Assembly: GCA_014379595.1 (NCBI GenBank)
Contig: JACMLM010000036.1
Coordinates: forward strand, 1-43,183
Length of the DNA: 43,183 nucleotides
Origin: Anaerolineales bacterium
GTDB lineage: Bacteria > Chloroflexota > Anaerolineae > Anaerolineales > Villigracilaceae
Direction of reading: 5' to 3'
The first letter of the stretch is position 1. Every line of letters starts with the position of its first letter. Positions 1-43,183 of the stretch are shown here, one piece after another. The notes under the pieces are model-generated. The model saw only the letters and a list, made by a program, of their open reading frames with translations. It searched no databases and was not told where the DNA came from. The position numbers were made by a program, and so were the translations under genes.

Positions 1-136
1 GCGTTCTCAGAAACAACATGTTTAAGAACCTCCCTGAGATTGCTATGAGATGACATAATCCATGCAAATTCAGACTAAATTGCAAACTGCAACACTAAAA
101 TCGAATAAAAATCTCACACTTGATTAAATCAAAACA

Positions 137-161
137 GGGCGTCTTCAAAATGAGGACGCCC
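137..161. repeat. Hairpin downstream of the IS110 transposase gene
   Basis: The arms GGGCGTC and GACGCCC pair perfectly around an 11-nt loop. The hairpin lies about 50 nt past the transposase stop codon, so it could be a terminator or a structured end of the element. No T-run follows on the minus strand side. The bases just after it, CCTTCGACCGGCTCAGGACA, resemble a dispersed intergenic repeat common in many genomes. The remaining sequence from 1 to 209 shows no gene. Confidence 0.4.
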
Positions 162-209
162 TTCGACCGGCTCAGGACACCGCCTTTTCTCATCTTAGCC
201 TGTTCGAAG

Positions 210-1583
210 TCAAACAGAAACGAGTTGGAAGCCGAATTTCTCGGCTTTCTTTTTCAGGTATTTCACCTGCTGACTTTTGTATTCCTGCTCATATTCTTCC
301 ACACTCAATTCTTCATACTCCACTTGATATTTCAACATGCGATACACAACACGCGCGATCGCATGTGCCGTTGCCACCGTCGCCTGTCGATTATCCAGCC
401 GCGCTCTCAATCGTCGATAACGTGATCCAAATACACAGTCTGCACCCTTCACCGATTGCGCCGCCATGCGGAAGGCTTGTCCCGCGCGGTTCTTCGTTTT
501 CAAGGTCTTGTTTTTCAAGACCTTGCCTCCCGATATCTCATGCTTGGGAGCCAAACCCAACCACGAACAGAAATGCTTTTCACTCGGAAATTTCTGCATA
601 TCCGTCCCAACTTCCATGATGACTGTTTGCGCCAGTGACACACCAAAGCCGTCTACCACGCTCAAATCCACGCCACTGATGCGTTTCAAGTGTTTACGAA
701 TTTCTTCCTTCTGTTGAGGTGCATTCTTGCTATGTGATTTCCTCTTCTTTGCCGTTAGTGGTTTCAGTTCACCCGCTTCCCAATCGGGCCGCGTCAATGC
801 GTACATTCGCTCAATTTCCATATCGCAACTCTCGACCTGCTTTGTGTAAAAATCATATAATTCCAGAGATTGCTTCAACACAAACAAGTGCTCTGCGCGC
901 CACGTCCCTGTTAATGCCTTGCCTATTTCTTCCACGCTTTTCTTGCATTGCCGATTTCGCAACTCTGCCAGTTTTTGCGGGTCGCGTTCTCCGCTGATGA
1001 TTGCACGAATGATTGCTTGTCCTGTATCGCCTGTCACATCGCTCAACGCCTGCGATAATTGCACGTTCATTTGTAACAATGCCTTTTGCATATGCAATAC
1101 ATGCGGTGCGCGATGCTCCAACAATTGCCCACGATGGCGAAGCAAAGTACGCAATGCCGCCAACTCCCCTTCCGGCCGAAACGAACTTTCCAGCAATCCA
1201 TAATTGTGCAAGGTTTGAATCCACTGCGCATCTATGATGTCGCTCTTCCGTCCTGGCACTCGCCGCAACGAACGCGAACTGATTAACAGACATTCAAAAC
1301 CTTGCCGTTCCAATTCTTCAAACAACGGTATCCAATACACGCCTGTGCTTTCCATTGCGACGCTTTTGATCCTGTGCTCTTTCAGCCACTTCCCAATGTT
1401 TTGCAAGTCCACTGTGTAATTTCCAAAGGCTCGCACGATCTGCGTGTTTTCGTCATGTGATACACACGCAACAATTTCAACTGCCCCGATGTCCACGCCT
1501 GCTGCATCTTGATTCACTTTGCTCATGCCTGCAAACGGGCGCGCTTCTTCTACCCCAAAAGTGCGCTTGCTTTTCCTGCTCAT
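210..1583 (-). CDS. IS110-family transposase (DEDD recombinase)
   Basis: This is an IS110/IS1111-type transposase, which moves its element through an RNA-guided DEDD plus serine mechanism. The N-terminal RuvC-like domain shows D31 (GVDIGAVEI), E78 (AMESTGVYW) and D115/D118 (KSDIIDAQW), numbered from the chosen start. The C-terminal transposase_20 domain carries the GVSLAQTVIMEVG helix-hairpin-helix-like stretch and the serine motif RAGQAFRMAAQSV. An ATG at 1616 would add 11 residues, but the ATG at 1583 has a good GGAG ribosome site 9 nt upstream, so it is preferred. At about 457 residues it is full length with no frameshift, so the element may be active. It lies on the opposite strand to the cassette-like genes to its right. 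The element ends were not resolved. Confidence 0.93.
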   Translation of the reverse strand: MSRKSKRTFGVEEARPFAGMSKVNQDAAGVDIGAVEIVACVSHDENTQIVRAFGNYTVDLQNIGKWLKEHRIKSVAMESTGVYWIPLFEELERQGFECLLISSRSLRRVPGRKSDIIDAQWIQTLHNYGLLESSFRPEGELAALRTLLRHRGQLLEHRAPHVLHMQKALLQMNVQLSQALSDVTGDTGQAIIRAIISGERDPQKLAELRNRQCKKSVEEIGKALTGTWRAEHLFVLKQSLELYDFYTKQVESCDMEIERMYALTRPDWEAGELKPLTAKKRKSHSKNAPQQKEEIRKHLKRISGVDLSVVDGFGVSLAQTVIMEVGTDMQKFPSEKHFCSWLGLAPKHEISGGKVLKNKTLKTKNRAGQAFRMAAQSVKGADCVFGSRYRRLRARLDNRQATVATAHAIARVVYRMLKYQVEYEELSVEEYEQEYKSQQVKYLKKKAEKFGFQLVSV

Positions 1584-1691
1584 TTCTTCTTTCTCCTTTT
1601 CCTTTGAGTTTAGCAAGCTCGGTCATTCGAGGGGATTAGCTTTCTCAACAGGGTCGCCCACTACGCCACCAGTATTTAAATCAATTTGACC
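1584..1691 (-). other. Upstream non-coding segment of the IS110 element (possible bridge-RNA region)
   Basis: This short non-coding stretch lies 5' of the transposase on its coding strand. In IS110-group elements the guide (bridge) RNA is encoded between the left end and the transposase; in the IS1111 group it lies downstream. I see no protein gene here. I could not fold it or locate donor and target loops by eye, so a bridge RNA is only a positional inference. Confidence 0.25.
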
Positions 1692-1740
1692 GATAACCAT
1701 GGTGCACTGCGGGACTGCGCATTCTTTCAGCGTGTTCTCC
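1692..1740 (+). repeat. attC-like intergenic repeat, copy A (degenerate)
   Basis: The segment ATAACCATGGTGCACTGC, then GGGACTGCGC and TTTCAGCG, matches the left half of the next repeat (GGTGCACTGGACAGGTGGGAGTCTGCGCG, split here as two blocks). It is shorter and diverged. It sits at the right flank of the IS110 gene, so the element may have landed in or beside a repeat. Confidence 0.35.
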
Positions 1741-1827
1741 ATTGCTATGTTCGGCTTATTGGCTTGCCTTTTGAAGTATACTTTTCTTGCACCCTTGTTT
1801 CTCGCGTATAAAATGATGCCTTATCTT

Positions 1828-1934
1828 TGTGGGTGCACTGGACAGGTGGGAGTCTGCGCGATTTTCAAGCATTTTTCTGCTCCCAAGCAGAGTCCACGCC
1901 TGCTCCACTGTCCGCTAGCGCAAACCTTTGGGCG
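1828..1934 (+). repeat. attC-like intergenic repeat, copy B
   Basis: Shared blocks in order are GTGCACTGGACAGG, TGGGAGTCTGCGCG, TTTTCAAGCATTTTTCTGC, TCCCAAGCAGAGTCCACGC and CGCTAGCGCAAACC. The same blocks recur before several later genes. The right edge is 37 nt before the next start codon. I read it as a degenerate integron attC-type site; another Chloroflexota intergenic repeat family is the alternative. Confidence 0.5.
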
Positions 1935-1970
1935 TTTTCTTCTCAAATCATAAATAAGGGAGTTTTCCGA

Positions 1971-2531
1971 ATGAAAGTTCTTCGCAGTTTGTCTATAAAA
2001 ATCTTGATTGCCGTTATTTTCATTTCAGTTTTGGCAGGATGTTCTCCTAAAAAAGAATCGGCAAGCCAGCCAACAGACGCGATAATTGAGATTCGTAAAT
2101 CACTGGAATTGCCCGAAATGCCTTTGGAATTCGTGGAAAATACAGGAATGATTAATTCGCCAAGTGGCGGATTAGAAGTTGCAAATTATCGAGATAGTGA
2201 AGGAAGAATTTACTCAGTCAATCCAAAAACAAATCAGGTTGTAGAAATTGACGCACGAGCGATTCTGTCAAATATTTCCAGCGATACACCTTCTTTGTCG
2301 CAAGATGAGATAAAAGCCAAAGCAATGGCATTTGCCAAAACCGTTATTCCTAATTTCGACTATCTCCAGTCTTCACTACAATACGAAGAAGGCGGAAAGG
2401 TAGATAATCATTTTTTCACATGGTATGGTGAAATGGCTTCTGGTTCAATGAATCGTCCATTTTTACAATTTGGCTTTTATAAGAGTGGTGCTTTGTTTGC
2501 GTACTACAATACGCTTTCTGTTGAAAAATAA
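1971..2531 (+). CDS. Putative lipoprotein of unknown function
   Basis: The product is about 186 residues. It opens with a basic n-region, a hydrophobic stretch and the lipobox SVLAGC, so Cys-22 is probably lipidated and the protein anchored outside the membrane. The rest is soluble, with no motif I recognise. The region around residues 55-90 has the feel of a small PepSY or YpeB-like fold, but I cannot support that. The frame is open further upstream, but that part is repeat copy B. The ATG at 1971 follows AAGGGAG and starts the signal peptide, so it is chosen. It is a single gene between repeats B and C, as in a gene cassette. Confidence 0.75.
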   Translation: MKVLRSLSIKILIAVIFISVLAGCSPKKESASQPTDAIIEIRKSLELPEMPLEFVENTGMINSPSGGLEVANYRDSEGRIYSVNPKTNQVVEIDARAILSNISSDTPSLSQDEIKAKAMAFAKTVIPNFDYLQSSLQYEEGGKVDNHFFTWYGEMASGSMNRPFLQFGFYKSGALFAYYNTLSVEK

Positions 2532-2603
2532 AGTTGTGAAAAATATTGTCATGTTAGCAAAGGTGTCTTTGTTCAGGCGGCGAGTTTGGCACAATCCAAA
2601 AAC

Positions 2604-2732
2604 GCCCAACAAAGCATATGCTGGATAGGTGGGATTCGCCGCCATTTTCGAGCATTTTTGTGGGTTCGAGTTTTTCTGCTCCCAAGCAGAGTCCACGCTG
2701 GCCCAAAATCCGCTAACGCAAACCGTTCCGCG
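2604..2732 (+). repeat. attC-like intergenic repeat, copy C
   Basis: This is the most complete copy. The left box GCCCAAC fits the attC R'' consensus RYYYAAC and continues as AACAAAGC. Inner blocks are GGTGGGATTCGCCGCC and CTGCTCCCAAGCAGAGTCCACGC (split across a turn). The right end is CGCTAACGCAAACCGTTCCGCGG in pieces, where the R' box is degenerate. The next gene starts 37 nt downstream. Confidence 0.55.
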
Positions 2733-2769
2733 GTTTGTGTTAAACTGCAAACCCCATCAAAGAAAATCT

Positions 2770-4164
2770 ATGAAAACAAAAACGGCCTACACAATTTTGG
2801 TTGCTTGGGTAATTAGCGTCATCCCACTTACCTGGCTTGGTTATGGTAGCGACGGAGATGCATGGCGTATTGCAAATACTGCCAAAGCCATTTCAGTAAC
2901 GGGACAATATGTGCGATCTCGGACAACGGGTTTCCCACTCTTTGAACTTTCTGTCACACCCCTGGTAAATCTTGGACAATGGTATCTTTCAAATTTGTTG
3001 CCGTTTGTTTTTGGCATCATAATTCTCATGGCTCTAATTCGTCTGGTTAGAAAAGGAGAAATCCACCATCCCAAGATAACCGTATTTTCTCTTATGTTTT
3101 TGCCGGTGGTTGTTAAGAATGCTACGTCGACTATGGATTATATTCCTGCGCTTGCCCTGCTCATTTGGGCATATGTTTCGTTACTTGAACGTAAATGGGT
3201 ATTAGCAGGACTATTTATAGGGATTGCATGTGGCTTTCGCCCAACTTCTGGGCTTTTCGTAATTCCTGTAGCAATACTTTCCTACCTTGAAACCAGGAAA
3301 CCTATTCAGGCAATTCAGATTCTCCTGATTGCTTTCATATCCGGGGTTATTTCATATTCTCCTGCTTTGCTAAAGTATGGGATGCCTAATCCATATCCAG
3401 GCATCCAACTTGACCAACAGATAACGATTCTGATAACAGGCTACAATGCTCTTCGACTTTTTGGTATTGTTCAAACTTTAGCATTAGGTGTGTGTTTTTC
3501 CATAATAGTTAGGCAAGTCCTGGTCAGGAAGAATGTCACCCCATTTTTCATCTTCCATTTTTCTAATATTCTAGTTTGGATATCATTATTTTTACTTTTG
3601 CCAGAAGAACCTGAATATCTTATGCCAATAATTCCTTCAGTTATTTTTATCCTGGATAGATACCTTTCAAAGAGAGTATTTGTTTTCATTTCAGTACTGC
3701 TTCTTTCTTATCACACTTTTCAAGTCGATGCACTTGGAGGGCAGAGTGGTGACAGATATATCAAAGTGGCCTTTAGGGCCGGGTTGACAGTACAAGATAT
3801 TCAAGACAGGATTTTTAAACTTTCAATAAGGGAAGCAGCTGACCAATATGTTACATCGACAAAGACTATTCTCATGTATGGTTATCCCGAAATACCAGCC
3901 GCTAATGACCGTTGGGTTATTAGAAATATTAAAAACGATATGTATTGTCAACGAGATGGCAATCTTTGCATTTCCAGTCGGATTCTAGATGAAAACCGCC
4001 TCGAAATATTACATTCGGAAGGTTTTCGACTAATCGTTTGGAGAGGAGAAATGTGGGAGTACTATAGGACAGGAACATCATTGCCAAACTATATAGAAGT
4101 GATTGAAGATCTTTCTGTTTTCTTTGGCACCCCCATAAGCGGCAAGGCACTCAATCAACAATAG
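2770..4164 (+). CDS. Polytopic membrane protein, glycosyltransferase-like
   Basis: The product is about 464 residues with roughly nine or ten hydrophobic segments and a soluble C-terminal tail from about residue 330. The first loop carries GYGSDGDAWRIANTA, an acidic cluster placed like the catalytic loop of GT-C (GT39/PMT/ArnT-like) glycosyltransferases. I therefore infer a lipid-linked sugar transferase, but no family was recognised with certainty. The frame is open upstream to 2629, but that part is repeat copy C. The ATG at 2770 (MKTKTAYTIL) begins the first membrane segment and is chosen. The ribosome site is weak. The gene is AT-rich and sits alone between repeats C and D. Confidence 0.7.
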   Translation: MKTKTAYTILVAWVISVIPLTWLGYGSDGDAWRIANTAKAISVTGQYVRSRTTGFPLFELSVTPLVNLGQWYLSNLLPFVFGIIILMALIRLVRKGEIHHPKITVFSLMFLPVVVKNATSTMDYIPALALLIWAYVSLLERKWVLAGLFIGIACGFRPTSGLFVIPVAILSYLETRKPIQAIQILLIAFISGVISYSPALLKYGMPNPYPGIQLDQQITILITGYNALRLFGIVQTLALGVCFSIIVRQVLVRKNVTPFFIFHFSNILVWISLFLLLPEEPEYLMPIIPSVIFILDRYLSKRVFVFISVLLLSYHTFQVDALGGQSGDRYIKVAFRAGLTVQDIQDRIFKLSIREAADQYVTSTKTILMYGYPEIPAANDRWVIRNIKNDMYCQRDGNLCISSRILDENRLEILHSEGFRLIVWRGEMWEYYRTGTSLPNYIEVIEDLSVFFGTPISGKALNQQ

Positions 4165-4194
4165 TTGAGATATTGTTCAACAAGTAAGTGAGTC

Positions 4195-4291
4195 GCCGAA
4201 CACAGCGTGCAGCCGACAAGTGGGAGTCGCCGCGTTTTTTGAGCAGTTTTTGTGGCTTGGGTTGGTTCCGGCAAAACACCGTTAGCCCGCT
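4195..4291 (+). repeat. attC-like intergenic repeat, copy D
   Basis: The left end is GCCGAACACAGCGTGCAGCC and the right end is ACCGTTAGCCCGC. The terminal boxes GCCGAAC and GTTAGCC are near-complementary, as expected of attC R'' and R'. The inner block GTGGGAGTCGCCGCG is shared with copies B and C, while the CAGAGTCCACG block is missing. The next start codon is 19 nt away. Confidence 0.55.
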
Positions 4292-4310
4292 GCTTATAAA
4301 GGGAAACTAA

Positions 4311-4820
4311 ATGCTAAACATAATTCGTGCTGAAACAGAAGTTCATTTCCTACAAGTCCGAGAACTAATGAGTGAATTCATGGAATGGGACAGTGAACAA
4401 ACAAAGCAGTTGGGTCTAGACCCTGTTGAAGTTGTAAATTTTTATTACCGTACACGTGACGATTCTTTACCAGGCCTTTATGCACCACCCAAAGGCTGCT
4501 TACTTCTTGCGATTGATTCAGATAATGCAGCAGGCATGGCCGCGTTTAAGCAATTATCTTCAAATATTTGCGAGATGACTCGTGTGTATGTTCGCCCGGA
4601 ATTTAGAGGAAAACAAATTGCTCGTAATTTAATTCAAATGTTAATTACAAACGCGCGGGAATCTGGTTATGACATCATCCGATTGGAAACAACAACTTTT
4701 ATGCAGTCAGCGATCAATTTATACTTATCCTTTGGATTCAAAACTCGTTCACCTTATTATGAGATTCCTGAAGATTTTTTAGATACTACTGTTTTTATGG
4801 AATTAGATATTTCAGCATAG
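4311..4820 (+). CDS. GNAT-family N-acetyltransferase
   Basis: The 169-residue product is a single GNAT domain that would transfer an acetyl group from acetyl-CoA to an unknown amine. The acetyl-CoA motif A is MTRVYVRPEFRGKQIARNLI (around residues 88-108), followed by the typical late motif QSAINLYLSFGFKTRSPY. The start codon is preceded by AAAGGGA. It is a lone gene between repeats D and E, a common cassette cargo type. The substrate cannot be read from the sequence. Confidence 0.85.
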   Translation: MLNIIRAETEVHFLQVRELMSEFMEWDSEQTKQLGLDPVEVVNFYYRTRDDSLPGLYAPPKGCLLLAIDSDNAAGMAAFKQLSSNICEMTRVYVRPEFRGKQIARNLIQMLITNARESGYDIIRLETTTFMQSAINLYLSFGFKTRSPYYEIPEDFLDTTVFMELDISA

Positions 4821-4891
4821 AGAAAGATGATAAACTAAAAATAAGGCAATAAAAATGCACCTAAAGAAAAAGTTGTGCTACAACATAGAAC

Positions 4892-4950
4892 GGGCTAACA
4901 CAGCGTGGCTTCGAGTTTATACTGCTCCTAGGCAGAGTCCACGTTCGCTT
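4892..4950 (+). repeat. attC-like intergenic repeat, copy E (left half)
   Basis: GGGCTAACACAGCGTG is a clear left box (GGCTAAC is the reverse complement of GTTAGCC in copy D). It is followed by TTCGAGTTTATACTGC and CTAGGCAGAGTCCACG. The expected right end (CTAACGCAAACCGTT) is absent here. A matching right half appears at 6206, on the other side of the TetR module. Confidence 0.5.
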
Positions 4951-4988
4951 GAATGATGCCTATACTCAGAAGGCGATACCTGCTCCGC

Positions 4989-5429
4989 TTACATCTCTGC
5001 GCTGCTGATGTTTTGTGTAAAGTACGTTTTGATCCCTGGTTCAGCATAGAACAGAACTGCAATTCCGACAAAAATGACTAACCAGACGACGGCAAACGCG
5101 CCGCTACCAGCAAACAAGCGAAACACTTGAATCGCTATACCCAGTCCCGCGACCAGAATGGTGACGTCACGACCCCACGATAGCCGGAAGAACAGCGGAA
5201 ATGCAACAATAAGCCATAACCGCCCTTCGATGAGTTGAGCAATTCGCATGATTGGACCGAGTGCGCCAAATTGAGTATTGGAAGTAGCTAAACCACCGAT
5301 GCCAAGCAGGTTGCTCCATGCAGTGGAGCTGTCCAATGCAAATAAGATCAAAAGCCCTCGGGCAAATAAAAGTGTTGCCAGGGTGAGAACAATCATCTTC
5401 GGTTCTATGCGATTAAAGGTCTTGGTCAT
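4989..5429 (-). CDS. Small membrane protein, DUF4345-like
   Basis: The product is about 146 residues with four predicted membrane segments (around residues 12-33, 60-84, 86-108 and 110-127). It is a hypothetical integral membrane protein, perhaps of the DUF4345 type; I do not recognise a function. The ATG at 5429 has AAAGGA 6 nt upstream and is preferred to the ATG at 5444. It lies 56 nt after the TetR gene on the same strand, so the two are probably co-transcribed and the regulator may control this protein. Confidence 0.7.
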   Translation of the reverse strand: MTKTFNRIEPKMIVLTLATLLFARGLLILFALDSSTAWSNLLGIGGLATSNTQFGALGPIMRIAQLIEGRLWLIVAFPLFFRLSWGRDVTILVAGLGIAIQVFRLFAGSGAFAVVWLVIFVGIAVLFYAEPGIKTYFTQNISSAEM

Positions 5430-5485
5430 TACAGTTCCTTTCACTTAATTCTCTATCAATTTGGTTCTGCCAATCAATCAGTGAC

Positions 5486-6091
5486 TCAGACGCCCTTACG
5501 AGTTGCCAGGTCAAAAAGCGTTATGAGTTCTTGCGTGTACGTGTCCATATTCATATCCGGGTAGGTAATCCATTGCTCGAGCGCGCTATCAATTGCTTTG
5601 CGTATTGTTACAGCCATGGGGCGGGGATTAAACGTTCGGAATTCACCAGTTTCTTGTCCCCAACGCAGAAGCTCTTCAAGCGGCTTGAGAATCGACTCGT
5701 CAGGAGTTGCTTCGGCGGGTAGTTTACCTGGCTCACTGCGCCAGTGGATGACAATTTCTGCCAATGCCTTCACTTGCTTTAAATGGTTGCGCCCATATGC
5801 CAAATTGGATTCGATATATGTTTGCAGCAGCACACGCGCTGGGGCAGTAAGGTCAATATGCGCCTCCATGAAGAGCGCGGCATTGCGGTAAACTTCACCG
5901 ATCACCTCGCGCATCAGATCATCTTTACCTGCGAAATAGTATGAAATAACACTGGTACTGATGTTGGCCCGCGTGGCAATCTGCGCTAGCGAGGTCTTTA
6001 GATAACCTAACTCGGAAAGCGCATCAATAGCACACTCGATAATCTGTGTGCGCCGTGCTGTTTCAATAAACGTTTGTTTCGGCTGTTCCAT
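5486..6091 (-). CDS. TetR/AcrR-family transcriptional regulator
   Basis: The 201-residue protein has a TetR N-terminal helix-turn-helix at about residues 12-58. It includes IIECAIDALSELGYLKTSLA and IATRANISTSVISYYFAGKD, the latter being the typical recognition-helix signature. The C-terminal two thirds is a helical ligand-binding domain of unknown specificity. The gene is transcribed from a consensus promoter that overlaps two palindromes, so autoregulation is likely. The membrane protein behind it is the nearest target. Confidence 0.92.
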   Translation of the reverse strand: MEQPKQTFIETARRTQIIECAIDALSELGYLKTSLAQIATRANISTSVISYYFAGKDDLMREVIGEVYRNAALFMEAHIDLTAPARVLLQTYIESNLAYGRNHLKQVKALAEIVIHWRSEPGKLPAEATPDESILKPLEELLRWGQETGEFRTFNPRPMAVTIRKAIDSALEQWITYPDMNMDTYTQELITLFDLATRKGV

Positions 6092-6113
6092 ATGTTATTC
6101 GGTTATGCAATCT

Positions 6114-6140
6114 ATCTATAGATCTTATAATCGAATTATA
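6114..6140. promoter_or_regulatory. Palindromic candidate TetR operator
   Basis: Two palindromes lie side by side: ATCTATAGAT (6114-6123) and TATAATCGAATTATA (6126-6140). The second contains the -10 box of the tetR-like gene on the minus strand. Placement over the promoter start is typical for TetR self-repression. Binding is inferred, not shown. Confidence 0.5.
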
Positions 6141-6163
6141 GATTAGTCAATCGAATTTGTCAA
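6135..6163 (-). promoter_or_regulatory. Perfect sigma-70 promoter of the TetR operon
   Basis: Read on the minus strand, TTGACA (6163-6158) is followed by exactly 17 nt and then TATAAT (6140-6135). Both hexamers match the consensus fully. The predicted start of transcription is near 6128, about 37 nt before the tetR-like start codon. Confidence 0.8.
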
Positions 6164-6205
6164 GCTCGGTGCTTTCGTATGCCTCAGACATTATTCCGTT
6201 TTTAT

Positions 6206-6229
6206 CTGTTAATGCAAACCGTTTGGCGC
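6206..6229 (+). repeat. attC-like intergenic repeat, right half (partner of copy E)
   Basis: TTAATGCAAACCGTTTGGCGC matches the right end of copies B, C and G (AACGCAAACCGTTnGGC). No left half lies next to it. Together with the orphan left half at 4892-4950 it makes one complete element interrupted by about 1.25 kb that carries the TetR module. The next gene starts 32 nt downstream. Confidence 0.5.
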
Positions 6230-6260
6230 ACAAAGGCAAAACACAAGTTGAGAGGAGAAT

Positions 6261-6677
6261 ATGGCGTCTGACAAAATGACATGTCCAATCTGTGCTGGTC
6301 AGATTACCAAAGAAATAAGAATAGGTCATCTCAATAAAGGGGAACAGGCACATGGGTATCTATACAAAGCGTTCTGTGAATCATGCCAGATCATGGTAGA
6401 ACGAAACATATTCGGAAAACAAGATACGGGTTGGTTTTCAAGTTCAGTTGACAAGAAAAATATAATCGGTGAGCTGTTAGATGAAGAACTTGTGCAGATT
6501 GAGAAGATGCTAATTAAATATCCGAGACTTTTAATCCAATGGAGAGAATTTATTGCCCAAAAACGAGAAACAGATGTTGTTTGTCGTTTTAAGGAAAAGG
6601 ATTTACCTTATACTGGACTGACGATTAAGCGGGGAGATTATCTCATTGGACGATTTTGGGTATTTCGTAACTTGTAA
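6261..6677 (+). CDS. Hypothetical zinc-finger-like protein
   Basis: The 138-residue product starts with two cysteine pairs, CPIC at residues 8-11 and CESC at about 39-42. This pattern would bind a zinc ion in a rubredoxin-like or zinc-ribbon knuckle. The rest is mixed and charged, with no other motif seen. The start ATG follows GAGGAGAAT, a strong ribosome site. It directly follows the right half-repeat, as a cassette gene would. I do not recognise the family. Confidence 0.7.
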   Translation: MASDKMTCPICAGQITKEIRIGHLNKGEQAHGYLYKAFCESCQIMVERNIFGKQDTGWFSSSVDKKNIIGELLDEELVQIEKMLIKYPRLLIQWREFIAQKRETDVVCRFKEKDLPYTGLTIKRGDYLIGRFWVFRNL

Positions 6678-6765
6678 AGATGTGTAGCTTGCTACATTAT
6701 TGAAAGCAATAAAAGAATCATGCGGAAATATGCAATACATCCTAGGGCAAAGATATGTGACTACA

Positions 6766-6810
6766 AAACGTGCAGTCATTTTTCAACTTCCAAGTAGAGA
6801 ATGTTGTCGA
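6766..6810 (+). repeat. Very degenerate attC-like segment
   Basis: AACGTGCAGTC, then TTTTTCAACTTCCAAG and TAGAGAATG, follow the order of blocks AGCGTGCAGCC, TTTTTCTGCTCCCAAG and CAGAGTCCACG in the better copies. Identity is low and the right end is not visible. It lies between the zinc-finger gene and the aldo/keto reductase. The rest of 6678-6887 shows nothing else. Confidence 0.25.
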
Positions 6811-6887
6811 TCCGATAACTAGAATAACCGCACAAAGATTTTTTAGTTGTACAATATCATCAAAGACTAACATTGTTTGGAGGTAGT

Positions 6888-7862
6888 ATGCGCTACGGAG
6901 AAATCCCCGGACTTAATAAACCTGTGGCACGTATTGTGCAGGGGTCAACAATGATTGGCTCCGATCTGGATGAAGCGAGAAGTTTTGCACTGCTCGATCA
7001 AGTTTATGAGTTGGGCTGCAATACGATTGATACAGCACATGGGTACAGTGGAGGCAACAGCGAACGCATCATCGGGCGCTGGATGCAAACACGCGGTCTG
7101 CGCGATAAAATCGTCATCATCACCAAAGGCGGGGCTCATTCTGAAGATCGCCGGCGGATGACACCCTTTGACATTACGTCTGATCTGCACGATTCTTTGG
7201 CCCGCCTCAAAACTAACTATATTGACTTATACCTGCTACACCGCGATGATCCTGACCTACCTGTTGAGCCCATTATTGACATACTGAATGAACATCAGCG
7301 CGCCGGACGATTCCATATATTTGGTGCTTCGAACTGGTCACACCAGCGCATTGAGGCCGCTAATACCTATGCTCAGGCGAATGGGTTGGAGCCGTTTGTA
7401 GTAAGCAGTCCGCAATTCAGCCTCGTTGAGTCACTTGGCGAACCATGGCCTCTCTGCCTATCCATCAGCGGCTCTACCGGAATTGCTGCACGGGCATGGT
7501 ACGAGCAAACGCAAATGCCATTGTTAGCCTGGTCACCACTTGCAAGTGGTTTCTTCTCCGGTCGTTTCCGCCGCGATAACCTGCATACATTTGGCGAGCG
7601 GGAATGGGATCGCGTGTGCATACAAACCTACGCAAGCGAGGAAAACTTCCAGCGCCTAGATCGGGTGGACATTTTGGCCGCCGAAAAAGGATTGACTGCT
7701 TCTCAGGTCGCTCTGGCCTATGTATTAAATCAGCCTATGAACATATTTGCAGCGGTAGGTCCTAGTAGTGGGGAGAAGTTTAGGGCGAATGTTGAAGCAA
7801 GCGATGTCCGCTTGACGCCGCAGGAAATAGACTGGCTCGACTTAAGAAGCGACAGTCGCTGA
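6888..7862 (+). CDS. Aldo/keto reductase
   Basis: The 324-residue protein is an NADPH-dependent oxidoreductase of the AKR (alpha/beta)8 barrel family. The catalytic tetrad is visible: Asp in NTIDTAHGYSGG, Tyr in the same segment, Lys in KIVIITKGG and His in YIDLYLLHRDDP. Late cofactor contacts lie in ILNQP-like and FAAVGPSSGEKFRANVEA stretches. The length is usual for the family. The ATG at 6888 has TTGGAGG just upstream, so it is chosen over 6873. A fragment of a second copy of its 3' end lies at 23488. The substrate is unknown. Confidence 0.92.
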   Translation: MRYGEIPGLNKPVARIVQGSTMIGSDLDEARSFALLDQVYELGCNTIDTAHGYSGGNSERIIGRWMQTRGLRDKIVIITKGGAHSEDRRRMTPFDITSDLHDSLARLKTNYIDLYLLHRDDPDLPVEPIIDILNEHQRAGRFHIFGASNWSHQRIEAANTYAQANGLEPFVVSSPQFSLVESLGEPWPLCLSISGSTGIAARAWYEQTQMPLLAWSPLASGFFSGRFRRDNLHTFGEREWDRVCIQTYASEENFQRLDRVDILAAEKGLTASQVALAYVLNQPMNIFAAVGPSSGEKFRANVEASDVRLTPQEIDWLDLRSDSR

Positions 7863-7883
7863 AGTGCAAACCATTCTCTGCAT

Positions 7884-8351
7884 CTACGGATCTCTTCGTA
7901 TCTTCTCGCGTTCCTGATCCCATAATTTTACAAATCGTTCAAAGACATCAGAAATGATTTCCAGTTCTTTTTCCGAGTAACTTGAGATCAATTCATCTTG
8001 TGCCTTTCTTGCTGATTTAAACCATGAGGCGATTTTTTCGGCACCCGATTTCGTGGGAGCGATTAGAGTCCCACGGCGATCATCGGGATTAGGTCGCCGC
8101 TCGATCAAGCCTGGCTTTTCGAGCCGGTCAAGCATGGCGGTCGTCGCACCCGAAGTGAGACCCGTATGCCTGGCAAGTTCAGAAGGTGTGGCAACACCTT
8201 TGAAGAATAGAAGCCTGAGACATTCCATATCGGTGGCGTTGAGTCCCTGCGATTCGTCCATCGCGTTTCGGAACAGCGTTAAGTGAACGCCATATTCCCT
8301 TACCGCGATCAGGGCTCGTTTCTTCAGATCTGTTTTTGTAGAGTTCATCAT
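7884..8351 (-). CDS. MarR-family transcriptional regulator
   Basis: The 155-residue protein has the MarR winged helix fold. The recognition helix region is ATPSELARHTGLTSGATTAM and the wing is RRPNPDDRRGTLIAPT. MarR proteins are usually repressors released by small phenolic ligands. It is transcribed away from the DUF1801-like gene at 8443, and the shared 90-nt spacer holds a promoter and direct repeats, so control of both genes is plausible. The gene converges on the aldo/keto reductase, with 21 nt between stops. Confidence 0.92.
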   Translation of the reverse strand: MMNSTKTDLKKRALIAVREYGVHLTLFRNAMDESQGLNATDMECLRLLFFKGVATPSELARHTGLTSGATTAMLDRLEKPGLIERRPNPDDRRGTLIAPTKSGAEKIASWFKSARKAQDELISSYSEKELEIISDVFERFVKLWDQEREKIRRDP

Positions 8352-8360
8352 AGAATATCC

Positions 8361-8393
8361 TTGACATTATCTTTATTTTGAAGTATCTTTATT
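8361..8393 (+). promoter_or_regulatory. Promoter and direct repeats between MarR and DUF1801-like genes
   Basis: TTGACA (8361-8366), a 17-nt spacer and TATCTT (8384-8389) form a plausible + strand promoter for the gene at 8443. The decamer TATCTTTATT occurs twice (8369-8378 and 8384-8393), placed to bind a dimeric regulator over the promoter. That the MarR protein binds here is inferred. Confidence 0.5.
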
Positions 8394-8442
8394 GTATAAC
8401 TAAATTCTATTTAATGCAAGAGTTAATCAAAAGGAGATTTCC

Positions 8443-8904
8443 ATGAGCACAAAGACCGAAACGAAGAAGGCAGCAAGGAACACCACCACAAAATCCAAGG
8501 GATTCACAGCCGAGGAAAAAGCCGCGATGAAAGAGCGCGCCAAAGAGCTGAAGGCGGAAGCGGCCAAGGCGGATGGGGAAAGCACCCTGCTCGCGAAGAT
8601 CGCCGAGATGAAGGAACCGGATCGCAGCATGGCCAAACGGCTGCACGCCATTGTCACAGCTAACGCGCCTTCCCTCGCCCCGAAAACCTGGTACGGGATG
8701 CCAGCGTATGCAAACGCTGACGGCAAGATCGTCTGCTTCTTCCAAAGCGCGCAGAAGTTCGAAGCGAGGTACGCGACGTTCGGCTTCAATGACACGGCGA
8801 ACCTCGACGAAGGCCACATGTGGCCGACCTCCTTCGCACTCAAGGAGTTGACCCCTGCCGAAGAGGCAAAGATCGGAGCACTCGTGAAGAAAGCGATCCG
8901 CTGA
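8443..8904 (+). CDS. DUF1801-like / YdhG-type small protein
   Basis: The 153-residue product has a lysine-rich, probably disordered start (residues 1-60) and a C-terminal domain with [20 protein letters not shown] and RYATFGFN. This matches the DUF1801/YdhG family, whose members include proteins described as iron chaperones (Fra/YdhG). The molecular role is unclear. The start ATG follows AAGGAGATTTCC. Codon use is markedly more GC-rich than in neighbours, which suggests recent arrival from another genome. An intrinsic terminator follows. It is divergent from a MarR regulator. Confidence 0.78.
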
Positions 8905-8961
8905 AACTGATGCATCTGTTATAGACACAGACATAACATCATTTCCTGGTACAGTCGGTTC

Positions 8962-9007
8962 AAAAAAATCAGCCTCTATTTTAAAAATAGAAAGCTGATT
9001 TTTTTTC
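8962..9007 (+). terminator. Intrinsic terminator after the DUF1801-like gene
   Basis: The outer arms AAAAAATCAGC and GCTGATTTTTT enclose a second A/T-rich stem. The A-run and T-run on both sides could make it act in both directions. Confidence 0.75.
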
Positions 9008-9025
9008 AATTACTTACCTTCGAGA

Positions 9026-9062
9026 AGATCAACAAAGGCCTTCTTTGTCTTTGTTGATCTTT
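9026..9062 (+). terminator. Second hairpin, terminator-like
   Basis: AGATCAACAAAG pairs perfectly with CTTTGTTGATCT across 11 nt, followed by a short T-rich tail. It lies just 60 nt before the next gene, so it may also be an attenuator or a relict terminator. Confidence 0.5.
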
Positions 9063-9120
9063 CATTCCTTTTACAGGATTTTCCATACAAGCCACTTAAG
9101 AAGATGGGCAAGGAGCTATC

Positions 9121-9561
9121 ATGACAAGTTGGAAGAAATTCACAAATCAAGCCCCGCAATTTGCAGAATTTGGAAAAGCGCGCCTGCAAAGCGGCGTCGC
9201 TTATATTGGAACATTACGCGCGGATGGAAGCCCGCGCGTACATCCTTGCACTCCCATTATCGGTGAACAATTGTTTTTGTTCATGGAACCTACTTCGCCC
9301 AAAGGCAAGGACTTGCTGCGAGACCCACGCTATACATTGCATTGCTCCGTGGAAGATTCAAGCGGCGGCAATGGCGAATTCTACGTGCGTGGGCATGGAA
9401 AATTAACCAGCGATCCAATCCTTCGCGAACAGGCAGTACGTGTCTCTTCCTATGCTCCAGCAGATCGATACATCCTTTACATGTTCACGATCGAGTTTGC
9501 CTTTATGAACATCTATGTGGATGGCAAATCCAATACTCAACGCTGGCAATCACAAGAATAG
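9121..9561 (+). CDS. Pyridoxamine 5'-phosphate oxidase-like (PPOX) protein
   Basis: The 146-residue protein has the split-barrel FMN/F420-binding fold. The N-terminal pattern VAYIGTLRADGSPRVHPCTP is the hallmark strand pair, followed by LFLFMEPTSPKGKDLLRDPR and a central barrel strand EFYVRGHGKL. Members of this group bind FMN, heme or F420 and reduce or bind unknown substrates; true PNPOx activity is unlikely at this length. The ATG at 9121 follows AAGGAGCTATC. Confidence 0.85.
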   Translation: MTSWKKFTNQAPQFAEFGKARLQSGVAYIGTLRADGSPRVHPCTPIIGEQLFLFMEPTSPKGKDLLRDPRYTLHCSVEDSSGGNGEFYVRGHGKLTSDPILREQAVRVSSYAPADRYILYMFTIEFAFMNIYVDGKSNTQRWQSQE

Positions 9562-9869
9562 GTTTTGTGACCCAATCCCGATTATTACCATTGACGGGAT
9601 GTACAATCTTGACACCAACTGTCTATCAAAGATATAGTCAATCATTTGTGGGGATGGCAATAGATTTAGATTTCACTTGTATTCATTCTGATCGCTTCGC
9701 ATGAGCATCATCAAGAGCATCTCGATCTTCGGCAGGCACGAATCATTTCCTGTCAAAGGTAAAAAGCAGTTTGGAAAGGTGTTATTTATCTTATATTCAT
9801 TGTTCTCGTGTTCACAGGATTTGTTATATACTTTGCTTCAACAAACTGAGTCCAATGGATTGGAATAGC
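9562..9869. other. Gene-poor stretch with one doubtful 55-codon frame
   Basis: This 308-nt spacer has no clear gene. The only + strand frame of note starts with ATG at 9701 (MSIIKSISIFGRHESF) and stops at 9868, one base before repeat copy F. That position would suit a tiny cassette gene, but there is no ribosome site and no recognised family, so I leave it uncalled. The rest shows no repeat or RNA that I can support. Confidence 0.4.
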
Positions 9870-9920
9870 AGCCAACAAAGCGTGCCCCGAAGGGGTATAA
9901 CGCGAACCGCCTAGCCCGCT
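9870..9920 (+). repeat. attC-like intergenic repeat, copy F (short form)
   Basis: AGCCAACAAAGCGTG opens the element, GCCCCGAAGGGG makes a small stem in the centre, and AACGCGAACCGCCTAGCCCGC (in two blocks) closes it. The right end TAGCCCGCT followed by TATAAAG resembles copy D. The next gene starts 21 nt downstream. Confidence 0.5.
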
Positions 9921-9940
9921 CTATATAAAGAGAGGTACTT

Positions 9941-10831
9941 ATGAAATCAAAATCAAAGGATTTGAAAAAAAACGCATCCGCCAAGAAAGCTTCGCTTGGA
10001 CGCGTGCTTAAGAAAAATGAGAAAATCAAAGAGACTGTCAAGGAGGCTGCCAGTGAACTCACATCGGTAAATGAAGTTCTAAAGCAAGAAAAAATCCCTG
10101 TTCAGGTTATTAAACAGGCTCTTACTAAGAATGAAGATGTTGAACAAAAGGTTGCGAAAGCCGCAGACGATTTGAAGCTGGTTAACGCCAAGCTCGCCAA
10201 AGAATTGGCTGATCGAATAGTCATCGAATCAGAACTCGCCGATACGAAGACTGACCTGGCCGAAGTACGCGACGATTTATCAAAAGCCCAAGTAGAAAAG
10301 GAAGACGCACAACAAATTGCGCTTCAGGATGCGCACACGGGTCTTCCGAACCGTGTGTCATTTGAACAGGGTCTCGAACATGGGTTAAGCCAGGCAAAAC
10401 GGCACGGTTGGGGACTCGCAGTCCTATTTATTGACATCGACAAATTCAAGCGTATTAACGACTCTTATGGTCATGATGTTGGAGACCAGGTGCTACTAAT
10501 GGTGGCAAATCGTTTAAAGTCTTTTGTACGCGATGAAGATATGGTCAGTCGCTGGGGAGGCGACGAATTTGTATGCCTGTTGTTCGAAGTCAAGCAGGAA
10601 GCCGACGTGACTCGCCTTGCAGAGAAGATGATAAATCAGATTGCCGAAGACTGCGAGTTTAATGGGACTATTCTTTCCATTAAAGCCAGTATCGGTATTG
10701 CCATATATCCCACCGATGGAGAAACGGCTGACATTCTTTTCAAAAATGCCGATACAGCAATGTATAAAGCCAAGGGATCAAAGAAGCGAGTTGTACTGTT
10801 CCGAGAAGCTGGTGTGCGAAAAGCGGACTAA
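9941..10831 (+). CDS. Diguanylate cyclase with N-terminal coiled coil
   Basis: The 296-residue protein would make cyclic di-GMP from two GTP. Residues 1-125 are lysine/glutamate-rich and predicted coiled coil, with no sensor domain or membrane segment, so it is cytoplasmic. The GGDEF domain follows: DAHTGLPNRVSFE, LFIDIDKFKRINDSYGHDVG and the intact signature RWGGDEF. An allosteric inhibition site RDED sits five residues before GGDEF, so product feedback is probable. The C-terminal motifs IGIAIYPTDG and NADTAMYKAK are typical. It lies just after repeat F, with AGAGAGG as ribosome site. Confidence 0.92.
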   Translation: MKSKSKDLKKNASAKKASLGRVLKKNEKIKETVKEAASELTSVNEVLKQEKIPVQVIKQALTKNEDVEQKVAKAADDLKLVNAKLAKELADRIVIESELADTKTDLAEVRDDLSKAQVEKEDAQQIALQDAHTGLPNRVSFEQGLEHGLSQAKRHGWGLAVLFIDIDKFKRINDSYGHDVGDQVLLMVANRLKSFVRDEDMVSRWGGDEFVCLLFEVKQEADVTRLAEKMINQIAEDCEFNGTILSIKASIGIAIYPTDGETADILFKNADTAMYKAKGSKKRVVLFREAGVRKAD

Positions 10832-10897
10832 CATTGTGTTTGTATTAGATTTGTAGCGAAATACAACTTTATGGTTTTGTACCAAAAGGAGTAAGCT

Positions 10898-11032
10898 ATG
10901 GAACTCGGCAATTTCTCAATAAGTTTGGCAGTAAAGAATATCGATGCTTCAAAGTGCTTTTATCAGAAACTAGGATTTAATGTTTTCGGGGGAGATATCG
11001 CCCAGAAAAGGGCATTAAGCCAAATCCCATGA
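10898..11032 (+). pseudogene. Truncated VOC (glyoxalase-like) protein remnant
   Basis: A 44-codon frame begins with a strong ribosome site (AAAAGGAG). It encodes [20 protein letters not shown] and [12 protein letters not shown], the first beta-alpha-beta unit of a VOC-fold protein. Homology then breaks off and a stop follows, while a full VOC domain needs about 115 more residues. The stop overlaps the ATG of the next frame (ATGA), so translation may be coupled. I read it as a gene broken by a deletion or recombination event. Confidence 0.65.
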
Positions 11033-11370
11033 GAATAAGAAATGTCCTTCAGGAATACGAAGCAAAACTGGAACCTCCACCTGAGAGTCCCTTTCCGTCA
11101 TCACGTGCCAAAGCAGAATGGAAAGTATATGAAAATGGCACACGTCAATGCAAGGTTTCAGTGTCCAAATTAGATTTACCAGATGGCACAATACTGGAAC
11201 TCATCCTTGAGGACCGTCGAATCGCTAAACTCACTGTTCAAAACAGCATCGCGAGATATAAGCAAGAATCAGAGTTAGGTCAGATCGTGCCGGTAGTTGG
11301 AGTCAATCAGATCCTTCAAGTGATGTACGATGGCAAAGTAATTCTCGCAGGGCGGCTTTATTCGGAATAA
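11029..11370 (+). CDS. Hypothetical 113-residue protein
   Basis: The product is small, soluble and mostly beta-strand in appearance. It contains [20 protein letters not shown], then [20 protein letters not shown] and ends [10 protein letters not shown]. The pattern of an alternating hydrophobic barrel resembles metal-resistance or post-COAP-1-like anti-oxidant repeats seen in extracellular proteins, but I do not recognise a family. The start overlaps the stop of the VOC remnant by one codon shift. Repeat copy G follows directly. Confidence 0.6.
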
Positions 11371-11372
11371 AA

Positions 11373-11415
11373 GTTTTTCTGCTCACAAGCATAGTCCACG
11401 CGAACCGTTTGGCAG
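11373..11415 (+). repeat. attC-like intergenic repeat, copy G (shortened)
   Basis: TTTTTCTGCTCACAAGCATA, then GTCCACGC and GAACCGTTTGGC, represent the right two thirds of the element. The left box is missing. The stop codon of the upstream gene abuts it and the next gene starts 15 nt after it. Confidence 0.45.
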
Positions 11416-11430
11416 ATCGGAGCATTATAA

Positions 11431-11979
11431 ATGTCGTCTAATCAAATGCATCAAATTAATATTCGGGTTATACACAGCAAATTAATTTCCGAAACATTGA
11501 AAAAGGAAATTATTTCACTTTGCAACCGTGCCTACGAAGAAGATATGGAACCTCTGTTTGAAACATTTATTGATGCAACTCATCTTCTTGGCTATTCTGA
11601 TGGTGTATTAGTCAGCCACGCTTTATGGGTCACTCGCTATCTGCAAGCGGGAACAGATCCCATCATGCATACTGCATATATAGAAGCAGTGGCAACGGAC
11701 TCAAATTACCGTAATCGCGGCTTTGCTGCATCCCTCATGAAGCATCTAATCGGTGAGATTCAAGATTATGAATTGGCTGCGTTATCGCCTTTTAGTGTTG
11801 AGTATTATGGTCGGCTTGGTTGGGAAATTTGGCATGGCCCACTATTTATTAGAACACACGATGAATTGTTAACTTCTCCAAATAATGAAGAGGTTATGAT
11901 TTTTCGGCTTCCAAAAACACCTGCTCTAGATTTGAACGCTCCACTTTCAGCAGAATGGAGAGCAGGAGAACTTTGGTAA
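11431..11979 (+). CDS. GNAT acetyltransferase, AAC(2')-I-like
   Basis: The 182-residue protein is a GNAT domain. The acetyl-CoA motif is EAVATDSNYRNRGFAASLMK, followed by SVEYYGRLGWEIWHGPLF. The C-terminus LSAEWRAGELW closely follows the ending pattern of aminoglycoside 2'-N-acetyltransferases (Phe/Trp-Arg-Gly-Gly-Asp-Gln-Trp in that family). The overall length also fits AAC(2')-I. I infer a relative of that group; activity on aminoglycosides cannot be claimed, as many such homologues have housekeeping roles. It lies directly behind repeat G, with GGAG 8 nt before the ATG. Confidence 0.75.
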   Translation: MSSNQMHQINIRVIHSKLISETLKKEIISLCNRAYEEDMEPLFETFIDATHLLGYSDGVLVSHALWVTRYLQAGTDPIMHTAYIEAVATDSNYRNRGFAASLMKHLIGEIQDYELAALSPFSVEYYGRLGWEIWHGPLFIRTHDELLTSPNNEEVMIFRLPKTPALDLNAPLSAEWRAGELW

Positions 11980-11998
11980 TTATCTCCTAAGGGTCATT

Positions 11999-12511
11999 AT
12001 GCAAGCAAAAGATCAGAACCCGTTTAACCCTCAAGCGAGTCGGCCTGATATGCCGGAATATGGGCTGCTCAATGCTGATCAAGGTCAGGGCTTGCTGCCG
12101 TGGAGTTGGGCAGAAGAACGGCTGGAACGATCTCATAATTATTGGGTATCCACAACGCGCCCCGATGGACGACCTCATGCTACCGCTGTTTGGGGTGTCT
12201 GGTGGGACAACGCTTTTTATTTCAGTTCGGGTCGCCTCACACGTAAAGCGCGCAATCTTGCTCAGAACGCAAATTGTGTAATATGTACTGAAAGTGCTGC
12301 GCAAGCTGTGATTGTAGAAGGCGTTGCTCAACTGGTTGGCAATGGTGAAACTCTTGGGATGCTGGGGCAGGTGTATCGAGCAAAATATGACTCAGATTAT
12401 CCGAGTGAGTCAAATATATACATCGTTCATCCAAAAGTAGTCTTTGGCTTTATTGAGGCGGAAACAGAGTTTAGCGGTAGTGCAACACGCTGGATAATTA
12501 TGAGCAAGTGA
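11999..12511 (+). CDS. PPOX-class flavin/F420-dependent protein
   Basis: The 170-residue protein has a split-barrel fold. The key strands are NYWVSTTRPDGRPHATAVWG and NAFYFSSGRLTRKARNLAQN, with GVAQLVGNGETL later. This is the F420/FMN-binding pyridoxamine oxidase-like group, probably a reductase of unknown substrate. The gene starts 19 nt after the GNAT stop and could share its transcript (AAGGGTC ribosome site is weak). It is unrelated in detail to the PPOX protein at 9121. Confidence 0.85.
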   Translation: MQAKDQNPFNPQASRPDMPEYGLLNADQGQGLLPWSWAEERLERSHNYWVSTTRPDGRPHATAVWGVWWDNAFYFSSGRLTRKARNLAQNANCVICTESAAQAVIVEGVAQLVGNGETLGMLGQVYRAKYDSDYPSESNIYIVHPKVVFGFIEAETEFSGSATRWIIMSK

Positions 12512-12536
12512 GTGTAATAGTATTCCGTTGCTATCT

Positions 12537-12777
12537 TCAATGAAATATTGGTCAAAGTACATGCCGCATCTTCAAACCCCGCTGACTGGCACACCATGCG
12601 AGCCGAACGGTTCCTGGCTCGCACTGCAAACGGACTTCTCAAACCTAGAAATCCCAGGCTTGCCGCGGATCTGGCAGGGCGGGTTGAAGCCGTTGGCAAA
12701 AACGTAAAGCAGTTACAAGTAGGGGATGATGTATTTGGTGAAATGCCCCTGGAGGGGTTGGGAAGTTTTGCCAAATT
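12537..12777 (+). pseudogene. MDR alcohol dehydrogenase fragment (both ends missing)
   Basis: In frame this encodes EILVKVHAASSNPADWHTMR through VGDDVFGEMPLEGLGSFAKF. This matches residues about 29-110 of the complete dehydrogenase at 18246 (which has EVLVKVHAASINYADW and PGDDVFGDI). The first 28 residues and the whole cofactor domain are gone. The match ends within about 15 nt of the stop of the opposite-strand sulfotransferase gene, so that gene's arrival or a recombination event probably cut it. Confidence 0.8.
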
Positions 12778-12789
12778 TTTCTGTCAACA

Positions 12790-13476
12790 CTACTTTTTGC
12801 TATCTGAGTCGGTGAGGATTTTTTTTGCTATTTTCTTTTCAAAGGAAGCGCCCTCATTCGAATGGGGAAACGACGTTGATGGGACGGGCACGCCCAGAAA
12901 ACTACAAAGTGGCTCCCAGCCGTCTTTCACTTCAAATACAAGCAGGCGGTCAGCTGGAACGGTTTTCTTCACTTCCTCCGTCCAGGCGTTGAAGATTGCT
13001 ATCGTGTGTTCGCGGTCGTTGGTACGCCCTTTGAAAACATCTTCCCGAATCAAATCACCAATTTGGATGTGAATATCGGGGAACACCCGTGCTGTCATTG
13101 AGAACAATCCGAAAAGACGAATCAAGACAAGCATAAAATTTGGCAACCGCCTGAAAATGGTTTTGGAGGCGCTGTCATACCATTTCTCTGGGTCGCGGAC
13201 GGTCAGAACAACTTTGGCATTGGGGTATTGCTTCATGAATTCTTTGTAATAGAGCGCGGCGGGAAAATCTGTGCAAGATTGAAAACCCTTGAAAAGGAGT
13301 TCGTAATCAGGCACTTCCCCCCGCTGGAGTTTTTTCCATTCAGGCAGGTGTTCGGGGAGGATTTCAAAGGCATGATAGCATTTGCCAAAACCAAGTTGTT
13401 CAAGAGCCATTTTCAAGGATTCAGTGCCTGTTCTTCCGAAGCCTGCTCCAATGACTTTCAATTGATCGGTGCTCAT
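12790..13476 (-). CDS. Sulfotransferase-family protein
   Basis: The 228-residue protein would move a sulfuryl group from PAPS to an unknown acceptor. The 5'-phosphosulfate loop is GAGFGRTGTESLKMAL (residues 10-25) and the 3'-phosphate region is KVVLTVRDPEKWYDSA. The ending DRLLVFEVKDGWEPLCSFLG is the usual late motif of this group (Sulfotransfer_4-like, also found in eukaryote-like NAD-dependent epimerase neighbours). The ATG at 13476 follows GGAGATAG. It is a lone minus-strand gene between two dehydrogenase copies. Confidence 0.88.
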   Translation of the reverse strand: MSTDQLKVIGAGFGRTGTESLKMALEQLGFGKCYHAFEILPEHLPEWKKLQRGEVPDYELLFKGFQSCTDFPAALYYKEFMKQYPNAKVVLTVRDPEKWYDSASKTIFRRLPNFMLVLIRLFGLFSMTARVFPDIHIQIGDLIREDVFKGRTNDREHTIAIFNAWTEEVKKTVPADRLLVFEVKDGWEPLCSFLGVPVPSTSFPHSNEGASFEKKIAKKILTDSDSKK

Positions 13477-13551
13477 TTTCTATCTCCTTAATAAGGCTTG
13501 CAGACTTGGATAAAATGACTTATACGATATCAAATAAAACACATGCTTTAC

Positions 13552-13591
13552 AAAAAAGTGACAGTCAGCTGCGAGCTGACTGTCACTTTTT
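13552..13591. terminator. Strong bidirectional hairpin
   Basis: AAAAAGTGACAGTCAGCT pairs perfectly with AGCTGACTGTCACTTTTT across the 3-nt loop GCG. The stem with A/T tails is long and perfect. It sits upstream of the sulfotransferase and of the dehydrogenase at 13663, so it may isolate the two divergent units or be a small mobile palindrome. Confidence 0.6.
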
Positions 13592-13662
13592 GCAACTTTC
13601 AGCATATACTCTCGTAAACTATCCTAACAACGAACAAATTAAAGTAATCATCGAGGATACTA

Positions 13663-14623
13663 ATGAAAGCGATTGTATACACACAATACGGATCACCAGA
13701 TGTTCTTCAACTCAAAGCCCAAGGACAATGAAGTACTAGTAAAAGTTCATGCAACAGCAGCAAATGCGGCTGATCTCCATCTCTTGAGAGCTGACCCCTT
13801 CTTGGTCCGCCTGGACTCTGGGCTTCTAAAACCAAAAAACCAGATTCTCGGAGCCGACATAGCAGGACGAGTTGAAACGGTTGGTAGAAACGTAAAGCAG
13901 TTTAAGCCAGGAGATGAAGTATTCGGGGACATATCCGCGTGCGGTTGGGGTGGTTTTGGTAAGTATGTATCTGTCCCTGAGAATATATTGGTGTTGAAAC
14001 CGGCAAATATATCTTTTGAGGAAGCAGCGGCTGTACCGATGGCGGCAGTCACCGCCTTGCAGGGAATTCGTAATACTGGACAAATCAAGCCTGGGCAAAA
14101 GGTTTTGATCAATGGCGCATCTGGTGGTGTGGGTACATTTGCCGTTCAAATTGCCAAATCTTTCGAGACCGAAGTTACCGCCGTGTGCAGTACGAGCAAG
14201 ATGGATATGGTGCGTGCCATAGGTGCAGACCATATTATTGATTACAGTAAAGAAGATTTCACCCAAAACGGGAAACGTTATGACTTGATTATTGGCGCTA
14301 ACGGACACCAGTCGCTTTCAGATTACAAACGTGCATTAAGTCCTGAGGGGATGTATGTTTGTACTGGAGGCACAATGGCTCAAATCTTCGAATCCATGCT
14401 CTTGGGGCCACTCATGTCAATGGGCGGAAATAAAAAAATAAGGAATATGGGATCGGCACAACCTAACCAAAAAGATTTGGTTGTGATGAAAGAGCTTCTT
14501 GAAATTGGCAAAATAGTCCCTGTGATCGATAGAACTTATCCGTTAAGCGAGACTGCCGAAGCGATCCGCTATCTTGAAGAAGGACATGCCCGAGGAAAAG
14601 TAGTCATCACGGTTGCACATTAA
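13663..14623 (+). pseudogene. Frameshifted MDR-family dehydrogenase
   Basis: From ATG 13663 the sequence reads MKAIVYTQYGSPDVLQLK, the standard start of this family, and then runs into a stop at about 13730. The remainder (KPKDNEVLVKVHATAANAAD onward) continues in the next frame to 14623 with no further damage and includes the cofactor loop INGASGGVGTFAVQIAKS. Compared with the copy at 18246, 17 nt are missing just before the KDNEV codons. Internal starts (TTG 13673, ATG 13700) could give a protein lacking the first 20-odd residues, so it may be a recent pseudogene or a shortened enzyme. A read error is also possible. Confidence 0.75.
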
Positions 14624-14630
14624 TCTGCAA

Positions 14631-14706
14631 TCAAATAAGAAAAGAGCCGAAATAACATTTCGGCTCTTTTCTTATGTACCGAATAAAATCATATCGAATT
14701 TCGTAG
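14631..14706 (+). repeat. Terminator-bearing direct repeat, copy 1
   Basis: A hairpin AAGAAAAGAGCCGAAA / TTTCGGCTCTTTTCTT (14637-14674) is followed by TACCGAATAAAATCATATCG and CGTAG. An equivalent block lies at 15437-15515. The two flank the membrane-protein gene at 14762. As a terminator it would end the dehydrogenase transcript. Confidence 0.75.
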
Positions 14707-14761
14707 CATCTTAAGGTAAGTAAATAACTTATCAATTTTTTAACAATGAGGAAAATAAAAG

Positions 14762-15418
14762 ATGAAAGATTTACAGAAGGCAGGTGGCATTGCAGCACTG
14801 ATCAACGCGACCGCGTACATAATAGGGTTTGGCATGGCTTTGACTATACTGGCTCCAGTAATGGATTCAGCTCCTGAGCAGTATTTGGCCTTTCTCGCGG
14901 ATAATCAGACGCTGATGGTCGCATGGTACATAATCATCTATCTGATAGCTGGTGTCTTTATGGTTCCTCTGGCCCTGGCGCTCCACGAACGATTGAAGAA
15001 TAACGCACCTGCACTAATGCAGAATGCAACCGCCTTTGGGCTTATTTGGGCAGTCACGATCATTATTAGCGGAATGATCCAGGTACACGATGTAGGCGTA
15101 GTTAGCGATCTTTATGGCAAAGACCCGGCACAAGCTGCAACCGTCATGTTGGCGCTTGGAGCTGTAGAGAGAGGCATAGGCGGTGCGATTGAACTTCCCG
15201 GTGGTATATGGGTTCTGCTGGTAAGTTGGGCTGCCTTGCGGACGGGCGGGCTTCCCAAGGCACTGAACTATCTTGGCTTGGCGATCGGTCTGGCAGGGAT
15301 TGTTACGATTGTTCCCGCTCTCGGTGAAGGCGGAAGCATTTTTGGGCTGGGTTTCATCGTCTGGTTCGTGTGGGCGGGGATTACTATGTTGCGTAATAGC
15401 TCAAGTTCAACTCAATGA
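14762..15418 (+). CDS. DUF4386-like membrane protein
   Basis: The 218-residue product has six or so predicted membrane helices (about residues 10-34, 52-75, 88-110, 124-140, 150-163 and 172-212). The layout, with a short loop LHERLKNNAPALMQNATAF and a late glycine-rich helix GLAIGLAGIVTIVPAL, fits DUF4386-type hypothetical membrane proteins. No transport or enzymatic motif is visible. A GAGG ribosome site lies 10 nt upstream. It is a single gene bracketed by duplicated terminator repeats. Confidence 0.72.
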   Translation: MKDLQKAGGIAALINATAYIIGFGMALTILAPVMDSAPEQYLAFLADNQTLMVAWYIIIYLIAGVFMVPLALALHERLKNNAPALMQNATAFGLIWAVTIIISGMIQVHDVGVVSDLYGKDPAQAATVMLALGAVERGIGGAIELPGGIWVLLVSWAALRTGGLPKALNYLGLAIGLAGIVTIVPALGEGGSIFGLGFIVWFVWAGITMLRNSSSSTQ

Positions 15419-15436
15419 AATTTACATATAAATGAT

Positions 15437-15515
15437 TCAGCGACAAGAAAAGAGCCGGAATATTAGTCCCGGCTCTTTTCTTGTTTACCGAATAAAATCA
15501 GATCGAACCTCGTAG
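15437..15515 (+). repeat. Terminator-bearing direct repeat, copy 2
   Basis: The hairpin ACAAGAAAAGAGCCGG / CCGGCTCTTTTCTTGT (15443-15484) is followed by TACCGAATAAAATCAGATCG and CGTAG. The stem bases differ from copy 1 in a compensated way (GCCGAAA with TTTCGGC against GCCGG with CCGGC), so the fold has been kept. It terminates the membrane-protein transcript and lies 16 nt before the sigma-factor gene. Confidence 0.75.
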
Positions 15516-15530
15516 TTATTATAGAAAGAC

Positions 15531-16103
15531 ATGATGAACCTGACCAGTCCGCCCGGGACCGTTGAAATGGATGACCACGCACTGATCGCCTGCGCACAGC
15601 AAGGTGACCGTCAAGCATTCACTGAACTGGTCACCCGCCATCAGGATAGCATTGTCAGTCTCACCTACCGCATGTGTGGCGATTTCCGACTGGCAGAAGA
15701 TGCGGCCCAGGAAGCTTTTGTACGCGTCTGGCAGAACCTTCACAGTTATAAACCGCAGTATGCCTTTCGTAGTTGGCTTTATCGGATTGCTACGAATGCC
15801 GCGCTTGACTCTCTGCGCCGCGACCGCCCAACAACAGACCTCGATTCTTTATCTCTGGCCGATCCCGGCAAAACTCCGGAACAAGTGGCTGAAGAAAACC
15901 TGCGGATAGGTCATGTCCGTCGGGCCATCGCTCAATTGTCAGAGCCGCTGCGAATGGTTCTCATCCTACGGGAATATCAGGAACTTAGCTATCAGGAAAT
16001 TGCCGATGTGTTGTATATCCCCGTGGGTACGGTTATGTCGCGCCTGAACTCTGCCCGCACTCTGCTACGTCAGGAATTGCTCGTTTTATTGGAGGAAGCA
16101 TGA
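15531..16103 (+). CDS. ECF-type RNA polymerase sigma factor
   Basis: The 190-residue protein has sigma region 2 (residues about 17-95, with AEDAAQEAFVRVWQNL and FRSWLYRIATNAALDSLRR) and region 4 (about 128-182, with RMVLILREYQELSYQEIADV and PVGTVMSRLNSARTLLRQEL). It would direct RNA polymerase to a stress or envelope regulon. It opens a three-gene operon with its anti-sigma factor and a membrane protein; all junctions are 4-nt ATGA overlaps, so their translation is coupled. The exact start could be either of two adjacent ATGs. Confidence 0.95.
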   Translation: MMNLTSPPGTVEMDDHALIACAQQGDRQAFTELVTRHQDSIVSLTYRMCGDFRLAEDAAQEAFVRVWQNLHSYKPQYAFRSWLYRIATNAALDSLRRDRPTTDLDSLSLADPGKTPEQVAEENLRIGHVRRAIAQLSEPLRMVLILREYQELSYQEIADVLYIPVGTVMSRLNSARTLLRQELLVLLEEA

Positions 16104-16645
16104 ATATACATGTCAGTGAATTGCTCGCCGCCTATCACGATGGCGAATTACCATCAAATCGTCAACACCAGGTTGAAGGACATTTACAGGATTGTTCAAC
16201 CTGTCGCGCCGAACTGGAATTGTATGTAGAACTTTCGTCTCTCTTAAAAGCGGATGTAGTGCCGTATCAAACTCCGCCGCAGCGTTTTGCCGCGCAGGTG
16301 CAGTTACGTTTACCTCGCACATTGCCCTCACGCATCTCGCAAAAAGAAGGGAAGCCTCCACGTTGGGCACTGGGTATTCCACTTGTGCTGATCCTCGTCT
16401 GGGCTTTTTTACAAGCCGCTATAAAGGTCACATCCTTGATCTTAACGGCCGACCAGTTTTTCGGTGTAGCAATTTTTAACAGTTGGATATCAACTGAAGG
16501 ATTTCTCGAGACCAGTGCCAACTTGTTTCTATTCAATACTCTTGTACTCGTAGGCACAACTATTTTCTGGTCAGCCTGGATGGCTTTGTGGCTGGCCTGG
16601 CAAAAAAATCAAAATGTATTATCTATAAAAGGAGGTGTGACATGA
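16100..16645 (+). CDS. Anti-sigma factor with zinc-binding zf-HC2 domain
   Basis: The 181-residue protein starts with a ZAS/zf-HC2 domain: HHVEGHLQDCSTCRAEL-like order, with His followed by CSTC at about residues 32-36. It would hold the sigma factor inactive. Two hydrophobic segments follow (PLVLILVWAFLQAAIKV at about 94-110 and LFNTLVLVGTTIFWSAWMAL near 147-166), so the protein is membrane-anchored. Its ATG overlaps the sigma stop codon. The signal it senses is unknown. Confidence 0.88.
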   Translation: MNIHVSELLAAYHDGELPSNRQHQVEGHLQDCSTCRAELELYVELSSLLKADVVPYQTPPQRFAAQVQLRLPRTLPSRISQKEGKPPRWALGIPLVLILVWAFLQAAIKVTSLILTADQFFGVAIFNSWISTEGFLETSANLFLFNTLVLVGTTIFWSAWMALWLAWQKNQNVLSIKGGVT

Positions 16646-17670
16646 ATCACATCAATATCTTAAAACGTGCTCTTAACATTACCATCAACTATCGCGCCCT
16701 GTGGATCTTCGGTATGCTGCTTGCTCTTACTAGTGGCAGTGGAAGCGGCGATGGCAGTAGCAGTAGTTCATCCACCAATAGCAACCCCGAGTTTAACTGG
16801 CAAAATCCTTTTGGAGAATTTCCACAACCCTCACCAGAAGTAACAAATATGTGGATTGGGATCGCCATCGCTTTGGCGTGTCTGACTCTGATTTTGATCG
16901 TGATTGGGACGATTGCTCGCTATGTGTCAGAAACCGCGTTGATCCGCATGGTCGATGAGCATGAGGATAGCGGCGAACAATTAAGCATTCGTCAGGGATT
17001 TCGTATGGGCTGGTCACGTGCGGCTTGGAAAATGTTCCTGATGGATTTGTTGGTTTGTTTAGCTTTTATAACTGTATTTCTAATCCTGCTAGCTCTTGCA
17101 TCAATACCCTTGTTAGTCTGGCTTACCGAAAATACACCTCTGCAGGTCATGGGTACCATCGTCTCAGCCGGATTAATTCTGCTGCTGATCTTTGTTTCCA
17201 TTGTCACAGCGCTGGCTGTCACATTGATCATGCTCTTCGCCCGCCGTATCTGTGCATTGGAAGATCTGGGCGTGCGTGCCTCACTCCGCCGCGGCTATGA
17301 AATGGTCAAACAACGTTTGGGTGATTCTGTGCTAATGGGTGCCATGATGTTTGGCATCTCCCTGCTGTGGGTTATGGTTACTATTCCAATTATTCTGGCT
17401 GTCGTTGTAGTGGCCGCCCTAGTGGGGGGCATCCCTGCTCTATTGGTAGGTTCCATCGTTGGTTTCTTCACGCAGGGAACTACACCGTGGATCGTGGCTG
17501 CTGTCGTTGGCGTGCCCATCTTTTTAATCCTCGTCATTATTCCCGCTACGTTAATTGGCGGCTGGCAGCAAGTCTTCTCTTCCAGCACCTGGACGTTGAC
17601 CTATCGCGAAGCATTGGCATTGGAACAGATAAAGGTGAATGATGAATTGCCTGAATCAACAAGTGAATAA
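16642..17670 (+). CDS. Large integral membrane protein in the sigma-factor operon
   Basis: The 342-residue product has a start helix (ALWIFGMLLALTSG), a serine/glycine-rich loop at about 35-55, and five or six further helices. It resembles the YciC/DUF7544-like glycerophosphoryl-diester-phosphodiesterase membrane domain family common in Chloroflexota and Actinobacteria. ATG 16642 overlaps the anti-sigma stop and follows AAAGGAGGTGTGAC, so it is clearly the start rather than the upstream ATG at 16588. Co-expression suggests an envelope role linked to the sigma regulon. Confidence 0.78.
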   Translation: MNHINILKRALNITINYRALWIFGMLLALTSGSGSGDGSSSSSSTNSNPEFNWQNPFGEFPQPSPEVTNMWIGIAIALACLTLILIVIGTIARYVSETALIRMVDEHEDSGEQLSIRQGFRMGWSRAAWKMFLMDLLVCLAFITVFLILLALASIPLLVWLTENTPLQVMGTIVSAGLILLLIFVSIVTALAVTLIMLFARRICALEDLGVRASLRRGYEMVKQRLGDSVLMGAMMFGISLLWVMVTIPIILAVVVVAALVGGIPALLVGSIVGFFTQGTTPWIVAAVVGVPIFLILVIIPATLIGGWQQVFSSSTWTLTYREALALEQIKVNDELPESTSE

Positions 17671-17694
17671 TTCGACAAAAAAATAGAATCAAAT

Positions 17695-17727
17695 AACTCT
17701 GTCGATGGCCAAGCCATCGACAGAGTT
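17695..17727. terminator. Perfect hairpin after the sigma-factor operon
   Basis: AACTCTGTCGATGGC pairs with GCCATCGACAGAGTT across the loop CAA, a perfect 15-bp stem. No T-run follows, so it could be a processing or stabilising structure as well as a terminator. Confidence 0.5.
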
Positions 17728-17772
17728 GCAAATTCGAAGCTCATCAATATCCTTCAAAAGGAATAATAAAAA

Positions 17773-18201
17773 ATGAACACAAACACAAAAACCGCTGAAA
17801 TGGAAGATGTGAAGGTAAATGTAAAAATAAAGCTGTCAGCATTATGGATAGCTATGATGTTCTTGTACATATACGCTGACATACTTTCACTATTCAGGCC
17901 GGGTCAGGTGCAGGAAATACTCGAAGGAATGATGGGTCCGTTTCCGGCGAGCCAGGGCTCGTTGTTGACCGCCTCGATTTTGATGATCATCCCCGCCCTG
18001 ATGGTTTTTCTCTCTTTGATGTTGAACGCGAAGGCAAATCGCCGGGTAAATATTCTCTTTGGTGTGCTGTATACACTTGTCAATATCAGCAATTTGATCG
18101 GCGAGACCTGGATCTACTATCTATTGTTCGGGGTTGTGGAAATTATATGTACTGGGATGATCATCTGGCACGCATGGAAGTGGACTAAACAGGAAAGTTA
18201 G
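17773..18201 (+). CDS. DUF6326-like membrane protein (copy 1)
   Basis: The 142-residue product has a short charged start and four predicted helices (LSALWIAMMFLYIYADILSL, a second at about 58-77, VNILFGVLYTLVNISNLIGE and the last near 115-133), ending in HAWKWTKQES. It fits the DUF6326 pattern, a family without known function. A second copy lies at 19252 with the same order of motifs (ALWIATMLTYLLGDVLRIF, NRWANI, WYAWKW). AAAAGGAATAAT precedes the ATG. Confidence 0.72.
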   Translation: MNTNTKTAEMEDVKVNVKIKLSALWIAMMFLYIYADILSLFRPGQVQEILEGMMGPFPASQGSLLTASILMIIPALMVFLSLMLNAKANRRVNILFGVLYTLVNISNLIGETWIYYLLFGVVEIICTGMIIWHAWKWTKQES

Positions 18202-18245
18202 CTCTAATAATATAGGCTCGATCAAAGTAAATTTGGAGAAGGCTC

Positions 18246-19223
18246 ATGAAAGCAATCGTTTATCGTGAATATGGTTCGCCCGATGTCCTTAAACTTGAAG
18301 AGGTTGAAAAGCCCACGCCGAAGGATAACGAAGTTCTGGTCAAGGTTCATGCCGCATCCATCAATTATGCCGACTGGGTAGCTCTGACAGGTAAACCGCT
18401 CATTGGACGCATGATGATTGGAGGGATTCAAAAGCCGAAGCACATGATCCTTGGATATGACGTTGCAGGGAAGGTCGAAGCAATAGGCAAAGATGTAAGA
18501 CAGTTTCAACCTGGCGATGACGTCTTCGGGGATATATCCGCACAAGGCGGAGGCGGTTTGGCGGAGTATGTCCCTGTCCCTGAGGATAAGCTTGTTGTGA
18601 AGCCGGCAAACGTCCCGTATGAAGAAGCGGCGGCAGTCCCGTTGGCAGGAGTCACAGCGTTGCAGGGAGTTCGCACGAAGGGACAAATCAAGCCTGGGCA
18701 GAAAGTCCTGATCGTGGGCGCTTCGGGCGGCGTGGGGATGTTTGCGGTGCAGATCGCCAAAGCGCTCGGTGCGGAAGTGACGGCGGTATGCAGTGCGAAG
18801 AAGTTGGATGTAGTGCGCTCGGTCGGAGCTGACCATGTGGTTGATTACACCAAAGGGAACTTTTTTTCAAGCGGACAGCTTTACGACCTCATCATCGGTG
18901 CGAACGGCAATTACTCACTCTCGGAATATAAGCGTGCGCTGACGCCGAACGGCACGTATGTTTGCACAGGTGGTTCGCTGAGTCAGATCTTCGGTTCGAT
19001 GCTTTTGGGATCGGTGGCGACATTGGGCAGTAAGAAGAAGATCAAAAACCTGGCGGCGATGCCCAGTAAAAGCGACTTGCTCTTTATGAAGGAACTTCTT
19101 GAGACGGGCAAGGTTGTGCCCGTGATCGACAAACGGTATCCGCTCAGTGAAAGCGCTGAGGCATACCGATATTTTGGGAAGGGTCACACGACAGGGAAAG
19201 TGGTTATCACTGTGAGTGCATAA
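18246..19223 (+). CDS. MDR-family NAD(P)-dependent dehydrogenase / quinone reductase-like
   Basis: The 325-residue protein is complete and serves as the reference for this group. The N-terminal GroES-like domain runs to about residue 120 (VLVKVHAASINYADW and PGDDVFGDI), and the Rossmann domain carries IVGASGGVGMFAVQIAKALG. The zinc ligands and structural zinc lobe of classic alcohol dehydrogenases are not seen, so it belongs to the zinc-free quinone-oxidoreductase-like branch. It probably uses NADPH to reduce an alkenal or quinone. GGAGAAGG lies just before the ATG. It lies between the two DUF6326-like genes. Confidence 0.9.
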   Translation: MKAIVYREYGSPDVLKLEEVEKPTPKDNEVLVKVHAASINYADWVALTGKPLIGRMMIGGIQKPKHMILGYDVAGKVEAIGKDVRQFQPGDDVFGDISAQGGGGLAEYVPVPEDKLVVKPANVPYEEAAAVPLAGVTALQGVRTKGQIKPGQKVLIVGASGGVGMFAVQIAKALGAEVTAVCSAKKLDVVRSVGADHVVDYTKGNFFSSGQLYDLIIGANGNYSLSEYKRALTPNGTYVCTGGSLSQIFGSMLLGSVATLGSKKKIKNLAAMPSKSDLLFMKELLETGKVVPVIDKRYPLSESAEAYRYFGKGHTTGKVVITVSA

Positions 19224-19251
19224 CGCTTATTCGCAAAAAGGAGAATTTAAC

Positions 19252-19617
19252 ATGGAAGATATTCAAATCATACTTTCGGCGTTGTGGATCGCCACAATGT
19301 TGACCTACCTGCTGGGGGACGTATTGCGAATATTTAGCGGCGACTTTAAGGCGGGAGAAATAGGAGGTATGAAGATATCTCAGGGAATGTGGCTGGGAAT
19401 CGCAATCTTAATGGTGATCCCGGTTGTTATGGTTTTTCTGTCCTTGACGTTGAATTATCCTGTGAATCGCTGGGCAAACATCATTGTAGCCATATTCTTT
19501 TTTGGTTTTAATCTCATTGGTTTGCCTACCTACCCTTCCGCTTATGACAAATTTTTGATTGTTGTTAGTCTCGTCTTCAATTCACTAACTGTCTGGTATG
19601 CCTGGAAGTGGGTCTAA
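19252..19617 (+). CDS. DUF6326-like membrane protein (copy 2)
   Basis: The 121-residue product has four predicted helices and resembles the protein at 17773 in motif order, ending WYAWKWV. The ATG at 19252 follows AAAAGGAGAATTTAAC and is preferred to an upstream frame start at 19216, which overlaps the dehydrogenase end. The gene starts 28 nt after that dehydrogenase, so they may be co-transcribed. No function is known. Confidence 0.75.
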   Translation: MEDIQIILSALWIATMLTYLLGDVLRIFSGDFKAGEIGGMKISQGMWLGIAILMVIPVVMVFLSLTLNYPVNRWANIIVAIFFFGFNLIGLPTYPSAYDKFLIVVSLVFNSLTVWYAWKWV

Positions 19618-19640
19618 GCCTGTCATTAGGAAAGCCTTGA

Positions 19641-19670
19641 AAAACGGCCGAAATTTTCGGCCGTTTTATT
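19641..19670 (+). terminator. Intrinsic terminator after the second DUF6326-like gene
   Basis: AAAACGGCCGAAA pairs with TTTCGGCCGTTTT, followed by ATTATC. The stem is GC-rich at its centre and the flanking A and T tracts allow function on either strand. Confidence 0.75.
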
Positions 19671-19744
19671 ATCATTTACTCTGGATATTCATAAACCCCC
19701 TAAATCAGCTAGGAATTGGCCTCATAATTCAATGTAAAAAATAC

Positions 19745-19773
19745 TTGACATTATGTATGTTTTAGTTTACTAT
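19745..19773 (+). promoter_or_regulatory. Near-consensus promoter of the membrane protein/XRE pair
   Basis: TTGACA (19745-19750), 17 nt, then TACTAT (19768-19773). The gene start is 54 nt downstream. Short inverted words around the -10 (ATGTATG and CATATAG-like) could form an operator for the XRE protein, but this is uncertain. Confidence 0.7.
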
Positions 19774-19826
19774 ATGTCTGTCGCACATTACAAGATGTAA
19801 GCATCAACAGACAAGATGAGGAAAAC

Positions 19827-20282
19827 ATGTCCTTCCAGGAAAAAAACATAAGCGTATCTTTAGTTAACTTTTCACTGATTTTGGCATTCTATTTGATCAG
19901 AGTGTTTCAAATGACACAGGGTGGGAGTTTCACTTCGACCAATATATTTCGCCTTTGGGGAATCGTTATTGCACTCGCAGTCGTCGTAACGATTGTTGGC
20001 ACTATTCTCACGCATATTGTCTCCGCCATCATCCAAGCCATAAAAACGGGCGAGGAAGACCCAAAGATTGAAGACTTTGAAGATGAGCGGGATAAGTTAA
20101 TTGATTTGAGAGGAACGCAGGCGACTTATACTGCGTCCTCAATTGGCGTACTGATTGCCATGCTGACTTTTGTCTTTGGACAGCCGCCGTTAGTGATGTT
20201 CTCCCTGCTCATTTTCTTCGGCCTCCTGGCACAAGTCATTGGCGATATTTCAAGATTGGCGCTCTATCGAAGAGGATTCTAA
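19827..20282 (+). CDS. Membrane protein paired with XRE regulator
   Basis: The 151-residue protein has four hydrophobic segments (about 11-27, 40-67, 98-116 and 120-140), with an acidic cytoplasmic loop TGEEDPKIEDFEDERDKLID between the second and third. The layout recalls DUF2178-type proteins that are commonly encoded with a small helix-turn-helix partner. The stop overlaps the XRE start (TAATG), so the two are translated together. The biochemical role is unknown. Confidence 0.72.
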   Translation: MSFQEKNISVSLVNFSLILAFYLIRVFQMTQGGSFTSTNIFRLWGIVIALAVVVTIVGTILTHIVSAIIQAIKTGEEDPKIEDFEDERDKLIDLRGTQATYTASSIGVLIAMLTFVFGQPPLVMFSLLIFFGLLAQVIGDISRLALYRRGF

Positions 20283-20509
20283 TGAGCAAGAGTCGTATCA
20301 ACAATAACATTCGCAAATTACGTTTCCAAAACAGTGAAATGACCCAGCAGCAATTGGCTGAAAAAGTGGGAGTCACGCGGCAAACCATTATCGCCATGGA
20401 ACAAGAAAAATACTCCCCTTCTTTGGAATTAGCTTTTCGCATTGCACTGGTCTTTGACGTGCCACTGGAGCAAGTATTCTCTTACGATGCCGAAGCTGAC
20501 TCCAAGTAA
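20282..20509 (+). CDS. Small XRE-family regulator
   Basis: The 75-residue protein is a single HTH_3 domain: MTQQQLAEKVGVTRQTIIAM carries the recognition helix and YSPSLELAFRIALVFDVPLE completes the five-helix bundle. It is the usual size for the YozG/YgzD-like regulators that accompany a membrane protein. It probably represses the near-consensus promoter upstream. Confidence 0.92.
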   Translation: MSKSRINNNIRKLRFQNSEMTQQQLAEKVGVTRQTIIAMEQEKYSPSLELAFRIALVFDVPLEQVFSYDAEADSK

Positions 20510-20572
20510 ACAATATTCAAGAATATCCGTATAAATTCAAAATAACCATTCCACAGAACAAGGAACAAGACC

Positions 20573-21325
20573 ATGAACAATGAGAACGAGCGAACCACAA
20601 TGACCATTTCCAAAGCTTCAAATCCTATCAACAAGAGGGCTTCAACCTCCGTCAGGGCCGATTGGCTCGTACCCGTTGCGCTGATCATGCTTAGCTTTAT
20701 CCCGGTCGCCGCAGGCATATCCCGTTTGGCTGGGTTGGCGGGCGGCGCGGCAATCACGCCGGAAAATGCGCGGTTCTTCGCAATGCCCCTACCCGTGATC
20801 ATTCACATCATCGGTGCAAGCATCTACTGCATCCTGGGGGCCTTCCAGTTTTCTCCCGGGCTTCGCCGCAGAAGGCCCGCTTGGCACCGCGTAGCCGGGC
20901 GGATCTTAATTCCCTGCGGCCTTGCCGCCGGTCTTTCAGGTCTCTGGATGACCCATTTTTATCCTCTCTCTCCACACCTGCAGGGCGATTTCCTTTATGG
21001 TTTCCGGATCCTGATCGGCTCAGTTATGGTCATGTCGATTGCCATAAGTTTCTCCGCCATCCTGCGGCGGGACATTGCCCGACACCGCGCCTGGATGATG
21101 CGCGGCTATGCCATTGCCCAAGGCGCAGGCACACAGGCAGTAGTATCGATTCTCTGGCTCGTAATTCTTGGTACGCCGAGCGAGCTCATCCGGGACCTGC
21201 TTTTGATCGCCGGTTGGGTTATCAATCTCGCCGTGGCTGAATGGATCATCCGCGCCAACCGATCTAAGCAGCTCCACAACCCTCTTACAAGTAAGGGTTT
21301 GCCAACATCACCGTTGAATTCGTAA
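20573..21325 (+). CDS. DUF2306-like membrane protein
   Basis: The 250-residue product has six to seven helices. The diagnostic features are HIIGASIYCILGAFQFSPGL, the WHRVAGRIL turn, and RDIARHRAWMMRGYAIAQGA, in which His residues lie near the membrane border as in DUF2306 proteins (a group with cytochrome-like conserved histidines). No substrate is known. AAGGAACAAGACC precedes the ATG. It starts 63 nt after the XRE gene. Confidence 0.8.
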   Translation: MNNENERTTMTISKASNPINKRASTSVRADWLVPVALIMLSFIPVAAGISRLAGLAGGAAITPENARFFAMPLPVIIHIIGASIYCILGAFQFSPGLRRRRPAWHRVAGRILIPCGLAAGLSGLWMTHFYPLSPHLQGDFLYGFRILIGSVMVMSIAISFSAILRRDIARHRAWMMRGYAIAQGAGTQAVVSILWLVILGTPSELIRDLLLIAGWVINLAVAEWIIRANRSKQLHNPLTSKGLPTSPLNS

Positions 21326-21401
21326 GCGGCTTTCGTTGAGGCCGAGTAAATGCAAGAAATAATTTTAGCCGCTAGCAATCTTTACTCAAAGGATGCAAAC
21401 C

Positions 21402-22406
21402 ATGAAAGCAATTGTAATCACGAAGTACGGCCCACCCGAAGTCCTCGAATTGAGGCAGGTTGATAAACCTACGCCCAAAGACAACGAAGTCTTGATCCGA
21501 ATCCATGCCACAGCGGTGGTCGCAACCGACCCCATGTTTCGCAAAGGCGATCCTTTTATCGGCAGATTCTTCACTGGGCTGACGAAACCTAAACATGCGA
21601 TCCCAGGTGATGTGGTGGCCGGCGATATTGAGGCAGTTGGCAAAGCTGTAACTTTTTATAAACCAGGCGACCAGGTTTATGCGGCCTGCGCCATGACGCA
21701 GGGCGGTCAGGCTGAGTATATTTGCCTACCGGAAGATGGTCCGCTTGCAATCATGCCGGTCGACATGAGCTATGAAGAGGCGGCTGGCGTCCCAGATGGT
21801 GCATTGGGCGCATTGAATTTCCTGCGCGACGCGGCTGGGATCCAAAGCGGACAAACCATTCTCATCAACGGCGGTTCCGGATCAGTTGGCACGTACGCGG
21901 TTCAACTCGCTGTAGACTTTGGGACTCAGGTAACCGCTGTATGTAGTACTCCCAATGTCGATTTGGTGAAATCACTGGGTGCTCACAAGGTTATTGACTA
22001 CACAAAAGAGGATTTTACGCAGAACGGTCAGACTTACGATATTATTTTCGATGCGGTTGGGAAGAGTTCATTCTCGCGCTGTAAAAACTCGCTCAAACAA
22101 AACGGAGTCTACGTCACCACTGTCCCCGCGCTCGATTTCATGCTTGGCGTGTTGTTGACCTCAAAAAGCAAAGGCAAAAGAGCCGCCTTTGTAGCTCCGG
22201 GGTTGCGTTCGTCCAGTGACAAGGCCAAAGACCTTAACTTTCTCAAAGAACTGATTGAGGCTGGAAAGATTCGATCAGTGATTGATCGGCGTTATCCCCT
22301 GGAGGAGATTGTCGAGGCGCACAAGTATGTCGAAGCAGGCCACAAAAAGGGAAATGTCGTCATCACTGTGGCACGTAACATCACAACCCAACCAGGCAAT
22401 ATTTAG
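21402..22406 (+). CDS. MDR-family dehydrogenase (paralogue 4)
   Basis: The 334-residue protein starts MKAIVITKYGPPEVLELRQV and keeps the family frame PTPKDNEVLIRIHA. The cofactor loop is INGGSGSVGTYAVQLAVD, with Ser-Val in place of the Gly-Val of the other copies. No zinc-binding cluster is seen. ATG 21402 with AAGGA 8 nt upstream is preferred to the ATG at 21393. The next gene, a fifth paralogue, begins 9 nt after this stop, so the two form an operon. Confidence 0.88.
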   Translation: MKAIVITKYGPPEVLELRQVDKPTPKDNEVLIRIHATAVVATDPMFRKGDPFIGRFFTGLTKPKHAIPGDVVAGDIEAVGKAVTFYKPGDQVYAACAMTQGGQAEYICLPEDGPLAIMPVDMSYEEAAGVPDGALGALNFLRDAAGIQSGQTILINGGSGSVGTYAVQLAVDFGTQVTAVCSTPNVDLVKSLGAHKVIDYTKEDFTQNGQTYDIIFDAVGKSSFSRCKNSLKQNGVYVTTVPALDFMLGVLLTSKSKGKRAAFVAPGLRSSSDKAKDLNFLKELIEAGKIRSVIDRRYPLEEIVEAHKYVEAGHKKGNVVITVARNITTQPGNI

Positions 22407-22415
22407 GAGAAACTC

Positions 22416-23423
22416 ATGAAAGCGATTACGTACACAGAATATGGAGCGCCGGATGTGCTTCAACTACAGGAAGTAGGAAAGCCGACTCCCAAAGACAATG
22501 AACTATTAATCAGAGTCCATGCGGTCTCAGTCAATGTTGGAGATATTTGGGCGCGTAATTTCAAAGCCATTACCCCTGGCAAGTTTTCAATGCCTGGCTT
22601 GCTCTGGCTTCCAGCGCGGATGTATTTTGGATTTTCAAAACCTAAAGTCAATATTTTAGGGAGTGAGTTTGCCGGGCAAATTGAATCGGTGGGCAAAGAT
22701 GTAAAATCATTTAAGCTAGGCGACCAGGTATTTGGATATCGTGGTCAGAGCATGGGGGCAAATGCCGAATATTTATGTGTCCCTGAAAATGGATTGGTGG
22801 CAGTCAAACCTGCTAACATGACTTATGAGGAAGCCGCAGTTGTTCCTTATGGGGCATTAACCGCATTGAATTTGCTTAGAAAGGTAAATATTCAACCCGG
22901 ACAAAAAGTCCTGATCAATGGCGCTTCGGGAGGGATCGGTTCAGCTGCGGTTCAACTAGCCAAATATTATGGCGCAGAAGTGACCGGGGTATGTGGGACG
23001 CCAAGGATGGAATTTGTAAAATCGCTGGGAGCGGATAAGGTGATTGATTACACCAAAGAAGATTTTACTAAAAATGGTGAGACATATGATTTGATTTTTG
23101 ACATTATGAACAAAAGTTCATTTGCAAAATGCAAAAATTCACTAAAAGAAAAGGGGATTTATCTTTTAGCCAGTTTCAAGATGAAACAGCTTTTTCAAAT
23201 GCTATGGACTTCAATGGTAGGCGGCAAGAAAGTAATATGTGCGCTATCAGGTGAAAAGACCGAGGATCTACTTTTCATCAAAGAACTTGTTGAGACGGGA
23301 AAGATAAAATCGATTATTGATAAACGCTATCCTTTGGAACAGACTGCCGAGGCTCATAGGTATATTGAAAACGGGTACAAAAGAGGAAATGTAATCATAA
23401 CTTTGAAGAATGATAAAACTTAA
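22416..23423 (+). CDS. MDR-family dehydrogenase (paralogue 5)
   Basis: The 335-residue protein begins [20 protein letters not shown] and has [21 protein letters not shown], the cofactor loop [20 protein letters not shown] and the end [20 protein letters not shown]. Relative to its sister at 18246 it has an insert of about 8 residues after position 50 ([20 protein letters not shown]). The ribosome site TTTAGGAGAAA overlaps the stop of the upstream paralogue. Base use is more AT-rich than in the upstream copy, so the two did not arise by a very recent local duplication. Confidence 0.88.
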
Positions 23424-23484
23424 CAAACTGTGCGCCATCTCGTTTCTCTAAAATATATGGTTATTGACGAGGAGTTATAATAAG

Positions 23485-23535
23485 GCCTGGTTTGATTTGA
23501 GAAGTGACAGTCGCTGAAACGCAAATCGTTGAGCA
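23485..23535 (+). pseudogene. 3' end remnant of an aldo/keto reductase gene
   Basis: TGGTTTGATTTGAGAAGTGA continues as CAGTCGCTGA and encodes WFDLRSDSR and a stop. The aldo/keto reductase at 6888 ends WLDLRSDSR and a stop. Similarity goes on past the stop (CTGAAACGCAAATCGTT against CTGAAGTGCAAACCATT). Nothing of the rest of the gene is present, so this is the scar of a lost or relocated copy. Confidence 0.7.
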
Positions 23536-23623
23536 GTTCACTTTCCTTATCAAGATTCTTGGTATACTTTCTATCCTTATTTCCCGATAGTAATGAGATC
23601 ATAAAATAAGGAGAATATTTTCA

Positions 23624-24340
23624 ATGAGCAGCAACATCACAACTATTCCAGCATTACCCTGCGAATCAATGGACGACATGTTGGTCTTCTGGCAAGCAAT
23701 TGGATTCGAAGTCACCTATAGACAAAAGGCACCCAACGCCTATGGAGTTGTCCGCTATGAGGATGATTATGAATTACATTTCTTTAGCCTCAAGCAACTT
23801 AAGCCAGAAGATAACTTTAGTTGTTGTCTCATTATCGTGCCTGAAGTGGAAGAGTTACATGCTTTGTTTCTCCAACGCTTGCGAAATCATTTGGGAAAAA
23901 CACCATCGAAAGGATTTCCACGAATCTCAAGAATGAAACCGAAGCAAACTCGCTTCACGCTTACCGATGTATCTGGGAACTCAATTTATTTCATCAAACG
24001 TGGCAAAGAGGATGAAGAAGTCTCAGAAGCATATAAACAAGCAGGGCAAACATCCCTCCAAAAGTCATTAAACACTGCCATCCGATTACGTGACTTTCAT
24101 AACGATGATGCTGCCGCAGCAAAAGTTCTTGACAGTGCATTGGCCCGTAAGCAAGAGGGAACACAGATTGAGCTTGCTCGCGTCCTCGCGGCTCGAATTG
24201 AGCTGGCTGTAGTATTGGATGAGCCTGAACTTGCTGGCAGTTTACATCTTCAGTTTAAGAAATTGGAATTGTCAGAGAGTGATCGTCAACTTCTAAGTGA
24301 TGACATCACCATGCTGGAAAAACTTAAATCATCCTTTTAA
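23624..24340 (+). CDS. VOC-like N-terminal domain with helical C-terminal extension
   Basis: The 238-residue protein opens with one VOC-type unit (PALPCESMDDMLVFWQAIGF, then VVRYEDDYELHFFSL and RFTLTDVSGNSIYFIKRGKE), as in bleomycin-resistance-like proteins. From about residue 128 it continues with a helical region rich in Ala, Leu and Arg (AAAAKVLDSALARKQEGTQI), reminiscent of a tetratricopeptide-like layout. Single-unit VOC proteins act as dimers and often bind rather than convert small molecules. AATAAGGAGAAT precedes the ATG. Confidence 0.75.
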   Translation: MSSNITTIPALPCESMDDMLVFWQAIGFEVTYRQKAPNAYGVVRYEDDYELHFFSLKQLKPEDNFSCCLIIVPEVEELHALFLQRLRNHLGKTPSKGFPRISRMKPKQTRFTLTDVSGNSIYFIKRGKEDEEVSEAYKQAGQTSLQKSLNTAIRLRDFHNDDAAAAKVLDSALARKQEGTQIELARVLAARIELAVVLDEPELAGSLHLQFKKLELSESDRQLLSDDITMLEKLKSSF

Positions 24341-24352
24341 AGGAAAGATAAT

Positions 24353-24604
24353 ATGAATAGTTGCACACTTGGTTTTCATACATGGGTTTATATCCGTGAG
24401 GGAAAGAGCCGCTGGTGCAAAAAATGTGAGAAGAAACAAGAAATGAGCGTCGAAGGAAAGTGGGTTGAAAGCCGCCCAGCAACCCGCGCTGTAGACAAGA
24501 CAAAATATTGCGAATGCCCGAGCGACTACACCATAGCAATAAAATTAAAAACATGTCCACGCTGCGGATTGCCTCGTAGGCCCATTCCCTCAAAACTCCG
24601 CTAG
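24353..24604 (+). CDS. Small Cys-rich protein
   Basis: The 83-residue protein has CKKC at about residues 22-25, CEC near 54-56 and CPRC near 69-72, so it could bind one or two zinc ions. The remainder is basic and lacks recognised motifs. It begins 12 nt after the VOC-like gene, with AAAGGAAAG as ribosome site, so the two are probably co-expressed. Confidence 0.65.
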   Translation: MNSCTLGFHTWVYIREGKSRWCKKCEKKQEMSVEGKWVESRPATRAVDKTKYCECPSDYTIAIKLKTCPRCGLPRRPIPSKLR

Positions 24605-24646
24605 GATAATTGTATAAAACACTGAAATATGAAAATATAAAAATCT

Positions 24647-25666
24647 ATGCTTGAAAAACCAAACCTGCCAGATGAAAAAATTATTAACTGCCTACAGAGT
24701 GAATTTGGGTTATCCATTTCTGAACTTGAATTTCTACCTCTTGGCGCTGACCCTAATACAGCAGTCTATCGAGCCATAACAAAAAATGGCATTTCATATT
24801 TTGTGAAACTTAGGATGGGAAATTTTGAAGAAACAGCTGTCACCTTGCCGAAGTTTCTTTATGAGCAAAGTATTGGAAATATTATTCCTCCGCTTGAGAC
24901 TCAAACAGGTCAACTATGGGGGAACATCGGTGATTTCAAATTAATTCTTTACCAATTTATTGATGGCCGAAATGGCTTTGAAATGAATTTCTCCGCTCAT
25001 CATTGGCACAAGTTTGGAGCAACTCTTAAAAAGCTTCATATTGCTGAAATTCCTCCATTGATAAAAAACAGAATCAAAGTCGAAACATACTCTCCAAAAT
25101 GGAGAGATAGGGTCAAAGAATATATGGGAATCATTGAAACAAAATCTTTTGTGGATTCCGTAGCGATAGACTTATCCGCTTTTTTGAAACTCAAACGTGA
25201 CGAGATATTTGACCTGCTCGAACGAACTGAACGCCTCGCTCTTAAGCTGGGAGCTGATTCTCCACCCTTTACAGTTTGCCACTCTGACGTTCACGCGGGC
25301 AACATTCTCATAGATGAGAATGACAGGTTCTATATTGTCGATTGGGATAACCCGATCCTCGCGCCAAAAGAACGAGATTTAATGTTTGTGGGTGGGGGAC
25401 AAGGCTTTAGAGGACATACTGCTCAAGAAGAAGAGATTTTGTTTTATGAAGGCTATGGTGAAGCTGAGATCAACCGATTTGTGCTGACATACTATCGTTA
25501 CGAAAGAATCGTTGAGGATATTGCTGTTTATTGCGACGAGTTATTATCCACCCCTAAAGGCGGCGAAGACCGTGCGCAATCACTGGAATACTTAAAGTCC
25601 AATTTTTTGCCTAAGGGTACAATTCAGGTTGCTTATCAGGCGGATAAAACAGGCTTATTTAGCTAA
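24647..25666 (+). CDS. Aminoglycoside-phosphotransferase-family kinase, APH(9)-like
   Basis: The 339-residue protein has the APH/choline-kinase fold. The nucleotide-binding N-lobe shows GISYFVKLRMG (ATP lysine) and the hinge LILYQFIDGRNGF. The C-lobe shows the catalytic loop CHSDVHAGNILID, whose Asp is the base, and the metal motif YIVDWDNPILAPKERDLMFV. The last string is close to that of spectinomycin phosphotransferases as I recall the family. I infer an APH(9)-like enzyme; a housekeeping sugar or amino-sugar kinase is possible. AT-rich like its neighbours. Confidence 0.8.
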   Translation: MLEKPNLPDEKIINCLQSEFGLSISELEFLPLGADPNTAVYRAITKNGISYFVKLRMGNFEETAVTLPKFLYEQSIGNIIPPLETQTGQLWGNIGDFKLILYQFIDGRNGFEMNFSAHHWHKFGATLKKLHIAEIPPLIKNRIKVETYSPKWRDRVKEYMGIIETKSFVDSVAIDLSAFLKLKRDEIFDLLERTERLALKLGADSPPFTVCHSDVHAGNILIDENDRFYIVDWDNPILAPKERDLMFVGGGQGFRGHTAQEEEILFYEGYGEAEINRFVLTYYRYERIVEDIAVYCDELLSTPKGGEDRAQSLEYLKSNFLPKGTIQVAYQADKTGLFS

Positions 25667-25718
25667 GATGATACATTTGGAATAGCGAACATGCTTTCTC
25701 TATTCTATAATCCGAACT

Positions 25719-26099
25719 ATGACGGTTGAAATGCAAGACATCCAAATTTACGACGAGTGTGTCCAAGATGTGAAGAAGTACATCCAGGAGCACATCAGCG
25801 AACCCCTAAATCGAGAGGTGCTGGCTGATGTGGCTGGTTTCTCGATTCCACATTTTCATCGTATCTTCACCCATCAAATGGGCGAGAATATTTCCACTTA
25901 TATTCGTCGTGTTCGTTTGGAACGGGCAGGTAGAAAACTGCGTATGGGTGCAGTGGACATCACCGAGGTTGCACTTGCAGCGGGCTATGACTCCCATGCC
26001 GCATTTGGAAAAGCATTCAAACAACGATATGGATTCAGTCCCAGTGAGTTCCGTCAGCTCGATTGTTGGACCGCAACAGATCTTTTGAGAAAAGGATAA
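25719..26099 (+). CDS. Stand-alone AraC-type DNA-binding protein
   Basis: The 126-residue protein is only the double helix-turn-helix domain: REVLADVAGFSIPHFHRIFT, then ISTYIRRVRLERAGRKLRMG and EVALAAGYDSHAAFGKAFKQ, with the family ending RYGFSPSEFR. No sensor domain is attached, as in SoxS and MarA. A TATAAT at 25706-25711 lies just before the ATG, so the message may be nearly leaderless. It ends 6 nt before a VOC gene, whose ribosome site overlaps this stop, so both are one unit. Confidence 0.9.
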   Translation: MTVEMQDIQIYDECVQDVKKYIQEHISEPLNREVLADVAGFSIPHFHRIFTHQMGENISTYIRRVRLERAGRKLRMGAVDITEVALAAGYDSHAAFGKAFKQRYGFSPSEFRQLDCWTATDLLRKG

Positions 26100-26105
26100 A
26101 TTTAA

Positions 26106-26504
26106 ATGAAGATTACATTGACCAGTGTCTCTATAGATGATTACGACAAGGCTCTAAAGTTTTACACCGAGGTGTTGGGCTTTGTGCAAAAGCGAGATAT
26201 CCCCCTGGGAGGAGATGCCCGCTGGATTACGGTTGTCTCACCCGAAGAACCAAACGGCACCGAGCTTCTCCTTGAGCCAAACGCCGAATACCCAGCCATG
26301 AAAGCGCTCAAAGAGTCGCTTGTTAGAGACGGGGTACCGTTCACAATGTTCCAGGTTGACGATATTCAAAAAGAATACGATCGACTAAAAAAACTGGGCG
26401 TGGTATTCACCATGGAGCCAACGAATATGGGCCCAACAACTGTAGCAATATTGGAAGATACTTGTGGAAACCTGATCCAGATCTATCAAATGACTGGTGT
26501 TTAA
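26106..26504 (+). CDS. VOC-family protein (glyoxalase-like)
   Basis: The 132-residue protein has two beta-alpha-beta-beta-beta units: SVSIDDYDKALKFYTEVLGF then ELLLEPNAEYPAM, and FTMFQVDDIQKEYDRLKKLG then VAILEDTCGNLIQIYQM. The C-terminal Asp-x-x-Gly-Asn-x-x-x-Ile/Leu turn is typical. It probably detoxifies or binds a small molecule. The tight coupling to the AraC protein suggests that regulator controls it. The ligand is unknown. Confidence 0.88.
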   Translation: MKITLTSVSIDDYDKALKFYTEVLGFVQKRDIPLGGDARWITVVSPEEPNGTELLLEPNAEYPAMKALKESLVRDGVPFTMFQVDDIQKEYDRLKKLGVVFTMEPTNMGPTTVAILEDTCGNLIQIYQMTGV

Positions 26505-26515
26505 TTTAAGATACG

Positions 26516-27067
26516 ATGGATAAAGTTATCCAAACGAACCTGCAAAACCTGTGGATCGAAGATCGCGAATTACAAAACAAAGCCTTCTTCCATATTATCG
26601 AAATCACGGACAAACCTGTGGCTTGGGCATATGAAGCTTGGGATGATGTGGTGGCTAACTTAAGTCACTCTGATAATCATAATCGGGCAATTGCGGCGCA
26701 AGTCCTTTGTAATTTGGCAAAAAGCGATCCAAAGGAAAGAATCCTTAAAGATTTTAATACCTTGATTACAGTCACAAAGGACGAAAGATTTGTGACCGCG
26801 AGGCATTGCATGCAGTCCTTGTGGAAAGTTGGCGTGGCAGGCAAGAAACAACAAAAGAAATTAATTGATGGTCTTGTAGGGCGTTTCAACGAATGTATTA
26901 CTGAAAAGAACGGCACATTGATCCGCTATGACATCATTCAAAGCTTTAAGAATTTATACGATGCGATAAAAGATAAGAAAGTCAAAGAGAAGGCGTTGCA
27001 ACTGATCGAAACGGAAGAAGATATAAAATATCGCAAGAAATATGCAAGTCTTTGGAAAAGCAAATAA
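26516..27067 (+). CDS. HEAT-repeat-like hypothetical protein
   Basis: The 183-residue protein is all-helical, with repeating helix pairs (DDVVANLSHSDNHNRAIAAQ; DFNTLITVTKDERFVTARHC; LVGRFNECITEKNGTLIRYD). This pattern suggests three or four HEAT-type repeats used for protein contacts. It starts 11 nt after the VOC stop, without a clear ribosome site, and is followed by a strong terminator. I do not recognise the family further. Confidence 0.68.
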   Translation: MDKVIQTNLQNLWIEDRELQNKAFFHIIEITDKPVAWAYEAWDDVVANLSHSDNHNRAIAAQVLCNLAKSDPKERILKDFNTLITVTKDERFVTARHCMQSLWKVGVAGKKQQKKLIDGLVGRFNECITEKNGTLIRYDIIQSFKNLYDAIKDKKVKEKALQLIETEEDIKYRKKYASLWKSK

Positions 27068-27074
27068 AATTCTT

Positions 27075-27113
27075 AAAACAAAAGAGACTGTTAAAAACAG
27101 TCTCTTTTGTTTT
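27075..27113. terminator. Bidirectional terminator between converging genes
   Basis: AAAACAAAAGAGACTGTT pairs perfectly with AACAGTCTCTTTTGTTTT across AAA. It lies between the stop codons of the + strand HEAT-like gene and the minus-strand plsY, and can serve both. Confidence 0.85.
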
Positions 27114-27122
27114 AATTGTATA

Positions 27123-27812
27123 TTACTTATTATCTACTTTTGTACCTTCACGCCTCGAACGAAGCCAGCCATTCAAACTATATTTTACGATACGCTCATT
27201 GCCTTCAAATAACTTTTTGAGATTGGGGCGCAACGCCCATATCAGTAAAATTTGGGCACCTACGCCATACCATACATAAACCCATGGGCCTTCACCTTGA
27301 AAAGCGCGGACGGCAAAAACGATAATCGCGAATAAGCCCACAGCCATGGTTGTAATGGATGCAACGCCAATTGAGAAGAAGGTCAAAATGCCGAGAGGCA
27401 GAATGATCAAGATGGAAGCGGGCCATAATCCCATTGCGCCGCCTACGGATGGTGCTCCGCCTGCACCGCCGCGCAAACGGATGATCTTTCCATTTACATC
27501 GCGCTCTATAAGAAAAACGGAATGATTGTGCCCAAGAATTGCAGCAATCGGCGCAAGTACATGTACCCACAGATCCGGTGTAAGCCATTGTGCAACCCAG
27601 ACACTGACGGCGCCTTTTAATATATCAAGCAAGGCAGTGGCAATGCCTGCCCAAAAACCTGCGGCGCGCATCGCATTCGTCCCGCCGGTGCGGCCGCTTT
27701 CAATTTCACGAATATCTTTTCCTGTTTTAAGTTTAACGATCAGCAATCCAAAGGGGATCGAGCCAAATACGTAAGCCAGCAAGATGATCCCAATATCGAA
27801 AGCGATTTGCAT
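27123..27812 (-). CDS. plsY: Glycerol-3-phosphate acyltransferase PlsY
   Basis: The 229-residue integral membrane enzyme would transfer an acyl group from acyl-phosphate to glycerol 3-phosphate, the first step of phospholipid synthesis. Seven or so membrane segments are visible. The first signature is VFGSIPFGLLIVKL (residues 13-26), and the second, usually GSGNPGATN, reads SGRTGGTNAMRAAG here, an acceptable variation. The third is GHNHSVFL. ATG 27812 follows GGAGGAAC and is chosen over 27848. The gene stands alone with its own terminator. Confidence 0.9.
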   Translation of the reverse strand: MQIAFDIGIILLAYVFGSIPFGLLIVKLKTGKDIREIESGRTGGTNAMRAAGFWAGIATALLDILKGAVSVWVAQWLTPDLWVHVLAPIAAILGHNHSVFLIERDVNGKIIRLRGGAGGAPSVGGAMGLWPASILIILPLGILTFFSIGVASITTMAVGLFAIIVFAVRAFQGEGPWVYVWYGVGAQILLIWALRPNLKKLFEGNERIVKYSLNGWLRSRREGTKVDNK

Positions 27813-27926
27813 GAAGTTCCTCCAGTTTGAGTGTACTGATAAAAACACTCTAAATGAAATAAGGTTGCTTATATGATCTACAAAATTACTTCACTGTAGG
27901 TGCAATTTGTAAGAATAGGGGATTCA

Positions 27927-28742
27927 TTAACGTAGAAATATTGCCGAGGCCCATGCGAGTCCGATGACAACTGCTGGCCCAAATGCGGCCCGTCTCATGG
28001 GAATATTTTCTGTGAGGTTGACCGACAGCATGGTCAGCGCATATAACGGGCCTGTCAGTGCGAGACCAAATTGCAAAGGTGTGAGCGGCCAGTAATGCAA
28101 GCCAGCGCTTATTTGCGCGCAAACAAGCCCAATGCCAATTGCCCATGGGAAATCCCAGCGATCTGTGCCATCAAGATGAAGGATGCGTAAGCTTATCAGC
28201 ATGGAAGTAATAAATGTAATAGGCACGATCAGGAACATGCGCACACCAGAAAAACGAATGGAAGATGCAAGAATAAGAAATAAAGCATACGCAAGCGCGG
28301 TCAAACCAGCACGTGCAAAAGCGTAAGATGGAGCCGCTGGATTAATAGTGATGTACTCTGCCAGGAAAACAATGATCAGCACGAGCGCGCCAAAAGCAAA
28401 ACCAGTTAACCAAGTCCTGCCATCTGGCAGTAAAGCCAGAGGCGCACCGATCACAAACGTGGTGATGGTGGGCAGCATTAGATGTTCGATGTTGGATTTT
28501 TTCCCAAGGGCGGGATGATCACGCGTAAGCCAGTCCATGCCGGTGGCAGTTAAAGCTGCAGCAAGGATAGTCATCACTGTGCCGAGGGTGAGAGGATAAG
28601 CAAAATAGAAACCGGGCAGTTCAATGGTCAATGTGAAGCGGGGAGATTGGATGAGTCTGGTTAATGCAAATGCCAATAAAACAGATGCGATCAATACTCC
28701 CACCCGGTCTGCTGATGGCAGGTAAGAACGGTTCTCTTGCAT
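27927..28742 (-). CDS. Multi-pass membrane protein of unknown function (DUF5656-like)
   Basis: The 271-residue product is nearly all hydrophobic, with eight predicted helices, for example VLIASVLLAFALTRLI, TLGTVMTILAAALTATGMDW and GLTALAYALFLILASSI. No catalytic motif can be seen. I connect it only loosely with the DUF5656 group reported from Chloroflexota. It is divergent from the gene at 28805, with 62 nt between starts, and precedes plsY on the same strand by about 115 nt. Confidence 0.68.
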   Translation of the reverse strand: MQENRSYLPSADRVGVLIASVLLAFALTRLIQSPRFTLTIELPGFYFAYPLTLGTVMTILAAALTATGMDWLTRDHPALGKKSNIEHLMLPTITTFVIGAPLALLPDGRTWLTGFAFGALVLIIVFLAEYITINPAAPSYAFARAGLTALAYALFLILASSIRFSGVRMFLIVPITFITSMLISLRILHLDGTDRWDFPWAIGIGLVCAQISAGLHYWPLTPLQFGLALTGPLYALTMLSVNLTENIPMRRAAFGPAVVIGLAWASAIFLR

Positions 28743-28804
28743 GCAAAGATTGTACCTGTGGGCGCGTGTGAACGCAAGCAGGGGTATGGTAGAATCACAA
28801 TGTT

Positions 28805-29791
28805 ATGGAAGTTTCACGAATAGAAAATCTGCCTCCACCCCCTGGCGTGATCAGTTCAATAAAAGCTGGCTTTGATACGATTGCTTCTCACATTACAGCA
28901 ATTCTATTGCCTTTGCTTTTAAACTTGTTCCTCTGGCTCGGCCCGCGCCTGCGTATTAATGTGTTGTTCGATTCGATCAAAAGCGATTTGATCACCATTT
29001 GGCAAACTGGCGGAGTACCAGCTTCAGATATTCAACTCGTTTTGGATGGATATGACAAGACGATTCCGTTTGTGAATTTATTCTGGCTTTTTCGTACGCT
29101 TCCGATCGGGATCTCAAGCCTGCTCTTTCCCCAAGATGTATCTCAAACGCCTTTAGGGAGTCCTTCCATTTTACAAGTGAACGCGTGGACTTTTCTTGGC
29201 TGGATATTCCTGCTGACCTTAGTCGGATGGATCGGCGGTGGATTGTATTTTCGCAGTGTGGCATGGCTCGCAACTGCAAATGAAGATGACCAACCTCTGA
29301 GCATTTATCGCACCATTGTCCAAACGATTCTTGTATCCATTTTCTGGAGCATTCTTTCGATGGTCATTGCTTTGCCCGTGTTTTTTGTTTTGGCACTGGT
29401 GATTCAAATTAGCCCGCTTATCGCGAATATTCTAGTGTTATTTCTAAGCTTAGTATCCATGTGGGTCATTGTCCCTTTATTTTTTTGGCCGCATGGAGTT
29501 TTTATCAAGAGACAAAATGTGTTCACTTCCATTATAAGCAGTGTGCAGATGGCACGTTTTACACTTCCCACAAGCAGTATGTTCGTGTTGACAGTGTTCC
29601 TGCTTACATTCGGGTTAAATTTTCTGTGGAGTATGCCTCCTGAAGATTCCTGGATGACGCTTTTGGGAATCTTCGGTCATTCATTCGTCTCCACAGCTTT
29701 GCTAGCGAGCAGCTTCATTTATTATCGTGACATGAACGTCTGGCTGCAAAATGTGATCGAGAAATTACGTCCTATAACAAAAAAAGCATAA
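28805..29791 (+). CDS. Membrane protein upstream of gyrB
   Basis: The 328-residue product has six predicted helices, the first at about residues 28-45 (ITAILLPLLLNLFLWLGPRL), then four from about 113 to 230 and the last near 255-275. A region around 60-105 would face outside. No family is recognised. No ribosome site precedes the ATG, while TAGAAT at about 28789 could be a -10 giving a nearly leaderless message. gyrB starts 26 nt after its stop, so the two share a transcript. Confidence 0.68.
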   Translation: MEVSRIENLPPPPGVISSIKAGFDTIASHITAILLPLLLNLFLWLGPRLRINVLFDSIKSDLITIWQTGGVPASDIQLVLDGYDKTIPFVNLFWLFRTLPIGISSLLFPQDVSQTPLGSPSILQVNAWTFLGWIFLLTLVGWIGGGLYFRSVAWLATANEDDQPLSIYRTIVQTILVSIFWSILSMVIALPVFFVLALVIQISPLIANILVLFLSLVSMWVIVPLFFWPHGVFIKRQNVFTSIISSVQMARFTLPTSSMFVLTVFLLTFGLNFLWSMPPEDSWMTLLGIFGHSFVSTALLASSFIYYRDMNVWLQNVIEKLRPITKKA

Positions 29792-29799
29792 TTAAGTAA

Positions 29800-31743
<1,944 letters not shown>

Positions 31744-31773
31744 CAGTAGATTCGCAACCAATAGAAACGACGT

Positions 31774-31810
31774 AACTCACCGCGAAATTATTCTTCGCGG
31801 TGAGTTTTTT
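31774..31810 (+). terminator. Intrinsic terminator after gyrB
   Basis: AACTCACCGCGAA pairs with TTCGCGGTGAGTT across a short loop and is followed by TTTTT. It isolates gyrB from the histidine kinase gene. Confidence 0.9.
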
Positions 31811-31887
31811 AATCCATATCACCTTTCTTGTTTGTCATGAAAGTACCATACACTCTCCCAACGGTTGTAGTGTACAATCCGAATACT

Positions 31888-34800
31888 ATGGTCACTCAAA
31901 GTATTCAGCGCAACGTGCAGCTTAGTTTGCAGCGCTCCAACACTCTTGTAAATCAAACCTTGCAATGGGTTGTGCTGGCATATCAGGCACTTGCAGTGGT
32001 CATTTTTATACTTGGTTTGTTTTTGGCAAATGGATGGTTTCAACAACCATTCCTTGGGGCGTTTTATGAACATACGATGGTATTTAATGGAACAGGCCCT
32101 AGTACGCCTGATCCTGCTTGGGCATTATATGAACAAGTTGTTGTGGGAGATCAACTGATCGCCATCAACGATACGCCAGTTCGTAGTTCCGATGAAGTAA
32201 GCGCTCTCTTGCAAGATCTTTCCATCGGAGAAAATGTAACAGTGACAGTGCGCTCAGAAAGCGGGGAGGAACGTAGTTCGGCTATTACTTTATCTGAATT
32301 TCCCTCGTCCAGCCGTACTGTTTATTTTCTTATTCCTTCGATATTAAGTTTCATTTTTATTGTGGCAAGTTTGTGGATCTTTGGCTTGCGCCGCAATGAA
32401 CCAGCAGGCCGCGCTTTTTCCCTCTTTACATCATCTCTTGCCATTATCACAGGTGCATATTTTAATGTCAGCACCATGCATCAATTTACACTGGTGTGGA
32501 CTGTCGCATGTGCTCTTTCGGGCGGTGCACTCATTGATCTCGCGCTTTGCTTCCCGCTTGAACCTCGGTCTGTTATCAATCGTCCTTACCTGAGATTGGT
32601 TGGGATATTTATCGGGTTAATATTAGCCGTTCAGGCTTTTACAACATTGTTTAATTTCGAAAAGCCGACTGCTTATATTACAAGCTGGCAGTATATTTTT
32701 GGCTTTATTGCGCTAAGTGTTGTTCTCTATATCGGCATAAATCTATATCATGCTGTTTATGCCCAATCTCCTGTCATAAAAATACAATCCCGAACCATTC
32801 TTTATGGCACTACTCTTGCTTTCATTCCCATTGGCATTTGGTTAGCTGTTAAAAGTTTTAATACAAATATAAACTTTTCGCCATATCTATTTCTACCTCT
32901 GGCTTTGTTTCCTTTGGTAATCGGCTATACCATTTTACGTTTCCGCTTCCTTCGCACTGATGATATTGTTCGGAGCGGATTTATGTACCTCCTGCTTACA
33001 GTTTTTGTAGTGGGCGGATATGTGCTGCTCGTTACCGGAATAGGTCTAGTTTCACAAACGCAATTGCCTGCCAATAATGCATTCCTCGTAGGTGGATATA
33101 TATTTGTGCTCGCTCTTGTACTGGAGCCGATCCGCACGAAATTGCAAAGCCTTTTAGATACTGTATTCTTCCGTGGTGAACGCGCCTTTGCTGAACAACT
33201 TGAGGGCTTCTCCCACAAACTCACCACCGCATTGGACCTCAACACAATTGGCACTGCCCTGCGCGAACAGATCGCTTCAACACTTAACCCGAGCCGGATC
33301 CACATCTATACATATGATTCGCTCAACGACTATTTCTCTGCCTTGCCCGGTGCAGATCGCCGCCCCACAAGCGATATCCGTTTCGCAGCTACAAGTCCAT
33401 TTGCTCGTTATTTTGAAACGGAACGTCTGCCGCTATATTTGGATAATACTGCGTCATTGCCTCCAGCCTTACAATCTGAGCAATCACGGCTTGCATTGCT
33501 TGGCGCGCGTTTGTTCATTGTTTTAGTGGGTAAACAACGTGAAAATGGCTGGCTGGCTTTAGGTCCGCGTTTATCGGGTCAGCCGTATACGCCGCGTGAC
33601 TTGAGATTCCTTGAGAATATTTGCGACCAGGCTTCTATTGCGATTGAACGCGTTCAAACTGTTGCACATCTTGAACGCCAGATTTTGGAAATGAATGCGC
33701 TAACGCGTGTATCGCAGGGCGTAAACGTTACATTGACTTTTGATGATGTGCTTGAATTGATCTATGCTCAAACATCGCAAATTATTCCAACTTCACATTT
33801 TCATATTACGCTTTTTAACAAAGATAGCGATTACTATTATTATGGCTTCTGCGTGGAGAATAACGAGCGAATTCCCGATCGTGAGAATCTGCCCTTTTCG
33901 ACGAATACAGGACTCAGTCCAGAAGTGATTCGCAAAGGCCGCCCGATCATCACGCAGGATTACATCCGTGAATGCCAGGCGCGCAGTCACACGCCAGTCC
34001 TCGAAAATGTATTTGCATGGATGGGTGTGCCACTTAACGCAGGCGCCAAATCGATTGGTGCGCTTAGCATTGGCAGCCGTGATGGCGGAACAGTTTATAC
34101 GCGCGGACAACTTGAACTTTTACAGGCGATTGCCGATCAAACCGCAGGTGCCATTGTAAAAGCACGTTTGCTTGAAGAAACGCAACAACGTGCACATCAG
34201 CTTTCCACTTTAAATGAAATTACACAACAATTAACATCAACACTTGAACTGGGACCGCTGCTTCAAAATATTCTTGAGAACGCTGTAGGCATTTTGAATT
34301 GCGAAGCAGGTAGTTTATTCATGGTGGATGATCAAACTGGCGAATTGGTTTTCAGAGTTACGGTTGGGCCTGTTGCTACGAATCTGATTGGTCAACGTTT
34401 ACCGCCTGGTACTGGCATTGTTGGACGTGCGGCGCAATCGCGCGGGCCTGTGATTGAAAATGAAGATCAACGTACTGCCACAAGATTCAGCGGTGTTGAT
34501 CAGCAGACTGGGTTTGTCAGCCGTTCATTGATGGCTGTGCCTTTGCAGGCAAAAGATCATGTCACCGGTGTAATTGAAGTTATCAACCGTCGTGATGGTC
34601 TGCCCTTTGTGGAGGACGATCAAAGTCTCTTGACTGCGTTTGCAGGACAAGCTGCCGTTGCCATTGAAAATGCCCGCCTCTATGAACTTACAGATCAGGA
34701 ACTTGCCGCCCGCGTGGAAGAGCTTTCGGTCATGCAGCGCATTGATCGTGAATTGAATGCCAGCCTTGAAATGGATCGCGCCATGCGCATCACATTGGAT

Positions 34801-35907
34801 TGGGCTTTGCGTCAATCTGGGGCAGAAGCGGGCCTGATCGGTATGTTGGAAGAAGGTCTGCTGCGCGTGATGTCGCATCAAGGATTCGACGAACGCATGG
34901 AAAACCTGCCCGATCAAACCTTGAAAGTGGAGATTCCAGCCATGATCCTGGCATTGGAAAGCGGTCAGCCGCAGCGTTTGACAGTTGGGACATCAAGAGA
35001 TAAATTGCTTCCCGCTGCACATACACAAATGGTAATTCCTATTCGCCGTGAAACCGCAGTAATTGGATTGCTTCATCTGGAAAGCACAAGCGATTCATTG
35101 GTGGATATTGACTTTCTGACCCGCCTCACCGATCATGCCGCCATTGCCATCTCCAATGCACAGTTGTTTGGTGAAGTGCAACGTGCTAATCTTGCCAAGA
35201 GTGACTTTGTTTCTTTTGTGGCGCATGAATTAAAGAACCCAATGACCTCTATTAAAGGGTATACAGAATTATTGGCTGGCGGGGCAGTGGGGCAGATCAA
35301 TGAAATGCAAAATAACTTCCTCACTACGATTAAATCCAATGTGGAGAGAATGTCCACTTTGGTCTCAGATCTCAATGATAATGCCAAGATCGAAGCAGGA
35401 CGCTTGCGCTTTGAATATAAAGCCACCAATGCAGCAGAACTTGTAGATGAAGTAGTTCGTTCTCTTAAACGTCAAATTGAAGATAAGAAACAGACGTTGG
35501 AGATCGTTATCCCTGCAAAACTCTCTCCCATGTGGGCAGATCGAACTCGCGTTGGACAGGTGCTTACCAATCTGGCTAGTAATTCCTTTAAATACACACC
35601 CGAAGGTGGAATATTGCAAATAGGTGTGGAAGAAGCTGTAAACCAATGGGATGCTGAAGGTGCTGCGCGAGTCATTCATCTTTGGGTCAAGGATAATGGT
35701 ATCGGTTTATCTCCTGAAGATCAACAAAAAATGTTCCAAAAATTCTTCCGTTCTGATGACCCGAAAGCACGTGAAGCACCGGGTACAGGTTTGGGTTTGA
35801 ATATTACGAAGAGCCTTGTTGAAATGCAGGGCGGCAAGATCTGGTTTGAAAGTGAATACCGTAAAGGTACAACCTTTCATTTCACCGTTCCAGTGGCTGA
35901 AGAGTAG
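31888..35907 (+). CDS. Membrane histidine kinase with PDZ-like and four GAF domains
   Basis: The product of about 1339 residues is a hybrid sensor. A TM helix (about 27-49) is followed by an external PDZ-like region (about 70-140, with VVVGDQLIAINDTPVRSSDE), then seven helices to about 415. Inside the cell come four GAF-type domains (roughly 430-600, 615-770, 775-930, 945-1090), the HisKA box (phosphoacceptor H1113 in VAHELKNPMTSIKGY) and the HATPase domain (N1232, DNGIGL near 1269, GTGLGL near 1299). No response regulator lies nearby. A TACAAT at 31873 sits 10 nt before ATG 31888 and no ribosome site is visible, so I chose this as a leaderless start; ATG 31837 or TTG 31828 would add 17-20 residues. 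Confidence 0.9.
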   Translation: MVTQSIQRNVQLSLQRSNTLVNQTLQWVVLAYQALAVVIFILGLFLANGWFQQPFLGAFYEHTMVFNGTGPSTPDPAWALYEQVVVGDQLIAINDTPVRSSDEVSALLQDLSIGENVTVTVRSESGEERSSAITLSEFPSSSRTVYFLIPSILSFIFIVASLWIFGLRRNEPAGRAFSLFTSSLAIITGAYFNVSTMHQFTLVWTVACALSGGALIDLALCFPLEPRSVINRPYLRLVGIFIGLILAVQAFTTLFNFEKPTAYITSWQYIFGFIALSVVLYIGINLYHAVYAQSPVIKIQSRTILYGTTLAFIPIGIWLAVKSFNTNINFSPYLFLPLALFPLVIGYTILRFRFLRTDDIVRSGFMYLLLTVFVVGGYVLLVTGIGLVSQTQLPANNAFLVGGYIFVLALVLEPIRTKLQSLLDTVFFRGERAFAEQLEGFSHKLTTALDLNTIGTALREQIASTLNPSRIHIYTYDSLNDYFSALPGADRRPTSDIRFAATSPFARYFETERLPLYLDNTASLPPALQSEQSRLALLGARLFIVLVGKQRENGWLALGPRLSGQPYTPRDLRFLENICDQASIAIERVQTVAHLERQILEMNALTRVSQGVNVTLTFDDVLELIYAQTSQIIPTSHFHITLFNKDSDYYYYGFCVENNERIPDRENLPFSTNTGLSPEVIRKGRPIITQDYIRECQARSHTPVLENVFAWMGVPLNAGAKSIGALSIGSRDGGTVYTRGQLELLQAIADQTAGAIVKARLLEETQQRAHQLSTLNEITQQLTSTLELGPLLQNILENAVGILNCEAGSLFMVDDQTGELVFRVTVGPVATNLIGQRLPPGTGIVGRAAQSRGPVIENEDQRTATRFSGVDQQTGFVSRSLMAVPLQAKDHVTGVIEVINRRDGLPFVEDDQSLLTAFAGQAAVAIENARLYELTDQELAARVEELSVMQRIDRELNASLEMDRAMRITLDWALRQSGAEAGLIGMLEEGLLRVMSHQGFDERMENLPDQTLKVEIPAMILALESGQPQRLTVGTSRDKLLPAAHTQMVIPIRRETAVIGLLHLESTSDSLVDIDFLTRLTDHAAIAISNAQLFGEVQRANLAKSDFVSFVAHELKNPMTSIKGYTELLAGGAVGQINEMQNNFLTTIKSNVERMSTLVSDLNDNAKIEAGRLRFEYKATNAAELVDEVVRSLKRQIEDKKQTLEIVIPAKLSPMWADRTRVGQVLTNLASNSFKYTPEGGILQIGVEEAVNQWDAEGAARVIHLWVKDNGIGLSPEDQQKMFQKFFRSDDPKAREAPGTGLGLNITKSLVEMQGGKIWFESEYRKGTTFHFTVPVAEE

Positions 35908-35919
35908 TGAGTTGTTGAT

Positions 35920-37077
35920 ATGACAGTCGTTTCGTCAGTAGGATATGCACAAGCGCTTGATGGGCGTGAAGCAGGTTTACAGGCGTCACATCAAGCCTTG
36001 AATCGACTGGGTGCTAATGTGCCGGGTTTTGCTGTGGTGATCGCATCGCATCAATATCAGGCGCGCGAAGTGTTGAATGGTGTAAGCAGCCTCCTGGGTG
36101 ATACTCCCATGATCGGCTTTAGTTCTCCCGCCGGGCTTTCTCAAGATGGTCAACATCCACACTCGGTAGTAGTTGCTCTCTTAAGTGGTGATTTTCAAGC
36201 AGATACGATGTGGTTTCCCGGCTATGCACAGTCCGGGCGGGAAACTGCTGCAAAGATCGTGCAGCATGCTCAGGCGCGGGCCGAACGTCAATCCATTCTT
36301 TTCTTTGCAGATGGATTCAATGGCGATGCCGAACAATTTTGCGGAGCGATCGCACCTGATTTAAATATCACAGGCGCACTTTCCAGCGGTGATCTTCATA
36401 CCGGGAATACGTATCAAATGGCGGGCAGTCAAACCGGCACGGGCGGAGTAGTTGCCGCCTTTCTGCGCGGAAATCTAAAAGTAGGGGTTGGGTACGATCA
36501 TGGCTGGGATCCGGTTGGGAGTCAATTCCGTGTTACACGTTCACGCGGATTCTGGCTTCGTACTTTGGATGGCCGCCCTGCTTCTGAAACATATGCCAGT
36601 TTGTTTGGTTATCCTGCTCGCGATTGGGCATTTCCTCCATTAAATTATCTGGCGCGTTTATATCCCCTGGGCGTGGAACAGGGCGAAGACCTCGTAGTTC
36701 GCGCTCCGATCCGTGTGGAAGCAGATGGTAGTTTCCGTATGAATGCGACCATCCGCGACGGGATCGATGCCTATTTACTCGTTGGAAGCCGTGTTGCTTG
36801 TGAGCGAGCCGCAAGACAAGCCACGCAACAAGCCTTGTTGCAGCTTGGTGATGCAAAGCCCGCTTTTGCCCTCGTCCTTGTAGATGTCGCCTGGCAAATG
36901 CTGCTCAAAGCACAACCTGGTGCAGAGATTGCTGCAGTGCAGGAAATCCTTGGCACCAAAATTCCAATTGCAGGCGGGTACACATTAGGTCAGGTTGCTT
37001 CCACTGGAACTACAACACCGAAGTTCTTAAACCAACATATTGTGGTTATAGTTTTTGCTGAGGCGAACCAAAACTAA
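35920..37077 (+). CDS. FIST-domain protein (N plus C domains)
   Basis: The 385-residue protein is a soluble FIST sensor, a domain thought to bind small ligands such as amino acids. The N domain includes VPGFAVVIASHQYQAREVLN and DTPMIGFSSPAGLSQDGQHP; the FIST_C part runs from about residue 220, with YASLFGYPARDWAFPPLNYL and a late GYTLGQVASTG. The gene starts 12 nt after the histidine kinase stop and is surely co-transcribed. I infer that it feeds ligand information to the kinase. The kinase output partner is not in the window. Confidence 0.9.
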   Translation: MTVVSSVGYAQALDGREAGLQASHQALNRLGANVPGFAVVIASHQYQAREVLNGVSSLLGDTPMIGFSSPAGLSQDGQHPHSVVVALLSGDFQADTMWFPGYAQSGRETAAKIVQHAQARAERQSILFFADGFNGDAEQFCGAIAPDLNITGALSSGDLHTGNTYQMAGSQTGTGGVVAAFLRGNLKVGVGYDHGWDPVGSQFRVTRSRGFWLRTLDGRPASETYASLFGYPARDWAFPPLNYLARLYPLGVEQGEDLVVRAPIRVEADGSFRMNATIRDGIDAYLLVGSRVACERAARQATQQALLQLGDAKPAFALVLVDVAWQMLLKAQPGAEIAAVQEILGTKIPIAGGYTLGQVASTGTTTPKFLNQHIVVIVFAEANQN

Positions 37078-37089
37078 CAGGAGGAAATT

Positions 37090-37500
37090 ATGGCAGGTAA
37101 AAAGAAAAGAAGCGGATCGACGAACGCAGGCAATGGCAGTATTGTCATTGGCGGTAATGTGGATCGAAGCAACATTGTTGCAGGGAATAATAATATGGTT
37201 TCAAATCAAAGCATTAATATCGCGCCTCTCTTTGAAACCATATATCATTTTGTTGAAACAAATCGCAAACTTCAAGCTGGAAAAAAACAGGATGCAAAGG
37301 AAGAACTTCAAGAAATTCAAGCTGCACTTGAAGAACCAAAACCTGACGAGAACTTTATCACGCGGCGGTTTCGAAATTTGAAACGCATGGCTCCCGAAAT
37401 TGTGGAAGTTGTTTTTGAAACACTCAAGAATCCAGTAGGTGGGGTGTCAGAAGTTATCAAAAGAATTTCAAAAAAGATGGCCGAAGAAGCGAATACATAA
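37090..37500 (+). CDS. Hypothetical protein with Gly/Asn-rich strand motif
   Basis: The 136-residue protein begins with a basic stretch, then SIVIGGNVDRSNIVAGNNNM, a GGN-x-IV-x-GN pattern that would fold as a short beta-solenoid rung. A helical middle (ETIYHFVETNRKLQAGKKQD; AKEELQEIQAALEEPKPDEN) and a basic C-terminal helix follow. The same pattern often marks small signalling or caspase/STAND-linked proteins in Chloroflexota, but I cannot name a family. The AGGAGG ribosome site is excellent. It begins 12 nt after the FIST gene, so it is the third gene of that operon. Confidence 0.72.
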   Translation: MAGKKKRSGSTNAGNGSIVIGGNVDRSNIVAGNNNMVSNQSINIAPLFETIYHFVETNRKLQAGKKQDAKEELQEIQAALEEPKPDENFITRRFRNLKRMAPEIVEVVFETLKNPVGGVSEVIKRISKKMAEEANT

Positions 37501-37510
37501 GAGTACAATT

Positions 37511-37539
37511 AACTGGCGGAACCTCCGTCAGTTTTTTTT
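37511..37539 (+). terminator. Intrinsic terminator ending the kinase operon
   Basis: AACTGGCGGA pairs with TCCGTCAGTT (one G-T pair) and runs into TTTTTTTT. It directly precedes the lipoprotein gene. Confidence 0.9.
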
Positions 37540-37554
37540 ATTGAAAGGATAAAA

Positions 37555-38280
37555 ATGAAACTCAAAATCTTTTTGCCCATCCTGATTGTTTTGACTTTCT
37601 CAAGCTGTTCAGTCCCAGTGGATGTGCCACCGTCTCCGACTGCCCTGGCAATTGCTACTACGCAACCAAATTTGATCGCATCTCCAACATTTACTCCCAT
37701 CCCCGCGCTGACACAGCCTCCAGCTTCTACACAGGTACAGCCTGCATCAACTGCTGTCCAACCTCCTGTATCAACCACTACACTTCCATTTTGTGATGAT
37801 CCGCGCACTCGTGAATTGATCAATTCTTTTAGTGCGGCGATTGCAACCAAAGATGGGCCGTTACTCGCGTCACTTGTCTCGCCTGCCTCTGGTATGGATG
37901 TGCGTTTTTATCGCGATGGCAATGTTGTCAACTATGATGTGGAACATGCGAAGTTTGTCTTTGAAACCACATTTCAAGCAGACTGGGGGCTTTCCTTTGG
38001 AAGCGGCGAATCTACACTCGGTTCATTTCAGGAGATTATCCTACCTTCTTTACAACTGGTATTTACACCAAATGCTGCGGTGGTATGCAATCAACTCAAA
38101 GTTGGTGGTGCAACTTATCAGCCCGTTTGGCCGTACCAAAACTTGAATTATTACTCTGTGCATTTCCCCGGCACAGACCAATACGGAGGAATGGATTGGG
38201 AGACGTGGGTCGTGGGTATGGATAATGTGGGAGGCAAACCCCATCTGGCAGCACTTGTCCATTTTGTGTGGGAGCCATAG
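37555..38280 (+). CDS. Secreted lipoprotein with Pro/Thr linker
   Basis: The 241-residue protein has a signal with the lipobox FSSC, placing the lipidated cysteine near residue 19. A Pro/Thr/Ser/Gln-rich linker of about 55 residues follows, as in many Chloroflexota surface proteins. The C-terminal domain (about 78-241) has two cysteines and the strand-rich segment WPYQNLNYYSVHFPG, followed by WETWVVGMDNVGGKPHLAAL. It looks like an NTF2-like or SnoaL-type fold of unknown role. AAAGGATAAAA precedes the ATG. Confidence 0.75.
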   Translation: MKLKIFLPILIVLTFSSCSVPVDVPPSPTALAIATTQPNLIASPTFTPIPALTQPPASTQVQPASTAVQPPVSTTTLPFCDDPRTRELINSFSAAIATKDGPLLASLVSPASGMDVRFYRDGNVVNYDVEHAKFVFETTFQADWGLSFGSGESTLGSFQEIILPSLQLVFTPNAAVVCNQLKVGGATYQPVWPYQNLNYYSVHFPGTDQYGGMDWETWVVGMDNVGGKPHLAALVHFVWEP

Positions 38281-38307
38281 AGACGATAGATAAGACTTAA
38301 CAACATT

Positions 38308-38353
38308 TATTTATCCCCTTTCCCTATATTTAGGGAAAGGGGATAAATTTTTA
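38308..38353. terminator. Long terminator hairpin before the Fur-family gene
   Basis: ATTTATCCCCTTTCCCTA pairs perfectly with TAGGGAAAGGGGATAAAT around TAT, followed by TTTTT. It ends the lipoprotein transcript and may work in both directions. Confidence 0.85.
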
Positions 38354-38387
38354 AGGTAAGAATCACTTTCATAAGCTATTCTATATT

Positions 38388-38411
38388 TATACTATTGCAA
38401 AAAGTTGCAAT
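38388..38411 (+). promoter_or_regulatory. Promoter -10 and Nur/Fur-type operator
   Basis: TATACT (38388-38393) is a good -10 box. It is directly followed by ATTGCAA-AAAG-TTGCAAT (38394-38411), an inverted repeat of 7-nt arms around 4 nt. It overlaps the likely transcription start. As I recall, the nickel regulator Nur of Streptomyces uses TTGCAA arms with a slightly longer gap. This points to metal-dependent autoregulation of the gene behind it. Confidence 0.7.
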
Positions 38412-38427
38412 AAGGTATTCCTGTAAT

Positions 38428-38853
38428 ATGACCTGTTCAGAAGATTACGCCCCTCAACTGCATGCCCGTGGGTATCGCATGACGCCTCAAAGACATGCAA
38501 TTCTTCATGTCCTTTGTGATTCAGGCAAACATCTGTCGCCTACTGAAGTCTATCAGCAAGCGCGTGAACAACTGACTAGCCTGACTGAAACGACAGTTTA
38601 TCGAACGTTGGAATTTCTTGTAGAGAACGAATTAGCGCGCCCTGCCCATATGGGAAATGGGCATCTTGTTTATGAGATCGCGCGCCATGAACATCATCAT
38701 TTGAAATGTCGTAATTGTGGAGATGAAATAGAGGTTGAACATGCCCTACTTTCAAAAGTTTATCGTCAATTAGAGTCTGCAAGCGGCTACCGCTTGACAG
38801 ATAGCCATGTCACATTTTTTGGTCTTTGTGCACATTGTCAAAAAGGAGATTAA
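38428..38853 (+). CDS. Fur-family metal-dependent repressor (Nur-like by context)
   Basis: The 141-residue protein has a winged helix (YRMTPQRHAILHVLCDSGKH; TETTVYRTLEFLVENELARP) and the metal-rich dimerisation half (HEHHHLKCRNCGDEIEVEH, and CAHC at the end). The four cysteines form the structural zinc site. Upstream codons to 38395 cover the operator, so ATG 38428 is the likely start. The operator TTGCAA-N4-TTGCAA and the cbiM-cbiQ-cbiO genes downstream point to nickel or cobalt as effector rather than iron or zinc. The specific metal is an inference. Confidence 0.88.
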   Translation: MTCSEDYAPQLHARGYRMTPQRHAILHVLCDSGKHLSPTEVYQQAREQLTSLTETTVYRTLEFLVENELARPAHMGNGHLVYEIARHEHHHLKCRNCGDEIEVEHALLSKVYRQLESASGYRLTDSHVTFFGLCAHCQKGD

Positions 38854-38854
38854 C

Positions 38855-39793
38855 ATGCATTACTCACCCGTACCCATGCACATCCCCGATGGTTTTCTTA
38901 CTATTTTTGTATCGGTCATTTGTTGGGGTATTACAATTTTCACGCTTGGCCTTTCCATCTCAAAAACAAATAAGGCGCTTGGCGAAAAACAGATTCCATT
39001 AATGGGTGTAATGGCTGCTTTCATCTTCGCCGCACAAATGATCAACTTTCCTGTTGCGGGAGGAACTTCCGGGCACTTGCTTGGCGGAGCAATGGCCGCG
39101 ATTGTGCTTGGTCCCTGGGCCGGCATGCTGGTGATGACTGCCGTCATTGCCGTGCAGGCATTACTCTTTCAAGATGGAGGCCTTGTTGTAATGGGTGCGA
39201 ACATTTTAAACATGGGATTGCTGACATCCGCAGTTGGTTATGGATTGTATCGTTCTGTTTCCGGACAATCTAATAATAAGGTGAAACTTGCCGTTGCCGG
39301 GGTTGCAGCATGGCTCTCTGTAATGACCGGTGCTTTGATCACATCCCTTGAGCTATGGTTAAGTGGTATCTCAGATTTACAAGTTGTCGTTCCTGCCATG
39401 CTTTGGGTACATGCAGTTATCGGACTTGGCGAAGCATTAATTACCGTATCTGCTTTGGGTTTTATCTTCCGCACCCGTCCCGATTTACTTGGCGAAGGCT
39501 CTGAGTCGGCGATGGGCAGCCGCAACTGGGCTTATGTTGGCGGATTGATAGCACTCATAGTCGTTTTATTCTCACCTTTTGCATCCTCTAACCCTGATGG
39601 TCTTGAGCGTGTTGCCGGGGATTTAGGTTTTCTCAATGCAGGCCAATCTGCTCCCTATTCTATTATTCCTGATTACACATTACCTTTCCTCGGTGAGACT
39701 GCACTCTCAACAATTGCAGCTGGAGTCATCGGTGTATTGGTTGTTGGTGTAATTGCAATACTTATTGGCCGTGGTATGAAGGCAAAGGCGTAA
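38855..39793 (+). CDS. cbiM: ECF transporter S component CbiM/NikM fused to PDGLE domain
   Basis: The 312-residue protein is the substrate-binding membrane subunit of a cobalt/nickel energy-coupling-factor transporter. The family start motif MHIPDGFL appears at residues 8-15, with six or so helices to about 220. A C-terminal unit with SNPDGLERVAGDLGF and one helix is the PDGLE (CbiN-like) domain, so a separate cbiN is not needed. The start ATG 38855 has AAGGAG. Since metal binding needs the His of MHI near the N-terminus, either processing removes seven residues or translation begins at ATG 38876. It lies one base after the Fur-family stop, so all are one operon. Confidence 0.9.
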   Translation: MHYSPVPMHIPDGFLTIFVSVICWGITIFTLGLSISKTNKALGEKQIPLMGVMAAFIFAAQMINFPVAGGTSGHLLGGAMAAIVLGPWAGMLVMTAVIAVQALLFQDGGLVVMGANILNMGLLTSAVGYGLYRSVSGQSNNKVKLAVAGVAAWLSVMTGALITSLELWLSGISDLQVVVPAMLWVHAVIGLGEALITVSALGFIFRTRPDLLGEGSESAMGSRNWAYVGGLIALIVVLFSPFASSNPDGLERVAGDLGFLNAGQSAPYSIIPDYTLPFLGETALSTIAAGVIGVLVVGVIAILIGRGMKAKA

Positions 39794-39795
39794 CT

Positions 39796-40587
39796 TTGCA
39801 TTTTGACGCTTTTGATCGTTATCATGAAAAGGAAAGTTTCATTCACCACCTTGATCCGCGCGTTAAGGTGGTGGTGACGATTGTTTTTATTGTTTCCAAT
39901 GCCCTACTGCCTGATGGCGCATGGATGGCTTTTGCGTTTGCATGGTTATTTTTACTCCTTGCGAATGTATTCTCGAAATTGGGGCTTACTTATACGACCA
40001 AACGTTCGCTGATTGCTTTACCTTTTGCGTTCATTGCTATTACAATTTTATTTTCCATGCCCGGTGAACCAGTTGCATCTTTCAAATTGCTTATGTGGAA
40101 TCTTACGATCACGGATACAGGGCTTCTTCGTTTTGTAAGCATTCTCATCCGCTCATGGCTTTCGGTGCAATTGGCTATCTTATTGGTAGCAACCACACGT
40201 TTCCCTGATCTGATCCACGCATTTGAACATTTGCGCGTGCCTGCAATTCTTACTACTATTATTGCCTTCTTATATCGTTATTTATTTGTGCTAACGGATG
40301 AAGTCCTTCGCCTGATGAGGGCGAGGGAATCTCGTTCGGCGGCCTCGGCAGGTAACAGGTCCGGAGGAGGCGTGTTGTGGCGTGCGAAAGTTGCGGGTAA
40401 TATGGCGGGTCAACTTTTTCTGCGAAGTTACGAACGTAGTGACCGCATCTACAATGCGATGTTATCGCGCGGGTATACTGGTCATCTTTATACGTTGAAT
40501 CCGCATGAGATGCAGTCGCGAGATTATTTCGTGACTGCATTTGCAATCGCGGTCATCTTTATTGTTCAGATCATTGGAAGGCTCTAA
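39796..40587 (+). CDS. cbiQ: ECF transporter T component CbiQ
   Basis: The 263-residue protein is the transmembrane coupling subunit. Five or six helices are seen at the start and the middle, and the coupling-helix signature RARESRSAAS near residue 175 and NRIYNAMLSRGYTG-like (RSDRIYNAMLSRGYTG) near 215-230 match CbiQ. It would link the ATPase to CbiM. The start is a TTG two bases after the cbiM stop, so translation is probably coupled; no better ATG exists near the conserved start. Confidence 0.9.
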   Translation: MHFDAFDRYHEKESFIHHLDPRVKVVVTIVFIVSNALLPDGAWMAFAFAWLFLLLANVFSKLGLTYTTKRSLIALPFAFIAITILFSMPGEPVASFKLLMWNLTITDTGLLRFVSILIRSWLSVQLAILLVATTRFPDLIHAFEHLRVPAILTTIIAFLYRYLFVLTDEVLRLMRARESRSAASAGNRSGGGVLWRAKVAGNMAGQLFLRSYERSDRIYNAMLSRGYTGHLYTLNPHEMQSRDYFVTAFAIAVIFIVQIIGRL

Positions 40588-41348
40588 TGCCACACTCACA
40601 CCCTCATACAACTTTTTCTATTCCAAAAAATAATGAAGATGCGCTTTGCGTGCAGGTACGTGACCTGCATTTTTCGTATCCTGATGGACACATGGCGCTC
40701 GAAAGTGTTTCGCTCAAATTATGCGATGGCGATAAAGTTGCATTAGTGGGGCCGAACGGCGCGGGAAAATCAACGTTGATGCTGCACCTGAATGGAATTT
40801 TGGGCGCGCGCGGCGAAGTGGAGATTCGAGGCCAACGCCTCACTCGTGACAATTTGCCTGCTATCCGCGCAATGGTGGGACTCGTGTTCCAGAATCCCGA
40901 CGACCAACTCTTCTCGCCGACAGTTTTTGAGGACGTGGCATTTGGTCCCCTTCACATGGGTTTGCCTGAAGAGGATGTTCGCGCGCGCGTGGATTCGGCA
41001 CTCGAAGCGGTACGCATGTCTTCATATAAAGATCGTCTTTCGCATCATTTAAGTGTAGGGGAGAAGAAGCGCATTGCAATTGCTACTGTGTTATCTATGA
41101 ACCCAAGTATCTTGATCTTGGATGAACCGTCTGCTGGACTCGATCCGCGAGCTAGAAGGACATTAATAAATCTACTGCGAGAATTGCCAATCACTATGTT
41201 AGTCTCCACACATGATATGAGGCTGGTGCAGGAATTATTTCCACGCACGATCGTGATGGATGAAGGTCGGGTTGTGGCAGATGGCTTGACGAGCGAAATT
41301 CTGGAAGATGAAAAGTTATTAACGGCACATGGGTTGGAGAAACCATAA
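40587..41348 (+). CDS. cbiO: ECF transporter ATPase CbiO
   Basis: The 253-residue protein is the ABC ATPase. Walker A is GPNGAGKST (about residues 54-62), the Q-loop is VFQNPDDQLF, the signature is LSVGEKKRIAIATVLS and Walker B is ILILDEPSAGLDP, with the switch His in LVSTHDMRLV. The ATG overlaps the cbiQ stop (TAATG). Only one ATPase gene is present, so CbiO is a homodimer, as expected for a dedicated (group I) ECF importer. A hairpin terminator follows. Confidence 0.95.
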   Translation: MPHSHPHTTFSIPKNNEDALCVQVRDLHFSYPDGHMALESVSLKLCDGDKVALVGPNGAGKSTLMLHLNGILGARGEVEIRGQRLTRDNLPAIRAMVGLVFQNPDDQLFSPTVFEDVAFGPLHMGLPEEDVRARVDSALEAVRMSSYKDRLSHHLSVGEKKRIAIATVLSMNPSILILDEPSAGLDPRARRTLINLLRELPITMLVSTHDMRLVQELFPRTIVMDEGRVVADGLTSEILEDEKLLTAHGLEKP

Positions 41349-41372
41349 TTTTCTGATACTGCCATGCTATAA

Positions 41373-41415
41373 ATAAAAGAGCTGTGAGACTCGAGTCTCA
41401 CAGCTCTTTTATTTT
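41373..41415. terminator. Near-perfect palindromic terminator after cbiO
   Basis: ATAAAAGAGCTGTGAGACTC pairs with GAGTCTCACAGCTCTTTTAT with no unpaired loop in the DNA. T-rich tracts flank both sides, so it can act in both directions. The 128 nt from here to the next gene show no other feature. Confidence 0.85.
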
Positions 41416-41543
41416 ACAAATTTGTTAAATACTTGAAAAGTTAACTGGATTGCAAACTGTAGTCATTGTAAGAATAGTACTAAATGGGGATAATCTTCGC
41501 GATCATTATCCAGGTTACTGGAAATATTATTAATAGAGGAAAA

Positions 41544-43183
41544 ATGAAGCGATTATTTAATATCTTTATGCTACTGACCCTTCTTTTGGCTGGGACACCA
41601 TCTCTGGCTGTTCACGCAGCCGGCAATACATCTGCATTGCCTATCAGTAAGTTGCTTAACACAAATGGCACGTTAAACTTAACTACTGGTTACAGTGGGG
41701 CTGTGGATGTAGACAATTACAGCGTGCACCTCGACCCGGAGCACGGGCCAGTTTTTAGCCCGTTGATGACCATCAACGCCTGGAGCAGTTTGGGCAGCGG
41801 ACTGAACAACATCGTCTACGCCATCGCCATCAACGGATCGAATGTTTATATGGGCGGGCAGTTTACCGATGCGGGCGGCAATACTAATGCCGACCGTATT
41901 GCTGTATGGGATGGTTCAAGCTGGTCGGCACTCGGTAGCGGCATCAGCAACGGTCAGGTGAACGCTTTGGCCTTCAATGGGTCGGTTCTATATGTGGGAG
42001 GGAGCTTCACTAACGCGGGTGGAGTTTCTGGCGCAAACTATATTGCTCAATGGGATGGCTCATCGTGGTCAACCCTGGGCGATGGTGTGGGCAACGCGGT
42101 AAACGCCATCGGTGTTAGCGGGCTAAACATCTACATTGCCGGGAACTTTGTAAATGCAGGCGTTGATGTCAATGCCGATTATATTGCCAAGCTCGATGGC
42201 GGTACCTGGTCGGCATTGGGTGCCACGCCCCTCACCGGCCCTGTCAATACCATTGTGGTTGCTGGCGCATCCATCTACGCCGGTGGAGATTTCATCAATG
42301 TGGGCGGGAATCCCGACATTGACAGAATAGCGCTATGGGACGGCACATCCTGGTCTCCTTTGGGCAGCGGGCTAGGCGCAACAGCTGCGGTTATCGCCTT
42401 AAGCGGCACGGATGTTTACGTGGGCGGCTTGTTCAATGACGCAGGTGGAGTCTCCAATGCCGATAAGATCGCTAAATGGGATGGGACAGCCTGGTCGGCA
42501 TTGGGAAGCGGGTTGAATAGTTTCGTCAACAACGTTGTCATCAGCGGGTCGAACATTTACGTTGGGGGGAATTTTTTCAACGCGGGCGGCGATGCCAACG
42601 CCGATAAAATCGCTAAATGGGACGGGAGTGCCTGGTCTGCTTTGGGTACTGCACCATTAGACAACACAGTTTCAGCCATCGCCATCAACGAGTTGGATGT
42701 GTACGTAGGCGGCATCTTCAACGATGCGGGCGGCGATTCCAACGGCGACAAGATTGCCCTTTTCCAGCTCGATGCCACTGCACCAACTGTGGCGTCGTTC
42801 ACAGCCACCTCACCCTCGACCAGCCTCAACGTCCCCATTACGGCCTTCACCGCATCCGATAACATCAGTGTGACTGGCTATCAGATCACTCAATCGTCTA
42901 CGCCGCCCACTGCAATTGCCTCAGGTTGGACGGCCTCAGCTCCAACCACTTATACGGTCGCGGACAGTGGTTCATACTTACTTTATCCGTGGGTAAAGGA
43001 TGCGACTGGGAATGTTTCTGCTGTTTATGGCTCTCCCGCCAGTGTCACAGTCGATGCGAGCAAGCCGACGGTGAATTCGTTCTCAGCGCTATCGCCCTCA
43101 ACCAGTCTCGCCATCTCCATCACAGCGTTCACTGCTTCGGACAATGTGGCAGTTACTGGTTATCTGATAACTACATCAAGCAC
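41544..43183 (+). CDS. Secreted repeat protein, beta-propeller-like then Ig-like (3' end outside window)
   Basis: From ATG 41544 (after AGAGGA) the frame is open to the last base, giving at least 546 residues. A signal peptide (MKRLFNIFMLLTLLLAGTPS, cut near AVHA-AG) directs export. From about residue 72 a unit of about 46-50 residues repeats seven times, with the core VYVGGxFxNAGGxxNADxIAxWDG and WSALGSGL, as in secreted Kelch-like or delta-60-type propellers. From about residue 413, Ig-like units begin (DATAPTVASFTATSPSTSLN; the next unit is DASKPTVNSFSALSPSTSLA). It is probably an exported, cell-surface or adhesion protein. The end and full size are unknown. Confidence 0.85.
   Translation, partial: MKRLFNIFMLLTLLLAGTPSLAVHAAGNTSALPISKLLNTNGTLNLTTGYSGAVDVDNYSVHLDPEHGPVFSPLMTINAWSSLGSGLNNIVYAIAINGSNVYMGGQFTDAGGNTNADRIAVWDGSSWSALGSGISNGQVNALAFNGSVLYVGGSFTNAGGVSGANYIAQWDGSSWSTLGDGVGNAVNAIGVSGLNIYIAGNFVNAGVDVNADYIAKLDGGTWSALGATPLTGPVNTIVVAGASIYAGGDFINVGGNPDIDRIALWDGTSWSPLGSGLGATAAVIALSGTDVYVGGLFNDAGGVSNADKIAKWDGTAWSALGSGLNSFVNNVVISGSNIYVGGNFFNAGGDANADKIAKWDGSAWSALGTAPLDNTVSAIAINELDVYVGGIFNDAGGDSNGDKIALFQLDATAPTVASFTATSPSTSLNVPITAFTASDNISVTGYQITQSSTPPTAIASGWTASAPTTYTVADSGSYLLYPWVKDATGNVSAVYGSPASVTVDASKPTVNSFSALSPSTSLAISITAFTASDNVAVTGYLITTSS

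Follow-up and report, generated by a model that had tools for sequence, protein, structure and literature searches.

Counter-invader systems of the STAND NTPase-FGS type combine a NACHT/STAND ATPase with a C-terminal FGE domain, and its adaptor domains are shared with neighboring effector genes. In the excerpts of the two reports on which we draw (Kaur et al. 2021, PMC8195603; Dore et al. 2024, PMC10907252), the shared domains are EAD or bDLD, and retroelements often, though not always, diversify the FGE end; the second report contains both "amyloid signaling motif" and "Chloroflexi." A second set of described systems, the bacterial NLR amyloid pairs BASS1 to BASS10 (Dyrka et al. 2020, via excerpts of PMC7889193 and PMC8086366), consists of neighboring genes that share a short G/N-rich motif, which is N-terminal on the receptor. 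The partner motif is C-terminal on Bell proteins, and some partners have TIR or CHAT domains in place of Bell (PMC7889193, in part). The general arrangement of NLR amyloid signaling is covered in parts of PMC7889193, PMC8086366, PMC9815663, PMC12261475, and PMC7885112, and the first of these, as excerpted, indicates that bacterial amyloid signaling is known mainly from actinobacteria and cyanobacteria.

Here, we analyze a locus in an Anaerolineales genome of 4.47 Mb (72 contigs, 95% completeness); the window is one entire contig of 43,183 bases (G000:C40). It encodes a 136-residue protein, P136, behind a histidine kinase and a FIST sensor protein. In relatives, P136 stands behind a NACHT ATPase with a C-terminal FGE domain, the receptor plan of the STAND-FGS systems, and an adaptor element is likewise common to the neighboring genes. 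That element is a motif of about 30 residues, with a TCAD2-like bundle on the partner, in place of EAD or bDLD, and high conservation marks the FGE end in the 19 orthologues compared. As in BASS pairs, the motif is short, G/N-rich, and N-terminal on the receptor, and TIR partners occur in both kinds of system; in contrast to Bell proteins, P136 bears its motif at the N terminus, on a helical bundle that lacks a hydrophobic helix. On the basis of gene order, co-occurrence, the absence of the receptor here, the common motif, and domain matches, we consider it likely that P136 is a homotypic adaptor of a NACHT-FGE conflict system that was orphaned by a deletion and is now the last gene of a kinase-FIST unit.

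The kinase-FIST unit

All three genes are real and closely set in the window, as a first-pass annotation had stated; 12 bp separate each pair.

31774..31806, + strand: terminator-like stem-loop after gyrB, with a 13-pair stem and a T tail; probable upstream limit of the kinase-FIST-P136 unit
31828..35907, + strand: membrane histidine kinase, 1,359 aa from a TTG start
35920..37077, + strand: FIST sensor protein, 385 aa, with FIST N (Pfam E 3.8e-34) and FIST_C (1.2e-15)
37078..37089, + strand: FIST-P136 junction, 12 bp, with an AGGAGG ribosome-binding site
37090..37500, + strand: P136, 136 aa, from the orthologue and neighborhood survey the probable orphan partner of a NACHT-FGE receptor
37511..37533, + strand: terminator-like stem-loop after P136, whose stem resembles that of most relatives having one

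A consensus scan for terminators placed none between FIST and P136, and it yielded eight sites in the region against 7.4 expected from shuffles. P136 in the window is probably now transcribed together with the kinase and FIST genes as the last gene of the unit.

The kinase frame opens with TTG at 31828, and the previously assigned start at 31888 is an in-frame ATG. Pfam domains comprise four GAF stretches, HisKA (residues 1123 to 1191), and HATPase_c (residues 1238 to 1357). The annotation had also described an external PDZ-like region and a seven-helix unit. Its four GAF domains stand, and the region is best called only PDZ-like because its PDZ_6 match (residues 105 to 142) scores 25.4 bits, under the Pfam cut-off of 27. 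"Seven-helix" and "external" are not established, since in a simple Kyte-Doolittle scan that region is preceded by one hydrophobic segment and followed by about eight. The FIST assignment holds, with both domains above the Pfam cut-off. It was correctly noted, too, that no response regulator is encoded nearby: the genome has 84 Response_reg matches, none of them on this contig and none with a signal of linkage to the kinase, whose response regulator is presumably encoded at another locus.

NosP-type FIST proteins are encoded beside histidine kinases, a pairing also found in the window. The window FIST protein differs in scoring only 32.3 bits against the NCBIfam NosP model, far below the cut-off of 450, which places it outside NosP, and its kinase partner is membrane-bound with four GAF domains. 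Our survey covered 37 genomes of the genus, the window genome counted in, and the kinase lies beside FIST in all 37 (the window, 17 loci, 5 P136-bearing genomes, and 14 P136-less genomes). The pair is thus a truly conserved unit, in which FIST would act as accessory sensor to a multi-GAF histidine kinase of the membrane.

A 328-aa protein encoded at window positions 28805 to 29791, hydrophobic by eye and with no Pfam match, also lies beside gyrB in several congeners. Downstream of P136, positions 37555 to 38280 encode a 241-aa protein (LP241) with no Pfam match, lipoprotein-like by eye, which stands beside a Fur gene in many congeners.

Neighborhood of P136 in related genomes

An orthologue of P136 was found in 23 of the 37 congeners (E 5e-37 or better), and in 22 of these the gene directly upstream encodes a NACHT ATPase of about 876 residues with a C-terminal FGE/SUMF1 domain. 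The window genome is the only one of the 37 that has P136 and lacks a NACHT orthologue. For co-occurrence of the two genes, Fisher p is 2.5e-9, or 5.3e-8 with the fragment in G020 counted; neither value is corrected for kinship. In G020, a NACHT fragment lies at a contig end and P136 was not detected; it may sit just off that end. The NACHT gene is cut by a contig edge at the place upstream of P136 in three genomes (G013, G010, and G011), and it is frame-broken in G017, where the kinase is likewise in pieces. Nine relatives of P136 in GTDB contigs carry names, and all nine are titled as Anaerolineales, Anaerolinea, Brevefilum, or Chloroflexi MAGs.

FIST lies upstream of NACHT on the same contig in 19 genomes (17 that also have P136, plus G010 and G011). 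A PALP-family (pyridoxal-phosphate enzyme) gene is upstream of NACHT in G002 and G009. The G006 cassette stands close to a contig edge, behind a gene of the phage integrase family; FIST of that genome is on another contig, followed by other genes. Thirteen congeners have neither P136 nor a NACHT orthologue, and what follows FIST in these differs: LP241, the next ancestral gene, in five, FUR in one, PALP-like and LP241 genes in two, and other genes in the last five.

The FIST-NACHT gap in relatives is about 109 bp or more, and the NACHT-P136 gap is at most 33 bp in 14 of 18 de-duplicated loci (8 to 10 bp in 7). In a consensus scan with no shuffle control, 13 of these 18 loci have a terminator-like site between FIST and NACHT and 14 have one after P136; a site between NACHT and P136 occurs in 1. 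The scan took 22 loci, from which L010, L012, L013, and L014 were removed as the same or nearly identical genomes to L051, L046, L054, and L053, respectively; of the remaining 18, 16 come from congeners and two, L008 and L011, from named MAGs. Outside the scan were L045, L047, L048, L061, and L063, which have no FIST on the contig, and the frame-broken L009/L050. Taken together, P136 very probably belongs with the NACHT gene and not with the kinase-FIST pair.

In the relatives' receptors, NACHT and the C-terminal FGE domain are both above cut-off (50.4 and 157 bits in L046; 46.6 and 157.6 bits in L051). The best solved match by sequence for the FGE end is SUMF2, and an AF2 model of the NACHT-FGE protein is unusable (mean pLDDT 33). 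Of the 19 orthologues compared one is cut short; in the 18 complete ones, approximately the last 40 residues hardly vary. The idea of a hypervariable FGE sensor is unsupported by this conserved C terminus, which bears no sign of retroelement diversification.

STAND-FGS systems as described in PMC8195603 and PMC10907252 include TRADD-N proteins, and an Anaerolineales bacterium is the source of one. Comparable is a NACHT-FGE gene in G004 (L060, positions 8587 to 12069) whose product is extended at the N terminus by a TRADD-N-like region (19.1 bits, under the cut-off of 23.7) and also bears a further copy of the motif. G004 has P136 as well, and this apparent fusion would tie TRADD-N to the NACHT-FGE/P136 system.

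The P136 protein

The annotation had called P136 unrecognized, and this no longer applies: its C-terminal half is TCAD2-like, and the protein resembles the C-terminal part of a candidate defense protein. Two parts can be distinguished.

37120..37212, + strand: N-terminal homotypic motif, residues 11 to 41, a candidate amyloid-type signaling motif (shuffle and profile tests)
37222..37491, + strand: TCAD2-like five-helix bundle, residues 45 to 134 (profile matches, AF2 model)

We use the term TCAD2-like because the window protein scores 16.1 bits against TCAD2 (PF19971), under the curated cut-off of 27, although all 10 aligned P136 members, the window's among them, match with E values no higher than 0.1, the best being 4.6e-9. 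Two paralogues at other loci exceed the cut-off; one has the architecture TIR-motif-TCAD2, and the other is a protein of 145 aa that stands alone. The TCAD name comes from ternary systems (PMC7159879 and PMC10910872, in part). P136 also matches positions 151 to 243 of the 267 of the PADLOC candidate defense protein PDC-M14B (E 1.9e-6), that is, its C-terminal region, whereas the N-terminal approximately 150 positions of PDC-M14B are missing from P136.

The AF2 monomer has a mean pLDDT of 71. Foldseek gave no match at E ≤ 0.001, and the search by sequence for solved relatives gave none that is convincing (best E 0.19). The best VIA match is the CCM2 harmonin-homology domain (Z 6.8, rmsd 2.9, 79 residues aligned), and we make no fold claim because this Z lies in the range that the tool states to be common for helical bundles. 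The highest 19-residue Kyte-Doolittle value is 0.76, and the lack of a hydrophobic helix disfavors P136 as a Bell-like membrane effector. The literature that we searched, with Dyrka et al. 2020 and most subscription papers outside its scope, yielded nothing on P136 or its motif.

The shared motif

The GGN-x-IV-x-GN motif that the annotation had noted in P136 is real. Its wider pattern, I-x-I-G-G-N-V...G-S-N-I..G-N-N, is common to the N termini of P136 and the NACHT protein: aligned to the NACHT N terminus of L046, the P136 proteins of the window and of L046 each score 50, reached by 0 of 1,000 shuffles. Against the motifs of five other conflict proteins no shuffle in 1,000 reached the score of the window motif, and against a sixth 7 did. 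The motif is thus more than mere composition, since shuffles seldom reach its score. A receptor and its neighboring partner share it in all five pairs compared, which were picked by hand and by eye.

L046: NACHT/P136, 0/1,000 shuffles
L083, window's own genome: nSTAND1-WD40/TIR, 0/1,000 shuffles
L068, congener: nSTAND1/TIR-TCAD2, 0/1,000 shuffles
L069, other family: NACHT (frame-broken)/TCAD2-like, 0/1,000 shuffles
L169, other family: NACHT-FGE/caspase, 0/1,000 shuffles

The two genes flanking an nSTAND1-WD40 gene in L070 also share it (0/1,000). Among the cross-system comparisons, the L046 NACHT protein against the L083 TIR protein gave 92/1,000, which is not significant, and against the L083 STAND protein 3/1,000, which is weak.

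Carriers in the window's own genome are two TIR proteins, an nSTAND1-WD40 protein, a TIR-TRADD-N-NB-ARC-TPR protein, and an NB-ARC-TPR protein. Six of the eight own-genome matches were themselves rows of the profile; of the two others, at E 0.004 to 0.005, one is a Roc-COR protein and one is NB-ARC-like, with 20.6 bits against a cut-off of 23.5. A strict profile search (cut-off 1e-6, at which weaker copies such as those of L169 in G049 are not counted) was positive in 27 of 61 genomes and only 2 of 22 genera, so that the motif in its present form is narrowly distributed. At L083 (G000:C59, 6722 to 11421), a TIR protein ending in GKIQIGGNV...GNNN lies directly before an nSTAND1-WD40 gene whose product has a similar N-terminal motif.

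How far does the system resemble BASS pairs? An NLR-type NTPase stands beside the partner in all 22 other P136-bearing congeners and is lacking in the window; the motif is common to the receptor N terminus and the partner; and P136 lacks the hydrophobic transmembrane helix of a Bell partner. Comparison of the P136 motif with the published BASS3 peptide gave p 0.19 and with an archaeal peptide p 0.15, neither significant. Assignment of the motif to BASS3 is unsupported: across ten comparisons with the two published peptides the lowest p values were 0.01, 0.02, and 0.04, none of them for P136. P136 had no RHIM match in Pfam at E up to 1, and in place of the RHIM/BASS3 G-phi-Q-phi-G core (PMC7885112, in part) it has S-I-V-I-G, which lacks the central Q. 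Judged from its sequence, the motif appears BASS-like in its working and not a member of BASS3 or RHIM, because the BASS3 alignment is nonsignificant, the RHIM Q is absent, and the motif is N-terminal with no hydrophobic helix.

Proposed history and mechanism

We propose that two unrelated modules meet in the window, a conserved kinase-FIST pair and what would be the remnant of a two-gene NLR-like system of NACHT-FGE receptor and P136. The simplest history would be a deletion with one edge at the end of FIST and the other at the P136 ribosome-binding site, by which the terminator and the receptor were lost and P136 was joined to the kinase-FIST genes. P136 might then be a relic, or it might serve other motif-bearing TIR/STAND proteins of the cell as a shared adaptor.

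P136 could be no more than a relic that is being lost now that its receptor is deleted; this reading is compatible with the history above and a real possibility, though we lean against it. The receptor is absent from the assembly, 13 congeners have neither gene, and the window P136 is slightly farther from one of four outgroups (L064; 0.48, against 0.41 to 0.47 for the seven NACHT-bearing orthologues compared). Its distances to the other three outgroups, in contrast, lie inside the range of those orthologues, its nucleotide changes fall mostly at third codon positions, and its frame, ribosome-binding site, and terminator are all intact, a picture that a recent deletion would also produce.

In the relatives, the C-terminal FGE domain, of C-type-lectin fold, may sense a ligand, upon which the NACHT ATPase would oligomerize and its N-terminal motif would template the matching motif of P136; the TCAD2-like bundles so gathered could form an adaptor or effector platform. 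Assembly of receptor and partner through the motif is moderately likely, and amyloid templating by it is a tentative suggestion that we put just short of even. The motif could instead be an ordinary beta-solenoid or a glycine-asparagine linker for stable oligomerization, which is less likely than not. The nonsignificant similarity to BASS3 fits this alternative, as does the AF2 monomer, in which the motif is under pLDDT 50 with no confident structure; against it, the placement on a receptor N terminus, a neighboring partner, and varied effectors follows that of NLR amyloid signalosomes (PMC7889193, as excerpted), and one own-genome TIR protein has a literal IQIG core.

It is quite improbable that the missing NACHT gene reflects misassembly of the MAG. 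The evidence is one contig of one genome, and a strain mixture is likewise conceivable, yet the junction lies inside the contig, and its ribosome-binding site is still a good one. The 72 contigs (95% completeness) contain no NACHT orthologue at E up to 1e-60; a threshold relaxed to 1e-5 gives 10 weak matches, nine to pieces of FGE and one to the ATPase, with 25 to 43% identity, far below the 81 to 100% of the orthologues.

The first-pass proposal, in which P136 would belong to the kinase-FIST two-component pathway as a new component in its own right, is very improbable, and such an ancestral role is largely refuted: the 12-bp spacing, the probable co-transcription, and an intact frame evolving at a rate near that of NACHT-bearing orthologues mean that P136 may still be used, but it is undetected in 14 of the 37 congeners that keep the kinase-FIST pair, an absence that the annotation itself had named as refuting its idea, it adjoins NACHT in 22 of 23, and a terminator-like site parts FIST from NACHT in 13 of 18 loci.

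With P136 read as an orphaned adaptor, a supposed new two-component part gives way to a recognizable immune-type receptor-partner pair, and the locus becomes a natural case of a receptor lost and a partner kept. The motif is also common to varied conflict proteins of Anaerolineales, beyond the actinobacteria and cyanobacteria of the main reports (PMC7889193, in part), and the motif proteins of the window's own genome are possible partners of P136 in trans. A bolder extension, which we regard as unlikely, is that I-x-I-G-G-N-V-x-G-S-N-I-x-x-G-N-N-N represents a further prion-like NLR motif family, a common plug among Anaerolineales NACHT, nSTAND1-WD40, NB-ARC, Roc-COR, TIR, and caspase proteins, with P136 as a stand-alone TCAD2 adaptor that receptor loss rewired to FIST-kinase control and that serves other receptors in trans.

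Three further loci deserve mention. At L067 (G018:C11, 6773 to 8710), after several genes of unknown function, a protein with a P-loop by eye and no Pfam match ends in the motif and a TCAD2-like region. At L169 (G049, another family; 6762 to 13267), a NACHT-FGE homologue that is 57% identical has as its neighbor a caspase (Peptidase_C14) with a C-terminal motif, again beside cbiMQO-like genes. In the window itself, positions 38807 to 39793 encode CbiM matches followed by CbiN matches (residues 244 to 322), a CbiMN fusion that precedes CbiQ and an ABC ATPase.
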